Below are positions 1-64,000 of a DNA stretch of 64,000 bases, piece by piece. Below the pieces are notes generated by a model, which did not search any database, was not told where the DNA came from, and saw only the letters and a program-made list of their open reading frames with translations. The stretch is from Chelydra serpentina (taxonomy: Eukaryota > Chordata > Testudines > Chelydridae), in NCBI GenBank assembly GCA_037349315.1, contig JBAIAC010000059.1, forward strand, positions 30,350,501 through 30,414,500. The letters run 5' to 3'. Numbering within the stretch: the stretch's first letter is position 1; every line of letters starts with the position of its first letter. The position numbers and the translations under genes were made by a program.

Positions 1-283
1 ACCGTCACTGCCGAAATGCTGCCGAGGGACCTGAAATGCCACCCCGCCCAAATCCTGGTGCCCTAGGTGACCGCCTAGGTTGCCTAGTGGTTGTGCCGGC
101 CCTGCCTCTGTCCAGTACTTCATTGCCAGATATGTACTATTACTGGCCCCCCCATGATGGCACCTGCCCCTCCCCCCTCCTCACCCAAAAGTGGTCCTTG
201 GGGGTTTACTCTATTCATGTCTGCATTATAATCACATCAGTGTACTGGCTGAGCCCTAGCATGCTCGGTTCATGCCCCATCTC

Positions 284-1746
284 TAGGGCCCTACCAAATT
301 CATGGCCTTAAAAAACATGTCACAGACTCTAAAATCTGCCCCCCCTCACCCATGTAGGAATCTGGTCTAATCACACAAATCACACAATCACTGTCTAATC
401 ACACAAACTCAAACACCCTTGCCCCATCCCTTCTCTGAGGCCCCACTCTGCTCACTCTCCCTCCCTTGCTCGCTTTCCCCCACCCTCACTCACTTTCACC
501 TAGCTGGGGCAGAGGGTTGGGGTGCGGGAGGGGGTGGGAGATCTGGGCTGGGGCCGAGGAGTTTGGAGTGTGGGAGGGGGTTCTGAGCTGAGCCTGGAGC
601 AGGGAATAAGGGTGCAGGAGTGGGCTCCAGGCTGGGGCAGGAGGTTGGAGTGCAGGAGGGGGTGTGGGGTGCAAGCTCTGGGAGGGAGTTTGCGTGCTGG
701 ACGGGGCTCAGGCAGGGTTTGGAGTGTGAGAGGGAGTTTGGGGTGTGGGAGGGGGTGCAGGGTTCTGGCTCTGAGAGGGGGCTGGGGCAGGGGGTTGGGG
801 TGTGGGTGGGGGTATGGGCTCTGGGAGGGAGTTAGGGTGCGGGAGGAGTTCTGATCTGGGGCAGGGGGTGGGTGTGTGGGGCGTGGGGTCTGTCCGCGGT
901 GGCACAGCGGGGCTAAGATAGGGTCCCTGCCTGCCTTGGCTCCGCGGCGCTCCCAGAAGTGGTCAGCACGTCCCTGCAGCTCCTTGGGGGTGGGCAGGGG
1001 GCTCCGCGCACTGCCCGTGCCCACGGATGCCACCCCCGCAGCTCCCATTGGGCACAGTTCCTGGCCAATGGGAGCTGCGAGTCGGCGCTCAGGACGTCCC
1101 AAGACCCCCTGCCCCCTTTTCCCCTTTCCCCCCTCCCCCCTTCATGGGGGGTCAGGGGCCACAGGGACATGCCAGGCACTTCTGGTAGGGCCATGGAGCC
1201 AGCGGCCTAAAATCTCCCAGTTTGGCTTCAGTAGTCTCCAGGAGATCGAACCCGATTCCGCGAGACTCCTGGCAAAACCAGGAGGGTTGGCAACCCTACC
1301 CTCGTGAAATCTGTATACTATAGGGTAAAAGCACACAAGACCAGATTTCACAGGAGAGACCAGCGTTTCTCAAACTGGGGGTCCTGACCCAAAAGGGACT
1401 TGGGTGGGGGAGGGGGAGTGTTGCAGTATTGCCACCCTTACGTCTGCGTTGCCTTCAGAGCTGGGTGGCCAGAGAGCGGTGGCTGTTTGCCAGGTGCCCA
1501 GCTCTGAAGTCAGCACCGCCGCCAGCAGCAGTGTAGTAGAAGTAAGGATAGCAGTACCCACCCCCACCCCCATCACCACACACACACACACAATAACCTT
1601 GCAACCCCTCCACAACTCCTTTTTGGGTAAGGATCCCTACAATTACAACACCATGGAATTTCAGATTTGAATAGCTGAAATCATGAAATTTATGATTTTT
1701 AAAATCCTATGACCGTGAAATTGACTGTGAATTTTATAGAGCCCTA
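284..1746. mobile_element. hAT-superfamily non-autonomous element
   Basis: The ends are inverted repeats (TAGGGCCCTA at the left, TAGAGCCCTA at the right). The element is flanked by a perfect 8-bp duplication CCCATCTC at 276-283 and 1747-1754, as expected for hAT transposition. It carries no transposase. The interior holds a G-rich stretch built from GGGGTGTGGGAGGG-like units (about 500-890), a CCAAT-rich inverted segment (about 1030-1080), a piece of another hAT-like repeat starting near 1361 (TTTCTCAAACTGGGG) and a short CA microsatellite near 1578. Apparent ORFs inside are low-complexity. Confidence 0.85.
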
Positions 1747-2035
1747 CCCATCTCACACACCCCTGCAAGCACTGATTGGCACCCAAAGGGTCAGGGAGAG
1801 AGCCCATCCCCTTTAATAGCCCTGTTTACTCAGACCAGATCAATCCAGTGCTCCTTGGGTGCACACTTCCTGGGATCAAATTCCTGTCCTGCCGTGGGCC
1901 CCTTTCCTCCCCTTGAGGTCACTGAGGGTGCCTGACACATTGCAGGATTGGGTCCCAGAGTCGCTTCTGAGAAGAGCAGTGTGGTGAGTGGTGGGGAGCT
2001 GGAATGAAAGGGGTTTGGGGCTGAACTCCTTAGAA

Positions 2036-2729
2036 CATGGGTGGGCAAACTACGGCCCGCAGGCCACATCCAGCCCGCAGGCCCATCCTGTCCGGCCCCT
2101 GAGCTTGCTGGGGAGACTCCCCCAGCCCCTCCTCCGCTGTCCCTCCGCAACTATGCCGCTGCACGGGCAGCGCTCTCGGGGGCGGGGCTGCACGCTCCGG
2201 CAGGGCAGCGCAGCAGCGTGTCTGGCTCCGGCCGCTGCTCTGAGGGGGTACTGGGGCAGGGCCCGGAGCTGGGGGATTGGATAAGGGGCAGGGAGTTCCG
2301 AGGGGCAGTCAGGGGACAGGGAGCAGGGGTCAGTTGGATGGGGTGGAGGTTCTGGGAGGGCAGTGAGAGAACGGGGGTTGGATAGACGTGGGAGTCCCGG
2401 GAGTCTGTCAGGGGGCGGGGGTGTGGATAGGGGTCGGGGCAGTCAGGGGACAGGTAGCAGGGGGACTTAGATAGGGTGTGGGGTCCCGGGGGAGTGGGTA
2501 GGGGCGGGGGGGTGTCTCTGGAGGGGGTTGTCAGGGGACAATGAGCGGGAGGGGATTGGATGGGTCAGGGATTCTGAGGGGGGCAGTCTGGGAATGGGAA
2601 GTGGGAGGGGGCAGATAGGGGGCGAGGCCAGGCTCTTTGCGGGGGCACAGCCTTCTCTACCCGGCCCTCCATACAATTTTGCAACCCCAATGTGGCCCTC
2701 AGGCCAAAAAATTTGCCCACGGCCCACTG
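2036..2729. mobile_element. hAT-superfamily non-autonomous element
   Basis: The left end reads CATGGGTGGGCAAACTACGG and the right end is its imperfect inverse (TTTGCCCACGGCCCACTG). A perfect 8-bp target duplication CCTTAGAA lies at 2028-2035 and 2730-2737. The interior is GC-rich and non-coding. It belongs to the same family as the element at 53439-54298. Confidence 0.88.
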
Positions 2730-2737
2730 CCTTAGAA

Positions 2738-3089
2738 TGACACAGACAGTTGCAGATGGAGACGGGAGGGAGGTGGCTGCAGTAGGTGGGGTAGGTTGAC
2801 TACGATATCTGGAAGGTCAGTCGCCAGCTCTCAAGCGCCGTCCTGCCCTAGAGAATGGTGAATGAAAGGGAAACCTCCAAGAACTGAACTTGACAGGCTC
2901 AGCTGAGCTGGAGCCCACTAAGAGCCAGCAAAGGATGCCTGCTGTGGGAGAGGCCACATGCAGAGACAGAACATCACAGGGGGATATTGGGCCAGAACCC
3001 CAGCTGGTGTCAATTGGCCATAGTTCCAGTGGAGTTAATGGCCAGATTCAGGGCCTGGGACAGGGGATTGGGACACAGGGTTGGGCTTA
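2738..3089. other. No recognised feature
   Basis: This is unremarkable mixed-composition DNA between two transposon insertions. I see no gene, no RNA and no clear repeat. Confidence 0.4.
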
Positions 3090-4128
3090 CCTCGGGCAGC
3101 TCCCGGTCAGCGGCGTAGCAGGGGTACTAAGGCAGGCTTCCTGCCTATTTCAGCACCGCGGATCACACTGCGCCCTGGAAGCAGCCAGCAGCAGGTCCAG
3201 CTCCTAGGCAGAGGTGCACAAGCGGCTCTGCATAGCTCTCGCCTGCAGGCACTGCCCCCCCAGCTCCCATTGGCCCTTTCCCGGCCAATGGGAGTGTGGA
3301 GCTGGTGCTCGGGGCGGGGGCAGTGCGTGGAGCCCTGTGTGTCCCCTCCCACCCCCCACCTACGAGCAGGATCTGCTGCTGGCTGCTTCTGAGGTACAGC
3401 GCGGTGTCAGAACAGGTAGAGACTAGCCTGCCTTAGCTGGGCAGCACCTCCGACGGGACTTTTAATGGCCTGGTCGGCGGTGCTGACCACAGCCGCCGCG
3501 ACCCAGTTGTCACGGAGTATAGGGGAGTCCGGCCCTGCACCCCTCTTCCCCGGATTCACTGGGAGTCTCAGCCAGCCAGTAGAACAGAAGGTTTATTAGA
3601 GATGCCAGGAACACAGTCCAACCAGAGCTTGTCAGTACATCCAGGACCCCTCAGTCGGGTCCTTCCGGGGGGCAGGGAGCTTAGACCCCAGCTTGGGGCT
3701 CCCTGCATTTCACCCCACAGCTCCAAACGAGGCAGGGAGGCCAGACCCTGTCTGCCTCTCTCCCCTCTTCTCCAGCCAGCTCCAAACTGAAACTCACCAG
3801 CCCCTCCTCCCCCTTTCTCCTTCCCGGGCCAAGAGGTCACCTGATCCCTTTGTTCCAACACCTTCAGCTCATACCTTTGCCGGGGAGGGGCCGGGCCATC
3901 TGTTGCCAGGAGACAGGGCCATTCTCTGTGTCCAGGCCTCTGCCTTCTAGGGCTTTGTAACAATCATGCACCGTTGTCCCACCACCTAGATACTCAAGCA
4001 CCGCATAGGGGAAACTGAGGCACCCACACAGTACTCAGGGGAACCTTAACAACAGTCCTAGTTCGTCACACCAGTGCCTTAGATTCCACGACCCAGTACT
4101 GGGTTGCGACCCAGTTTGAAAACCACTG
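3090..4128. mobile_element. hAT-like palindromic element, left-truncated, split by a solo LTR
   Basis: The right end reads GCGACCCAGTTTGAAAACCACTG, an inverted hAT-type terminus. The interior has inverted CCCATTGGCC and GGCCAATGGG blocks around 3268-3292 typical of GC-rich fold-back hATs. The LTR at 3508-4070 interrupts it, and the sequence resumes in register at 4071. No matching left terminus is visible, so the left edge is approximate. Confidence 0.6.
3508..4070. mobile_element. Solo LTR (TGTCACGG...GTCACA)
   Basis: The element begins TGTCACGG and ends CGTCACA, and is flanked by a perfect 5-bp duplication CCAGT at 3503-3507 and 4071-4075. No internal retroviral sequence is attached, so it is a solo LTR left by LTR-LTR recombination. 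It belongs to the same family as the LTR at 42148-42584: both share the AGTAGAACAGAAGG block followed by a TTTATTAG motif. Confidence 0.85.
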
Positions 4129-4134
4129 GCATAG

Positions 4135-4458
4135 GGAGCTGCTATTATGGAGTTCTCCAAGGACTGCAAAGGGTGGGCAATCTGGGATTTTTGAACTTGC
4201 AGGTCAACCAGAGTCTGCAGCACTTGGGTTTGGAGCCTGAGAAGATCCATTACGTCCTGGTGCATCTCCCTCTGCTTTTGCTGCTGGGATTCCTGGGCCT
4301 TTCTCCTGTTTGCTCTTTCCTTCTTCATGCCGTCTGCCATGTTAGCCCTCCAGGCCTTTTGTCTGTGGTTTGGTGCAGCTCTGGCTTGCAGATCTCACTG
4401 AACATGTCCTCTCTAGCCCTCTTCTTTCTCCTCTTCCTCGGGGTCAGGCATTCTGCGG
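4135..4458 (-). pseudogene. Harbinger Myb-like protein, second exon (relic)
   Basis: The minus-strand translation is rich in Lys, Gln and Glu (ERANRRKAQESQQQKQREM) and ends in a Leu-rich heptad stretch (DLLRLQTQVLQTLVDLQVQ). This matches the coiled-coil-like C-terminal half encoded by exon 2 of the Myb genes in the younger Harbinger copies. A 3' splice-site-like CCCTCCACAG stands just before the exon at 4459-4468, followed by a basic RKKR segment and a DMFSE motif. An in-frame stop after the basic segment shows it is dead. Confidence 0.6.
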
Positions 4459-4849
4459 CTGTGGAGGGGACATTCCTCACAGCTACAATGCTGTGCTGAT
4501 AAAAACAGAAAGATTCATCATTGGATTTACAGTCACAACAGAAAGGGGAAGATAAGTTTCAAAACTCCCTTTCCTTATTCCCATAAAAGCTTTTGATCAG
4601 ACAGGCTTTTTGACACTTCCGTTTTGGAGTGCCTCTGCACAGCATCGCTCTCCAGCCCTAGCCCTACTGAGTATGGCCCATCAAGGGGCGGGAAGGAATT
4701 TTCGTTGCATGCAACAATAAAATTGCAGTCCCCAGTCCATGGATACAAGTATAGGACAATGGCACTGAATATTGACACTGTTTTCTTCAGGCGGTGATGA
4801 TTTTAGCTGATATCTCACTCCAGAGGGTAACAAGGCTGCAGAGAGCACA

Positions 4850-5040
4850 GCTGCTGCTGGCATACCAAAGCTATCCAGGCCTGTATGCCACTAGCCTGGT
4901 TACTGCAATAGTGCCAGCCAAACTCATCATAGAGTGGCATGGAAAAGTGACCTACCACCATACCTAGAAACCTTCATGAGAGGATTGCAGAGTATTTCCA
5001 TGTAATTTCATCAGGATCTCTCAGGAGACATTCCTTTGTT
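4850..5040 (+). pseudogene. ORF3-like remnant of the ancient Harbinger
   Basis: The plus-strand translation includes LYATSLVTAIVPAKL and then EWHGKVTYHH. These line up with PYAAMLCKAMIPDYV and AWRGRVCYHG of the intact third ORF in the younger Harbinger copies. Stop codons follow, so it is not coding now. It lies on the strand opposite the Myb exons, as in the intact elements. Confidence 0.55.
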
Positions 5041-5260
5041 GGTAAACAAACTACTCCAAATGCCCCCACCTAACCCTACAGGGGAATGAAAAGCAGATAT
5101 CAACTCTACCTCTCTAGTATCACTACCTCTTCTTGTACGAGTAAAACAATGAAAAGTCAATACTTGTATCTTGTTGGCTTGGGGATGGGCAGGGGAGCCA
5201 TCTTTAAATTTAACCATTGCAAGGGAAAATGCATGCACACACTTATCCGAGGTTCCTTCC

Positions 5261-5384
5261 CAGTAGCGCAGGCAGGTACGGAGCACAGGGGGAGCGGCGC
5301 TATAAAAAGACGCCTCTTCAGGCGCCGCTTCTGCTCACAGGGGGAGTGGCCGCTCCCCCTGCTGCCGCCCTGGCTACACTACTG
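5261..5384. mobile_element. Short hAT MITE
   Basis: The termini are CAGTAGCGCAG and CTACACTACTG, imperfect inverted repeats. A perfect 8-bp duplication TTCCTTCC lies at 5253-5260 and 5385-5392. The 124-bp interior is GC-rich and palindromic. It is a short relative of the 475-bp element at 52275-52749. It sits within the ancient Harbinger relic. Confidence 0.85.
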
Positions 5385-6189
5385 TTCCTTCCCCTCTGTT
5401 GGGCTCATTGCCCAACGGCTGCTTGGACTAGCTAGACTGTGGTGGAGTTTCAAAGAGGTCCCGGCTCATGGGATGACTGGAGCCCCCTGCTATATTTACC
5501 CGCTCCTCATCACTGTTCATGGCAGGGGTCTCTGTCTTGGGCTCCTCCACAGTATCCATGGTGGTCTGCAAAGTGCTGGTGAGGTCTCCGCCAAGTACGG
5601 CATGCAGCTTGTTGTAAAAGCAGATTGACAGTTGCACTCCCTGGCCCTGTGGTGTAGTTCTTTTGCTTTCACATAGCACTGTTGCTGATCCTTCACACTC
5701 CTTTGCCTGTGTCCCCACTTCAGTGTTTTCATAGATGTCCACATTTCTATGGATGATGTACTTGCAGAGCCTCTTCTCCCCACTGGCCCAGGAGATCCAA
5801 ATCCCTTCAGTCTACTCCAGGCAGGAGTGCGACTAGTGTGTGGAGCCAGCATGGTTGGTTGGGCAGTTGCACACAACAAGGAGAGCTGCTAGGTGTGCTT
5901 GCCAGGCTGGGCAATCAGGAAAGGGCATTTAAAAAATACCTGGGGTGTTTCAAGGGTTGGGGTGTGGCCTTTGGTCTCCATGACCTCTGGGCAGTGGAGT
6001 TCACAATTGTGACCAGAGCGGTCACTGTCACAGGGAATGGTGCATTGTTGAACAGTCACTGGAGGACTGTTAGGGTTGACACAGGTTGGGCAGCATCTAT
6101 ACTCGCAGTGCGTCAAGATCAGTAGGTTGACCGCCATTCGGGGAGATGGTTTTATTACATCATCATTGTTGTTGGCGTCCGTTAGTCTC

Positions 6190-7070
6190 AAGAGACGATG
6201 GATATGCGCCCATGGGGAATGTTTGTTGATGGTTGTGCAGCGTCTGTTGTGGCTGTAGAGCCCCACACAAGAGTGGCAGTCTCGATTGCATTTGCTGCAT
6301 TTGAAGGCGGTGTCAGCTGTGGGTTGGAGCCGCTGTTTCCTTTTCCATTGAACCCGCTTTTCCTCGGCAAGCTCCCGCAGCTTGTCTTCACCAGTTTTCA
6401 ATCCAGTAGTCAGAGCGTGTCTCCATCTGCATCTGTCCTGGGCGAGCTCTTCCCAGCTGCTGATGTCGATTTGAACAGTCTTCAGGTCCCTCTTACAGAC
6501 ATCCTTGAAGCGAAGGTGGGGCCGTCCTGTAGCTCTGTTTCCGGAGGCAAGTTCAGCATACAACAGGTCTTTGGGGATCCATCCATCTTCTATGCAACTT
6601 AGATGGCCAAGCCATCTGAGGCAGCGTTGATGGAGGAGAGTGAACATGCTGGAGATCTTGGCATGTTCCAGCACCTCATTGTTCGTTATTCGATCACTCC
6701 AAGTGATCTCGAATATGCGACGGAGGCAGCGCATGTGGAAGGTGTTCAGTCTCTTTACTTGTGAAGCGTAGGGCGGCCACGTTTCGCTGGCGTAGAGAAG
6801 AGTGTTTAGCACACATGCGCGGTACACAGCGACCTTTGTGTTGATGGTCAGCATGTTGTTGTTCCACACTCTCTGTGACAAGCAGGCCAAAATTGTGAAG
6901 GCCTTGCCGATTCTACGGTTGATCTCAGGGTCCAGTGAGAGGTTGTCCGTGATGGTAGATCCGAGGTAGGTGAACTGACTGACCACCTCTAGCACATAGT
7001 CATTGATGGCAATGCTTGGATGTTCTGCATCCTGGGCCATAACTTTGGTCTTCTGAAGACTGATTGTCAA
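6190..7070 (-). pseudogene. LINE RT thumb and C-terminal Cys/His region
   Basis: This part carries YLGSTI, LLYASETW, LRWLGHL and ASGNRATGRPHLRFKD blocks. It ends with a Cys/His pattern CSKCNRDCHSCVGLYSHNRR that looks like a small zinc-binding motif. All are usual for the C-terminal part of this type of LINE. The frame continues beyond the element into flanking sequence down to 5889, so the true end is the tail near 6175. Confidence 0.75.
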
Positions 7071-7082
7071 CCCGAACTCTTC

Positions 7083-7994
7083 TCAAGCTCTGGAAAAGTG
7101 GTCAATCAGACGCTGGAGATCGGTTTCTGTGTGGGTGGCCAGGGCAGCGTCGTCTGCAAACAGCATGTCTCTGATTGTTGCCTCCCATACCTTGCTTTTG
7201 GCCTTTAGTCGAGCCAGATTGAAAAGTCTCCCGTCAGACCGGGTGTGGAGATAGACTCCCTCTGTGGAATTTCCAAAGGCACGTTTCAGCAACGCTGCGA
7301 AGAAGATGCCGAAGAGTGTGGGAGCGAGAACGCAGCCTTGTTTTACTCCACTGTGGATATCGAAGGCATCGGAGGACGAGCCATCATACAGTACTGTGCC
7401 TTTCATGTTGTCGTGAAAAGACTGGATCACGCTCAGCAGCTTTGGTGGGCAGCCAGTCTTTGCCAGGATCTTGAACAGCCCATCTCTATTCACAAGGTCG
7501 AAAGCTTTGGTCAGGTCTATGAAGGCAAGGAGTAGCGGCTTATGCTGTTCTCTGCATTTCTCTTGCAGCTGCCTTAAGGAGAAAACCATGTCGGTTGTGG
7601 ATCTCCCTGCTCGGAACCCGCACTGTGACTCTGGGTAAACTCTGTCAGCAAGCTTCTGCAGTTTGTTCAGGATCACGCGTGCGAAGACTTTACCCACAAC
7701 ACTCAGCAGTGATATGCCTCTGTAGTTGTTGCAGTCGCTTCTATCACCCTTGTTCTTGTAGAGGGTCACGATGTTGGCGTCTCTCATATCCTGAGATACT
7801 GCACCTTCATCCCAGCACTGACAGAGGAGGTCGTGGAGGTGTTCTAGGAGGACATTGATGCCACACTTGATAACTTCTGGTGGGATGCCATCCTTTCCTG
7901 GAGCCTTTCCTGTGGACAAGCTCTCAATGACTTTCTTCAGTTCTTCCATGGTGGGCTTCTCGTCCAGCTCACTTTCAATGGGAAAACCATCCAC
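7083..7994 (-). pseudogene. LINE reverse transcriptase segment
   Basis: Canonical RT blocks are visible: GKAPGKDGIPPEV, NYRGISLLSVVGKV, the GFRAGRSTTDM block, AFIDLTKAFD (first catalytic Asp), SGVKQGCVLAPTLF and MLFADDAAL (FADD catalytic pair). The enzyme would copy the element's RNA at the nicked target. The frame stops at 7083 after LIDHFSRA, and the continuation lies in another frame from 7070, so a frameshift separates the palm from the thumb. Confidence 0.85.
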
Positions 7995-8119
7995 GGTATT
8001 GAGGGTAGCTTCGGTGACAGTGTTTTGGAGTACACTTCAGAGTAGTGCTCCACCCATCTATCCATCTGCTTGCTCTTGTCCTGGATGTTTTCGCCTGTTG
8101 CAGACTTTAGTGACACTCT

Positions 8120-9560
8120 CTACTTCTTTGTGGGTCCCATGGCCTTCTTGATGCCATCATACATTCCCCTGATGTTTCCAGTGTCAGCAGATAGTTGAAT
8201 GCTCCAGCAGAGCTGGAGCCAGTAATCATTTGCACACTGTCGAGCTAGTCTCTGTACTTTGCTCCTGGCAAATCGATACTCTTGTAGAGTACTATGACTG
8301 GGGGAACGCTTACACTCCAGGTGAACAGCGCGGCGTTCTTCAATGGCTGGAGTGAGTGTGGCGGAGTTGGCCTCAAACCAGTCATTGTTCATTTTTCGTT
8401 TCTTTCCAAAAACTTTCATGGCTGTGCTGTGTACTGCGTCTCTGATGTGGTCCCATCTCTCTTTGGCGCAGCCACCGGGAGGCATGCAGTTCAGCACCTC
8501 GGAGAACTCATGGGTAAATTTCTCTGCCTTGTCTGGGTGTGCGGTCTTGCTCACATCAATGCGGGGTTTGCCCTCTGGCCTAGAGCGATGAATCTTCTTT
8601 GGCTGTAGCTTCATCTTGCTGCACACCAGCGAATGATCACTGTCGCAGTCAGCACTGTGGAAGGTGCGAGTAAGAAGGACACACTTCAAGGCAGACCGCC
8701 TGATGATGATCAGGTCGAGTTGGTGCCAGTGCATGGAGCGAGGGTGTCTCCAGGACACTTTGTGTTGAGGCTTTGTCTGGAAGAATGAGTTGGTGATGCT
8801 GAGGTCATGGTACGAGCACAGTTCCAGAAGTCGTTGTCCATTCTCATTCATTTCTCCAACGCCAAACTTTCCAAGACAGGTTGGCCAAAAGTCGTGGTCA
8901 GCGCCCACTCTGGCATTGAAGTCACCCAGTAGTATCAAGTGCTCTTCTTTAGGGATACTCCTGATGATCGTGTCTAACTGGTCGTAGAACTCATCCTTGG
9001 TATCCCTGTTGGCACCGAGTGTTGGTGCATACACGCTGATCAGGTTGACGGGTCCAGTGGATGTGTGGAGTCGGAGTAATAACAGTCTTTCAGTTCCATG
9101 TTGACCAGGTTCCACCATCCCCAGTAAAGAATTTCTTACGGCAAATCCAACACCACACTCTCTGATTTCTTCGGCACTCTTCCCTTGCCAGAAGAACGTA
9201 TAGTTTTTTTCCCTGAGAGTCCCAGCATCTGGCAGCCGTGTCTCCTGGAATGCGACTATGTTGATTTGGAGTCGTGCTAGCTCATCGTTGATGACTGCAG
9301 TCTTCCGGACATCGCTGATTGCCTGAAGGTCTTGTGATAGGCCAGTTCATAGAATCATAGAATGTCAGGGTTGGAAGGGACCTTAGGAGGTCATCTAGTC
9401 CAACTCCCTGCTCAAAGCAGGACCAATCTCCAATTTTTGCCCCAGATCCCTAAATGGCCCCCTCAAGGATTGAACTCACAACCCTGGGTTTAGCAGGCCA
9501 ATGCTCAAACCACTGAGCTATCCCTCCCCCCAGTTGTCATGGTCCGTACATTCCAGCATC
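8120..9560 (-). pseudogene. LINE endonuclease (APE-type) segment
   Basis: The segment starts with the WNVRTM motif around 9540-9555, is interrupted by the SINE, and resumes with a QETRLPDAG motif. It then continues through VYAPTLG, a catalytic GDFNARVG motif, a LDLIIIRR segment and SDHSLV near its C-terminal part. These are the conserved blocks of APE-like LINE endonucleases, which nick target DNA to prime reverse transcription. The frame closes after GPTKK at 8120, and the link to the reverse transcriptase is frameshifted. Confidence 0.8.
9349..9532 (-). mobile_element. tRNA-head/CR1-tail SINE
   Basis: On the minus strand the tRNA-related head has the GGGATAGCTCAG A box and GAGTTCAATCC B box. 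The CCCTAAATGG-type body and a CR1-like tail ending in TTCTATGATTCTATGA follow. It is inserted in the LINE endonuclease region; removing it rejoins the WNVRTM-TTGLSQD reading frame. Confidence 0.9.
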
Positions 9561-10240
9561 CTAAATGAGGGCTGGTTTCTTAAATGTTGGTTTTCTTTTG
9601 TTGTTGCCTGGTGCATGATTCACAGTCCACTTATCGGGTACTCACATACACTAAGCCCCACACACCCAGTGAAGCAGGTGAACTGTGGCAGGACAACACC
9701 TTATTGGCTGGGGGCTGCCCAGCTTGAGGTGGGCGATAGTTGTCCAGTGAGACGTGGTGATCCCTCCCACCGTCGGAAGCAACCCCTGATGCCAGCTCTA
9801 CGCCAATCGAGCAGGGGGCTTATAACCAGTAAACTGTTGCTTCCCGTGTTGTATCGACGCTGTGAGGCGAAGCTGGAGTGTCCTCTCCAGGGCGCAAGCC
9901 AGGGCAGGGTGATATGGAGGAACAGCTGTTGCCCACGCAGCAGAACCCCCCTCTCCACGCAACTGATGGATCCAAGGGAAAGACAATGTCGATACAACTT
10001 GGCACCAGTGGCGTCGCAGGAGTTGCCGGAATGATGTTGAGGACAATGTCAGACCGCCATCGGGACTCCGACACCGGATTTGGTTTCAGGGTTGACTCCC
10101 TTAGCCTTTCCCATGAGTGGGTATTGCCACAAGGCAGCAGAGGTTTTAAATCAGAGTTTTCCTTCTCCTAGGTGGGCTGCCTTCCAAGGCTAACGAGCCC
10201 CACCTGCCCAGGTGCTTATGTCGGCCAGGGACAAATGTGA

Positions 10241-10587
10241 GCATAGACACATGCACAAACAGATTGACACAAGGCCACTTATGTCAACCGAACTTTGTAG
10301 TGTAGACAAGGCCTCAGAGTGAGTGATAACAACAGTCCATGAGCTACATCCCTAATGGCAGGCAGAGACGTGAAATGGCTGGCTAGACTTGCTCGGCTTG
10401 TGTCAGGATCAGAACTATTCGAAAGGAGGCTTATTAGCATCCTACCTTCTCCTCCAACTATGCCCCTCCCACACTGAGGCTGGGAAAATCCACCACTGGT
10501 GTCTGTAACCCACAAAAGACTAGGCAGGTGAGGGAGAACAGAGCAAACACCTTTTGTAAGTGAGGCTGGAGATGATGTCATGGAAGG
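10241..10587. other. Mostly unassigned; end of a TIR element at about 10265-10315
   Basis: The stretch TTTGTAGTGTAGACAAGGCC resembles one terminus of the Harbinger-type MITE at 36288-37253. The rest shows no gene or clear repeat. Confidence 0.4.
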
Positions 10588-10740
10588 CAGTGGGGCCTAG
10601 TGCCTTGAGCATTGACTTGGGAGTCAGGAAACCTGGGTTTCATTCCCCTCTCTGCTACTGACCTTGTGGGTTACCTTGGGCAAGTCACTTCCCCTGCTCC
10701 ATGCTTCAGTTTCCCTTTGTTTGTAGGTTCTTTGGGGCAG
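10588..10740 (+). repeat. MIR-like ancient SINE
   Basis: The order of blocks (GGAGTCAGGAAACCTGGGTT, CTCTGCTACTGACCTTGTG, CTTGGGCAAGTCACTT, CTTCAGTTTCCC) is the body of the MIR/CORE-SINE family known across amniotes. The head is poorly kept. Confidence 0.65.
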
Positions 10741-11045
10741 GGACTTTCTAGCCCAATTTTCCCACAAGCAGTTTCTCCCATGTTGTCCCTCCCGTGTTGG
10801 AGGAGCACCCTATTTCATTAGCTTCTCTCAAACTCTCAGCCACAATGGCTGCAAAACAATTCACAACAGTTAGCCTACTGGTGTGCTGAGCTGACCACTG
10901 TCGTCTCCTTGTGCTCCGCCATCAGTCTGTCTGTCTCCACCTGTCGTCTCCTGTTTAAATTTACATTGTGAGCTTTTGGGGACAAGGCTGTTCTTTTTGT
11001 TCTGTGTTTGTCCAGCTCTGAGCACAGTAGGCGTCTGCTCCATGA
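10741..11045. other. No recognised feature
   Basis: I see no ORF of note, RNA or clear repeat in this stretch. Confidence 0.4.
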
Positions 11046-12235
11046 CTAGCTGTGATGCATGACCAGAAAGAGTTAAGTGTCCTGCAGGATGAATGACTCA
11101 AATTCAACCCTTAAAGACACATGGGGTGATAATGTTTGTGTTTTTCTGTATTTACATATATATTGGTAGTCAACAATGTAATTAACAGTCCCTATCTATG
11201 CTGTATTCTGTTAATTCAGAGAGCAAAAGAACATCTTAGCATTTAAATGAACTGTAAACACGGGATATTGCTGTATTCATCTCTCTTTGAAACATATAGC
11301 CGATCATCTGCGAATGGTGGAAAAACAGGCAATTGCCTTATGTTAATCTGTGTGAATAATTACCAGGGATGCTTAGGAAGTAGACCTACTTCAAAGTTGT
11401 TCTGATTGCCCGTTGTTTACCCAGGACTGTATAGTCAAGTGGATGCTAGAACATTGTATAAAAGACTCTTGGGTCCTGATCCTGTCATCTCAGATCTGCT
11501 TAAACTTCATCGGGGGAAGTTTGGGTTGTAAGATTGAGGTTCCAGTTAAGCTGGAACACCATGAATATGATATTGGACAATAACCTATGGACTAAATTCT
11601 AAAAGAACTCTGCAACTACAAAGCTCACCGTCTCTGCTATGAATCTGAACCTCAAAAATTGTACTCATGTCTGTATGTATCTTTTAACCATACTTTCTCT
11701 CTTTTCTTTTTTAATAAATTTTAGTTTAGTTAATAAGAATTGGCTGTAAGATCTGGAATATTAATTAACCTGGGAGGTAATGTGTCTGATTCTTTGGGAT
11801 TGGTAGAACCTTTTCTTTCATATGGTGAATAAGATTTTCATTAATCCTCATCATATCTGACTTGGGTAACTAAGCCCTGGTCTACACTACGAGTTTAGGT
11901 CAAATTTAGCAGCATTGGGTCGATTTAACCCTGCACCCGTCCACACAACAAAGCCTGTTTTGTTGACTTAAAGGGCTCTTAAGACCTATTTCTGTACTCC
12001 TCCCCGGCGAGGGGTTTAGCGCTAAAATCAACCTTGCTGGGTTGAATTTGGGGTAGTGTGGACGCAATTTGACGGTCTTGGCCTCCGGGAGCAATCCCAG
12101 GGTGCTCCATTGTGACCACTCTGGACAGCACCGTCAACTCAGATGCACTGGCCAAATAGACAGGAAAAGCCCCGGGAACTTTTGAATTTCATTTCCTGTT
12201 TGGCCAGCGTGGCGAACTGATCAGCACAGGTGACC

Positions 12236-12789
12236 ATGCAGTCCCAGAATCGCAAAACAGCTCCAGCATGGACCGAACGGGAGGTACTGGATCTGATCGC
12301 TGTATGGGGAGACGAATCCATGCTGGCAGAACTCCGTTCCAAAAGACGAAATGCCAATATATATGCCAAAATCTCCAAGGGCATGATGGACAGAGGCTAC
12401 ATGAGGGATACACAGCAGTGCCGCGTGAAAATTAAGGTGCTCAGGCAAGCCTACCGAAAAACAAAGGAGGCAAATGGTCGCTCCGAGTCAGAGCCCCATA
12501 CATGCCACTTCTATGACGAGCTGCATGCAATTCTAGGTGGGGACCCTACCACTACCCCACCACTGTCCGTGGACACCTGCAAGGGGGGGAGTCTCATGCA
12601 ACCGGGATGAGGATTTTGTGGATGAGGAAAATGAGGAGGAGGAGGAGCAGGTTGAGGATAGTGCACAGCAGGCAAGCAGAGAATCCATTCTCCCCGGTAG
12701 CCAGGAACTATTCATCACCCTCGAGCCAATACCCTCCCAGTCCCCCCAAGGCGGGCTCCCAGACCATGAAGCTGGAGAAGGCACCTCTG
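12236..12789 (+). pseudogene. H0 Myb/SANT-like DNA-binding protein, exon 1 (frameshifted)
   Basis: The N-terminus has the SANT/trihelix-like pattern APAWTEREVLDLIAVWGDE, then RRNANIYAKISKGM, QQCRVKIKVLRQAYRKTKE and FYDELHAILGG. In Harbinger elements a Myb-like protein of this kind helps the transposase bind DNA and enter the nucleus. After about 12600 the frame shifts by one; the acidic tail (ENEEEEEQVED) and LPGSQELFITLEP follow in the new frame. The exon ends at a GTGAGT donor at 12790. No exon 2 is found in H0. The ATG at 12236 sits in a GTGACCATG context shared with other copies. Confidence 0.75.
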
Positions 12790-12886
12790 GTGAGTACCTT
12801 TGTAAATATAATACAGGGTTTAAAAGCAAGCGTGTTTAATTAATAATTTGCCCTGAAAATTTGGGAAGCATTTGCGGTCAGTACAG

Positions 12887-13165
12887 CTATTGGAAAAGTC
12901 TGGGGTTGGAGCGGAAATCCTCCAGGGACATCTCCATGAAGCTCTCCTGAAGGTACTCTAAAAGCCTTTGCAGAAGGTTTCTGGGGAGGGCAGCCTTATT
13001 CCATCCTCCATGATAGGACACTTTACCATGCCAAGCCAGTAGCAAGTAGTCTGGAACAATTGCAGCACAAAGCATGGCAGCAAATGGGCTCAGGCTTTGG
13101 TGGCATTCCAGAAACATCCGTTCTTTATCTCTCTGTATTAGTCTCAGGAGAGTGATATCATTCAT
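12887..13165 (-). CDS. H0 copy of Harbinger ORF3 (unknown protein, 92 aa)
   Basis: This is an uninterrupted ORF from ATG (MNDITLLR) to stop. Its core, FAAMLCAAIVPDYLLLAWHG and KVSYHGG, matches the third ORF of H1, H2 and H3. Near the C-terminus it lacks four residues that the others have. A pyrimidine-rich stretch ending in AACCAG stands just before GTTACCATG, as for a 3' splice site. An ATTAAA follows the stop. It lies antisense within what was the Myb intron. I do not recognise the family; no transmembrane segment or signal peptide is evident. Confidence 0.6.
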   Translation of the reverse strand: MNDITLLRLIQRDKERMFLECHQSLSPFAAMLCAAIVPDYLLLAWHGKVSYHGGWNKAALPRNLLQRLLEYLQESFMEMSLEDFRSNPRLFQ

Positions 13166-13439
13166 GGTAACCTGGTTGAAATATGGGAAATTTGTTTAAG
13201 GGAACATTCAGAGGTGCCCGTTCCTGCTGGGCTGCTTGACTTTGGCTGAAAAGAAATCATCCCCGCTGTTAGCCATGTGGTGGGGGGAGGCCCGTTCATT
13301 CTATGCTGTTCGTGTTTGGCTGACGGGGATCTTCCCTGATACTAGCCACGTGGTGGGGGGTGGGGTGAAGCGATCATCCCAGAAAATTGGGTGTGGGAGG
13401 GCAGTTGGCTTACAGGGAAGTAGAGTCAACCAAGGGGGC

Positions 13440-14254
13440 TGTCAGGGTTCCCTCCCCACTCTAAACTCTAGGGTAAAGATGTGGGGACCCGCATGAAGAG
13501 CCCCTAAGCTTATTTTTACCAGCTTAGGTTAAAACCCCCAAGGTACCAAAATTCCCTGCACCCTGAGAAATGCTTCTTTCGCTGCCACCATCAAGTGTCT
13601 AACAGGAATCCAGGAAAGGAATCACTTGAACTTCCCTCCCCCCCAAAATACCCCCCTCAAGTCCGTACACCCCCTTTCCTGAGAAGCTTGAGAACAATCT
13701 CCCAACCAATTGGTTACACAGTGATCTAAAAACCCACCCCCTGGGTTTTAACACCATAGAAAACAGTCAGCTTCTTAAAAGAAGGATTTTATTAAAACAA
13801 AGAAGGTAAAATCATCTCTGTAAAATCAGGATGGTAACTAATTACAGGGTACTCAATTTCCAAACTCAGAGGGATTCCCCCTCTGGCAAAACTTAAAGCT
13901 ACAAAAAAACAGGAATAACCCCCCCCCCCCCCCAACACAGGGAACACACCAAGCAAAATAAACAGAAATCTACTCGCTATGCTATCTAAACTTACTTTAG
14001 AAAAGTGAGTACTGGTGAGGAGACTGATTTTTTGTAGGTTCTTTCTGTCTTCCAAGATCACTCCGTGTCTGACAAAGAGCCACACACAAAGCTTTCCCCC
14101 TCCCAAGATTTGAAAGTATCTTGTCCCCTTATTGGTCAGATGCCAGCCAGGTCAGGTGTCAGTCTGGCTACCTGCATTTCTTAACCTTTTACTGGTAAGA
14201 GGATTTTATACCACTGCATCAGATCCTCTCCCCCTTCCCTTTATATTTATGACA
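13440..14254 (-). repeat. 3' LTR of the Gmr1-like element
   Basis: In plus-strand orientation it starts TGTCAGGGTTCCC and ends TTATGACA. It includes a long C run at about 13919-13933. It is nearly the same as the LTR at 18094-18876 apart from a short indel near 14048-14065, the length of the C run and a few substitutions. Confidence 0.9.
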
Positions 14255-14405
14255 CGCCCCCCCAAATCACCGATAGTGTGAAACACTGGCTGTGATTTCT
14301 TCCTGGAGCTCTAAAAGAAAACAAAATTAATAAGACACATGCATCTCCAAATATACTAATAACTGTATAAAGACTACCAATATTGTCCACATTGCAAGAA
14401 CAATT

Positions 14406-17400
14406 TTAACCAGTTGGTTCTTTGTAGTAGACACCTTCAGGCCCCCCAGCATCATCTCCTCCCTGGGCTGTAAACTGAGAAACCTTCAATTCTCGGGGGA
14501 AAAAAGGCTTTAGAGAATTAACATGGTACACTTTAGGCTTGAGAGTTGTGGTGGGGGATGCTATGAGATAGTTAACAGCTCCCAGGCGTTCTTGGACCGT
14601 AAATGGCCCTTCCCATGATGCTTCCATCTTATGGGCCTGGAGCGCCTTCAAGACCATGACCTGGTCCCCTACTTTAAAGGAACGCTCTCTGGCATGTTTA
14701 TCATACCAGGCCTTTTGCTCTTCCTGAGCCTCTTTTAGGTTTTCTCTAGCAAGGGCTAAAGAGTCTTGGAGGGTGTTTTGTAGGTTGCTTACAAAGTCCA
14801 GAATGTTAGTTCCCGAAGAAGGCGTAAACCCCTCCCATTGTTGTTTCACCAGCTGTAATGGCCCTTTAACCTTGCGGCCATACACAAGTTCAAATGGTGA
14901 AAACCCTAAACTGGGATGTGGTACAGCCCTGTAGGCAAAGAGCAATTGCTGTAACACTAGGTCCCAATCGTTGGAGTGCTGATTTACGAATTTACGTATC
15001 ATGGCTCCCAAAGTTCCATTAAACTTCTCCACTAGACCATTTGTTTGATGGTGGTAAGGGGTGGCAACCAAGTGGTTCACCCCATGAGCTTCCCACAGGC
15101 TTTTCATCCTCCCTGCCAGGAAATTAGTTCCCGAATCAGTGAGGATGTCGGCGGGCCAACCTACCCTGGCAAAAATCTCTGTTAATGCCTGGCATACACT
15201 TTTAGCCCGGGTGTTGCTCAGAGCTACTGCTTCTGGCCATCGGGTGGCAAAATCCATGAAAGTCAGTATGTACTGCTTTCCTCTGGGTGTCTTTTTCGGG
15301 AAAGGACCCAGAATATCCACAGCTACCTGCTGAAATGGAACTTCAATTATGGGGAGTGGCTGGAGAGGGGCTTTGACCTGGTCTTGGGGCTTTCCCACTC
15401 TTTGGCACACCTCACAAGACTGGACATAGGTAGAAACATCCTTGCCCATTCCCTCCCAGTGGAATGACCTCCCCAAACGGTCTTTGGTTCTGTTTACCCC
15501 AGCATAACCACTAGGATGATCATGGGCTAAACTCAAGAGCTTTACCCGGTACTTAGTCGGAACCACCAACTGTCTCTGAGGACGCCAGTCTTCCTGGTGT
15601 CCACCAGAAAGAGTCTCCTTATATAGAAGGCCTTTTTCTATAACAAACCGGGATCGATTAGAAGAGCTGAGAGGCAGTGGGGTGCTCCGTCCCACTGTCC
15701 AAGCTCTCTGGAGGCTTTCATCTGCTTCCTGCTCGGCTTGGAACTGTTCCCTAGATGCTGGAGACATCAGTTCCTCACTGGGTTGTGGACTTGGGCTGGG
15801 TCCCTCTGGAAGCAATGTAGGTGATGGGGTTGTTTCCGTTGACTGTGAACCGCTCTCCGCTGGTGCACAATGTGGTAATTCAGACTCTGGCTGAGCCTCT
15901 TGTATTGAGTTATCGGCTGCTGCTGCCATTGCAGGCTCGGTGGTGCCCTCGGGTGTTGGCACGGTAGATGGGGTTGCAAGCGCTGGACTACCAGACACCC
16001 AGATAGAGGTGGTGGAACCGGATACCCTTCCAACGACTGCAACAGCCGTCGTAGATCCAGTCGCAGAAACCCGACCCAAGCCAGTCTGGGAACCGGAACT
16101 GGTGAAGCAACCAGCACCAGAACCCTTGCCAGCACTGGCAAGGGTTCTGGTGCTGGTTGCTTCACCAGTTCCGGTTCCCAGACTGGCTTCTGGCAAGGGT
16201 TCTGGTGCTGGTTGCTTCACCAGTTCCGGTTCCCAGACTGGCTTGGGTCGGGTTTCTGCGACTGGATCTACGACGGCTGTTGCAGTCGTTGGCAGGGTAT
16301 CCGGTTCCACCACCTCTATCTGGGTGTCTGGTAGTACAGATGGGGTTCTGGTGGAAGTCTCAGGAACAGAGCTAGGTGTGACAGCTTGCTTAGCCTGGCT
16401 GCGGGTGACCATTCCCACCCTCTTGGCTAGCTTCACACAATTGGTCAAGTCTTCCCCCACCAACATGGGAATGGGATAATCATCATAGACTGCAAAAGTC
16501 CAATTTCCTGACCAGCCCTTGTACTGGACAGGCAACACAGCTGTAGGTAAATCAAAAGAGTTGGACTTGAAGGGTTGAATCGTCACTTGTGCCTCTGGGT
16601 TGATTAAGCTGGGGTCCACTAAGGATTGGTGGATAGCCGACACTTGTGCTCCAGTGTCCCTCCACGCTGTAAGCTTCTTTCTGCCCACACTCACTGTTTC
16701 CCTTCGCTCTAAGGGTATATGGGAGGCATCTGGGCCTGAGGACCTTTGGTGTGACCCAGGTGCAATGAACTGTACTCTGTTGGGGTTCTTGGGGCAGTTG
16801 GCCTTCACATGCCCCAATTCGTTACATTTAAAACATCGCCCAGCTGACTGGTCAGTGGGGCGAGGTGGGTTGCTGGAGAATGGAGTGGTGGGGCAATAAG
16901 GAGTCGGGGGTTTTCCTTGTGGGGCCTTGGGCTGCCCCTGGTGATGTGTTGTGGTCTCGGGTTTTCCTTTCTGGTATCTCTCCAAACTATGACCAGGGTT
17001 GTTCCTCTCTGCTTCCTGCACCCCTTGTGTGCCAAATTTCCTTGTCCCTCTGCTAATCTGGGACTGTTCATATTGATCAGCATAAACAGCAAGACTGTCT
17101 GCTAAATCCATTTTCTTATCCCATAAACACTGTCTTATATCATCCTTGGACATATTCAGGAATTGTTCCTGAGCCATCAAATCACACACTCCTTCAAACC
17201 TATTAACACCCCTTCCCTTGACCCATTTATTTAACAGCTCCTTTATCCGGTTTACATAAGATACATTACTTAGTCCAGGCCCTCGGATAAGGGTTTGAAA
17301 TTTTACTCTGTAAGTTTCAGGTGTAACTTGAAATTGTTTTAAAACTAAATCCTTGAATTTCTCATAGTCAGAAGCCTCATCAATAGGCATGTTATTGAAT

Positions 17401-17846
17401 ATGTCCAGAGCACTTCCAGTCAACTTTGCTACCAATAGGGTCATTTTGTGATCATCAGGAATGTTATGGAGATTGCATAGTCTCTCAAAGGTGAGAAAAT
17501 ATTCAGCAATATCACGGGATTCATCATACGGTGGACATAGTTGCTCCCATTTGTGGATTGTTGGGGAAGGATTGTTAGTGTTATCCGGTAGATTCCGCTC
17601 CACCCTGGTCTTCTCCATCTCCAGGGCATGCTTCCTCTCTCTCTCCTTCTCCTCCATAGCATACTTCCTCTCCTCCTCAGCATGCTTCCTCTCTCTTTCT
17701 TTCTCCTCCTCAGCATGCTTCCTCTCTCTTTCTTTCTCATCAATCTCCATCTGTTTAAGTTGTAGCAGTCTTGCATGTTTCTTCTCCTCCTCATCGGCTT
17801 GTAGCCGAGCTATCTCAAGTTTAATAGCTGCTTCACTGGCAGTCAT
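14406..17846 (-). CDS. Gag-protease-integrase polyprotein of the Gmr1-like element (1146 aa)
   Basis: The ORF is unbroken. Residues about 1-95 form a charged coiled coil with repeated ERERKHAEEE units. A SCAN-like capsid region follows (about 175-265; MAQEQFLNMSKDDIRQCLW), then a zinc knuckle CFKCNELGHVKANC (about 337-350) and a DTGA protease motif (about 398). A long Pro/Thr/Ser linker contains an inverted duplication. The integrase part has an HHCC-type zinc region, then the catalytic Asp of AVDILGPF, Asp of LTDSGTNF and Glu of GLVEKFNG, and a GPF module near the end. No YxDD-type RT or RNase H motif is present. A capsid of this kind is the known source of vertebrate SCAN domains. It is likely a non-autonomous copy relying on RT in trans. 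Confidence 0.85.
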   Translation of the reverse strand: MTASEAAIKLEIARLQADEEEKKHARLLQLKQMEIDEKERERKHAEEEKERERKHAEEERKYAMEEKERERKHALEMEKTRVERNLPDNTNNPSPTIHKWEQLCPPYDESRDIAEYFLTFERLCNLHNIPDDHKMTLLVAKLTGSALDIFNNMPIDEASDYEKFKDLVLKQFQVTPETYRVKFQTLIRGPGLSNVSYVNRIKELLNKWVKGRGVNRFEGVCDLMAQEQFLNMSKDDIRQCLWDKKMDLADSLAVYADQYEQSQISRGTRKFGTQGVQEAERNNPGHSLERYQKGKPETTTHHQGQPKAPQGKPPTPYCPTTPFSSNPPRPTDQSAGRCFKCNELGHVKANCPKNPNRVQFIAPGSHQRSSGPDASHIPLERRETVSVGRKKLTAWRDTGAQVSAIHQSLVDPSLINPEAQVTIQPFKSNSFDLPTAVLPVQYKGWSGNWTFAVYDDYPIPMLVGEDLTNCVKLAKRVGMVTRSQAKQAVTPSSVPETSTRTPSVLPDTQIEVVEPDTLPTTATAVVDPVAETRPKPVWEPELVKQPAPEPLPEASLGTGTGEATSTRTLASAGKGSGAGCFTSSGSQTGLGRVSATGSTTAVAVVGRVSGSTTSIWVSGSPALATPSTVPTPEGTTEPAMAAAADNSIQEAQPESELPHCAPAESGSQSTETTPSPTLLPEGPSPSPQPSEELMSPASREQFQAEQEADESLQRAWTVGRSTPLPLSSSNRSRFVIEKGLLYKETLSGGHQEDWRPQRQLVVPTKYRVKLLSLAHDHPSGYAGVNRTKDRLGRSFHWEGMGKDVSTYVQSCEVCQRVGKPQDQVKAPLQPLPIIEVPFQQVAVDILGPFPKKTPRGKQYILTFMDFATRWPEAVALSNTRAKSVCQALTEIFARVGWPADILTDSGTNFLAGRMKSLWEAHGVNHLVATPYHHQTNGLVEKFNGTLGAMIRKFVNQHSNDWDLVLQQLLFAYRAVPHPSLGFSPFELVYGRKVKGPLQLVKQQWEGFTPSSGTNILDFVSNLQNTLQDSLALARENLKEAQEEQKAWYDKHARERSFKVGDQVMVLKALQAHKMEASWEGPFTVQERLGAVNYLIASPTTTLKPKVYHVNSLKPFFPRELKVSQFTAQGGDDAGGPEGVYYKEPTG
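15986..16335. repeat. Large inverted duplication inside the Gypsy ORF
   Basis: The sequence from about 15986 to 16133 recurs as its reverse complement at about 16190-16335. The spacer is a further partial copy (about 16134-16189), with the CTTGCCAGCACTGGCAAGG palindrome at the centre. The peptide PDTQIEVVEPDTLPTT is therefore encoded on both strands. The minus-strand ORF stays open through the inverted arm. Confidence 0.9.
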
Positions 17847-18093
17847 CTTAGCCTTTCTGTTTTTAATCTGTCTTAACCCGAGAGAGTTAGAAAAGAAAAA
17901 AAAACTTGCTTGGGTATTCCCTGTAAGGGCTAACTACCTGCTTTCATATGTAGATACTCTAGCTCCTAGCAGCTTAACCCCTCCCCCCTCCCTGCTTCCA
18001 GCAGCTACAGAGAAGAGCCAGAGAGAAGAAAAAAAAATTCTAAACTCCCTGTGTCTGGTTCAAAACAAATCTCTGGTTCAATATATCCCACCA

Positions 18094-18876
18094 TGTCAGG
18101 GTTCCCTCCCCACTCTAAACTCTAGGGTAAAGACGTGGGGACCCGCATGAAGAGCCCCTAAGCTTATTTTTACCAGCTTAGGTTAAAACCCCCAAGGTAC
18201 AAAATTCCCTGCACCCTGAGAAATGCTTCTTTCGCTGCCACCATCAAGTGTCTAACAGGAATCCAGGAAAGGAATCACTTGAACTTCCCTCCCCCCCAAA
18301 ATACCCCCCTCAAGTCCATACACCCCCTTTCCTGAGAAGCTTGAGAACAATCTCCCAACCAATTGGTTACACAGTGATCTAAAAACCCACCCCCTGGGTT
18401 TTAACACCATAGAAAACAGTCAGCTTCTTAAAAGAAGGATTTTATTAAAACAAAGAAGGTAAAATCATCTCTGTAAAATCAGGATGGTAACTAATTACAG
18501 GGTACTCAATTTCCAAACTCAGAGGGATTCCCCCTCTGGCAGAACTTAAAGCTACAAAAAAACAGGAATAACCCACCCCCCCCAACACAGGGAACACACC
18601 AAGCAAAATAAACAGAAATCTACTCGCTATGCTATCTAAACTTACTTTAGAAAAGTGAGTACTGGTGAGGAGACTGATTTTTTGTAGGTTCTTTCAAAGA
18701 GCCACACACAAAGCTTTCCCCCTCCCAAGATTTGAAAGTATCTTGTCCCCTTATTGGTCAGATGCCAGCCAGGTCAGGTGTCAGTCTGGCTACCTGCATT
18801 TCTTAACCCTTTACTGGTAAGAGGATTTTATAGCACTGCATCAGATCCTCTCCCCCTTCCCTTTATATTTATGACA
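18094..18876 (-). repeat. 5' LTR of the Gmr1-like element
   Basis: It begins TGTCAGGG and ends ATGACA (plus orientation) and is nearly identical to the LTR at 13440-14254. A TTTATT-type and TATA-like AT-rich stretch lie in the middle, where the element's own promoter and polyadenylation signals would be expected. Confidence 0.9.
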
Positions 18877-19218
18877 GGCACGGATTTTCATCAAGGAGAA
18901 ACAAACAGAACGGTCACACTGTAGCCTGGCCAGTCACAAAACTGGTTTTCAAAGCTTCTCTGATGCGCAGCGTGCCCAGCTGTGCTCTTCTAATCACCCT
19001 GGTGTCTGGCTCTGCGTAATCGGCCACCAAGCGATTTGCCTCAACCTCCCACCCCACCATAAACGTCTCCCCCTTACTCTCTCAGAGATTGTGGAGCACA
19101 TAGCAAGCAGCAATAACAATGTGAATATTGGTTTCGCTGAGGTCTAACCTAGTCAGTAAACTGCGCCAGAGATCTTTTAAATGTCCAAATGCACATTCTA
19201 CTACCATTCTGCACTTGC

Positions 19219-20005
19219 TCAGAATGGAAAACCTGTCGTATGAATGGAGACTCAAGGAGCTTGGTTTGTTTACCTTAACCAAAAGAAGGCTGAGGGGAGA
19301 TATGATTGCTCTCTTTAAATATATCAGAGGAATAAATACCAGGGAGGGAGAGGAATTATTTCAGCTCAGTACCAATGTGGACACAAGAACAAATGGATAT
19401 AAACTGGCCATCAGGAAGTTTAGACTTGAAATTAGATGAAGGTTTCTAACCATCAGAGGAGTGAAGTTCTGGAACAGCCTTCCAAGGGAAGCAGTGGGGG
19501 CAAAAGACCTAACTGGCTTCAAGATTAAGCTAGATAAATTATTGGAGGGGATGGTTTGATGGGATAACATGATCTTAGTCAAAGCTCAATTAATTGCCAT
19601 CAGTGGCAAATAGGACCAATGGTCAATGATGGGATGTTAGAAGTTACTACAGAGATCTTTTTCCTGGGTGTCTGGCTGGTGAGTCTTGCCCACATGCTCA
19701 GGGTTCAGCTGATCACCATATTTGGGGTCGGGAAGGAATTTTCCTCCAGGGTAGATTGGCAGAGGCCCTGGAGGTTTTTTGCCTTCCTCTGCAGCATGGG
19801 GCACGGGTCACTTACCGGAGGATTCTCTGCACCTTGAAGTCTTTAAACCATGATTTGAGGACTTCAATAGCTGAGACATAGGTGAGAGGATTATTCCAGG
19901 AGTGGGTGGGTGAGATTCTGTGGCCTGCATTGTGCAGGAGGTCAGACTAGATGATCATAATGGTCCCTTCTGACCTTAAAGTCTATGAGTCTATGAGTCT
20001 ATGAG
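19219..20005 (+). mobile_element. CR1-like LINE 3' fragment
   Basis: It encodes the end of a CR1 ORF (NLSYEWRLKELGLFTLTKRR, then FWNSLP-type sequence) and a 3' UTR ending in AAAGTCTATGAGTCTATGAG repeats typical of this CR1 subfamily. It interrupts the H0 transposase. Confidence 0.8.
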
Positions 20006-20199
20006 CCTATAGTTGAACTGCTCCTTACTACTGTCCAGGGTGCCTGTGTATGGCTTCACGACCCATGGCATTAAGGTGTAGGCTGGGTCCCCAAGGATAA
20101 CTATAGGCATTTCAACATCCCCAACAGTTATTTTCTGGTCTGGGAAGTAAGTTCCTTCCCGCAGCTGTTCAAACAGACCAGAGTTCCTAGTCTGGTCCG

Positions 20200-20381
20200 G
20201 GGGGAGGGATAGCTCAGTGGTTTGAGCATTGGCCTGCTAAACCCAGGGTTGTGAGTTCAATCCTTGAGGGGGCCATTTAGGGATCTGGGGCAAAAATTGG
20301 GGATTGGTCCTGCTTTGAGCAGGGGGTTGGACTAGATGACCTCCTAAGCTCCCTTCCAACCCTGATATTCTATGATTCTAT
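20200..20381 (+). mobile_element. tRNA-head/CR1-tail SINE
   Basis: The head GGGATAGCTCAGTGG and B box GAGTTCAATCC are followed by the GGGGCAAAAATTGGGG body and CR1 tail TTCTATGATTCTATGA. It is inserted in the H0 transposase. Confidence 0.9.
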
Positions 20382-20742
20382 GAAGATGCAAGCGTCACGC
20401 AGCTTTCCCAGCCATCCCATGTTGATGTCAGTGAAATGTCCCTTGTGATCCACCAGAGCTTGCAGCACCATTGAAAAGTACCCCTTGTGGTTTATGTACT
20501 GGCTGCCCTGGTGGTCCGGTCCCAGGATAGGTTTATGCGTTCCGTCTATAGCCCCACCACAGTCAGGGAACCCCATTGCAGAAAAGCCATCCACTATGAC
20601 CTGCACATTTCCCAGAGTGACTACCCTTGATAGCAGCAGTTCAATAATTTGCATTGGCTACTTGCATCACGGCAGCCCCCACAGTAGAGTTGCCTACTCC
20701 AAATTGATTTCTGACTGACCGGTAGCTGTCTGGCGTTGCAGA

Positions 20743-22690
20743 TGTAAGCAGAGTCAGGATGAGCTCTACCCTGACATCTGGTGGTGAGTTGTGGAAAGGG
20801 ATGTCAGAGGCTAATCTTGTTTGCATGGAGACACCCACCCTGCAAAGCATGATGGACCGCTTGCCCAAATGGTCACTTTGGCGGCTGTGGGATCCCCAGT
20901 TTCTCTGTTATTGGGGCAGGAATAATAAAGTGTTGTTACCCTGATTATGTGAATCAAGGACAGTGACCTTTTGTTATGATGAAGGGACTCGCCCTCAACT
21001 AAGCAGCACTCGCTAGGCGAGGAACATGGGTTCCAAAACCCAGTGAATTAAGAAAGGCTGGGGATAGGTATTTATATCTGGTGGCATGGGCCTCGTCTAA
21101 GGGCTCTAAATGTCAGTTGCATCTCTCCCTCCCCACTGTGAAATATCAGACCTAATTTTGAGTTCCTTAGGAGTCTAGTCACAGGCTGTTGAGTTAGAAT
21201 TGCTCTGGGCTAATGGTACAAATGAGCACTAAGGCTCCCCTTACTACAAGCTGAAATCACTAAGGAGCTGATATGGCTGAGCACTGTGTTACGTAGTGGG
21301 GGAGCCAGAAGATATATTGCTGAGCAGCTGGCGGGATGGCTGGTGGAGCGGCGCTGCTGATGGAGCGGAGCAGCTTGCAGGACGGCTGACGGAGAGGAGC
21401 TGCTGGTGGAGCGGAGCAGTTGGCGGGAAAGCCGGAGCGGCTTGCGGGACGGCTGACGGAGTGGAGCAGAGTGACTCATGGGATGGCTGGCGGAGCAGAG
21501 CCAAGCGAAGCCCCATGAAGGGATGGGGCAGTCAGCTTTGAGCCACGTAAGGTTCCCCATTTCTACCCTGCCTGGGGGGAGGGGGTAACACTCTGCAGAT
21601 GATCTTTTGAACTCTGTGTCTGGACTTTTGGGTTGTTGGACTTTTGGGACTTTGGGTGATTTTTGGGGTTGCTGGACTAGGGACCGAATGGCTGGGCAGC
21701 AGTTCTGCAGAAAAGGACCTAGGGGTTACAGTGGACGAAAAGCTGAATATGAGTCAACAGTGTGCCCTTGTTGCCAAGAAGGCTAACGGCATTTTGGGCT
21801 GTATAAGTAGGGGCATTTCCAGCAGATCAAGGGACGTGATTATTCCCCTCTATTCGGCACTGGTGAGGCCTCATTTGGAGTACTGTGTCCAGTTTTGGGC
21901 CCCACACTACAAGAAGGATGTGGATAAATTGGAAAGAGTCCAGCGGAGGGCAACAAAAATGATTACGGGACTGGAGCACATGACTTATGAGGAGAGGCTG
22001 AGGGAACTGGGATTGTTTAGCCTGAAGAAGAGACGAATGAGGGGGGATTTGATAGCTGCTTTCAACTACCTGAAAGGGGGTTCCAAAGAGGATGGATCTA
22101 GACTGTTCTCAGTGGTAGAAGATGACAGAACAAGGAGTAATGGTCTCAAGTTGCAGAGGGGGAGGTTTAGGTTGGATATTAGGAAAAACTTTTTCACTAG
22201 TAGGTTGGTGAAGCACTGGAATGGGTTACCTAGGGAGGTGGTGGAATCTCCTTCCTTAGAGGTTTTTAAGGTCAGGCTTGACAAAGCCCTGGCTGGGATG
22301 ATTTAGTTGGGGTTGGTCCTGCTTTGAGCAGGGGGTTGGACTAGATGACCTCCTGAGGTCCCTTCCAACCCTGAGATTCTATGATTCTATGATTCTGTGA
22401 CTCAAGAACCAAAGGGAAAGGACATGGCCAATTTGCTGGGGTGGGTCTTTGCTCACAGTTTGGTTTACGAATCCTAGATGTGGTGTTTCCCCAACAAAAT
22501 GCCACATTGTTTCTCTCTGTCATTAAAAGGTTTTTGCTACACTCAGACTCTGTGCTTGCGAGAGGGGAAGTACTGCCTCTTAGAGGCGCCCAGGGGGGTG
22601 ATATATATTTGTCCCAGGTCACTGGGTGGAGGCTCGAGCCGGTTTTGCATTGTGTTATTGGAATGGAACCCCGAGATACTGAACCCGGCC
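20743..22690 (+). mobile_element. LTR copy A (TGTAAGCAGAG family), right end truncated, with CR1 inside
   Basis: It begins TGTAAGCAGAGTCAGG, the same start as the LTR at 24095. It ends within GAACCCGGCC, lacking the last about 40 bp present at 35570-35606. A CR1 fragment lies inside (21690-22398). Copy A shows the uninterrupted CCTCTTAGAGGCGCCC junction (about 22577-22592) into which Harbinger H2 jumped in copy B. Confidence 0.75.
21690..22398 (+). mobile_element. CR1 LINE 3' fragment
   Basis: The frame reads [49 protein letters not shown] and [13 protein letters not shown], the C-terminal end of CR1 reverse transcriptase. A 3' UTR ending in ATTCTATGATTCTATGATTC follows. It is 5'-truncated and inserted in LTR copy A. 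Confidence 0.9.
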
Positions 22691-23235
22691 TTCCACAGGG
22701 TATCGCCACTCGCTTCTCAACTGTGAGGGCTGCTCTCATCTTGGTATTCTTGCGCTTCAGGGCAGGGGAAAGCAAGTCACAAAGTTCCAGGAAAGTGGCC
22801 TTACGCACGCGAAAGTTTCGCAGCCGCTGGGAGTCATCCCATACATGCAACGCTATGCAGTCCCACCAGTCTGTGCTTGTTTCCCGGGCCCAGAATCAGC
22901 GTTCCACAACATGAACCTGCCCCAATGCCACCATGATGTCGAAATTGCCACATCCCATGCTTTCAGAGAAGTCTGTGTCCATGTCCTCATCATTATCGTG
23001 ATAGCGCTTTTGTTGCAGCCTCGCCTGCTTTTGCAGGTTCTGCACATACTGCAGGATAATGCGCAAGGTGTTCACTGCTGCAGTTGTGAGCATTGTATCT
23101 GAGCGGGCTCTATGCTTGCAGTGCTATGGCGTCTGCGTGGACAATCCAGTAAAAAGGGTGCAAAATGATTGTCTGTGAGGGGTGACTGCAGGAGAGCGAA
23201 ATGATTGTCTGCAAGGGATGACTGCAGGAGAGCAG

Positions 23236-23483
23236 AGTTGCAGCAGCGGAAGTGGTGGAGTTGTACACCATGTACGATGACGACGGCTTGCAGTCCTACT
23301 GCACTGTCTGCCGCGAAGGCACCCAGGAGCTGCTGCTGTGTAGCAATGCCAGCTGCTGCAGGTGCTTCTGTGTCAAATGCTTGGAGGTCCTGGTAGGGCA
23401 AGGTCCTTGGCTAAAGCAAAAGAGCAAGAGCCCTGGAGCTGTTACATGTGTCAACCACAGCAGTGGTATGGCGTCTGCATGGG
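23236..23483 (+). pseudogene. DNMT3B-like ADD-domain fragment captured in Harbinger H0
   Basis: The plus-strand translation reads [14 protein letters not shown], then [20 protein letters not shown] and VLVGQG; after a one-base frame change comes [15 protein letters not shown]. The spacing of cysteines and the surrounding residues match the ADD (GATA-like plus PHD) zinc domain of DNMT3 DNA methyltransferases, closest by memory to DNMT3B. The rest of the methyltransferase is absent. It lies between the H0 transposase start and the right terminus, where H2 has no such sequence. Near-repeats of about 50 bp (ATGGCGTCTGC...) flank it at about 23126 and 23468. I infer capture of host sequence by the transposon; it is probably not functional. 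Confidence 0.85.
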
Positions 23484-24778
23484 TAACCCAGGAAAAAAGG
23501 CGCGAAACGATTGTCTGCCGTTGCTTTCACGGAGGGAGGGGCGATTGACGACATGTACCCAAAACCACCTGCGACAATGTTTTTGCCCCATCACGCATTA
23601 GGAGCTCAATCCAGATTCAAATGGGAGGTGGAGACTGCGGGAACTATGGGATAGCTACCCACAGTGCACCGCTCTGTAAGTCAATGCTAGCCACGGTAGT
23701 GAGGGCGCACTCTGCTGACTTAATGCGCTTAATGTGGACACACACAATCGACTGTATAAAATCTCTTCCGAAAAATCGACTTCTATAAAATCAACCTAAT
23801 TTCGTAGTGTGGACATACCCTAAGTGGAGGCCTGAGGCTTGGTTACTTTAAGGGAACTGTGTTGTTGACTTCTGGGTAACCAGTGAGGTATTTTAGAAGC
23901 TGCTTTGTGCTGTCTTGGTAAATCTAAGTATTGGAATATCCACCAGCTTTGGGGATTGTCTGCCCCATTCTTTGCAGTTCACCCTACTTGAGTGACCTCA
24001 GCTGGCTCCCCCAGGACCCCGGTCACACTAGCTCTCCTAAGTGCTACACTAATACAAATAAATACAAATAGATAACAACAACAGTGCATGTTTGTGTAAG
24101 CAGAGTCAGAACGGGCTCTACCCTGACATCTGGTGGTGAGCTGTGGGACAGGACTTCGGTCTGATCTTGTTTGCATGGGCACACCCACCCTGCCTAGCAT
24201 GATGGGACTGCTTGCCCAAATAGTCACTTTGACTGCTGTGGGATCCCCAGTCTCATTGTTATTGGGGGCAGGAGGAATAAAGTGTTGTTATCCTGGTTAT
24301 GTGAATCACGGATAGTAGAGTTGTACCTGGCATTTTATGACGGAGGGACTTGCCCTCCACTAAGTAGCACTCGCTAGGCAAGGGACATGGGTTCCAAAAC
24401 CCAGTGAATTGAAAGAGCATGGGGACAAGTATTTGTGTCTGGTGGTACGGGCTTAGACACTGTCTTTATTGTGTTTTCTCTTTGCTGTGTAATGACAATC
24501 ATGTGTAAGTAGTCTCTTGACTTATCAAAGGCTGTGATCAAGTGTCTTGATGTGTTTGATCTTTTGGTCTTGAGATGAACACCTTGTCTTTGTCTCTTGG
24601 ACCCTGAAGTAAAAACATTCCCTCAGTCTAGCCTTTTGGCTAAAATCAAGCACAATATCAGAGCTAATTTTCATTCTATTAGGAGTCTGGTTACAGGCTG
24701 CAGAGCTGGATTCACTTTGGGCCAATGGTGCACCAGCACTGGGGCTCCCCTACTACCAGCTAAAATCCCTAAAGAGCT

Positions 24779-24985
24779 AAAGGAACAGGATTACTTGTGG
24801 CACTTTAGAGACTAACAAATTTATTTCAGCATAAGCTTTCATGGGCTACAGCCCACTTCATCAGCATCTGATGAAGTGAGCTGCAGCCCACGAAAGCTTA
24901 TGCTGAAATAAATTTGTTAGTCTCTAAGGTGCCACAAGTAGTCCTGTTCTTTTTGCTGACACAGACTAACACGGCTGCTACTCTA
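24779..24985. repeat. Palindromic copy of a dispersed repeat (possibly Penelope-like)
   Basis: The arm at about 24780-24862 is repeated in inverse at 24869-24950 (ACTAACAAATTTATTTCAGC and its complement), with a 6-bp centre. The end CAGACTAACACGGCTGCTAC continues one arm. The sequence is a well-represented turtle repeat; I believe Penelope-like but cannot prove it. Related fragments lie at 40480-40575 and perhaps 44450-44530. Confidence 0.6.
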
Positions 24986-25900
24986 AAGAGCTAAAGTTAC
25001 TAAGAGCTGAAATCACTGAGTACCATGTTAAGTAGTGGCAGAGAGGAGCGGCTTGCAGGATGTCGGCTGGCAGAGAGGAATGGCTTGCAGTGAAGGCTGC
25101 AGCAGAACCCCATGGAGAGGCGGGGCAGTCGGGCATTGGAGCACGTAAGGTGCCCCTTACCTCTTCCCCACCCACTCCATTTCCACCCAGGCTGGGAGGT
25201 AAAACTCTGCAGATGAACTTTTGAACTCAGGGGCTATACTGACCAGGGACAGAGATTTTTGCGTTGCTGGACTTTTGGGACTTTGGGTGACTGGGTTGCT
25301 GGACTCAAGATGTTACAAATCCTGTTTGTGGTGTTTCCCCAACATAATGCCACATTGTTTCTCTCTGTTATTAAAAGGCTTTTGCTACACTCAGACTCTG
25401 TGCTTGCGAGAGGGGAAGTTTTGCCTCTTAGGCCTGGTCTACACTAAGGGTATGTCTACACTACAGAATTAGGTCGAAATTATAGAAGTCGATATATTAA
25501 AACCCGAATTTATGGAATCGATTGTGTGTGTCCCCACTAAAGAGCATTTAGACCATGAGGTCGATTGACTGTGTCCACAGTAGCGAGACTAGCATCGACC
25601 TTCGGAGCATTGCATTGCGGGTAGCTATCCCACAGTTCCCGCAGTCTCCGCCGCCCATTGGAATTCTGGGTTGCGATCCCAAAGCCTGATGGGGCAGAAA
25701 ACATTGTCGCTGGTGGTTCTGGGTACATGTCATCAAGCCATCAAACGTCCCTCCCTCCCTCCTTGAAAGCAATCTTTTTTGCGCCTTGTCTCCGGGGTTT
25801 CCCTGTTTGCTACGGAAGCCTGCTCAGCTCACAATTACCATCCCTCTCCAGCGTACGCCTGCATATTAGGTCTAGTGGGGATTCAGTCACGCTATAATAC

Positions 25901-25976
25901 GGGCAGAGGGATAGCTCAGCGTTCTGAGCGTTGGCCTGCTAAACCCGGGGTTGCGAGTTCAATCCTTGAGGGGGCC
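25901..25976 (+). repeat. tRNA-like module 1 in H1
   Basis: GGGATAGCTCAGCG (A box) and GCGAGTTCAATCC (B box) lie about 40 bp apart, followed by TTGAGGGGGCC. This is the head of the turtle SINE without its CR1 tail. It could act as an internal Pol III promoter. H3 has the same module on the minus strand at 60375-60450. Confidence 0.7.
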
Positions 25977-26257
25977 ATTCTGCCTGAGGCTGGTAGTTGT
26001 GGGTCTGCACAGCATAAGCTCCTTGCCTTCTAACTGCAGATGGTGCGATATGCCATAAATGGTTGTGGTCGTGGGACCATAGAGCAGCAGCCCCTTGCCT
26101 TCTAGCTGCAGATCGTACAATATGCTTGAAATTTGTGTATCCTGGCCGGCGGCCTATGGTGTGGCTGGCTGGGGGTGCTTGGACATAAATTGGAGTGACT
26201 CTGTTCATTCTCTTTTTTACGTTTTGTTTAAGGGAGATTCAGCACTGCCTGGAACAG

Positions 26258-26333
26258 GGGCAGAGGGATAGCTCAGCGGTATGAGCGTTGGCCTGCTAAA
26301 CCCGGGGTTGCGAGTTCAATCCTTGAGGGGGCC
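26258..26333 (+). repeat. tRNA-like module 2 in H1
   Basis: It has the same A and B boxes as module 1 (GGGATAGCTCAGCGG and GAGTTCAATCC) and again lacks the CR1 tail. It lies about 360 bp downstream of module 1 and about 210 bp before the transposase ATG. The counterpart in H3 is at 60052-60127. Confidence 0.7.
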
Positions 26334-26538
26334 AGGAGAGCTTATTGTACCATCTGCAGCTAGAAGGGAAGGCGCCTAACCCTTGCTCCCCACTCCCTCC
26401 GTGAAAGCAACTGAGGGGGGAGCCAAAAATCCTTTCACGCCTTTTTTCATGCGGGCTCCATATAGCTGACACCATTGTTATCCACCCGCCGCTTCTGCTC
26501 CCACTCTGCTGTCCTGCAAACAGCATACCAGGGAAAGC

Positions 26539-27728
26539 ATGGAGCACGATCAGATCACCGCAACTGTTATCGCCGTTATGAGCACCACGTGCATTGTCCA
26601 GGAGTATATGGAGAACGAGAACCAGGAGCTGCTAGAGCAACAGGAGGTGAGGAGGGGACAGCATCAGCCTGAGGACAGTGATGAGGACATGGACACAGAC
26701 CTCTCTCAAAAAAGGCCCCCCCGCAAGGTGGACATCATGGTGGTAATGGGGCTCGCATGCGTAAGGGCACTTTCATGGAACTTTGTGAGTTGCTTTCCCC
26801 TGCCCTGAAGCGCCAGAACACCAAGATGAGAGCAGCCCTCACAGTAGAGAAGCGACTGGCGATAGCCCTGTGGAAGCTTGCAACTCCAGACAGCTACCGG
26901 TCAGTCGCGAATCAATTCGGAGTGGGAAAATCTACAGTGGGGGCTGTTGTCATGCAAGTAGCCAGGGCGATCACCAAGCTGCTTGTACCAAGAGTTGTGA
27001 GTCTGGGAAATGTGCAGCTCATACTGGATGGCTTTGCAGCAATGGGGTTCCCGAACTGTGGAGGGGTGATAGACGGAACCCATATCCCTATCTTAGCACC
27101 GGACCACCAAGCCAGCGAGTACATAAACCGAAAGGGTTACTTTTCAATAGTGCTGCAAGCACTGGTGGATCATAAGGGACGTTTCACCAACATCAACGTG
27201 GGATGGCCGGGAAAGGTACATGACGCTCGCATCTTCAGGAACTCTGGTCTGTTTCAGCTGCTGCAGCAAGGGACTTTCTTCCCAGACCAGAAAATAACCG
27301 TAGGGGATGTTGAGATGCCCATAATTATCCTTGGGGACCCAGCCTACCCCTTAATGCCATGGCTCATGAAGCCATACACAGGTAGCCTGGACAGTAGTCA
27401 GGACCTTTTCAACTATAGGCTGAGCAAGTGCAGAATGGTGGTGGAATGTGCATTTGGGCGTTTAAAAGCTCGCTGGAGAAGTTTATTGACTAGGTTAGAT
27501 CTCAGCCAAACCAATATTCCCATTATTATTACTGCTTGCTGTGCGCTCCACAATATCTGTGAGAGTAAGGGGGAGACGTTTATGGCGGGGTGGGAGGTTG
27601 AGGCAAATCGCCTGGCCACTGGTTATGCGCAGCCAGACACCAGGGCTATTACAAGAGTACAGCAGGGTGCGTTGCGCATCAGGGAAGCTTTGAAAACCAG
27701 TTTCATGAATGGCCAGAATGCTGTGTGA
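26539..27728 (+). pseudogene. H1 Harbinger transposase, disabled by an internal deletion
   Basis: The N-terminus reads MEHDQITATVIAVM and an acidic segment EDSDEDMDTDLSQ follows. At about 26752, roughly 106 bp present in H3 are missing, which shifts the frame. The rest is open from MRKGTFMELCELLSPALK to the stop. It holds an HTH-like FGVGKSTVG segment and the DDE core: Asp in VIDGTHIPIL, Asp in ILGDPAYPLMPW, Glu in MVVECAFGRLKARW. This is the HARBI1-like nuclease type (DDE_Tnp_4). An AATAAA at 27836 serves as likely polyadenylation signal. Confidence 0.85.
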
Positions 27729-27835
27729 AAGTTCTGTTTTTCCCCAGTAATGAAAAGCCCCGCCCCTTCATTCACTCTACTTCCCTTTACCCAAACCGCC
27801 CTGACCTCCCCCCCACGGTCACCACTTGCAGAGGC

Positions 27836-27875
27836 AATAAAGTCATTGTTGCTTAAAAATCATGCATTCTTTATT
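27836..27875. terminator. Convergent polyadenylation signals between H1 transposase and Myb gene
   Basis: AATAAA lies at 27836-27841 for the plus-strand transposase. TTTATT at 27870-27875 is AATAAA on the minus strand for the Myb gene. The two transcription units end against each other. The same layout is seen in H3 (58343-58348 and 58377-58382) and more loosely in H2 (33101-33106 and 33670-33675). Confidence 0.7.
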
Positions 27876-28218
27876 AATTCGTAAAACACAGAGGGGGAAC
27901 TATGGGGGTAACTGCCACAGTCTCCTGGGATAGGTGGTGGAGGAAGGGAAGCACCAGGATGGGTGGTGGAGGAAGGGAAGCACCAGGATGGGTGGTGGAG
28001 GAGGGGATGAGGGAAGGACAAAGACACACAGCACTTTAAAACTTATTGAATGCCAGCCTTTTGTTGCTTGGACTGTTCTCTTGGCTTGAGTGGCTGGGTG
28101 CACGGAGGCCACCCAAACGCGTTCTTGGGCGTCTCGGGGATGAGGTTATGGGACTCGGGAAGGAGGGCTGTTGGTTACACAGGGGCTGTAGCGGCGGTCT
28201 GGGCTCAGGCGGCCTTTC

Positions 28219-28577
28219 CTAAACCCTATGCCTGTCCTCAGCCATAAGCCGGAGGATTTCCGTTTGATCCTCCAGTAGCCTCAGAATTGCATCCTGCCTT
28301 CTCTCTGCACGCTGACGCCACCTACTCTCTTCATCCCGCCGCTGTCTATCTTCAGCCCGCCAGTCATTGTCTTCAGCACGCCACTTGTCCACGCGATCAA
28401 ATTCTGCCTTCCTGGACTCCGACAGTGTCTGCCTCCACGCATTCTGCTGGGCAGCCTCAGAGTGGGAGGATTCCATGAGTTCTGAGAACATATCGTCTCG
28501 ATTCCTTTTCTTTTTACTTCTAATCTTCGCTAGCCTCTGGGACGGTGATGAAAGGGGTGGCGTTGAAACATTTGCAG
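28219..28577 (-). pseudogene. H1 Myb-like protein, exon 2 (premature stop)
   Basis: After a TTCCACAG acceptor the exon reads ANVSTPPLSSPSQRLAKIRS, a basic KKKRNRDDMFSEL segment and a long charged helix (WRAEDRQRRDEESRWRQRAE) with a Leu-rich end. The phase agrees with exon 1. A CAG-to-TAG change relative to H3 ends the frame after DRHRV, removing a Pro-rich tail of about 50 residues that H3 still shows. Confidence 0.75.
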
Positions 28578-29126
28578 CTGTGGAAGGAAACAAACGGGAG
28601 AGGAGTAGTTTAAAAGACACATATTAGAGAACAATGCTCCAAACATTACATATCACATGTGCATTTGGTCCAAGGTTGCACTTTGCCTGTTATATTGAGG
28701 GTCTGCCGGTTTGCTGTGAGAGATCACACAAGCAGGTCCGGCGGGCAACAGAATTCGGCTTGCAGACAGCCATGGTAAGACACAGTCTATAGGCTTCTTT
28801 AACCTTCATAACATGTGGGATTGTTTTCAAACAGCAACCCCCTCATTTCCCATAACAAACATCCTTTGGGCTGGCAATTTAAAACAAACAGGTTGGCAAT
28901 TGAAAAGGGAGGGGAGGCGGTTTTCGGGATAACATGCAGCGCGAACCTAATCTACACGCCCCCCCCAACACAGACACACATCCAAGATGTTCGCTGTTCC
29001 CCCTCCCCCCACCGCGTGGGTCACAGCGGGGAAGATTTCCGTTCAGCCACAGGCAAACAGCCCAGCAGGGACGGAGCCCCTCTGAATACCCCCTTAATAA
29101 AATTCCCCTATTTCAACCAGGTGACC

Positions 29127-29417
29127 ATGAATGATATCACTCTTCTGAGGATAACACAGACAGATAAAGAACGGATGTTGCTTGAATGCCAGCAAAAACC
29201 GGGACCATACGCCGCCATGCTTTGCAAAGCACTGATTCCAGACTACGTGCTACTGGCCTGGCGTGGCAGAGTGTGTTACCACGGAGCACAGGATATGGCT
29301 GCCCTCCCCAGAAACCTTTTGCACAGGCTTTGGGAGTACATCCAGGAGATCTTTCTGGAGATGTCCCCGGAGGACTTCTGCTCCATCCCCGAACATGTTA
29401 ACAGAGTTTTCCAGTAG
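29127..29417 (+). CDS. H1 copy of Harbinger ORF3 (unknown protein, 96 aa)
   Basis: The frame is uninterrupted from MNDITLLRITQTDKERM to NRVFQ. Distinct features are a PYAAMLCKALIPDY block, AWRGRVCYHG, a PRNLLHRLWEYIQEIF amphipathic stretch and MSPEDF near the end. A 3' splice-site-like CCCCTATTTCAACCAG directly precedes GTGACCATG, and ATTAAA follows at 29446-29451. The ORF lies on the transposase strand inside the intron of the Myb gene. I do not recognise the family. A role in transposition or host interaction is inference only. Confidence 0.7.
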   Translation: MNDITLLRITQTDKERMLLECQQKPGPYAAMLCKALIPDYVLLAWRGRVCYHGAQDMAALPRNLLHRLWEYIQEIFLEMSPEDFCSIPEHVNRVFQ

Positions 29418-29498
29418 CTGTAGCTGTACTGGCTACGAATTAATCATTAAACACGATTGCTTATAAAACATGTATTAATTTAACAGAGGTACACTCAC

Positions 29499-30027
29499 CA
29501 GAGGTCCCTTCTCCTGCATCGAGCACGCCTTGGGAGGGTTCGTAGGTTACTGGCTCCAGGGTGACAAAGAGTTCCTGGCTGTCGGGGAAAAGGGCTTCTC
29601 CGCTTCCTTGCTGTGTCTGTGTGCTATTTTCAGCATCATTATCATCATCATGCTCCTCTGTGGGTTCTGATGATCCACATACGGAGTCAAACCACATGGG
29701 TGGGTCAGTGGTGGCTGCACCTCCTAGAATGGCATGCAGCTCATCATAGAAGCGGCATGTCTGGGGCTGTGACCCAGAGCGGTTGTTTGCATCTCTGGTT
29801 TTTTGGTAGGCTTGCCTGAGCTCCTTGATTTTCACGCGGCACTGTTGCGCGTCCCTGTTGTAGCCTCTGTCCTGCATGCCCTTGGAGACTTTGGCATATG
29901 TATTGGCGTTTCTTCTTTTGGACTGTAGCTCTGCTAGCACGGTTTCGTCTCCCCATACAGCGATCAGATCGTGTACCTCACGCTTGGTCCATGCTGGAGC
30001 TCGTCTTCGGTTCTGGGACTCCATCAT
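29499..30027 (-). CDS. H1 Myb/SANT-like protein, exon 1
   Basis: The exon starts MMESQNRRRAPAWTKREVHD and continues LIAVWGDETVL, QQCRVKIKELRQAYQKTRD, FYDELHAILGGAATTDPP, an acidic EEHDDDNDAE segment and FPDSQELFVTLEP. This is the DNA-binding partner typical of Harbinger elements. The exon ends at a GTGAGT donor (29498 downward) in phase with exon 2 at 28577. It has no internal stop. The chosen ATG at 30027 sits in GTGACCATG, as in the other copies. Confidence 0.8.
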
Positions 30028-30810
30028 GGTCACCTCTGCTGATGAGATCTGCACTCACCTGCAGCTCACCACGCTGGCCAAACAGGAAATGAAATTCAAA
30101 AGTTCGCGGGGCTTTTCCTGTCTACCTGGGCGGAGCATTCAAGCTCAGACTGCTGTCCAGAGCGGTCAAATGTTGCACTGTGGGATAGATCCAGGAGGCC
30201 AATACCATCAAATTGCGTCCTCACTAAGCCTACATCGATTCGGCAATATCGCTTTAAGCGCTAATCCCCTCGTTGGGGGTGGAGTGGCGAGATCGATTTT
30301 AAGAGCCCTAGAAGTCGATGTTAAGGGCTTAGTCGTGTGGATGGGTGCACGGATCAATCAAAATAACGCTAATAAATTTGACCTAAACTCGTAGTGTAGA
30401 CCAGGGCTAGGACTTTATGTCGAATTTAGCAGTGTTAACTCGATTTAACCCTGCACCCGTCCACATTACGAAGCTATTTATTTAGACATAAATGGCTCTT
30501 TAATTCGATTTCTGTACTCCTCCCCGATGAGCGGAGTAGCGCTAAATTCGACATGGCCATGTCGAATTCGTGTTACTGTGGACGGAATTCGACGCTAATA
30601 GCTCCGGAAGCTATCCCACAGTGCACCACTCAGTGGACGCTCTGGACAGCAATTCGAACTCGGATGCTCTGACCACCCACTCAGGAAAAGCCCCGGGAAA
30701 ATTTGAATTCCTTTTCCTGTCTGGCCAGTTTGAATCTCATTTCCTGTTTGGACATCGTGGCGAGCACAGCAGCACTGACAACGATGCAGAGCTCTGCAGC
30801 CGTGGTGACC

Positions 30811-31360
30811 ATGACATCGCAGAATAGGAAGAGAGCACCAGCTTGGACTGATCGGGAAGTCTTGGACCTGATCGCTGTGTGGGGCGATGAGTCCATGCTT
30901 TCGGAGCTGCGTTCCAAAAGATGGAATGCGAAAATTTATGAGAAGATTTCCAAGGCAATGGCGGAGAGAGGATACGTCCGGGATGCAACACAGTGCCGCG
31001 TGAAAATCAAGGAGCTGCGACAGGCATACCAAAAAACCAAAGAGTCCAACGGACGCTCCGGATCGCAGCCACACACATGTCATTTTTACTAGGCACTACA
31101 TGCTATGCTCGGTGGTGCTGCCACCACTACACCACCAGTGTCCGTGGACTCTGACGACAGGGTCTTATCTACGGCCACGTCGTCTGAAATTTTCACAGAC
31201 GGTGAAGAGGAGGAAGGAGAGGAGGAGGATGAGGCAGTCAACAGCGCTTTCAACGCTGATTTCCCCGACAGCCAGGATCTGTTCATCACCCTCACCGAGA
31301 TCCCCTACAAACCCTCCCAAAGCAGCAGCCCAGACCAGGACCCAGGTGAAGGATCGTCAG
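30811..31360 (+). pseudogene. H2 Myb/SANT-like protein, exon 1 (one stop)
   Basis: The exon reads MTSQNRKRAPAWTDREVLDL, RRNAKIYEKIS-type sequence, QCRVKIKELRQAYQKTKES and HTCHFY. A TAG at 31090-31092 replaces the Asp codon found in H1 and H3. After the stop the same frame continues ALHAMLGGAATTTPP, an EEEEGEEEDE acidic run and FPDSQDLFITL. It ends before GTCGGT at 31361, a weaker donor than the GTGAGT of the other copies. A single substitution is therefore the main visible lesion. Confidence 0.8.
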
Positions 31361-31472
31361 GTCGGTGTTTTAAATATTTATTTTGAATAGAATAGGCATT
31401 GGTTTCTTATCAATGTGTTTTTATTGCTTGCTTTGCAATAGGCGCTTCAGTTTTCAATCTTTTCCAAGGCAA

Positions 31473-31763
31473 CTACTCGAACAGTCTGTCAATATGTATG
31501 GGGATAGAGGAGAAATCCCCATCGGAGATCTCCGCGAAACTCTCCTGTAGGTACAGTGAAAGCTCTTGCATCAGGTTCCCAGGGAGAGCGGCCTTACTAT
31601 CTCCACCATGGTAGGATACTTTTCCGCGCCATGCAAGCTGCAGGTACTCTGGTATCATTGCCTTGCATAGCATGGCGGCATACGGCCCCGGGGTTTGCTT
31701 GCATTCACGCAGCATGCGTTCTTTCTCTGTCTCTGAAATCCTCATCAGAGTGATATCAGTCAT
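31473..31763 (-). CDS. H2 copy of Harbinger ORF3 (unknown protein, 96 aa)
   Basis: The frame is open from MTDITLMRISETEKERM to DRLFE. By hand alignment it has the same length as the H3 copy with no gaps and about two-thirds identical residues (64 of 96). Shared blocks are PGPYAAMLCKAMIP, LAWRGKV, YHGG and KAALPGNL. A splice-acceptor-like CATTCAAACCAG precedes GGCACCATG. It lies in the Myb intron on the opposite strand. The family is unrecognised. Divergence without frame loss suggests selection on the protein while the elements were active. Confidence 0.7.
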   Translation of the reverse strand: MTDITLMRISETEKERMLRECKQTPGPYAAMLCKAMIPEYLQLAWRGKVSYHGGDSKAALPGNLMQELSLYLQESFAEISDGDFSSIPIHIDRLFE

Positions 31764-31907
31764 GGTGCCCTGGTTTGAATGGGTGTTTTTGTTAGTATAG
31801 TGACTCCTTGATTTTTCCTTTAATGAATGACAACCGGCGATTGGCAGACATGCGTGGGGGGTGGTAGCAGTGAGGCTAACAGAAGAAACTTTGCGGAGCA
31901 CAGGCAG

Positions 31908-32175
31908 GGAGAGTTCCCTGAACCGGCCCCGCGGAGGGGGTGGGGAGGGTAGGAGAGCCGTTAGCACACAGCCATGCGCAGGCAGCCAGAGTTCCCTGGA
32001 CCGGCCACGCGGAGGGGGTGGGGAGGGTATCTGAGCCGTTACAGCACAGCGGAGCGCAGGCAGGCAGAGTTCCCTGGAATGGCCACGCGGCGGGGGTGGG
32101 GAAGGTAGGCGAGCCGTTAAACCACGGCGGGTCGCGTGCAGGGAGAGTTCCCGGTACCGGCACCGCGGAGGGGGT
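31908..32175. repeat. GC-rich tandem repeat, about 79 bp x about 4
   Basis: GAGTTCCCTG-type starts recur near 31910, 31990, 32068 and 32146, each followed by a GGCC...GCGGAGGGGGTGGGGA block. It lies in the H2 Myb intron, about 150-400 bp upstream of the ORF3 start on the minus strand, so it could act as a promoter region. H1 and H3 lack it. Confidence 0.8.
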
Positions 32176-32541
32176 GGGGGGGGGGAACGTGTGTGCGAGC
32201 CCTTGTAGCCGAGCGGTTTTGCCGGCATCAGGAACTGGCCACCGCTAGGAGCTGTGCTTTAAAAATGGGAGTACCGCACTGCTGTGAAGTTAGGTCACAG
32301 CAGTCCAAAGGCACTGGCTTACCATGGTCTCCAGAGAGCAGTTTTGCAGTGTCCAGGTCCGCTTGTGTGATCAGAACACCAGGACCCCTGGCACTTAATA
32401 CAAAGACATAATATTCTACCTTGTACTGAGTGCACATGTGATAGATAGTATGCATGGTCTTGTTCACAGGGAAAGAGTATAGGCATTGTTTGGAAAAATG
32501 TATCTTTCTGAGGAATTCACTCCCTTTCTCCCATCCCACAG

Positions 32542-33023
32542 CTGCGAGTGTCTCCCTCCCTACCCGTGGATCGCCCTCCCAGAGGCTTGCGCAGATCAGG
32601 CGGCGCAAAAAAAAAACCCGGGACGACATGTTTTCGGAACTGATGGTCTGTTCCCGAAATGATGCTGCACAGCGGAGAGAGGACGTCTCAAGGTCCAAGC
32701 GAGCAGTCAGCGAACGGGATCAGAGGGCTGAAGCTCGCGAGGACAGGTGGCGGTTGAAAGACCAGCAGACGACTCAAACGCTGCTTGGACTAATGCGGGA
32801 GCAAACAGATACGCTCCGCCGCCTTGTTGACGTTCTGCAGGAACGGAGGATGGAGGAAAGGGCACCTCTGTATGTTCTTTCCAACCGCCCTCCCCTGCCA
32901 CAAAGTCCAATTCCCCCCTCACCCAAAGTCAGTAGAACGAGGGGAGGCAGGGGCCGAGGAAATAATCACTCCACCCCTGCGGACTGCTCCAGTAGCAGAA
33001 GGCTCTCCTTTCCAAAAATATAG
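32542..33023 (+). CDS. H2 Myb-like protein, exon 2
   Basis: After a TCCCACAG acceptor the exon reads ASVSLPTRGSPSQRLAQI, a basic RRRKKKTRDDMFSEL segment, a charged helix (SERDQRAEAREDRWRLKDQQ) and a Leu-rich part (LREQTDTLRRLVDVLQERR in approximate form). A Pro-rich, Gly/Arg-containing tail (TRGGRGRGNN) ends at 33023. It is intact and in phase with exon 1. AATAAA at 33101-33106 is the likely polyadenylation signal. Confidence 0.75.
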
Positions 33024-33796
33024 ATGGGACCTTGACTTCCCTCCAAACGCACCACACCCCAGCCCCCGTCCAAGTGTCATCCTAAAACTTTGCTCTCCTT
33101 AATAAAAAATTGTGTTCTGAACAGTCCTGATTCCTTGACTGTCTTTCAAAGGGCTGTTGTATTGTGGGGGATGGGAGGGGTGGTTTGTGATTTGAGACGA
33201 AAGTCGCAGATAACAGGGTGGGAACAGGGGAAAAGGTTCATCAGAAAGTCACACTCACATTGCATTCACTAGGCACACTTGCCATTCTAGGAGGGGGTTT
33301 TCCTGTTCTCTATGCGGGGGGGGGGGGGGGCTGTCACTTTCAGGTGGTGGAGGGTGGCTGCAGATCGTTGGCGGCAGGCAATAGCCTGCATGACAGATCC
33401 ATGCAGCAGGGGATCAGTGGCCGCAATCCCCTGCAAAGAAGTCATGCAGGCCCCCGCTCACAGAGTTGCGAACAGGAGTGGTTGCAGGCTCCATTGAAAC
33501 AAGCAGTACACCATTGCGGACTGCTCAGGGAGCAGGACCCTGTCATTCCCCGAGTTGGGAAGGGCCCTTTCCATCACTCCACGCGCTCCCCAACCAAGAT
33601 TTGTCCCAGTCTCAGCACTTTACCGAGAAATCATTAATAAAGAAGACGGTTTCAATAAACAATGTTTCCTTTATTATACTTTTAAACCGGGGACTGAAGG
33701 AGGGGGAAAGGGTGCTGGTAATGGGAGAGGATAGACAACGGTCACCAGGTAAAGAAACGGGGGCTGGTTCAGCTTCAGTTTTAACAAGTGAAACAG

Positions 33797-35080
33797 TCAC
33801 TGGTTACCCTGCTCGCTCTGGAATGTAGCTTTCAAAGCTTCCCGGATGCGCAGTGCGTCCTGCTGTGATCTTCTAATCGCCCTGGTGTCCGGCTGTGCGT
33901 AATCAGCAGCCAGGCGACTGGCCTCAGCCTCCCACCCCACCATAAACGTCTCCCCCTTGCTCTCGCAGAGATTGTGGAGCACACAGCAAGCTGCAATCAC
34001 AATGGGGATATTTGTTTGGCTGAGATCGGAGCGAGTAAATAAGCTTCGCCATCTCCCTTTCAGACGGCCAAAGGCACACTCCACCACCATCCTGCACTTG
34101 CTCAGCCGGTAGTTGAAGAGCTCCTTTTCAGTGTCCAGGGTGCCCGTGTATGGCTTCATGAGCCAGGGCATTAGCGGGTAGGCTGGGTCCCCGAGGATCA
34201 CTACAGGCATCTCCACATCCCCAACAGTTATTTTGCGGTCCGGGAAGAAAATACCCTCCTGCAGCCGTCTGAACAGATCAGAGTTCCTGAACACACGAGC
34301 GTCATGAACCTTGCCCGGCCATCCGACGTTGATGTTTGTAAAACGTCCTTTATGGTCCACTAGTGCTTGCAGCACCATAGAAAAATAGCCCTTCCGGTTA
34401 ATGTACTGGCTACCCTGGTGGGCCGGTCCAAGGATGGGGATGTGTGTCCCATCAATAGCCCCACCGCAGTTTGGAAATCCCATAGCAGAAAAGCCATCTA
34501 TGATCACCTGCACGTCTCCAAGGGTCACTACCTTTGAGAGCAGCAGGTCAATGATTGCATGGGCTACCTGCATCACAGCAACCCCCACGGTAGACTTGCC
34601 CACTCCAAATTGATTCGCGACTGACCGGTAGCTGTCTGGTGTTGCAAGCTTCCACAGGGCTATGGCCACTCGCTTCTGGATAGTCAGGGCTGCTCGCATC
34701 CGGGTGTCCTGGCACTTCAGGGCAGGGGACAGCAACTCACAAAGTTCCAGGAAAGTGCCCTTACGCATACGAAAGTTTCTCAGCCACTGTGATTCATCCC
34801 AGACCTCCAGCACTATGCAGTCCCACCAGTCAGTGCTTGTTTCCCTGTCCCAGAATCGCCGTTCCACAGGATCAACGTGACCCATTGCCACCATGATGTC
34901 TAGGGGCCGGGGTCCCGTGCTTTGCGAGAGGTCTGTGCCCCTCTCAGAGTTCATGTCCTCACGGAGCTTTCGTTGCCTCCTCGCCAGATTTCTCTGCATC
35001 TGCCTCTGGAAAAGGTGGACGATAAGGCGCGAGGTGTTGACAACGGACAGAACAGCAGCGATAATCGCGGAGGGCTCCAT
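33797..35080 (-). CDS. H2 Harbinger transposase, full length (427 aa)
   Basis: The frame is open from MEPSAIIAAVLSVV to the stop. An N-terminal acidic/basic region is followed by LDIMVAMGHVDPVERRFW, the MRKGTFLELCELLSPALK helix and the HTH-like NQFGVGKSTVG. The DDE core has Asp in GGAIDGTHIPIL, Asp in VILGDPAYPLMPW and Glu in MVVECAFGRLKGRW. The C-terminus has ACCVLHNLCESKGE. HARBI1-type nucleases of this kind cut and paste the element at TWA targets. No lesion is seen, so it could still be active in trans. A TTTATT at 33670-33675 provides a minus-strand polyadenylation signal. Confidence 0.9.
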   Translation of the reverse strand: MEPSAIIAAVLSVVNTSRLIVHLFQRQMQRNLARRQRKLREDMNSERGTDLSQSTGPRPLDIMVAMGHVDPVERRFWDRETSTDWWDCIVLEVWDESQWLRNFRMRKGTFLELCELLSPALKCQDTRMRAALTIQKRVAIALWKLATPDSYRSVANQFGVGKSTVGVAVMQVAHAIIDLLLSKVVTLGDVQVIIDGFSAMGFPNCGGAIDGTHIPILGPAHQGSQYINRKGYFSMVLQALVDHKGRFTNINVGWPGKVHDARVFRNSDLFRRLQEGIFFPDRKITVGDVEMPVVILGDPAYPLMPWLMKPYTGTLDTEKELFNYRLSKCRMVVECAFGRLKGRWRSLFTRSDLSQTNIPIVIAACCVLHNLCESKGETFMVGWEAEASRLAADYAQPDTRAIRRSQQDALRIREALKATFQSEQGNQ

Positions 35081-35624
35081 GCTCGCTGTCCTGTGGCATC
35101 CGCGCTGTCAATCACCAGAAAAGGGCGCGATGTAATTGCCCGCCAGCGCTTTCACGTAGGGAGGGTGGGAGTGTGGGTCGAATGACGACAGGTTCCCAAA
35201 ACCACCCGCGACACATTTTTGGCCCCAGAAGGCACTGGGGGCTAGACCCAGAATTCCAATGGGCAGCGGGGACTCCGGGAACTGTGGGATAGCTACCCAC
35301 AGTGCACCGCTTGCATTGTCGATGCTTGCCCCGTTAGTGTGGACTCACAAACTCGAATTAAGGTCCTTGGTGTGGATTCGCACGATCGAGTTTGTAAAAT
35401 CGATTTCACAAGTTCGGTTTAAGATAAATCGAACTATTCCCGTAGTGTAGACATACCCTTAGAGGCGCCCGCGGGGGGTGGTATGTAGTTATCCCAGGTC
35501 ACTGGGTAGGGGCTTGAGCCGGCTTTGCATTGTGTTATTGGAACAGAACACCAAGATACTGAACCCGGCCCTTGTTGCTGCCAGCTCTGATGGGCAGAAG
35601 GGTTACACTTGGTCATAATAGGAA

Positions 35625-36287
35625 CCATTAGACTCTATAGTGATACTAAGTGATTTACGGGTCGTGGTGGATAATCAGCAGAACATGAGCTCCCAGCATA
35701 GTGCTGTGGCCAAAAGAGCTAATGTGATCCCGGGATGCATAAACAGGGGAATCTCGAGTAGTAATAGAGAGGTTATTTTACCTCTGTATTTGGCACTGGT
35801 GCATCCACTGCTTGATTACTGTGACTGGTTCTGATGTCCACAGTTCAAGAAGGATGTTGATCAATTGGAGATGAGCCACGAGAATGATCAAAGGCTTAGA
35901 AAACATGCCTTGTAGTGACAGACTCTAGGAGCTCAATCTATTTAATTTAAGATAGAAAAGATTAAGGGATGACTTGATTACTTTCTGTAAGTACCTACAT
36001 GGGGATTAAATATTTAATAATAGCTCTTCAATCTAGTGATCCAGTGATGGAAACTGAAACTAGATTCATTCAGAGTGGAAATAAGATGTCAATATTTAGT
36101 GGTGAGAGTAATTAACCACTGGAACAATTTACCAAGAGTTGAGGTGGATTCTCCATCACTAGAAAGTTTTAAATCAAGATTGGATGTTTTTCTAAAAGAT
36201 CTACTCTAGGAATGGTTTTGGGGAAGTTCTCTGGCCTGAGTTATACAAGAGCTCAGACTAGATGATAATGGTTCCCCTCTGGACATA
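35625..36287 (+). mobile_element. Old CR1-like 3' fragment
   Basis: The translation shows remnants DLRVVVDNQQNMSSQHSAV and NRGISSSNREVILPLYLALV of the CR1 C-terminal region. A decayed 3' part ends near TAGATGATAATGGTTCCC. It is heavily mutated. Confidence 0.7.
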
Positions 36288-37253
36288 GGCCATGTGTACA
36301 CTACAAAATTATGTCAACCTAGTGTTAGGCCCAAACTTACGGCCCAAAATTGTGTGGGACACCCAGAGCAGATATGCCAACTGAACCACAGTCAGGCCAA
36401 GGGATTCTGGGTAGTCTCTGGGCAGAACTACAGAAGGGTGTGCACTCTTGCCGGCCCCGAGAGAGCTGCATTCTAAGCATTCTTGTACCAGGTGCACTAA
36501 TCTATAGGGAGCCTCAATGTCTATACTCCCTGTTCTGTTCCTTGTTAGTTCATTTATGTCTCCTGTCTCTTGGTCTCTGGTGCTTGGCAACCATGCTGAT
36601 AAGAAAGTTGTCTAAGCATTACAACTTGCTTAAGGCGAATACTAAAAGGGGGATGGGTATGTAGCTTTTAACTAACAAAGGGAGGTGGGCTGCTTCATGA
36701 ATAATCTGTGACGCGACGGAACTGTCTATAAAAACTTCTTAGTTGTTGAAGGAGCTAGCTGGTTCTCTTTGATGAGATGGGCTGCTCTTTATTGTTATGT
36801 GCACTCCTCAATAACGAGCTTGTTATTGGACCTTGCTGGTGTTGCCTGTCTCTTTGCAGTCAGACAACGAACCATGCCGCGTCTGGGTTCGAGTCCCCGA
36901 CACTAGCTTATGATGGCATACAGCCACCGGAGTTATTAAATCATTTGTGTATGTGCACATGTGGCTCCTTGTGTCGATGGTGCGCGTCCTTCCCAGGAGT
37001 GCTTGTATCAATTGTATTGTCAGTGTGGGGTAGCTCATGAAGGCCAGTAACAGTCGACATAGTGTCTATGCTGATACTGTATCAACCTAATTACATCAAC
37101 CTTGACTCTACACCGCTCGGGGAGGTGGTGTTACTAAATCGGCATACAGAGGCACTTACGTTGGCAGAAGCCAAATTTAAGTGAACACACTCCCTCGGCT
37201 AGGTTGATGCAAGGCAGATTATGTCGACCTAACTATGTAGTGTAGACCAGGCC
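36288..37253. mobile_element. Harbinger-like MITE split by an LTR
   Basis: The left terminus GGCCATGTGTACACTACAAA and right terminus GTAGTGTAGACCAGGCC are inverted. The outside trinucleotides (ATA and TCA) do not match. The MITE itself is 36288-36322 plus 37053-37253. It is interrupted by the LTR-like sequence at 36323-37052. Confidence 0.65.
36323..37052 (+). mobile_element. Probable solo LTR (TGTTAGGCC...CAGTAACA)
   Basis: The termini are TGTTAGGCC and CCAGTAACA, a TG...CA pair with a short inverted repeat. A TATA-like CTATAAAAAC lies at about 36725 and an ATTAAA at about 36935, as for an LTR promoter and polyadenylation signal. No clean target duplication is visible. Confidence 0.5.
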
Positions 37254-38263
37254 TCAGAATCTATTAATCTATAGTGAGTTCTGGAAACACCCGTGATCTG
37301 GAGATGGGCTAGATGTTGATCTTGCAAAACGGGTGCTGGGAGATTGAGCAGAGGCCCTGGAGGAGACAAAAGGGAGGCAGGCAGCTGAGTGCAGGTCTTT
37401 CTTTGGCAAGGAAGGGTCATACAGAAGGCACCTAAGCCCAGATCCTCAATGGTGTTTAGGCACCTACCTCCCATTGGAGCTGGGCCCTAAAGATTATTCC
37501 ATGAATTAAGCCTTGTCCACACTAGAAAGCTTTACTGGCAAATGTTGGGCTGGTTTACAGCTACTGACACAGCTATTTGGGCAGAGAGCATTCACATTTG
37601 GCTGCCTTTGCCAGGGCAGTGCATCCTGGCAGCATCACGCTGTTATGGCAAAAGACATGGCACTGTGGGGAGACATCCCAATGTCCCCAACGCTCCCATC
37701 TGGTGCACTGCCTTGTGGGAAATTTTTGCAACATATCGTGGAATACCAGCACACCTCTCAGTGGATTGTGGTAGTTTGCCCTCTGTTCCATCCCACAACC
37801 TATTGTTTCTCACGCCATTTTTCCCTCTCACAGCCAAAAGCATGGATCCTGCACAGACAGGCAAACAATTTTTCTTTTCTTGCTTATTTATCTATGGTAG
37901 GTGACGAGACCTTTACATCTAACTCTGTTCTGCAAATCCATTCTCCTGTTTGGCTACCATCTCCCTTCCCACTTCCAGCCAATCTTGTTTGCTGAGACTA
38001 GCCAAGTGTTAGACTGTTCCTCCAAGAAGAAGTGGTGGAGGGGAGTCTGGAGTAACTCCCTCAGCAGTTTGGATCAGAAGAACGTGGTACCCTGGGAGGT
38101 GGGTCGTCTGTGGAGCTGCAGTAACAAGAACCTTTATGGACCAAAGAAGAGATGCAGGCTCGGTATTGCCAACCTTCAGAGATCAAAACCTAGGAGTCAG
38201 ACCCCTTTAAGAGCTCAGAAAACCTGAGATTGCTCCAAAAATCATGAGATTTAAAAAATAAGT
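37254..38263. other. No gene recognised; possible decayed DNA transposon from about 37507
   Basis: The stretch starting GCCTTGTCCACACTAGAAAG resembles a Harbinger-like terminus. No matching second end or transposase motif is visible. Open frames through 37513-37995 have no recognisable domain. Confidence 0.35.
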
Positions 38264-38590
38264 AAGCAGAGTCTGAATGAGCTCTCCCCTAACATCTAGT
38301 GATGAGCCGTGGAAAAGAATTTCAGGAGCTGATCTCATTTGCATGGGCACACCCACCTGCCTAGTACTCAGTATGATGAGATTGCTTGCCCAAATGGTCA
38401 CTTTTGGCTAGTGTGGGATTCCCAGTCTCCTTGTTATTGGGGCAGGAGTAATAAAGGGTTGTTATCCTTGTGTGAACCAAGGACTGCAGACCTGTACTTG
38501 GCATTTCCTGATTGAAGGATGCACCCTCAATCAACTAAATGGTACTCGCTAGGCAGGGGACATGGGTTCCAAAACCAGGGTGGGGAATGG
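38264..38590 (+). repeat. Fragment of the TGTAAGCAGAG-family LTR
   Basis: The sequence TAAGCAGAGTCTGAATGAGC and the later TACTCGCTAGGCAGGGGAC and GGGTTCCAAAACC blocks follow the order of LTR copies at 20743 and 24095. It is more diverged and truncated on both sides. Confidence 0.7.
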
Positions 38591-38811
38591 CTGGAACAGA
38601 GGGTGCAGCTAACACTGGGGCACATTATAACCACCCCCTGGTGGGTAAAGTGAGAACTACTCAGCCATGCATCACAGTTTCTGCCCCACATAGGGTGAAT
38701 CTCCCTGTGAGCAGGGGGAACTGGGAACTGGGGTCTCACCATGACACCCAGTGCTGGGCTGGACAGACAAGAGCAAGGGGGAATGTGCAAGTGGGGAAAG
38801 CTTTGTTAGAT

Positions 38812-39766
38812 TAGGCTGACCATATTTCCTTGAGACAAAAACGGGACATTGGGATGGCAAAAACGGGACGGGGAGACAAGGGGCAGCCGCAACAAGCCGC
38901 CCCTCGTCTCCCCACTCAGCAGCTCGGCGGGGAGACGAGGGGCAGCCGCGGCAAGCCGCCACCCCTTGTCTCCCCGCTCAGCAGCTCGGCGGGGAGACGA
39001 GGGGCAGCCGCGGCAAGCCGCCACCCCTTGTCTCCCCGCTCAGCAGCTCGGCGGGGAGACGAGGGGCAGCCGCGGCAAGTCGCCACCCCTTGTCTCCCCG
39101 CTCAGCAGCTCGGCGGAGAGACGAGGGGCAGCCGCAACAAGCTGCCCCTCATCTCCCCGCTCAGCTGCTCGGCGGGGAGACGAGGGGCAGCCGCGGCAAG
39201 CCGCCACCCCTTGTCTCCCCGCTCAGCAGCTCGGCGGAGAGACGAGGGGCAGCCGCAACAAGCTGCCCCTCGTCTCCCCGCTCAGCAGCACGGTGGGGAG
39301 ACGAGGGGCAGCCGCAACAAGCCGCTCCTCGTCTCCCCGCTCAGCAGCTCGGCGGAGAGACGAGGGGCAGCCGCAACAAGCTGCCCCTCATCTCCCCGCT
39401 CAGCTGCTCGGCGGGGAGACGAGGGGCAGCCGCAACAAGCCGCCCCTCGTCTCCCCGCTCAGCAGCACGGTGGGGAGACGAGGGGCAGCCGCAACAAGCC
39501 GCCCCTCGTCTCCCCGCTCAGCAGCACGGTGGGGAGACGAGGGGCAGCCGCAACAAGCCGCCCCTTGTCTCCCCGCTCAGCAGCTCAGTGGGGAGACGAG
39601 GGGCAGCCGCAACAAGCCAGCGTTCAGTTTTTTACAAAAAAATAAAAACTATATATAGTTTATTAAAAACAGGACAAAATTGACATTTATATTAAAGCGA
39701 CGTGACAGTCGGGAAATATGAAAAAACAGTACTGTCCCGTTTAAAACGGTACGTATGGTCAGCCTA
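38812..39766. mobile_element. hAT element filled by a minisatellite
   Basis: It has perfect 13-bp inverted ends TAGGCTGACCATA and TATGGTCAGCCTA. A perfect 8-bp duplication TGTTAGAT lies at 38804-38811 and 39767-39774. Only about 60 bp at the left and 150 bp at the right are unique; the rest is the tandem array at 38871-39615. The ends resemble the MITE at 46698-46820. Confidence 0.9.
38871..39615. repeat. Palindromic minisatellite, 60-62 bp units x about 13
   Basis: The block AGACGAGGGGCAGCCGC recurs about 13 times at 59-62 bp spacing. Each unit pairs GGGGAGACGAGGGGC with GCCCCTCGTCTCCCC, so each can fold as a hairpin. Two unit types alternate (CGCGGCAAGCCGCCACC and CGCAACAAGCCGCC). The array leaves more than one frame open for over 800 bp; these frames are a repeat artefact. 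Confidence 0.92.
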
Positions 39767-39774
39767 TGTTAGAT

Positions 39775-40201
39775 GGCCAATATTTTGGTTCTGACCTGCC
39801 ACCACGGTGCTTCATGGGAGTTGTAGGCTGGGCTTCCTTGTTGGACTACATCTCCCATGGTGCAACTCATGGTAAGGCAGGTGGCACAACATGGCAGCCA
39901 CAGTGCACCATGGGAAATGTAGTCCAACTAGGGAACCCTGCCTGTACAGGAGAATGGGGACGTGAGGCATCATGGTGGCATTTCAGAATTGAAATATTTT
40001 GGGGCTTAGGGGCTCAGATTTGCCATGAAAAATCCACATTTCCTGCAGACACTTTTCACAAAAAAATCATTTATTAAAACCCCCAATTTTCCACCAAAGA
40101 ATAATTATGATGGGAAATTTCCAACCTGGTCTAGCTCTATTATTTAAACCTTGGCTTGCTATGGAACTAAGTGGGGCGGGGGGGGGTGGTGTCAAACATA
40201 G
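39775..40201. other. Mostly unassigned; small inverted motif
   Basis: TGGACTACATCTCCCATGG (about 39842) and CCATGGGAAATGTAGTCCAA-type sequence (about 39910) form an inverted pair typical of small DNA-element ends. No gene is visible. Confidence 0.35.
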
Positions 40202-40386
40202 AATCAATCATAGAATATCAGGGTTGGAAGGGACCTTAGAAGGTCATCTAGTCCAACCCCCTGCTCAAAGCAGGACCAATCCCCAATTTTTGCCCCAGAT
40301 CCCCAAATGGCCCCCTCAGGGATTGAACTCACAACCCTGGGTTTAGCAGGGCAATGCTCAAGCCACTGAGCTATCCCTTCCCCCCA
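40202..40386 (-). mobile_element. tRNA-head/CR1-tail SINE
   Basis: On the minus strand the head GGGATAGCTCAGTGG and GAGTTCAATCC B box lead into the GGGGCAAAAATTGGGG body and a CR1 tail ending ATTCTATGATTG. Confidence 0.9.
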
Positions 40387-40479
40387 ATGTGGCTTTCAGC
40401 GCCAAAATCTTGGGCTTTGTCCCTTTGAGTTCTTCATGTGTCAGTATAATAATGCCTGCATCTATCATTTTCACTCCAT

Positions 40480-40575
40480 GCATCTGAAGAAGTGGGCTTT
40501 TTACCCACAAAAGAAGTGGGCTTTTTGCCCAAATAAATCTGTTAGTCTTTAAGGTGCCACCAGACTCCTCGTTGT
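40480..40575 (+). repeat. Fragment of the Penelope-like dispersed repeat
   Basis: GCATCTGAAGAAGTGGGC and AAATCTGTTAGTCTTTAAGG correspond to the CATCTGATGAAGTG and AAATTTGTTAGTCTCTAAGG blocks in the palindrome at 24779-24985. Confidence 0.6.
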
Positions 40576-40674
40576 TTTGGAGCTAAAGAGTTACTCTGCT
40601 ATTAGTAACTGTGCCCAGCACTTGTATACTCTATTGAACCAGCGTCATGATCACATACATGAGGCCAGTTCGGG

Positions 40675-40790
40675 TTGCCAACCGTACAGGATTGTCTTGG
40701 AGTCGCCAGGAATTAAAAATTAATCATTAATTAAATATGTCATGTGATGAAACCTCCAGGAATACATCCACCCAAAACTGGCAACCCTAT
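40675..40790. repeat. Small MITE-like repeat
   Basis: The inverted ends GGGTTGCCAAC and ACTGGCAACCCTA bracket an AT-rich centre. No duplication of the flanks is evident. Confidence 0.5.
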
Positions 40791-41173
40791 AAGGTCTGTG
40801 TATTCCTTGTGCTGCTCTAAATGGCTGTTCCATTCACAGCGTGCTTCATCTCCAAAAGCAGCTAATGTTGCTATGGGGCCACAATGCAAACAGCAACCCC
40901 TTCGTTTAGAAAGCACCCCAGCGCTTTGAAGCTAGGAAACCATCAAGCACCTGTTAAATCCAACAGTTGCTTTCTGAGAGACAGAATTCTTACTAAGTGC
41001 AACGAAATGCATATTTCATCATGACAGCCTTCACTCTGACCCACGTAGTGCTGACAATTGCTATGCAGCATTGTTATTTATTACTTGTACTAACGTAGCA
41101 GCTAGGAGCCCTGCCAGTCACGGGTCAGGACCCTGTTGTACAAACACAGAATTATCTCAGTTTTGGTATCTAA
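40791..41173. other. No recognised feature
   Basis: I see no gene, RNA or clear repeat. Confidence 0.4.
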
Positions 41174-42147
41174 ATCATAGAATCATAGACAATGAGGGTT
41201 GGAAGAGACCTCAGGAGGTCATCTAGTCTCACCTCCTGCTCAAAGCAGGACCAACGCCAACTAAATCATCCCAGCCAGGGCTTTGTCAAGCCGTCCTTAA
41301 AAACCTCGAACGATGGAGATTCTGCTAGTGCTTCACCACCCTCATAGTGAAATAGTTTTTCCTAATATCCAACCTAGACATCCCCCACTGTAACTTGAGA
41401 CCATTGCTTCTTGTTCTGTCATCTGCCACCACTGAGAACAGCCTAGCTCCATCCTCTTTGGAACCTCCCTTCAGATAGTTGAAGGCTGCTATCAAATCCC
41501 ACCTCACTCTTCTCTTCTGCAGACTAAATAAGCCCAATCCCCTCAGCCTCTCCTCATAAGTCATGTGCCCCAGCCCCCTAATCATTTTCATTGCCCTCTG
41601 CTGGACTCTCCAAACTCTCTCCAATTTGTCCACATCCCTTCTGTAGTGGGGGGGACACAATACTCCAGATGTGGCCTCACCAGTGCTAAACAGTGGGGAA
41701 TAATCACTTCCCACAATCTGCTGGCAACGCTCCTGCTAATACAGCCCAATATGTCATTAGCCTTCTTGGCAACAAGGGCACACTGTTGATTCATATCCAG
41801 CTTCTTATCCACTGTAATCCCCTAGGTCCTTTTCTGCAGAACTGCTGCTTAGCTAGTCGGTCCCCAGCTTGTAGCAGTGCATGGGATTCTTCCATCCTAA
41901 GTGCAGGACTCTGCACTTGTCCTTGTTGAACCTCTTCAGATTTCTTTTGGCCCGATTCGCCAATTTGTCTAGGCCACTCTGGACCCTGTCCCTACCCTCC
42001 AGCGTATCTACTGCTCCCCTCAGTTTAGTTTCATCTGCAAACTTGCTGAGGGTGCAAGTCATCCCATCATCCAGATCATTAATGAAGATGTTGAACAAAA
42101 CCGGCCCCGGGACCGACCCCAAGGGCACTCCATTAGATAGTGGCTGC

Positions 42148-42584
42148 TGTCACGGAGTGTGGGGGAGTCAGGTCCTGCACCCCTCTTCCCGGGATTCAAT
42201 GTGACTCTCAGCCAGCCAGTAGAACAGAAGGTTTATTAGGGTTGTCAGGAAAGAGTCCAAACAGAGCTTGTAAGTATGACCAGGACCCCTCAGCTGGGCC
42301 TTCTGGGGGGGCAGGGAGCTTAGACCCCAGCTCTGGGGCTCCCTGCGTTTCACCACCCAGCTCCAAACTGAAACCAAAAAGCCAAACCCTCCAGCAGCCT
42401 CTCTTCCTCTCCCCCGGGGCCCCTCCTCTAGCCTGTTACCATTCTCCCAGCCAAAGGTGTCACCTCCCAACCCCTGTCCTGGCTCATGTTACAGCCTCAG
42501 GTAAAGTCTCGCATTTCCAATGCAGCCTGTCCCAATGCAGCCAGCCTCTCAGGTCAGATCCATCTCGCTCTCTGCTCCGTCACA
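42148..42584. mobile_element. Solo LTR (TGTCACGG...GTCACA)
   Basis: It starts TGTCACGGAGTG and ends TCCGTCACA. The 5-bp duplication GCTGC lies at 42143-42147 and 42585-42589. It belongs to the same family as the 3508-4070 LTR but is shorter. It interrupts the CR1 reverse transcriptase between INGSMSSWQL and GSVPGPVLF. Confidence 0.9.
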
Positions 42585-43008
42585 GCTGCCAACTAGACAT
42601 CGAGCCGTTGATCACTACCTGTTGAGCCCGACGATCAAGCCAGCTTTCTATCCACCTTATAGTCCATTCATCCAATCCATACTTTAACTTTCTGGCAAGA
42701 ATACTACTCTGGGAGACCATATCAAAAGCTTTGCTAAAGTCAAGATATATCACATCCACTGCTTTCCTCATATCCACAGAGCCAGTTATCTCATCATAGA
42801 AGGCAATCAGGTTAGTCAGGCATGACTTGCCCTTGGTGAATCCATATTGACTGTTCCTGATCACCTTCCTCTCGTCCAAGTGCTTTAAAATGGATTCCTT
42901 GAGGACCTGCTCCATGATTTTTTCAAGGACTGAGGTGAGGCTGACCTGTAGTTCCCAGGATTCTCCTTCTTCCCTTTTTTAAAGATGGGCATTATATTTG
43001 CCTTTTTC

Positions 43009-43588
43009 CAGGGCCGGCTCCAGGCACCAGCCGACCAAGCATGGGCTTGGGGCGGCACCTGGCCGGGGGGGGCACCCGTCCGGGAGGAGAGCGGAGCTGC
43101 GGGCAAGCCGCCCTCCCCCCAGCGCTCAGGCCGGGAGGCGAGCGGGGCCGCGAGCAAGCCACCCTCTCCCCCTGCTCCGGCCGGGGGGAGAGCGGGGCCG
43201 CCGTCATGCCGCCCTCCCCCCGGGGCACTCCGGCCGGGAGGAGAGCGGGGCCGCAGGCAAGCCGCCCTCCCCCCGTCGCTCCGGCCGGGAGGAGAGTGGG
43301 GCCGCGGGCATGCCGCCCTCCCTCTGGCTGGGGCGCTCCGGCCGGGGAGAGAACAGGGCTGCTGGCAAGCCACCCTCCCCCCGGCGCTCCAGCCAGGAGA
43401 GGCGCTCGGGGGGTTGTTGCGGTGCAACACTGTGGGGGGAGGTTGTTTCCCGGGGCAGCGGTGACGGGGGTGTTGTTTCAGGGGGTGCTGTGGGGAGGTT
43501 GTTTTTTTTGTTTGGGCGGGGTGGCGCTTGGGGGTTTTTGTTTTGTTTTTTTTTGCTTGGGGCGGCAGACAAGTTAGAGCTGGCCCTG
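43009..43588. mobile_element. hAT-superfamily non-autonomous element
   Basis: The ends are CAGGGCCGGCTC and GAGCTGGCCCTG, and a perfect 8-bp duplication CCTTTTTC lies at 43001-43008 and 43589-43596. The GC-rich interior has imperfect repeats of about 60-70 bp (CCGGGAGGAGAGCGGGGCCG). It lies within the CR1 LINE. Confidence 0.92.
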
Positions 43589-43650
43589 CCTTTTTCCAAT
43601 TGTTCAGGACCTCCCCCGATCGCCACGAGTTTTCAAAGATAATGGCCAAT

Positions 43651-44244
43651 GGCTCTGCAAATGATATTGCTCAATGTGTTCAATGGGGATAGACGATCAG
43701 TCATTAGGCTTATTGATTGTTGGTACAATACGCTCATTTACTGTGTCCCAAGAATCATGTTGTACATATAGTTTTATAAGAAGATCTGATTTCTATCAAT
43801 TTATGGTAAAAATATTTTACATAAGTGGGTGCACATCTGAGAATGGTCAATCAGTGTAATTAATGTGTCCCTCTGTTATAACTGATTCATTAATTAATTC
43901 AGAGAAGTCCCTATGACCTGTGTTATGCAGGTCAGACTATGTGATCACAAGGTTCCCTTCTGGCTTTAGCATCTATCATTCACCTATATTTCATTTCCAG
44001 GTGACCTGTGATTTATATTTTGAAGTTATTAATGAAACTAACATATATTTAGGCTTAGAAGGATTACATTTTTATCAGTAAATGTCAATTTCACCATGCA
44101 CTAAAACAATTTCCATCGATGATCATGAAAATTCATAGATAGGCCACGTAAGAAAAAATGTTGCTTTTAAGACCTGATTAGAGTTTGATTTAAGGATATT
44201 TAGTGTATATATTTTGACATGTGACATTGACAATTTTTGTTTTC
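43651..44244. other. No gene; a short CR1 tail at about 43905-43985
   Basis: AGGTCAGACTATGTGATCAC and GGTTCCCTTCTGGC at 43925-43965 match a CR1 3' end. Otherwise this is AT-rich DNA without recognisable features. Confidence 0.45.
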
Positions 44245-44430
44245 ATAGACTCATAGAAATGTAGGGCTGGAAGGGACCTCAAGAGGTCATCAAGTCCAGC
44301 CCCCAGTGCTGAGGCAAGACCAAGTGTACCTAGACCATCCCTGACAGGGGTTTGTCCAACTAGTTCTTAAACACCTCCAATAATGGGGATTCCACAACCC
44401 CACTTGGAAGCCTAGTCCAGAGCTGAATTA
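44245..44430 (-). mobile_element. CR1 3'-end fragment
   Basis: The plus-strand text TCATAGACTCATAGAAATG followed by GGGCTGGAAGGGACCTCAAG is the inverted 3' end of a CR1 subfamily. The following LVQLVKHLQ-type coding remnant is short. Confidence 0.8.
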
Positions 44431-44439
44431 CCCTTGTAG

Positions 44440-45479
44440 TTAGAAAGACAAGGTGGGTGAGGTAATATATTTTATTGGACCAACTCCTGTTGGTGAAAGA
44501 CAAACTTTCGAGGTACTCAGAGGGTCACAGCTAAATATAAGGTGAGACAGATTGTTTAGCATTGAAGTGGCCTGTTAACACCCCTCCAGCCATAGGACAA
44601 AAAGGGGGGTGGGGGGCAGGGCTAGAGGATTACAGATTGTTGGACTAAACCATAAATCCAGAGTCTTTATTAAATCCATTATTTTTAGCATCTAGCAAAG
44701 TCGTGAATTTAAGCTCCTGGGACCAGCCCAGCTACAACAACACTGCAAACAACATGTAGTCAAAAACTTTTCCCTACTATCTAACCTAAAACTCCCTTGC
44801 ATATAAAACTTGAACGTGTTTGAATTATTGTCTGACCTTCCCGATTATTTTCCACTACTATAAAAATGTAAATCGATACAAATAATAAAAAATGCTTAAA
44901 CCCCCTAATTTTATACAACTGTGAAAATTTAAATAAATAAAAATAGAAAAAATGCTTAAAATCAACATCATAATTATCCATCAAAATTATAAAAAAATAC
45001 AAACTGAAGGCTGGCCAAGCCTATGTATATTTTACTAATACCTGATGCATTAGACATTAAGGTTATGCTGAAAAATGCATTGCTTCATGTTTAGTGAGAC
45101 TGCGAATGTTGAGTGCATCAGAGTGGTGTGTGGCTTTAACCATAAATTGCTTTGCTTTTAAATATTGGCAAATGAAAAGAGAAGGAAGTAGATTGGCAAC
45201 ACTTAGCAAGGATCATAACTGGTTTTTAAAACCAAGTGTTTTGTTTTGGGCATTTCCCAGGTATGTGTGGGGGTGGGTTTGTTGTTGTTTTTTAAAAAAA
45301 AAATCTTTCACTGTTTCCGTTAGGGTTGGTAAATAAGACACGTTTTTAAAAAAATGAAATGAATGGAAAGGGTGAGTCACTAGATCATTAAAGCAAAGAA
45401 GTGAGCAGTGCTGGCATTTATTATAACAAGCCCTGCTGCATTGTGTGTGTATCGGACATGCTACAAATATTCACTGTTG
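44440..45479. other. AT-rich DNA; repeat fragment at about 44450-44530, otherwise nothing
   Basis: GGTGAGGTAATATATTTTAT and TTGGACCAACTCCTGTTGG are known from a dispersed vertebrate repeat, possibly Penelope-like. From 44600 to 45479 I see no gene or RNA. Confidence 0.45.
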
Positions 45480-45700
45480 TATTACTATAGCACCTACGAG
45501 CTCCAGGCATGGTCCAAGACCCCACTGTGCTGTACACACAGATAGAGATGGCCCCTGCCCCACAGAGCTTACACACTAAATAGACAAGACATGGAGGCAT
45601 AGAGGAGGGAAGTGATTTGCCCAAGCTCACTTACCGAGGCAGAGCCCAGGAATAAAAACCCAGGTCTTTTCAGCCCCAGTCTGGTGATCTGTCCTCAAAG
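45480..45700 (+). repeat. Old L3/MIR-like fragment
   Basis: The blocks CTGTACACACAGATAGAGAT, AGAGCTTACACACTAAATAG, AAGTGATTTGCCCAAGCTCA and AAACCCAGGTC occur in the order known from L3/CR1-derived ancient repeats of amniotes. Confidence 0.6.
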
Positions 45701-46697
45701 CAAGAGCAGTGAAGGGCAGCAGTATGCAACCCAAAGCTAGAGAGCCTGCCCCCTGGCTCCCTGTGCCTTGATTAGCCCAGCTGGAAAACATGGCTGCAAG
45801 TAATGCCTTGCACGTGATGGGCCTGTTCCCATCTGTGGGTGTGGATGCACTCTGGAAAGGCGCAGTCAGCTGACCAGCCTGGCTTTTCCAGCTGCTACGC
45901 TCTGGTGCAGAGACAGGAGCAGCTGAGGCAGCGTCCCTGAATACAGAAGGCACAGGGCAGGGGCAGGGCTCTGTGCCTGACTCTGCTTCCCCAAAGGTAT
46001 TTAGGTGCCTCCTTGCTCCCAATTGGGAAAATCCAATTTCCTGTTGAAAACCAGGCTTGGCAGAAAACTCTCAGTCAGCTGCAGCAACCCAAGCCAGACA
46101 GCTGGTGTCCCTGAGGGAGGCAGCTGCCTGCATCAGCCAGCCCGCCCAGGCCCAGGGAAAGCCAGTGGTGCCCGGCTCCCTGCTGGGACGGAGTGTGAAT
46201 TTCCTGCAGTGGCTTTATGAGTGGGTTGCATGGCAGTGACAGGGATTGTGCCAGTGGGTCCTGGGGCGGAGCAGGAGCCACGAGGGTTTCGTATCATGTA
46301 ACGAGGCCAGGCTGGAATGCAGGGTCATTAAGGCCTGGCTGAAAGTGACCCCTATCCACAGAGGGCCTAGAAGGACAACGGGGCTGCACGACTGCCATCT
46401 ACCAATGGGGAAGATGGGAACTCAGCGTGGCTCTGCAGGACAACGGCACTGGGACCCGCTGGCCCGTTGGAGACTCAGCAGCTCTCATGTAGGCCTGACA
46501 AACACACAGAGGGAGAGCGCTGGGTGGAGCACTAGCTTGGCCAGGACGGATGATGTCTTAATCTTTGTCCCTCTGTTCCTCCCCTCAGGACTCCCCGTGC
46601 CGTGTGCCAGCAGGCTAACAAACCCTGCTGTGGTTGGAAAAGGCATCCTGGTGTCCCTGCAGACACTGGCTGGGGTGCCTGGGGGCTGGGGCCCTGG
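45701..46697. other. No recognised feature
   Basis: This is moderately GC-rich DNA. Open frames exist, but none has a recognisable domain or splice context. Confidence 0.4.
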
Positions 46698-46820
46698 TAG
46701 GGTGACCAGACAGCAAGTGTGAAAAATCGGGACAGGGGGTGGGGGGTAATAGGAGCCTATATAAGAAAAAGACCCAAAAATTGGGACTGTCCCTATAAAA
46801 TCGGGACATCTGTCATCCTA
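46698..46820. mobile_element. hAT MITE (123 bp)
   Basis: The inverted ends are TAGGGTGACCAGA and CTGTCATCCTA, with a perfect 8-bp duplication GGCCCTGG at 46690-46697 and 46821-46828. Internal AATCGGGACAG and CTATAAAATCGGGAC are inverted partners. The ends resemble those of the element at 38812-39766. Confidence 0.92.
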
Positions 46821-46828
46821 GGCCCTGG

Positions 46829-47323
46829 AAAGGGTGAATATCTCTGACCAGGCATCTGGCTTAGTTGGACTTGCAGGACAGAGCTCACGGCACAAAGCAG
46901 GAGGGCCAGAGCCCAGTGGCTCCGTCTTGGAAGCGTTGAGGCCGTGTGGCCAGCCCTGGAGGAACAGTGAGCCCCCTTGGGGGATTGGCACACTGAAGGG
47001 GGTCCTCTAAGGGACAGTTTAAAAGCTGGGGTGTAGCACCGATCCTATGGATCCATCACTCCTGCCCAGACACTCTGATTTCAGCCCAGTTCATTGCCCT
47101 GTAGGAGCTGGTTGGGTTTGGGGGGCTGGCGCAGGGACACAAATCACCTCGTGCTCCTCTTTCTGATGACGAGATTGGCCTGAATGGCAGAGGGATGAGC
47201 TATTAGGGCCAGACGCTCCGGTGATGGGCACAGAACCTGGTGGTGGATGGCAGAGGCATCAGAGGATTGAGACTGGACTGATAGACAGGGGATGTTCAAA
47301 CCTCCTCAGGCCACGACTCAGCT
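46829..47323. other. No recognised feature
   Basis: No gene, RNA or repeat could be supported. Confidence 0.4.
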
Positions 47324-47508
47324 CATAGAATCATAGAATCTCAGGGTTGGAAGGGACCTTAGGAGGTCATCTAGTCCAACCCCCTGCTCAAAGCAGGACC
47401 AATCCCCAATTTTTGCCCCAGATCCCTAAATGGCCCCCTCAAGGATTGAACTCACAACCCTGGGTTTAGCAGGCCAATGCTCAAACCACTGAGCTATCCC
47501 TCCCCCCC
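47324..47508 (-). mobile_element. tRNA-head/CR1-tail SINE
   Basis: The minus strand has GGGATAGCTCAGTGG, the GAGTTCAATCC B box, GGGGCAAAAATTGGGG and a CR1 tail ending GATTCTATGATTCTATGAG. Confidence 0.92.
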
Positions 47509-48489
47509 ATCCATTTCTGTGCCTGGGACGGGGCTTTAAGCCACCTTTGTGCGCCCTGCGTTCGGTGGCCAGGTGGCCTTGGGGCTGCTCTAAGTTACGC
47601 TCTGCTCTCTGTAGGAAGCAGAGACCAGTTGAGGTGCTGTGCACTCTGGCCATGCCCCCTGGGCTGTGGGGCTGAGCAGGCACTGATACCAGCTACGGAG
47701 GGCCAGTTCTCAGGGGGGCAAGCATAATTCATTAATGCACCCAGATCCCACCACGGCATTGCTCAACTAGCCATAGTGCTGCCCCACAGAGACCCCAGGC
47801 AGAACCTCCCTGAGCCAAACTGCACTTTCCCCTCCCCCCTTGCAAGATCAGGGCTGTGTTCATACCCCAGGCCCATTGATGCAGGCGCGGACTTGCTGCA
47901 AGCTGGCAGAGATCTCCCTGGCAAAGACCAAGGAGGGGTTAGACGTGCTTCCATTGTGGGGCAGAGGGAAGGGTGTAGGGCTGCACTGGGAAGTGTCTCC
48001 TTCATGCTGCATTTCCTGGGTTTGAATCGATTCATTCTGGGGAGCAGCATGGGGCTAATGGACAGAACACATGAGTCGGGAGCCTGTGTTCTCACCCCAG
48101 CCACAGCAGGCGAGCAAGGCCTTCCCACCCTCAGTTTCCCTCTTTGGAGCCAGCACCCATGTGTGTAAATTGCTTTAAGTTCAATCTGAGGAGGAGTCCA
48201 AGAGCCTTCTGTCCCTTGGTGGTGGGGTGGGAATTGACTGGCAGGGGCAGGGGAACCACCAGTGCCCCTGATCTGTGGGGCATCAGGGATCACAGATCAC
48301 AGAGCTGTTGAGCCAGCACCTTTCCCTAGTTCTACCCTGGATGGGTGGGTCCCAGACCCCACTTCCCAGGGCTTTGGCCCGGGTGACCGCTTCTTGCTTC
48401 CTGTCCCATCCTTAGGCAGCAGGGGGCACAGGAGCCCGTGTCCCCTGTGGGCAGGGGGACCCCAGGGAAGGGAGGAGCCCAGAGCCAAC
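47509..48489. other. Intergenic DNA downstream of SSH3; MIR-like piece at about 48045-48150
   Basis: GGGGCTAATGGACAGAACAC, GTGTTCTCACCCCAGCC and CCTCAGTTTCCCTC recall a MIR body. No other feature is recognised. Confidence 0.4.
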
Positions 48490-48507
48490 TGCAAAGTGAA
48501 TTAACTC

Positions 48508-48513
48508 TTTATT
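48508..48513 (-). terminator. SSH3: SSH3 polyadenylation signal
   Basis: TTTATT on the plus strand is AATAAA on the minus strand. It lies about 590 bp beyond the SSH3 stop codon, giving a plausible 3' UTR of about 48490-49098. Confidence 0.7.
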
Positions 48514-49098
48514 CACAGGCAGAGTGAGGCTGGCACAGAGAGAAATGGCGTGGCGTCCATGTGTGCAGAGCTGGGGAAGGGGAGGAGGGGTTCACCTCCT
48601 CTCTCCTCAGTCACAGTGACGGGGTTGGCACCCTTTGACCCAACTGACCAAAGCAGTGCTCAATGGCACAAAAGCAAAGGGCTAGTGGGGAGGGACAACA
48701 GAGGGCATCATGCCCCCCATCCTCCCCTAGTAACACCTGCTCAGCTGCAGGGCAGGAGCCTCAGGGTAGTATGGGGCTGTGCAGCGTGAGGGGCAGACAG
48801 AGCAATCCCCACAGGGGCATTTTCCATCCTTCCTCCAGATCTGCGGGGGGATGTGGGGAATGCATACATGGGGGAGGGGCTGTCCCCACCATGGAGTCCA
48901 TCCCTTCCATTGGCCACGCCCCCAGCAGCACTCAGGCCCTGCCCTCCACGGGTGATCTCCACTGAGGCCCCCAGTATCAAATGCCCTGCCCCCAAACATT
49001 GGCACAGGGCAGCTGCTGGGTCCCAACACCATCCATGGCAGTACCCTGGGCTATGGGGGCAGAACCACAGTCAGAGGCGGGGCTAAGGAGGTGGAGTC

Positions 49099-49653
49099 TC
49101 ACCCCGAGCCGGGCTCTAGGTCCACGCTGGCCTGCCGCACCATCTTCCTGGGTCGTGATGGGGGGAGAGCGCCTCCTCCAGGCTGGGGCTCCTGTGATGG
49201 GGGTGGGAGGGTAGCAGACTCCTCCCTTGGGGGTCTTTCCTGGCCAGCAGCCTCCAGCCGCTCCTCAAACTCTCTGGTGCGGCTGAGTACCAGGGCAGCA
49301 TCCATGAGCTGGGCCACTGAGTAGCGGTGCTCCATGGCACGAGCCCGGCGTGGAGATGGAGCCCTGGGGCTGGGGCTCTCCACGTGCTTCACGGCCTTGT
49401 GCACCTTGCCCAGCGCCGGGTGGTAGGAGATCTGCTTGCACGGCTGGGCATGGCTCCGGGAGACCTGCCGGCTGCCCTGCCAGCCCCGTCGCTTGCCTGT
49501 CTTGTCTGTTGGGGCCCGTGGTGGGTACTGCTTGGCCTTGGAACCTGGTGCTGCTGCCCCCGGCTCCTCCTGGTTCTGTGGGGGTGATGGTGGGGCTGCA
49601 GGTCCCAGCAGGGAGCAATCCACAGGGGACTCGCGCCCTGAGGCAGCAAACAC
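49099..49653 (-). CDS. SSH3: SSH3 terminal exon
   Basis: It encodes VFAASGRESPVDCSLLG, basic KTGKRRGWQGSRQVSRSHAQ, RAMEHRYSVAQLMDAALVLS and the C-terminus RKMVRQASVDLEPGSG with a TGA stop at 49099-49101. The RQAS motif near the end resembles a phosphorylation/14-3-3-type site found at the end of SSH3 in mammals. Confidence 0.85.
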   Translation of the reverse strand: MFAASGRESPVDCSLLGPAAPPSPPQNQEEPGAAAPGSKAKQYPPRAPTDKTGKRRGWQGSRQVSRSHAQPCKQISYHPALGKVHKAVKHVESPSPRAPSPRRARAMEHRYSVAQLMDAALVLSRTREFEERLEAAGQERPPREESATLPPPSQEPQPGGGALPPSRPRKMVRQASVDLEPGSG

Positions 49654-52600
49654 CTGCAAAAAGAGGAGAGGCGACGATCAGAGAACAGGTATGCTCGGGT
49701 CACTGAGAGACTCAGGCTCTCTCTCTGCTGGGGTCCCAATCCCTCCCCTCCTCCCCCCACGTGGGCCCCACCGCCTGCTGCATGGCAGCTTCCCACAGCC
49801 CTGGATCCCACCACCTGGGGCTTCCTCCCTCCTCCATGATGCCCCCTGGCTGTACCACTTACCTCCCCCTCGGCAGGGCCCCCCAGTGGGGTGGGGGTGT
49901 CAGGGCTGTCCATCTCGCTGATGCTCCTCATCACGGCGTAGAGGTTGATGCGCCGGTCGCGTGGCGTTCTGGGTGTCTCTGGCACCTGCAGCACAGCCAG
50001 GTGCCCCCGGACCTCCTCAGCCCCTGAGTCATCTGAGCCCCCCGGCTCCTCTGCCTCCTGCACCAAGATCCGGGGCCCCTCGCCCCCTGCTGGGGCCTGG
50101 GGCTGGGCTGGCTCCTCGGGGGGCTCCCGCAGGGGCCGGAAACAATATTGGGGCGTCGTGACTGGCTCCTCCTCCTGCCGTCCTGGCTCCTCCTCCAAAC
50201 TCAGCATCTCCTGGCACAGGCTCCCCTCGCTCTCTGATTGGTCGCTGCCAGTGTCACTCCCATTCACCGTGTCCTCCCATTGGCTGTCTCCTGCCTTCTG
50301 CTCCCACAGGCTGCTGTGCCGGCTGTGCAAAGACACACTGAGCTGAACATGAGGCACTGGGGTTGTTGCAGCAACCCCTGCTATGGAAGGCAGGGCTGGG
50401 CAGTCTCCTCCCCCTCCCTGATGTCACAGAACCCCTGCTGCGGGGGCAAGGCTGGGCAGTGCAGGCTTCTCCCCCTCCTTGCAGTTACCTGGCGTCCAGG
50501 ATGCCCTGGTAGAACTCCAGCTGCCTCATGAAGCTGGGGTTGGGGTGCACGATGGGGCGCCGCTCCTGCACATGCTGGTAGGCCCGCTCCAGCGCCCAGC
50601 CGTACTCCTTCATGGCGTAGGCGATCACCGTGGAGGCCGAGCGGCTTACACCCATCTTGCAGTGCACCAACACCCGCGAGTTCTGGGCCCTGTTGGGGGA
50701 TACAATCTGGTGAGGTGGGCGCAAGGGGCTCAATGCCCCTTCTTCAACTCCCCTTCCCTGTTGTCTGCAGACAACTCCAGAAGGGAGGTCAGAGCAGCGA
50801 GCCCAAGATCGCAGGACGGGCTGGCGCAAGTGACAACAGAGGCTGTTGTGCAATCCAGGGAAGCTAAGTACTGGTTGAGATTCACCTACAGAACAGCTGC
50901 TTTATCTTGGAAATGGATAAATCCATTAGTAGTATCACTCCAACGTGTGAGCGCTGGGGAGAATTTGTCTCCCGGTGTGGAAGACTGCCCAAAAGCACAT
51001 CCCTGGAGGACTGCGACCTGGAGACCCTTTGGTGCCAACTGACAGAAGGAATAAGAGGGCACAGGGTTTTACAGGGTTCTCCTGGGTCGAACGTTTACAT
51101 AATAGTACACCAAAGGGAGGCACGTGAGGCCTCTACCAACAGCCAGTAATGTGGCTGGTTGCCCTAATCATGGTGAGACGTGTGGATATATCTACTGAAC
51201 ACTCCATTCTTAAGGTAGAATCATAGAATCACAGAATATTAGGGTTAGAAGAGACCTCAGGAGGTCATCTAGTCCAACCCCCTGCTCAAAGCAGGACCAA
51301 CCCCAACTAAATCATCCCAGCCAGGGCTTTGTCAAGTCGGGCCTTAAAAACCTCTAAGGATGGAGATTCCACCACCTCCCTAGGGAACCCATTCGAGTGC
51401 TTCACTTCCCTCCTAGTGAAATAGTGTTTCCTAATATCCAACCAAGACCTCCCCCACTGCAACCTGAGACCATTGCTCCTTGTTCTGTCAGGTCTGTAAG
51501 TTATGAAGGGAAGGAAGGTTCTGTTCAGGCAGGGGGCAGGAAACGCTTCTCTCTCCCTGGCTGACCATTGTGTTGGGTGTGGTTTACAATATAAATCAAT
51601 CTGCGTGTGAAGCCACCAGCTAATCAAGACCATGAGAGCGACAAGAGCTCACAATGTCTACAGGAAGGAACACCCTGCAGGGGGGCAGCCAGGTTTATCA
51701 AAGAATTAGTCTGGTATATGGGAGACACATCTGTATTCCTTCACCTAGGGGACAAGCTGTGAGGCGGCTTGTCTTATGGAGGGTGACAGCTGGCCTGGTT
51801 AATAGCTGGGAGAATGACTCTGGGTGAGCTAAGCCTGTATGAGACAGGACAGTGTCTAAGCTCTAGAAGGCGAGTTATGATTTTGTTTTAGAGGTAACCA
51901 GCTGCTTCCAGTGCTTCTAACTACTTGCTGTTAGTTCAGTCTCTGTTCTTTGATAAATAACCTTATCCTTGTTTTCCCTATAAACATATCGCAGTGCAGT
52001 GAGCGGAGATGTAAGTGGGAGGCTGCGGGGCATGGTCCCAAACGAACAGTGGATCGGTACATACTGCGAGTGTCCAGTGGAGCAGGGGCTGGATGCTCCA
52101 GGGGGACGCTTAGGGGTTGGAGCGTGCCTGTCGCTCCTCTGCAGAGGGACAGCGGTGTCTGCGCAGGCTGAGAGGGCGGCAATTGTGTTGCCAGTGGAGT
52201 TAGGGAGCTGATCTCTGGCAGACACAGACAAGGTTCTCTCATGCTAAGGGGAGGTGGTAGTTAGGTGGTGCACACAGTGGCGTAGCCAGGTTTAGAGCAC
52301 AGGGGGAGCGGCGCTATAAAAAGGCGCCGCTCCCCCTGTACTCACCCGGCAGCGCTTTAAAGGCCCGGGGCTCCAGCCGCTGCGGAGCCCCCGGGCCTTT
52401 TAAATCCCTGCCCGAGCCCGGCTCTGGCAGTGGGGTGGGGGTGGGGGGGCACTTTAAAAGGCCTGCGGCTCCCCGCAGCGGCAGGAGCCATGGGCCTTTT
52501 AAAGCGCCCCCCCCAGCCCGGCTCCGGCAGCGGGGCGGGGGGGTGGGCGCTTTAAAGGGCCCGTGGCTCCCCGCAGTGGCAGGAGACGCCGGCCTTTTAA

Positions 52601-55600
52601 AGCGCCTGAGCCCGAGCCCGGCTCCGGCAGCGGGGCTCAGGCGGGGGATTTAAAAGGCCCTTTTAAATTCCCTCAGGTGGCGCCTTAGCGTCGCTTCTCC
52701 TCACAGGGGGAGCGGCCACTCCCCCTGCTCCCCCCTGGCTACGCTACTGGGTGCACAATCCTTGGTACCTCCAGGAAGCGTCCCAGGGACATCGGACACT
52801 ATCTGTACCGGGGCTTCAGAACAGACAAACCAGCAATACAGGAGATATTCAGACCTGTTTGACCTGGATCCCTCTGGCAACAAACTTGTGCCATGAAAGC
52901 AAAAAAGCACGGGCCACCATTCGTGAGCTGACCCCCATGGACTACAACCAACGTGCACTGCCGCAGTCGCACAACAACACGTCGCAACCCGTAAACCCGC
53001 CCACGCAGCCACATGCCAAATGGAACAAGTCAAACAGGAGACAGCAAAGTCCACAATGAGCCGCTCCGACACCGGGAGCTGACACGGTTGTAAAAATGCT
53101 GGAACATGGAGAGGCAGCTGGATTCTGGGAGACCGAATGAATCTTTCCCACCGCACCGCCCCTTCTTCCTGAGCCTCTGTCCTCGCATCACCTCTTCCCC
53201 CCAAAACCCCGCCCCCCATCGCTCACCCTTACAGCCAGGAAAAAGTGATAGGGTCACGTTTTCTGGCACACCTGCTTCAGGGTGGAAGCACAGAAGTGGC
53301 TGCTTGACTTCTTTGATTCCTGCATGGAGGTACCCAGGCTGTGGAGACAGGCCAAAGCAGTCGCACTACTCTAACCACATAAAGACCCTAAACGCTGTAA
53401 CATTACCGCTCATCAGCCGTATTCCGCTTACCCTACAACAGGGGTGGGAAAACTACGGCCCGTGGGCCGAATCCGACCCGCCAGCTGTTTTAAGTCGGCC
53501 CTCGAGCTCCTGCTGGAGAGTGAGGTCTGGGGCTTGCCCCCCTCTGGCTGAAGAGCAGGGTTGGGGGCCACTCCACGTGGCTCCTGGAAGCAGCCGCATG
53601 GCCCTGCTGTGGCGCTCCAGCCAGGGCACAGGATTGGGGGCTGCTCCACGTGGATCCCAGAAGCCATGGCATGGCCCCCCTCCAGCACTCCAGCTGGGGC
53701 GCAGGGGTGGGGGCTGCTCCTCACGGCTCCCAGAAGCCGTGGTATGGCCCTCCTCTGGCTCCTACGCACTCCAATGGCCCCCTCAGGTGCTCCAATGGGA
53801 GCTGCAGAGGCGGTGCCTGCGGATGGGGCAGCTTGCAGAGCCGCCTGGCCGCACCGCCATATAGGAGCTGGAGAAGGGACATGCCACTACTTCCAGGAGT
53901 CGCTTGAGGTAAGCGCTGCCCGGAGCCTGCACCCCATAGCCTCTATTCACGCCCCAACCCCCTGCCCCATCCCTGATCCCCCTCCCACCCTCCAAACCCT
54001 TTGATCCCCACCCAGAGCACCCTCCTGCACCCCAAACCTTCATCCCCAGCCCCACCCCAGAGCCCACACCCCCAGCCGGAGTCCTCACCCCCTCTCCGGC
54101 ACCCCACTCCCCCGCCCCAGCCAGGAGCCCCCTGCTGTACCCCAAACTCATTTCTGGCCCCACCCCAAAGCCCACACCCCCAACCAGAGCCCTCACCCCC
54201 TCCTGCACCTGAACCCCAATTTTGTGAGCATTCATGGCCCGCCATACAATTTCTATTCCCAGATGTGGCCCTCGGGCCAAAAAGTTTGCCCACCCCTGCC
54301 CTACAAGCTATATGAACAGACAATAGCAGATGGAATAGCGCCAGCAGTAGAAGGCCAGTTGACCGATGATCATGCCCAGGACCTTCCTGCCTGTGGCCAA
54401 GTTGTAAACCTAACTCAGTACATCAAAGATGGCTTTGAAGCCTGTAAAATTACAGAAGTTGTGCTGTTGACCTGTCGGTTGCTTATAACCCTGTGAACTA
54501 TCATGTGCTTCTACTGAAGTAGCAAGGCGGCCCAAGTGATCTCCCTGCTCAAAAAGTGACCTTTTTTTGTCATGATGGATGGTCAGAAAAGACTCAATGG
54601 AACGGCTTGCCCCAAGGTTCTGTGGCGTCACCCTTTCTGGTTTGTCTACACAAATGACCAACTGGAATTCCCGATGTGTGAAGATTCATTTAGGCAGATG
54701 ATCTTTGCGTCATTACCCAATCGGAAAGATTGGAGGACATTCTAACTGGCTCCTTGAGTGTACTTGGAGAATACTATTACACATGGATCCTGAATGCCAG
54801 CCCTACCAAGACACCGGCTTATGCCTTCCACCTGAAGCACCGTCAGGCCAAGCAAAACTATCGTGGGCTAGTACAATCCTTGAGCTCTATGAATAGTCAG
54901 TGTACCTAAAGGTCACATTAGACAGAACACTGGCACATCAAGACGCTGAAAAAGAAAGTGAACTCCAAGAATTGCGTACTCCAAAAACTGGCCCACATAA
55001 AAGGGGAGCTGACCCCAAAACACACCAAGTAACCAGTCTTGCCCTGTGTTACTAGCTCCAGAGTACCATGCCCCGTATGGTCCAACATGAGTTATGCACA
55101 CAAAATTGTTACTGAACTCAATCAAACCCGCAGGATCAACACAGGCACTTTTAAACTGTAGCTATACTGCCTTGCAGGGACTGCACCACCGTCAGTGAGG
55201 TAGAAAGGAGAGACCAAAACAGGTGCATGATCCCAGATACCCACTGCATGGACACATTCCACCATCCATGAGGCTGAAGTCCCGAAAGAGCTTTGACTCT
55301 GAAAACCCCTTACCCCAAATATCTCTGTGGCAAGCTCCAGAGTAACAAAGAGGCAGAAGAACCTGATTCCTTCAGAACCACTCCCTCCGGGCACGACCTT
55401 GAATGAAAACCCTGCATCGCGGATCCCCAGGGGAGGTGCAACACCCCCAAATTTGAACAGTCTCTTGGGGGACCCCCTTTGTGGTGCCAGACACCCAAGC
55501 GGTCTCCTTCCTGCACAGGGCAGGCCACGTGGCCTCCCCGCCTCCTGAGCCTGAACCTCTCGGTCTCCGGCCCTCCTGCTTTACACCGGGAGCTCTGTTC

Positions 55601-58600
55601 AGTGAGGCCAGCTGAGAGAGAGTCCTAGTAGAGACTTGTCCCCTCTTCAGGGATGAATGCACCTCACCCAGCATTTGCAGTGACACCAAACAGCATGGTC
55701 AGAACAGTCGGGTTTATTAGTCAGCTACGACCCAGCTGAGGAAGGCCTTAGCTTAGCGCGGAGGAAAGAAGATTGAAAGCTGGTTTATTGTGGTCAACCC
55801 AGATCCCAGCCAAGCTGTGGCGAACTCCACTTTCAGGCTCACTGTCTCTCTCTGACTTCTTTTCTTAGCCCTGGTCTACACTACGAGTTTAGGTCGAATT
55901 TATTAGCATTATTTCGATTGATCTGTGCACCTGTCCACACGATGAAGCCCTTAATATCGACTTCTAGGGCTCTTAAAATCGATCTCGCCACTCCACCCCC
56001 AACGAGGGGATTAGCGCTTAAAGCGATATTGCCGAATCGATGTAGGCTTAGTGAGGACGCAATTCGATGGTATTGGCCTCCTGGATCTATCCCACAGTGC
56101 AACATTTGACCGCTCTGGACAGCAGTCTGAGCTCGAATGCTGCGCCCAGGTAGACAGGAAAAGCCTCGCGAACTTTTGAATTTCATTTCCTGTTTGGCCA
56201 GCGTGGTGAGCTGCAGGTGAGTGCAGATCTCATCAGCAGAGGTGACCATGATGGAGTCCCAGAACCGAGGACGAGCTCCAGCATGGACCGAGCGTGAGGT
56301 ACTCGATCTGATCGCTGTTTGGGGAGATGAAACTGTGCTAGCAGAGCTACGGTCCAAAAGAAGAAACGCCAATACATATGCCAAAGTCTCCAAGGGCATG
56401 CAGGACAGAGGCTACAACAGGGACGCGCAACAGTGCCACGTGAAAATTAAGGAGCTCAGGCAAGCCTACCAAAAAACCAGAGATGCAAACAGCCGCCCTG
56501 GGTCAGAGCCCCAGACATGCCGCTTCTATGATGAGCTGCATGCCATTCTAGGAGGTGCAGCCACCACTGACCCACCCATGTGGTATGACTCCGTATGTGG
56601 ATCATCAGAAACCACAGAGGAGCATGATGATGATAATGATGCTGAAAATAGCGCACGGACCCAGCAAGGAAGCGGAGAAGCCCTTTTCCCCGACAGCCAG
56701 GAACTCTTTGTCACCCTGGAGCCAGTAACCTACGAACCCACCCAAAGCGTGCTCGATGCAGGAGAAGGGACCTCTGGTGAGTATACCTCTGTGAAATTAG
56801 TACATGTTTTATAAGCAAGCGTGTTTAATGATTAATTCGCAGCCAGTACAGCTACAGCTACTGGAAAAGTCTGTTAACATGTTCGGGGATGGAGCAGAAA
56901 TCCTCCGGGGACATCTCCAGAAAGATCTCCTGGATGTACTCCCAAAGCCTGTGCAAAAGGTTTCTGGGGAGGGCAGCCTTATCCTGTGCTCCGTGGTAAC
57001 ACACTCTACCACGCCAGGCCAGTAGCACGTAGTCTGGAATCATTGCTTTGCAAAGCATGGCGGCGTATGGTCCCGGTGTTTGCTGGCATTCAAGCAACAT
57101 CCGTTCTTTATCTGTCTGTGTTATCCTCAGAAGAGTGATATCATTCATGGTCACCTAGTTGAAATAGGGGAATTTTATTAAGGGGGTATTCAGAGGGGGT
57201 CCGTCCCTGCTGGGCTGTTTGCCTGTGGCTGAACGGAAATCTTCCCCGCTGTGACCCACGCGGTGGGGGGAGGGGGAACAGCAAACATCTTGGATGTGTG
57301 TGTGCGTGGGGGGGTGTAGATTAGGTTCGCGCTGCATGTTAACCCGAAAACCGCCGCCCCTCCCTTTTCAATTGCCAACCAGTTTTAAATTGCCAGCCCA
57401 AAGGATGTTTGTTATGGGAAATGAGGGGGTTGCTGTTTGAAAACAATCCCACATGTTATGAAGGTTAAAGAAGCCTATAGACTGTGGCTTACCATGGCTG
57501 CCTGCAAGCTGAATTCTGTTGCCCGCCGGACCTGCTTGTGTGATCTCTCACACCAAACCAGCAGACCTCAATATAACAGGCAAAGTGCAACCTTGGACCA
57601 AATGCACATGTGATATGTAATGTTTGGAGCATTGTTCTCTAATATGTGTCTTTTAAACTACTCTTCTCCCGTTTGTTTCCTCCCGCAGCTGCAAATGTTT
57701 CAACGCCACCCCTTTTATCACCGTCCCAGAGGCTAGCGAAGATTAGAAGTAAAAAAAAAAAGGAATCGAGACGATATGTTCTCAGAACTCATGCAATCCT
57801 CCCACACTGAAGCTGCCCAGCAGAATGCGTGGAGGCAGACACTGTCGGAGTCCAGGAAGGCAGAATTTGATCGCGCGGACAGGTGGCGTGCCTAAGACAA
57901 TGACTGGCGGGATGAAGAGAGTAGGTGGCGTCAGCGTGCAGAGAGAAGGCAGGATGCAATTCTGAGGCTACTGGAGGATCAAACGGAAATCCTCCGGCTT
58001 ATGGCTGAGGAAAGGCGTAGGGTTCAGGAAAGGCCGCCTGAGCCCAGACCGCCGCTACAGCCCCTGTGTAACCAACAGCCCTCCTTCCCGAGTCCCATAA
58101 CCTCATCCCCGAGATGCCCAAGAACGCGTTTGGGCAGCCTCCATGCACCCAACCACTCAAGCCAAGAGAACAGTCCAAGCAAGAAAGGGCTGGCATTCAA
58201 TAAGTTTTAAAGTGTTGTGTGTCATTGTCCTTCCCTCATCCCCTCCTCCACCACCCATCCTGGTGCTTCCCTTCCTCCACCACCTATCCCGGAAGACTGT
58301 GGCAGTTACCCCCATAGTTCCCCCTCTTTGTTTTACGAATTAATAAAGAATGCATGATTTTTAAGCAACAATGACTTTATTTCCTCTGCAAGCGGTGACC
58401 GAGGCGGGGAGGGCAGGGCGGTTTGGGTAAAGGGAAGTAGAGTGAATGAAGGGTTTTTCATTACTGGGGAAAAACAGAACTTTCACACAGCATCCTGGCC
58501 ACTCATGAAACTGGTTTTCAAAGCTTCCCTGATGCGCAACGCGCCCTGCTATACTCTTGTAATAGCCCTGGTGTCTGGCTGCACATAACCAGCGGCCAGG

Positions 58601-61600
58601 TGATTTGCCTCAACCTCCCACCCCACCATAAACGTCTCCCCCTTACTCTCACAGATATTGTGGAGCGCACAGCAAGTAGTAATAATAATGGGAATATTGG
58701 TTTCGCTGAGATCTAACCTAGTCAATAAACTTCGCCAGCGAGCTTTTAAACGCCCAAATGCACATTCCACCACCATTCTGCACTTGCTCAGCCTATAGTT
58801 GAAAACGTCCTGACTTCTGTCCAGGCTACCTGTGTATGGCTTCATGAGCCATGGCATTAAGGGGCAGGCTGGGTCCCCAAGGATAACTATAGGCATCTCA
58901 ACATCCCCTACGGTTATTTTCTGGTCTGGGAAGAAAGTCCCTTGCTGCAGCAGCTGAAACAGACCAGAGTTCCTGAAGATGCGAGCGTCATGTACCTTTC
59001 CCGGCCATCCCACGTTGATGTTGGTGAAATGTCCCTTATGATCCACCAGTGCTTGCAGCACTATTGAAAAGTAACCCTTTCGGTTTATGTACTCGCTGGC
59101 TTGGTGGTCCGGTGCCAAGATAGGGATATGGGTTCCGTCTATCGCCCCTCCACAGTTCGGGAACCCCATTGCTGCAAAGCCATCCAATATGAGCTGCACA
59201 TTTCCCAGACTCACAACCCTTGGTACAAGCAGCTTGGTGATCGCCCTGGCTACTTGCATCACAACAGCCCCCACAGTAGATTTTCCCACTCCGAATTGAT
59301 TCGCGACTGACCGGTAGCTGTCTGGCGTTGCAAGCTTCCACAGGGCTATCGCCAGTCGCTTCTCTACTGTGAGGGCTGCTCTCATCTTGGTGTTCTGGCG
59401 CTTCAGGGCAGGGGAAAGCAACTCACAAAGTTCCATGAAAGTGCCCTTACGCATGCGAAAGTTTCGCAGCCACTGGGGTTCATCCCAGACCTGCAGCACT
59501 AGGTGGTCCCACCAGTCTGTGCTTGTTTCCCGGGCCCAGAATCGGCGTTCCACTGTATCAACGAGCCCCATTACCACCATGATGTCCACCTTGCGGGGGG
59601 GTCTTTTTTGAGAGAGGTCTGTGTCCATGTCCTCATCACTGTCCTCAGGGCGCTGCTGTCGCCTCCTCGCCTGCTGTAGCTCTAGCAGCTCCTGGTTCTC
59701 GTTCTCCATATACTCCTGGACAATGCGCGTGGTGTTCATAATGGTGATAACAGCCGCGGTGATCTGATCGTGCTCCATGCTTTCCCTGGTATGGTGTCTG
59801 CAGGACAGCAGAGTGGGAGCAGAAGTGGCAGGTGGATAACAATGGTGTCAGCAATATGGCGCCCGCATGAAAAAAGGCGCGAAAGGATTTTTGGCTCCCC
59901 CCTCAGTTGCTTTCACGGAGGGAGGGGGGAGCAAGGGTTAGGCTCATTTCCTTCTAGCAGCAGATGGTACAATATGCCGGGAAGCAAGGGTAGGCGCCTT
60001 CCCTTCTAGCTACAGATGGTTCAATAGGCTTGATATCCATCATCATCTCCTGGCCCCCTCAAGGATTGAACTCGCAACCCCAGGTTTAGCAGGCCAACGC
60101 TCAGTCCGCTGAGCTTTCCCTCTGCCCGTGTTCCAGGCAGTACTGAATCTCCCTTAAAGAAAACGTAAAAAAGAGAACAACCAGAGTCACTCTGGTCACT
60201 CCCATTTATGTCGAAGCGTCCCCGGCCAGCAGCACACGAATTTCAAGCATCTTGTATGATCTGCAGCTGTGTAGTCCTGCGACTATGATCATTTATGGCA
60301 TATTGCACCATCTGCTGTTAGAAGGCAAGGAGCTTATGCTGTGTAGTCCCGCGACTAGCAGCCTCAGGCAGAATGGCCCCCTCAAGGATTGAACTCGCAA
60401 CCCCGGGTTTAGCGGGCCAACGCTCAGAACGCTGAGCTATCCCTCTGCCCTTATTATAGCGCGACTGAATCCCCACTAGATCTAATGTCCAGGCATACGC
60501 TGGAGATGTACGGTAATTGTGAGCTGAGCAGGCTTCCATAGCAAACCCGGAAACCCCGGAAAAAAGGCGCGAAAAAGATTGCTTTCACGGAGGGTGGGAG
60601 GGACGTTTGATGGCTTGACGACATGTACCCAGAACCACCAGCGACAATGTTTTCTGCCGCATCAGGCTTTGGGATCGCAACCCAGAATTCCAATGGGCGG
60701 CAGAGACTGCGGGAACTGTGGGATAGCTACCCGCAATGCAACGCTCCGAAAGTCGGCGCTAGCCCCGCTACTGTGGACACAGTCCGTCGACCTCAAGGTC
60801 TTAATGCTCTTTAGTGGGGACACACACAATCGATTCCATAAATTCGGGTTTTAAAATATCGACTTCTATAATTTTGACCTAATTCTGTAGTGTAGACGTA
60901 CCCTTAGCCAATTCCCAGGTGAGAGCTCCAAGCTTCTTCCAGCAGCCACCCACCTCACAGTCCTTTGTTCTGGAGATGGGCTCTCTGCTCAGCTTCCCTC
61001 CTGAGAGGCAGGGAAATCCTCAGCCCTCTGGGGTCCTTGGTTGCTAGGTATCAATATCCTGGTGAGTGGGCTTTCCTTCTCAGATGTTCCATTGATATGG
61101 GTCAGCCTCTGCCAGTCCTTTCTAACGACCCATTCAGTCCGCTCTGACAGCTAGGCCATACAAATGAACACACACACATGCCCTATGTCTCAGCCTTCAC
61201 TGACAGCAAACTTAGTCCTTCCCCCCCCCCCCCCCCCCCACCAGGTCACCATGCAAGGTATAGGGGGAAACTGAGGCACACATAGGGGTTGTAAAAATAC
61301 TACAGAAAATTCCCGCTCCGTTACACACAGATGTACTCTAAATCGAGTGAGAGCTGGGGTGGCAGAGACAAGTGACAATACAATCAAGTGGAAGTGGAGG
61401 AACGGCTCCAGATGTGAATGTGGAGAGCCTAGGCAAACACCTGAATGCTGCCCCTGTCAACATCCGTCCTCCTGAGGAACTATTTGAGATAAGCTGTGGT
61501 TTTGGAGTGATAAGCTATGATGATTATCTCAGAGATGCCCTCCATGCTCCCTTTTCCAGTGCCCACATGTGACCCAGGTTACATATGATTCTGTGGCCTG

Positions 61601-63954
61601 CATTGTGCAGGAGGTCAGACTAGATGATCATAATGGTCCCTTCTGACCTTAAAGTCTATGAGTCTATGATCCTTCCCATGCATATCTTTGGACGTCTCCC
61701 CCACACGCCCTCCTTTTGTAATACACTCTGCAAGAGGCAGATTATGTCGCCACCTAGAGGCTGCATCCCACAGTGCAGCCACAGAGAGGACAAAGGATCA
61801 ATTGCCGCTACCACCTTGGGGATCTCATTTAGCTCATTTAGTGATAGGCCAGGGTGTGTGGAGCTGACAGGGCAGGAGCTCCCTGGGGATGGGAGGGGTG
61901 ATTCGCCCAGTTAATAGCCCATGTGCGATTCCTTCCCCCGAGCCTCCCGCTTACCGGACAGCCGAGATGAAGTGATATGTCTCCTTCCAGTAGGGCAGTA
62001 GCTGGGAAGCTTCTTCATCATAGAGCCGCACATTCAGGTAGGTGAAAAGCGCCGGGAAAAAGTTGTCGATTTCCCGGGTCACATTGAGGATGTGGCTGAT
62101 TCTGATACAGAGGAGAAGTCAGGGAGGTGCTAGGGGCTCCCCAGTACTACCACACCCTGAAAAACCCTACTCCCAGTGCTCATCCCAGCAGGCAGCTTTG
62201 GAGACAAGCTTCCCTGCCCCTCACTAGGAGCACCAAGCAGGGCGGTGAGGCAGTGCAGGAGGCAGGATTCACACTCAGCTCAGACAGCCCCTTGCAGCCT
62301 GGAGAACAATAGGCAGGTGGAGCGGGGGCCCTCCAGGACGTCCATCCCCCAGCACTTGGGCTCTGGTGTCCCCGGTCAGGATGGCTGCAGGGACAGACCC
62401 TGTCCTAGGAGCAGCAGCAGCAGCACTCACTAACCTCTCTACACCATCTGGCCACTGCAGGGCGATGGAAAGATGCCCTGGGTCAGCATAGGCCAGGTGG
62501 GGAATCTTCCCCCAACCCACCCCCAGGGCCGGAGCACACACCTGTTACGCTGCAGCTCCTCCAGGTTGGCTGCGTTCCACTCGGAGCCCTAGAGACAGGC
62601 AGAGGGGGACAGCAGGGTGAATGGATGAATGGGGAAATCTGGGGCAGCGACTGCAGCCGCTCCCTTAGCACCTTCTCCCCCCAGGGGGCTACGTCCAGCC
62701 CTGAGTAACTGCAAGAGCACCCTCTGCTGGGAGAGGATGGGACTGGAGTAGCTGGGAGCTCCCCCAACAACCAGTGCTTCTGCCCCACTTCCCACAATGC
62801 CCCCTTCTGGGAGAGGACAGAACTGGAGTAGCCGGGAGCTCTCCCCACATCCTGCACTCCTGCTCCACTCCCTGTAGTGCCCCCTGCTGGAAGAGGCCAG
62901 GACGGAGCTTTCCCCAGCCCCGGCAGCTCCTCACTAGGTACAGGTGGTCAAAGATCTTGGAGGGACGGTCCATCTGGGCCATGATGAGCAGCATCTCGTT
63001 GTCAATGAACTCCTTGTACTCCTTCAGGCTGCAGCTAGTGCGGCGCTCCAGCTCCGTGCGGATCTGCAAGGGGAACAGAGCATCAGAGGGAAGATCCCGC
63101 TCTGGCCCCGGGGGAAGGCGAGGTTGGCTGGTTACTCCTACTTCCCTCTAACCCATACATCCTGCCCCTCTTTCCTTCCCGTCCCCGCAGCCAATCACTT
63201 CCCAGACCCACATTTACCCACAAATACATGCCTTCCACCCAGACCCCCCTCCTCCGCTACCCATTCCTCTGCCTCTCCCTCCTCCCCATGCACCCCACCT
63301 CCTTGGAGGTGATGCTCTCCAGATCAGCCGTGGCCATCAGCTCACGCAGTTTGGCCCGGATCTTCCGCTCCATAAGCTCACGCTCCGTTGGCCTGGGGCA
63401 CAGAAACAGGTGGGGTGTCAAAGCCCACAGGACTCCCAAATTCTGCCCCCAGACCCCACCCACCTGCTAGGGTTTGTCTTAGATCCAACCAATTCGCAGA
63501 CTCTAGGGAGGATTCGAACCTGGTCCTCCAGCAAGGGGGTGGGAGCTCTTTTCCACGCAATCAGCATCCACTGTTCGAGGCTCTTACGTGGAGCCCTGTC
63601 CCGTCCAGATCCCCATTGGCTGCTGAGGTGGGGAATGCCCCAGGACGAGGGGTACATGTGTGGCTCACTGAATGAAGCTGGTGGGAGGAGTCCCCTGGCC
63701 CCCCACCCTGTGCCGATCCCACCCCTCCCCGCCCACAGTGCTCCTGGCCTGGTACTGACCGGTCAGAGAAGAGAGCAGGGGAGTCGGGCCGCACGGACTC
63801 CAGGTCGGACATGGCCAGCCACTCGTTGATGCAGCTCTGCTCTGAGGCTATGGCGCGCTGGTACCACTCAGCCCAGCCCAGAGCGCTGCCCCCGGGGAAG
63901 TGATTGTTGTGGACGGCTTCATTGCATGCCTTGTGCAGCACCTGCAGCACCGAC
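49099..63954 (-). CDS. SSH3: Slingshot protein phosphatase 3, partial gene (eight exons, N-terminal exons outside)
   Basis: Slingshot phosphatases dephosphorylate phospho-cofilin/ADF and so promote actin turnover in the cytoplasm. Exons here join in phase: 63760-63954, 63299-63392, 62935-63063, 62542-62588, 61955-62101, 50489-50689, 49863-50322 and 49099-49653, all with GT donors and AG acceptors. They encode the end of the SSH N-terminal domain, a DEK_C-like domain, the dual-specificity phosphatase domain with signature HCKMGVSRS, and a C-terminal tail ending RKMVRQASVDLEPGSG. The short tail fits SSH3 rather than the longer SSH1 and SSH2. No stop or frameshift is seen. The intron of about 11.3 kb between the fifth and sixth exons holds H3 and other repeats. 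Confidence 0.88.
49863..50322 (-). CDS. SSH3: SSH3 exon: post-catalytic acidic linker
   Basis: It encodes SRHSSLWEQKAGDSQWED, acidic SESEGSLCQEMLSLEEE and the RRINLYAVMRSISEMDSPD motif shared by slingshot proteins. The acceptor is TTGCACAG and the donor GTAAGT. Confidence 0.85.
50489..50689 (-). CDS. SSH3: SSH3 exon: catalytic P-loop
   Basis: It encodes AQNSRVLVHCKMGVSRSAST and VIAYAMKEYGWALERAYQ, then NPSFMRQLEFYQGILDA. The catalytic Cys codon is at 50659-50661 (minus). The acceptor is CCAACAG and the donor GTAACT. Confidence 0.92.
50690..51218. other. SSH3 intron, no recognised feature
   Basis: No gene or clear repeat is visible in this part of the large intron. Confidence 0.4.
51219..51490 (-). 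mobile_element. CR1 3' fragment
   Basis: The minus strand encodes RTRSNGLRLQWGRSWLDIRK and [13 protein letters not shown], followed by the CR1 3' UTR ending GTGATTCTATGATTC. Confidence 0.88.
51491..52266. other. SSH3 intron, no recognised feature
   Basis: This may be part of an unrecognised repeat, but no termini, ORF or RNA can be supported. Confidence 0.35.
52275..52749. mobile_element. hAT-superfamily non-autonomous element
   Basis: The inverted ends CAGTGGCGTAGCCAGG and CCTGGCTACGCTACTG bracket GC-rich TTTAAAGGCCC-type repeats. A perfect 8-bp duplication GGTGCACA lies at 52267-52274 and 52750-52757. A shorter relative is at 5261-5384. Confidence 0.93.
52758..55400 (+). mobile_element. 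Decayed LINE with RT remnants, split by a hAT
   Basis: Downstream of the hAT at 53439-54298 the plus strand reads YEQTIADGIAPAVEGQL, VVNLTQYIKDGFEACK, then (other frames) WNGLPQGSV, ADDLCVITQSE, YYTWILNASPTKTPAYAFHL and CPVWSNMSYAHK. These are RT blocks of a Jockey/CR1-type LINE, broken by many stops and frameshifts. The part upstream of the hAT is less certain. Confidence 0.65.
53439..54298. mobile_element. hAT-superfamily non-autonomous element
   Basis: The left end CAGGGGTGGGAAAACTACGG and right end AAGTTTGCCCACCCCTG are inverted. A perfect 8-bp duplication CCCTACAA lies at 53431-53438 and 54299-54306. The interior is GC-rich and includes CACCCCAGAGCCCACACCCC repeats. It is of the same family as 2036-2729. 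Confidence 0.95.
55401..55864. other. SSH3 intron, unassigned; possibly part of an LTR
   Basis: The sequence next to H3 (GGTTTATTAGTCAGC and similar) and the sequence after H3 at 60907 may belong to one LTR into which H3 inserted. I could not define termini or a target duplication. Confidence 0.3.
56248..56776 (+). CDS. H3 Myb/SANT-like protein, exon 1
   Basis: It starts MMESQNRGRAPAWTEREVLD and continues LIAVWGDETVLAELRSKRR, QQCHVKIKELRQAYQKTRD, FYDELHAILGGAATTDPP, an acidic EEHDDDNDAE stretch and FPDSQELFVTLEP. The exon is open and ends at a GTGAGT donor at 56777, leaving one base of the next codon. It is the DNA-binding partner expected for Harbinger transposition; exon 2 is broken. Confidence 0.8.
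56858..57148 (-). CDS. H3 copy of Harbinger ORF3 (unknown protein, 96 aa)
   Basis: The frame is open from MNDITLLRITQTDKERMLLE to NRLFQ. It is very close to the H1 copy and about two-thirds identical to the H2 copy, with no length change. A CCCCTATTTCAACTAG acceptor-like stretch precedes GTGACCATG, and ATTAAA follows the stop. The ORF lies in the Myb intron on the transposase strand. No known domain is recognised. Its short length, high Leu content and Trp-Arg-Gly core suggest a small helical protein, which is inference. Confidence 0.7.
   Translation of the reverse strand: MNDITLLRITQTDKERMLLECQQTPGPYAAMLCKAMIPDYVLLAWRGRVCYHGAQDKAALPRNLLHRLWEYIQEIFLEMSPEDFCSIPEHVNRLFQ
57689..58210 (+). pseudogene. 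H3 Myb-like protein, exon 2 (frameshift and stop)
   Basis: The acceptor TCCCGCAG is followed by ANVSTPPLLSPSQRLAKIRS. An extra A in the run at about 57750-57760 shifts the frame before DDMFSEL. A TAA at 57893-57895 interrupts the restored frame after RWRA. The C-terminal part is still readable: LRLLEDQTEILRLMAEE and the Pro-rich RPPEPRPPLQPLCNQQ to KGLAFNKF. AATAAA is at 58343-58348. Confidence 0.8.
58549..59778 (-). pseudogene. H3 Harbinger transposase, lacking about 26 C-terminal residues
   Basis: The frame is open from MEHDQITAAVITIMNTT. It carries DIMVVMGLVDTVERRFWAR, MRKGTFMELCELLSPALK, the NQFGVGKSTVG HTH-like part and the DDE core: Asp in GAIDGTHIPIL, Asp in ILGDPACPLMPW (Tyr changed to Cys) and Glu in MVVECAFGRLKARW. 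A CAG-to-TAG change after TRAITRV ends it early compared with H1 and H2. Loss of this tail may or may not matter. Confidence 0.85.
60052..60127 (-). repeat. tRNA-like module 2 in H3
   Basis: On the minus strand it has GGGAAAGCTCAGCGG and GCGAGTTCAATCC, then TTGAGGGGGCC. There is no CR1 tail. It is equivalent to 26258-26333 in H1. Confidence 0.7.
60375..60450 (-). repeat. tRNA-like module 1 in H3
   Basis: On the minus strand it reads GGGCAGAGGGATAGCTCAGC, then GGGGTTGCGAGTTCAATCC and TTGAGGGGGCC. It is equivalent to 25901-25976 in H1. Confidence 0.7.
60907..61954. other. SSH3 intron: poly-C tract and CR1 tail
   Basis: A C run of about 18 bases lies at about 61208-61227. A CR1 3' end (GGTCAGACTAGATGATCATA to AAAGTCTATGAGTCTATGAT) lies at about 61585-61670. 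The rest is unassigned. Confidence 0.6.
61955..62101 (-). CDS. SSH3: SSH3 exon: phosphatase domain with general acid
   Basis: It encodes ISHILNVTREIDNFFP, FTYLNVRLYDEEASQLLPYW and KETYHFISAVR. The Asp in LYDEE is the expected general acid. The donor is GTAAGC, followed by an intron of about 11.3 kb. Confidence 0.88.
62542..62588 (-). CDS. SSH3: SSH3 exon: 47-bp microexon-like exon
   Basis: It encodes GSEWNAANLEELQRN plus two bases of the next Arg codon. The donor is GTGTGT. This short exon precisely fills the HLYL-to-SHIL gap of the phosphatase domain. Confidence 0.88.
62935..63063 (-). CDS. SSH3: SSH3 exon: DEK_C end and start of phosphatase domain
   Basis: The 43 codons include IRTELERRTSCSLKEYKEF, IDNEMLLIMAQMD and SKIFDHLYL. 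The acceptor is CTTGCAG and the donor GTGAGG. Confidence 0.9.
63299..63392 (-). CDS. SSH3: SSH3 exon: start of DEK_C-like domain
   Basis: It encodes PTERELMERKIRAKLRELM and ATADLESITSKE. It begins one base into the codon left by the previous exon and ends in phase 0 at GTGGGG. Confidence 0.88.
63760..63954 (-). CDS. SSH3: SSH3 exon: end of SSH N-terminal domain
   Basis: It encodes SVLQVLHKACNEAV, FPGGSALGWAEWYQR, EQSCINEWLAMSDLESVRPD and ALFSDR. This matches the SSH-N region that contacts F-actin and regulates the phosphatase. The acceptor is CCCTAG before 63954. The donor GTCAGT follows after two bases of the CGG codon. Confidence 0.88.
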
Positions 63955-64000
63955 CTAGGGAGGGGAGCAGACAGATGTCAGATTGGACAACAAGCGAGAG

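What the first reader, a model, noticed from the sequence alone, without database searches (positions are those of the whole stretch)
29127..29417. A third, unrecognised ORF of about 96 aa conserved in five Harbinger copies
Seen: H0, H1, H2 and H3 all keep an open frame beginning M(N/T)DIT and containing AAMLC, LAW(R/H)G and YHG. A decayed fifth copy lies at about 4850-5040. H2 and H3 differ at about 32 of 96 residues with no indel. Each readable copy has an acceptor-like CAG or TAG just before (G/T)NACCATG; three have ATTAAA after the stop. It lies in the Myb intron, antisense to it. Known: PIF/Harbinger elements typically encode a transposase and a Myb-like protein. Inference: this is a third transposon protein kept by selection.
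Basis: partly seen in the sequence, partly recalled or inferred. Interest (0 to 1): 0.9.

Follow-up and report, generated by a model that had tools for sequence, protein, structure and literature searches.

The report
Third gene in a turtle transposon
A family of jumping genes in turtles carries a small third gene, hidden in an intron of another of its genes on the opposite strand, whose predicted shape matches a chromatin-associated DNA-binding domain (BEN) that the papers found here do not report in this kind of transposon.

The parts
29127..29417 (+). ORF3 of copy H1 (96 aa), BEN-fold protein
   Evidence: fold modelled on the H3 protein, 96% identical
29118..29120 (+). CAG, splice acceptor just before GTG-ACC-ATG
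   Evidence: gene model P0001 joins exactly here (VTM), P0007 and P0009 three bases before (QVTM)
29446..29451 (+). ATTAAA poly(A)-type hexamer after the ORF3 stop
28640..28774 (+). candidate 5' non-coding exon of ORF3 (start approximate), conserved block ending CCATG|GTAAG; joining to the acceptor gives ATG|GTG-ACC-ATG in frame (inferred)
28775..28779 (+). GTAAG donor-like site conserved in H1, H2, H3 (CATGGTAAG at 28771 +, 32318 -, 57488 -)
28651..28663 (.). TATCACATGTGCA, identical in H1, H2, H3; holds ACATGT, the reported NAC1 BEN target (lead only)
29499..30027 (-). Myb/SANT gene exon 1 of H1
28578..29498 (-). Myb intron of H1 that encloses ORF3
28219..28577 (-). Myb gene exon 2 of H1
26539..27728 (+). 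DDE transposase of H1, interrupted near 26751
25448..30407 (.). element H1, TIR to TIR, flanked by TAA and TAG
56858..57148 (-). ORF3 of copy H3 (96 aa)
55868..60903 (.). element H3, TIR to TIR, flanked by TTA/TTA
31473..31763 (-). ORF3 of copy H2 (96 aa)
30408..35458 (.). element H2, right TIR present, left TIR missing
12887..13165 (-). ORF3 of copy H0 (92 aa)
11874..23820 (.). element H0 with later insertions, flanked by TAA/TAA
4803..5036 (+). decayed ORF3 of a distant subfamily, between a weak Myb match (5392-5748, -) and a Myb-C-terminus-like frame judged by eye (4035-4340, -)

Best explanation
ORF3 is a real third gene of a turtle PIF/Harbinger DNA transposon. It encodes a compact (~96 aa) BEN-fold protein from the transposase strand, nested antisense within the Myb gene's intron and expressed as a 3'-terminal exon behind a conserved acceptor. 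Shown: conserved frame, purifying selection between subfamilies, shared architecture, confident BEN-fold model. Inferred: after translation it enters the nucleus and works with the transposase and Myb protein at the element's own DNA, most likely as a chromatin or DNA-binding accessory that helps assembly at the ends or sets the element's own expression. It grips DNA or a partner mainly through the conserved basic alpha3-alpha4 loop rather than through alpha5. Also inferred: a 5' exon ending CCATG|GTAAG supplies the leader and an in-frame upstream ATG.
Confidence: 0.68

Rival explanations
1. ORF3 is not a separate gene but an alternative 3' exon of the transposase transcript, giving a fusion of the transposase N-terminus with the BEN domain that could act as a regulator of transposition.
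For: Same strand and downstream of the transposase. Gene models P0006, P0010 (an isoform X2), P0012 and P0014 join transposase-type sequence to ORF3, and P0021 and P0022 have an acidic N-terminus that looks similar by eye in the distant family.
Against: P0006, P0010 and P0014 use different donors; of the 8 donor-like columns shared by H2 and H3, the one closest to such a junction (H3 59513, 6 of 9 matches) is about 25 nt from the P0010 junction at 59488. Four of these six models are from one Chelonia annotation. ORF3 has its own ATG in H0-H3.
Confidence: 0.2
2. ORF3 is a BEN-fold protein-interaction module that does not bind DNA, as BEND3 BD1 binds PICH.
Against: The best-conserved stretch (WRGKVSYHGG..KAALPRN) is basic and falls at the alpha3-alpha4 loop, a backbone-contact element in solved BEN-DNA complexes (passages of PMC11472053).
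Confidence: 0.3
3. A chance open frame, or a frame kept by an antisense or RNA constraint.
For: It is short and lies inside another gene's intron.
Against: Third-position excess (19, 16, 36 for H3-H2); no antisense frame open in any of the four copies; 0 of 20,000 neutral simulations for each pair with H2; a protein family of 36 members. A conserved RNA structure was not tested.
Confidence: 0.03
4. The fold match is a five-helix look-alike and ORF3 is unrelated to BEN.
For: No sequence similarity; distant-subfamily model poor.
Against: BEN entries fill all top ranks, with a wide Z gap to the rest.
Confidence: 0.12

Closest known systems
BEN domains of BEND3 (BEN4, BEN3) and BANP
   Different: No detectable sequence similarity; ORF3 stops at the end of alpha5 without a basic tail; DNA binding not shown
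Two-gene PIF/Harbinger transposons of vertebrates (transposase plus Myb-like protein; PMC9179366 and PMC4482050, passages)
   Same: DDE_Tnp_4 transposase, Myb_DNA-bind_4 protein, TIRs, 3-bp TWA target sites
   Different: A third gene nested antisense in the Myb intron; both papers' passages speak of two ORFs
ISL2EU elements of the same superfamily (PMC4482050, PMC9179366, passages)
   Same: Also carry an accessory protein besides the transposase
   Different: Their accessory is a YqaJ nuclease; the element here keeps Myb and adds a BEN-fold protein
BEN proteins of poxviruses and bracoviruses (BFVD matches)
   Same: BEN domain carried by mobile or viral DNA
   Different: Viral proteins, mostly longer; weak fold matches (E 0.048 and up)

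Membership tests
PIF/Harbinger transposon | DDE transposase of the DDE_Tnp_4 kind | tested here: met
   PF13359 E 2e-36 for the H2 transposase
PIF/Harbinger transposon | Myb/SANT-like second protein | tested here: met
   PF13837 E 2.3e-21 for H1
PIF/Harbinger transposon | TIRs and 3-bp TWA target site duplication | tested here: met
   H3 TTA/TTA and H0 TAA/TAA; H1 TAA/TAG; H2 left end missing
PIF/Harbinger transposon | Exactly two genes (described as typical) | tested here: not met
   Third gene in four of four copies; typical rather than required
BEN domain | Five-helix BEN fold | tested here: met
   Confident model of H3, top matches all BEN; a predicted fold, not solved; distant subfamily alone inconclusive
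BEN domain | Match to BEN sequence profiles | tested here: not met
   No BEN hit in Pfam; hhalign 1.6% against a two-sequence BEN profile
BEN domain | Base-reading residues in alpha5 (Arg316 of BANP or Arg469 of NACC1) | tested here: inconclusive
   Hand alignment puts Q96 at Arg316; R there in 4 of 7 members of the distant Chelonia/Caretta subfamily
BEN domain | Sequence-specific DNA binding | not testable with these tools
   Needs gel shift or SELEX

The most novel reading that the evidence does not exclude
A lineage of turtle PIF/Harbinger transposons acquired a BEN-fold gene as a third, nested gene that controls the element, possibly by binding an invariant ACATGT-bearing site next to its own leader exon. 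Its self-contained acceptor-ORF-poly(A) cassette has been repeatedly captured as a last exon by host genes such as CDK6 and Rab-3C, giving them BEN tails. It would be a mobile source of BEN domains.
Probability: 0.25. Interest if true: 0.88.

Novelty: new variant of a known kind. Interest (0 to 1): 0.72.

Why it matters
Harbinger elements are described as two-gene systems, and the role of the extra gene is called unsettled in a paper whose passages I saw (PMC4482050). A third, selected protein with a chromatin-factor fold gives a direct handle on how such elements meet host chromatin. It also offers a route by which BEN domains might spread, and it suggests that some turtle gene annotations (CDK6, Rab-3C, glycine transporter and Kirrel3 models) contain transposon-derived BEN exons.

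Tried and rejected
Pfam, PDB sequence and phage searches gave no credible relative. A viral-contig scan gave 3 pattern matches, none confirmed. A distant-subfamily model was poor and matched no BEN chain. The upstream N-terminus of P0001 could not be placed on the candidate 5' exon: its best placements lay elsewhere and shuffled controls reached the score in 14, 11 and 13 of 100. The 133-aa frame of H2 over the same block (32228-32629) has stops in H1 and H3 and no Pfam family above cut-off, so I treat that block as non-coding. Transposase-ORF3 fusion models use inconsistent donors. Ten paper searches listed no paper whose title or shown abstract reports a third or BEN gene in Harbinger; several lists were cut (20 of 24, 15 of 19, 10 of 31, 10 of 21), only six papers were opened (passages or outlines; PMC7998251 had nothing relevant), the library lacks most subscription journals, and Repbase could not be consulted. 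Abhiman 2008 and Pan 2023 on BEN domains were not seen beyond a citation.

Full report
WHAT IS THERE. The window carries four PIF/Harbinger copies, here H0 (11874-23820), H1 (25448-30407), H2 (30408-35458) and H3 (55868-60903). The terminal repeats share GTCTACACTAC (one mismatch at the right end of H0); H0 is flanked by TAA/TAA, H3 by TTA/TTA and H1 by TAA/TAG; H2 lacks its left repeat. The H2 transposase matches DDE_Tnp_4 (E 2e-36) and the H1 Myb protein Myb_DNA-bind_4 (E 2.3e-21). On the transposase strand the order is transposase, Myb exon 2 (antisense), ORF3 (sense), Myb exon 1 (antisense) in H1, H2 and H3. H0 keeps Myb exon 1, ORF3 and transposase pieces around a later insertion. In H1 the Myb splice sites CTCTG|GTGAGT and CCACAG|CTG give an open 295-residue product, and the intron 28578-29498 encloses ORF3. 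No copy has all genes intact: the H1 transposase is interrupted near 26751, H2 Myb exon 1 has a stop, the H3 transposase and Myb exon 2 each have a stop, and H0 is in pieces. ORF3 is open in all four.

IS IT CODING? Pairwise NG86 dN/dS is 0.25-0.28 for H2 against H0, H1 and H3, 0.45-0.47 for H0 against H1 and H3, and 0.53 for H1-H3, which differ at only 6 sites. YN00 gave 0.38 for H0-H2 and 0.65 and 0.79 for H0 against H1 and H3, and failed on the other three pairs. The H2-H3 transposase gives 0.249; Myb exon 1 gives 0.15 and 0.12 for H1 and H3 against H2 with saturated dS, 0.77 for the young pair H1-H3, and a piece of Myb exon 2 gives 0.31. Differences by codon position for H3-H2 are 19, 16, 36. 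Only frame +0 lacks stops in 4 of 4 copies; every other frame has at least one stop in each copy. Inside the ORF, H1-H2 and H3-H2 identity is 69-83% per 96-nt bin with no gaps; the adjoining bins are 51-56% with 31-134 gap columns. For the closer pair H1-H0 the adjoining bins (74% and 72%) are not clearly below the ORF (70-83%). Neutral simulations never matched the pairs with H2 (0 of 20,000 each); H1-H0 reached 228 of 20,000.

FAMILY. Three protein searches returned 36 distinct relatives with E up to 10. Of these, 26 carry an organism name, all turtles as I know them (Malaclemys 3, Chrysemys 2, Chelonia 15, Mauremys 1, Lepidochelys 2, Caretta 2, Pangshura 1); ten are unnamed contigs. I looked up only Malaclemys and Chelonia. 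The search reaches only relatives that share short words, so absence elsewhere is not shown. A tree of 24 rows (23 of alignment A4, so 19 of the 36 database proteins, plus the decayed copy) splits the window type (12 rows) from a distant type (12 rows); the decayed window copy at 4803 falls in the distant type on a long branch. That copy also lies between a weak Myb match and a Myb-C-terminus-like frame (by eye) on the opposite strand, which suggests the nested layout is old.

EXPRESSION SIGNALS. CAG or TAG precedes the ATG, and ATTAAA or AATAAA begins 31-50 nt after the start of the stop codon, in 4 of 4 copies. Three host-gene models end in window-type ORF3: Rab-3C isoform X3 (P0007), CDK6 isoform X2 (P0009), and a glycine transporter model (P0011, no VTM). 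Six of 36 proteins hold VTM (P0001, P0006, P0007, P0008, P0009, P0014), five of them as QVTM. P0001, an uncharacterised isoform X2, is preceded by T and so joins exactly at the predicted acceptor; P0007 and P0009 join three bases before, which would need an AG that the window copies lack there. P0020 (Kirrel3) carries the distant type, and P0029 starts with part of ORF3 and runs into a B30.2-type region. These are annotation models, not reads. A donor-like CCATG|GTAAG is conserved in H1, H2 and H3 upstream of ORF3 in the Myb intron, at the end of a conserved block without a shared open frame; it is one of 8 donor-like columns shared by H2 and H3. Joined to the acceptor it gives ATG-GTG-ACC-ATG (GGC in H2). 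This leader is an inference; P0001 could not be shown to use it.

HOW IT LIKELY WORKS. In solved BEN-DNA complexes alpha5 reads the major groove, while alpha2 and the alpha3-alpha4 loop hold the backbone (passages of PMC11472053). ORF3's best-conserved stretch is the basic loop WRGKVSYHGG..KAALPRN; its alpha5 face varies and the protein stops where BANP has Arg316 (hand alignment). ORF3 is slightly acidic in its three 96-aa copies and has 10 K/R against 10 D/E in H0. So backbone or partner contact through the loop looks more likely than strong CpG reading. The 13-mer TATCACATGTGCA is identical in H1, H2 and H3 and holds ACATGT, the reported NAC1 BEN target (abstract of PMC7764960); ACATGT occurs 22 times in the window against about 16 expected, so this is only a lead for self-regulation.

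KNOWN OR NEW. Passages of PMC4482050 and PMC9179366 describe Harbinger as two-ORF elements; [quoted passage not shown] In ten paper searches no listed title or shown abstract reports a third or BEN gene in Harbinger (some lists cut). I rate it a new variant of a known kind. Confidence: selected protein-coding gene 0.95, BEN fold 0.87, nuclear accessory role 0.6, direct DNA binding about 0.5.

Noticed in passing
30384-30430: The right TIR of H1 directly abuts H2, whose own left TIR is missing; the two elements sit end to end.
   Followed up: partly
31893-32183: 78-bp tandem repeats in the Myb intron of H2, upstream of ORF3, in a long open frame that continues into ORF3 (251 aa).
   Followed up: no
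13532-18484: Element inserted in H0 with LTR-like repeats 98% alike (13532-13831 and 18185-18484) and a 1146-aa gag-to-integrase-like ORF (14406-17846, -) in which I saw no obvious reverse transcriptase by eye; not tested.
   Followed up: no
38854-39676: Tandem repeat with 59-65 bp spacing (11 register copies) that stays open as a repetitive 263-aa frame.
   Followed up: no
60046-60455 and 26193-26339: Repeated tRNA-like promoter sequence (GGCAGAGGGAtAGCTCAG...GGTTGCGAGTTCAATCC) inside the 5' region of H3, with one matching piece in H1, probably a SINE family.
   Followed up: no
protein P0029 (Chrysemys, no window coordinates): A zinc finger protein RFP-like model begins with about 40 residues of ORF3 and continues into a B30.2/SPRY-type region.
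   Followed up: no
28651-28663, 32431-32443, 57603-57615: Invariant 13-mer TATCACATGTGCA in three copies; ACATGT is the reported NAC1 BEN-domain target.
   Followed up: partly
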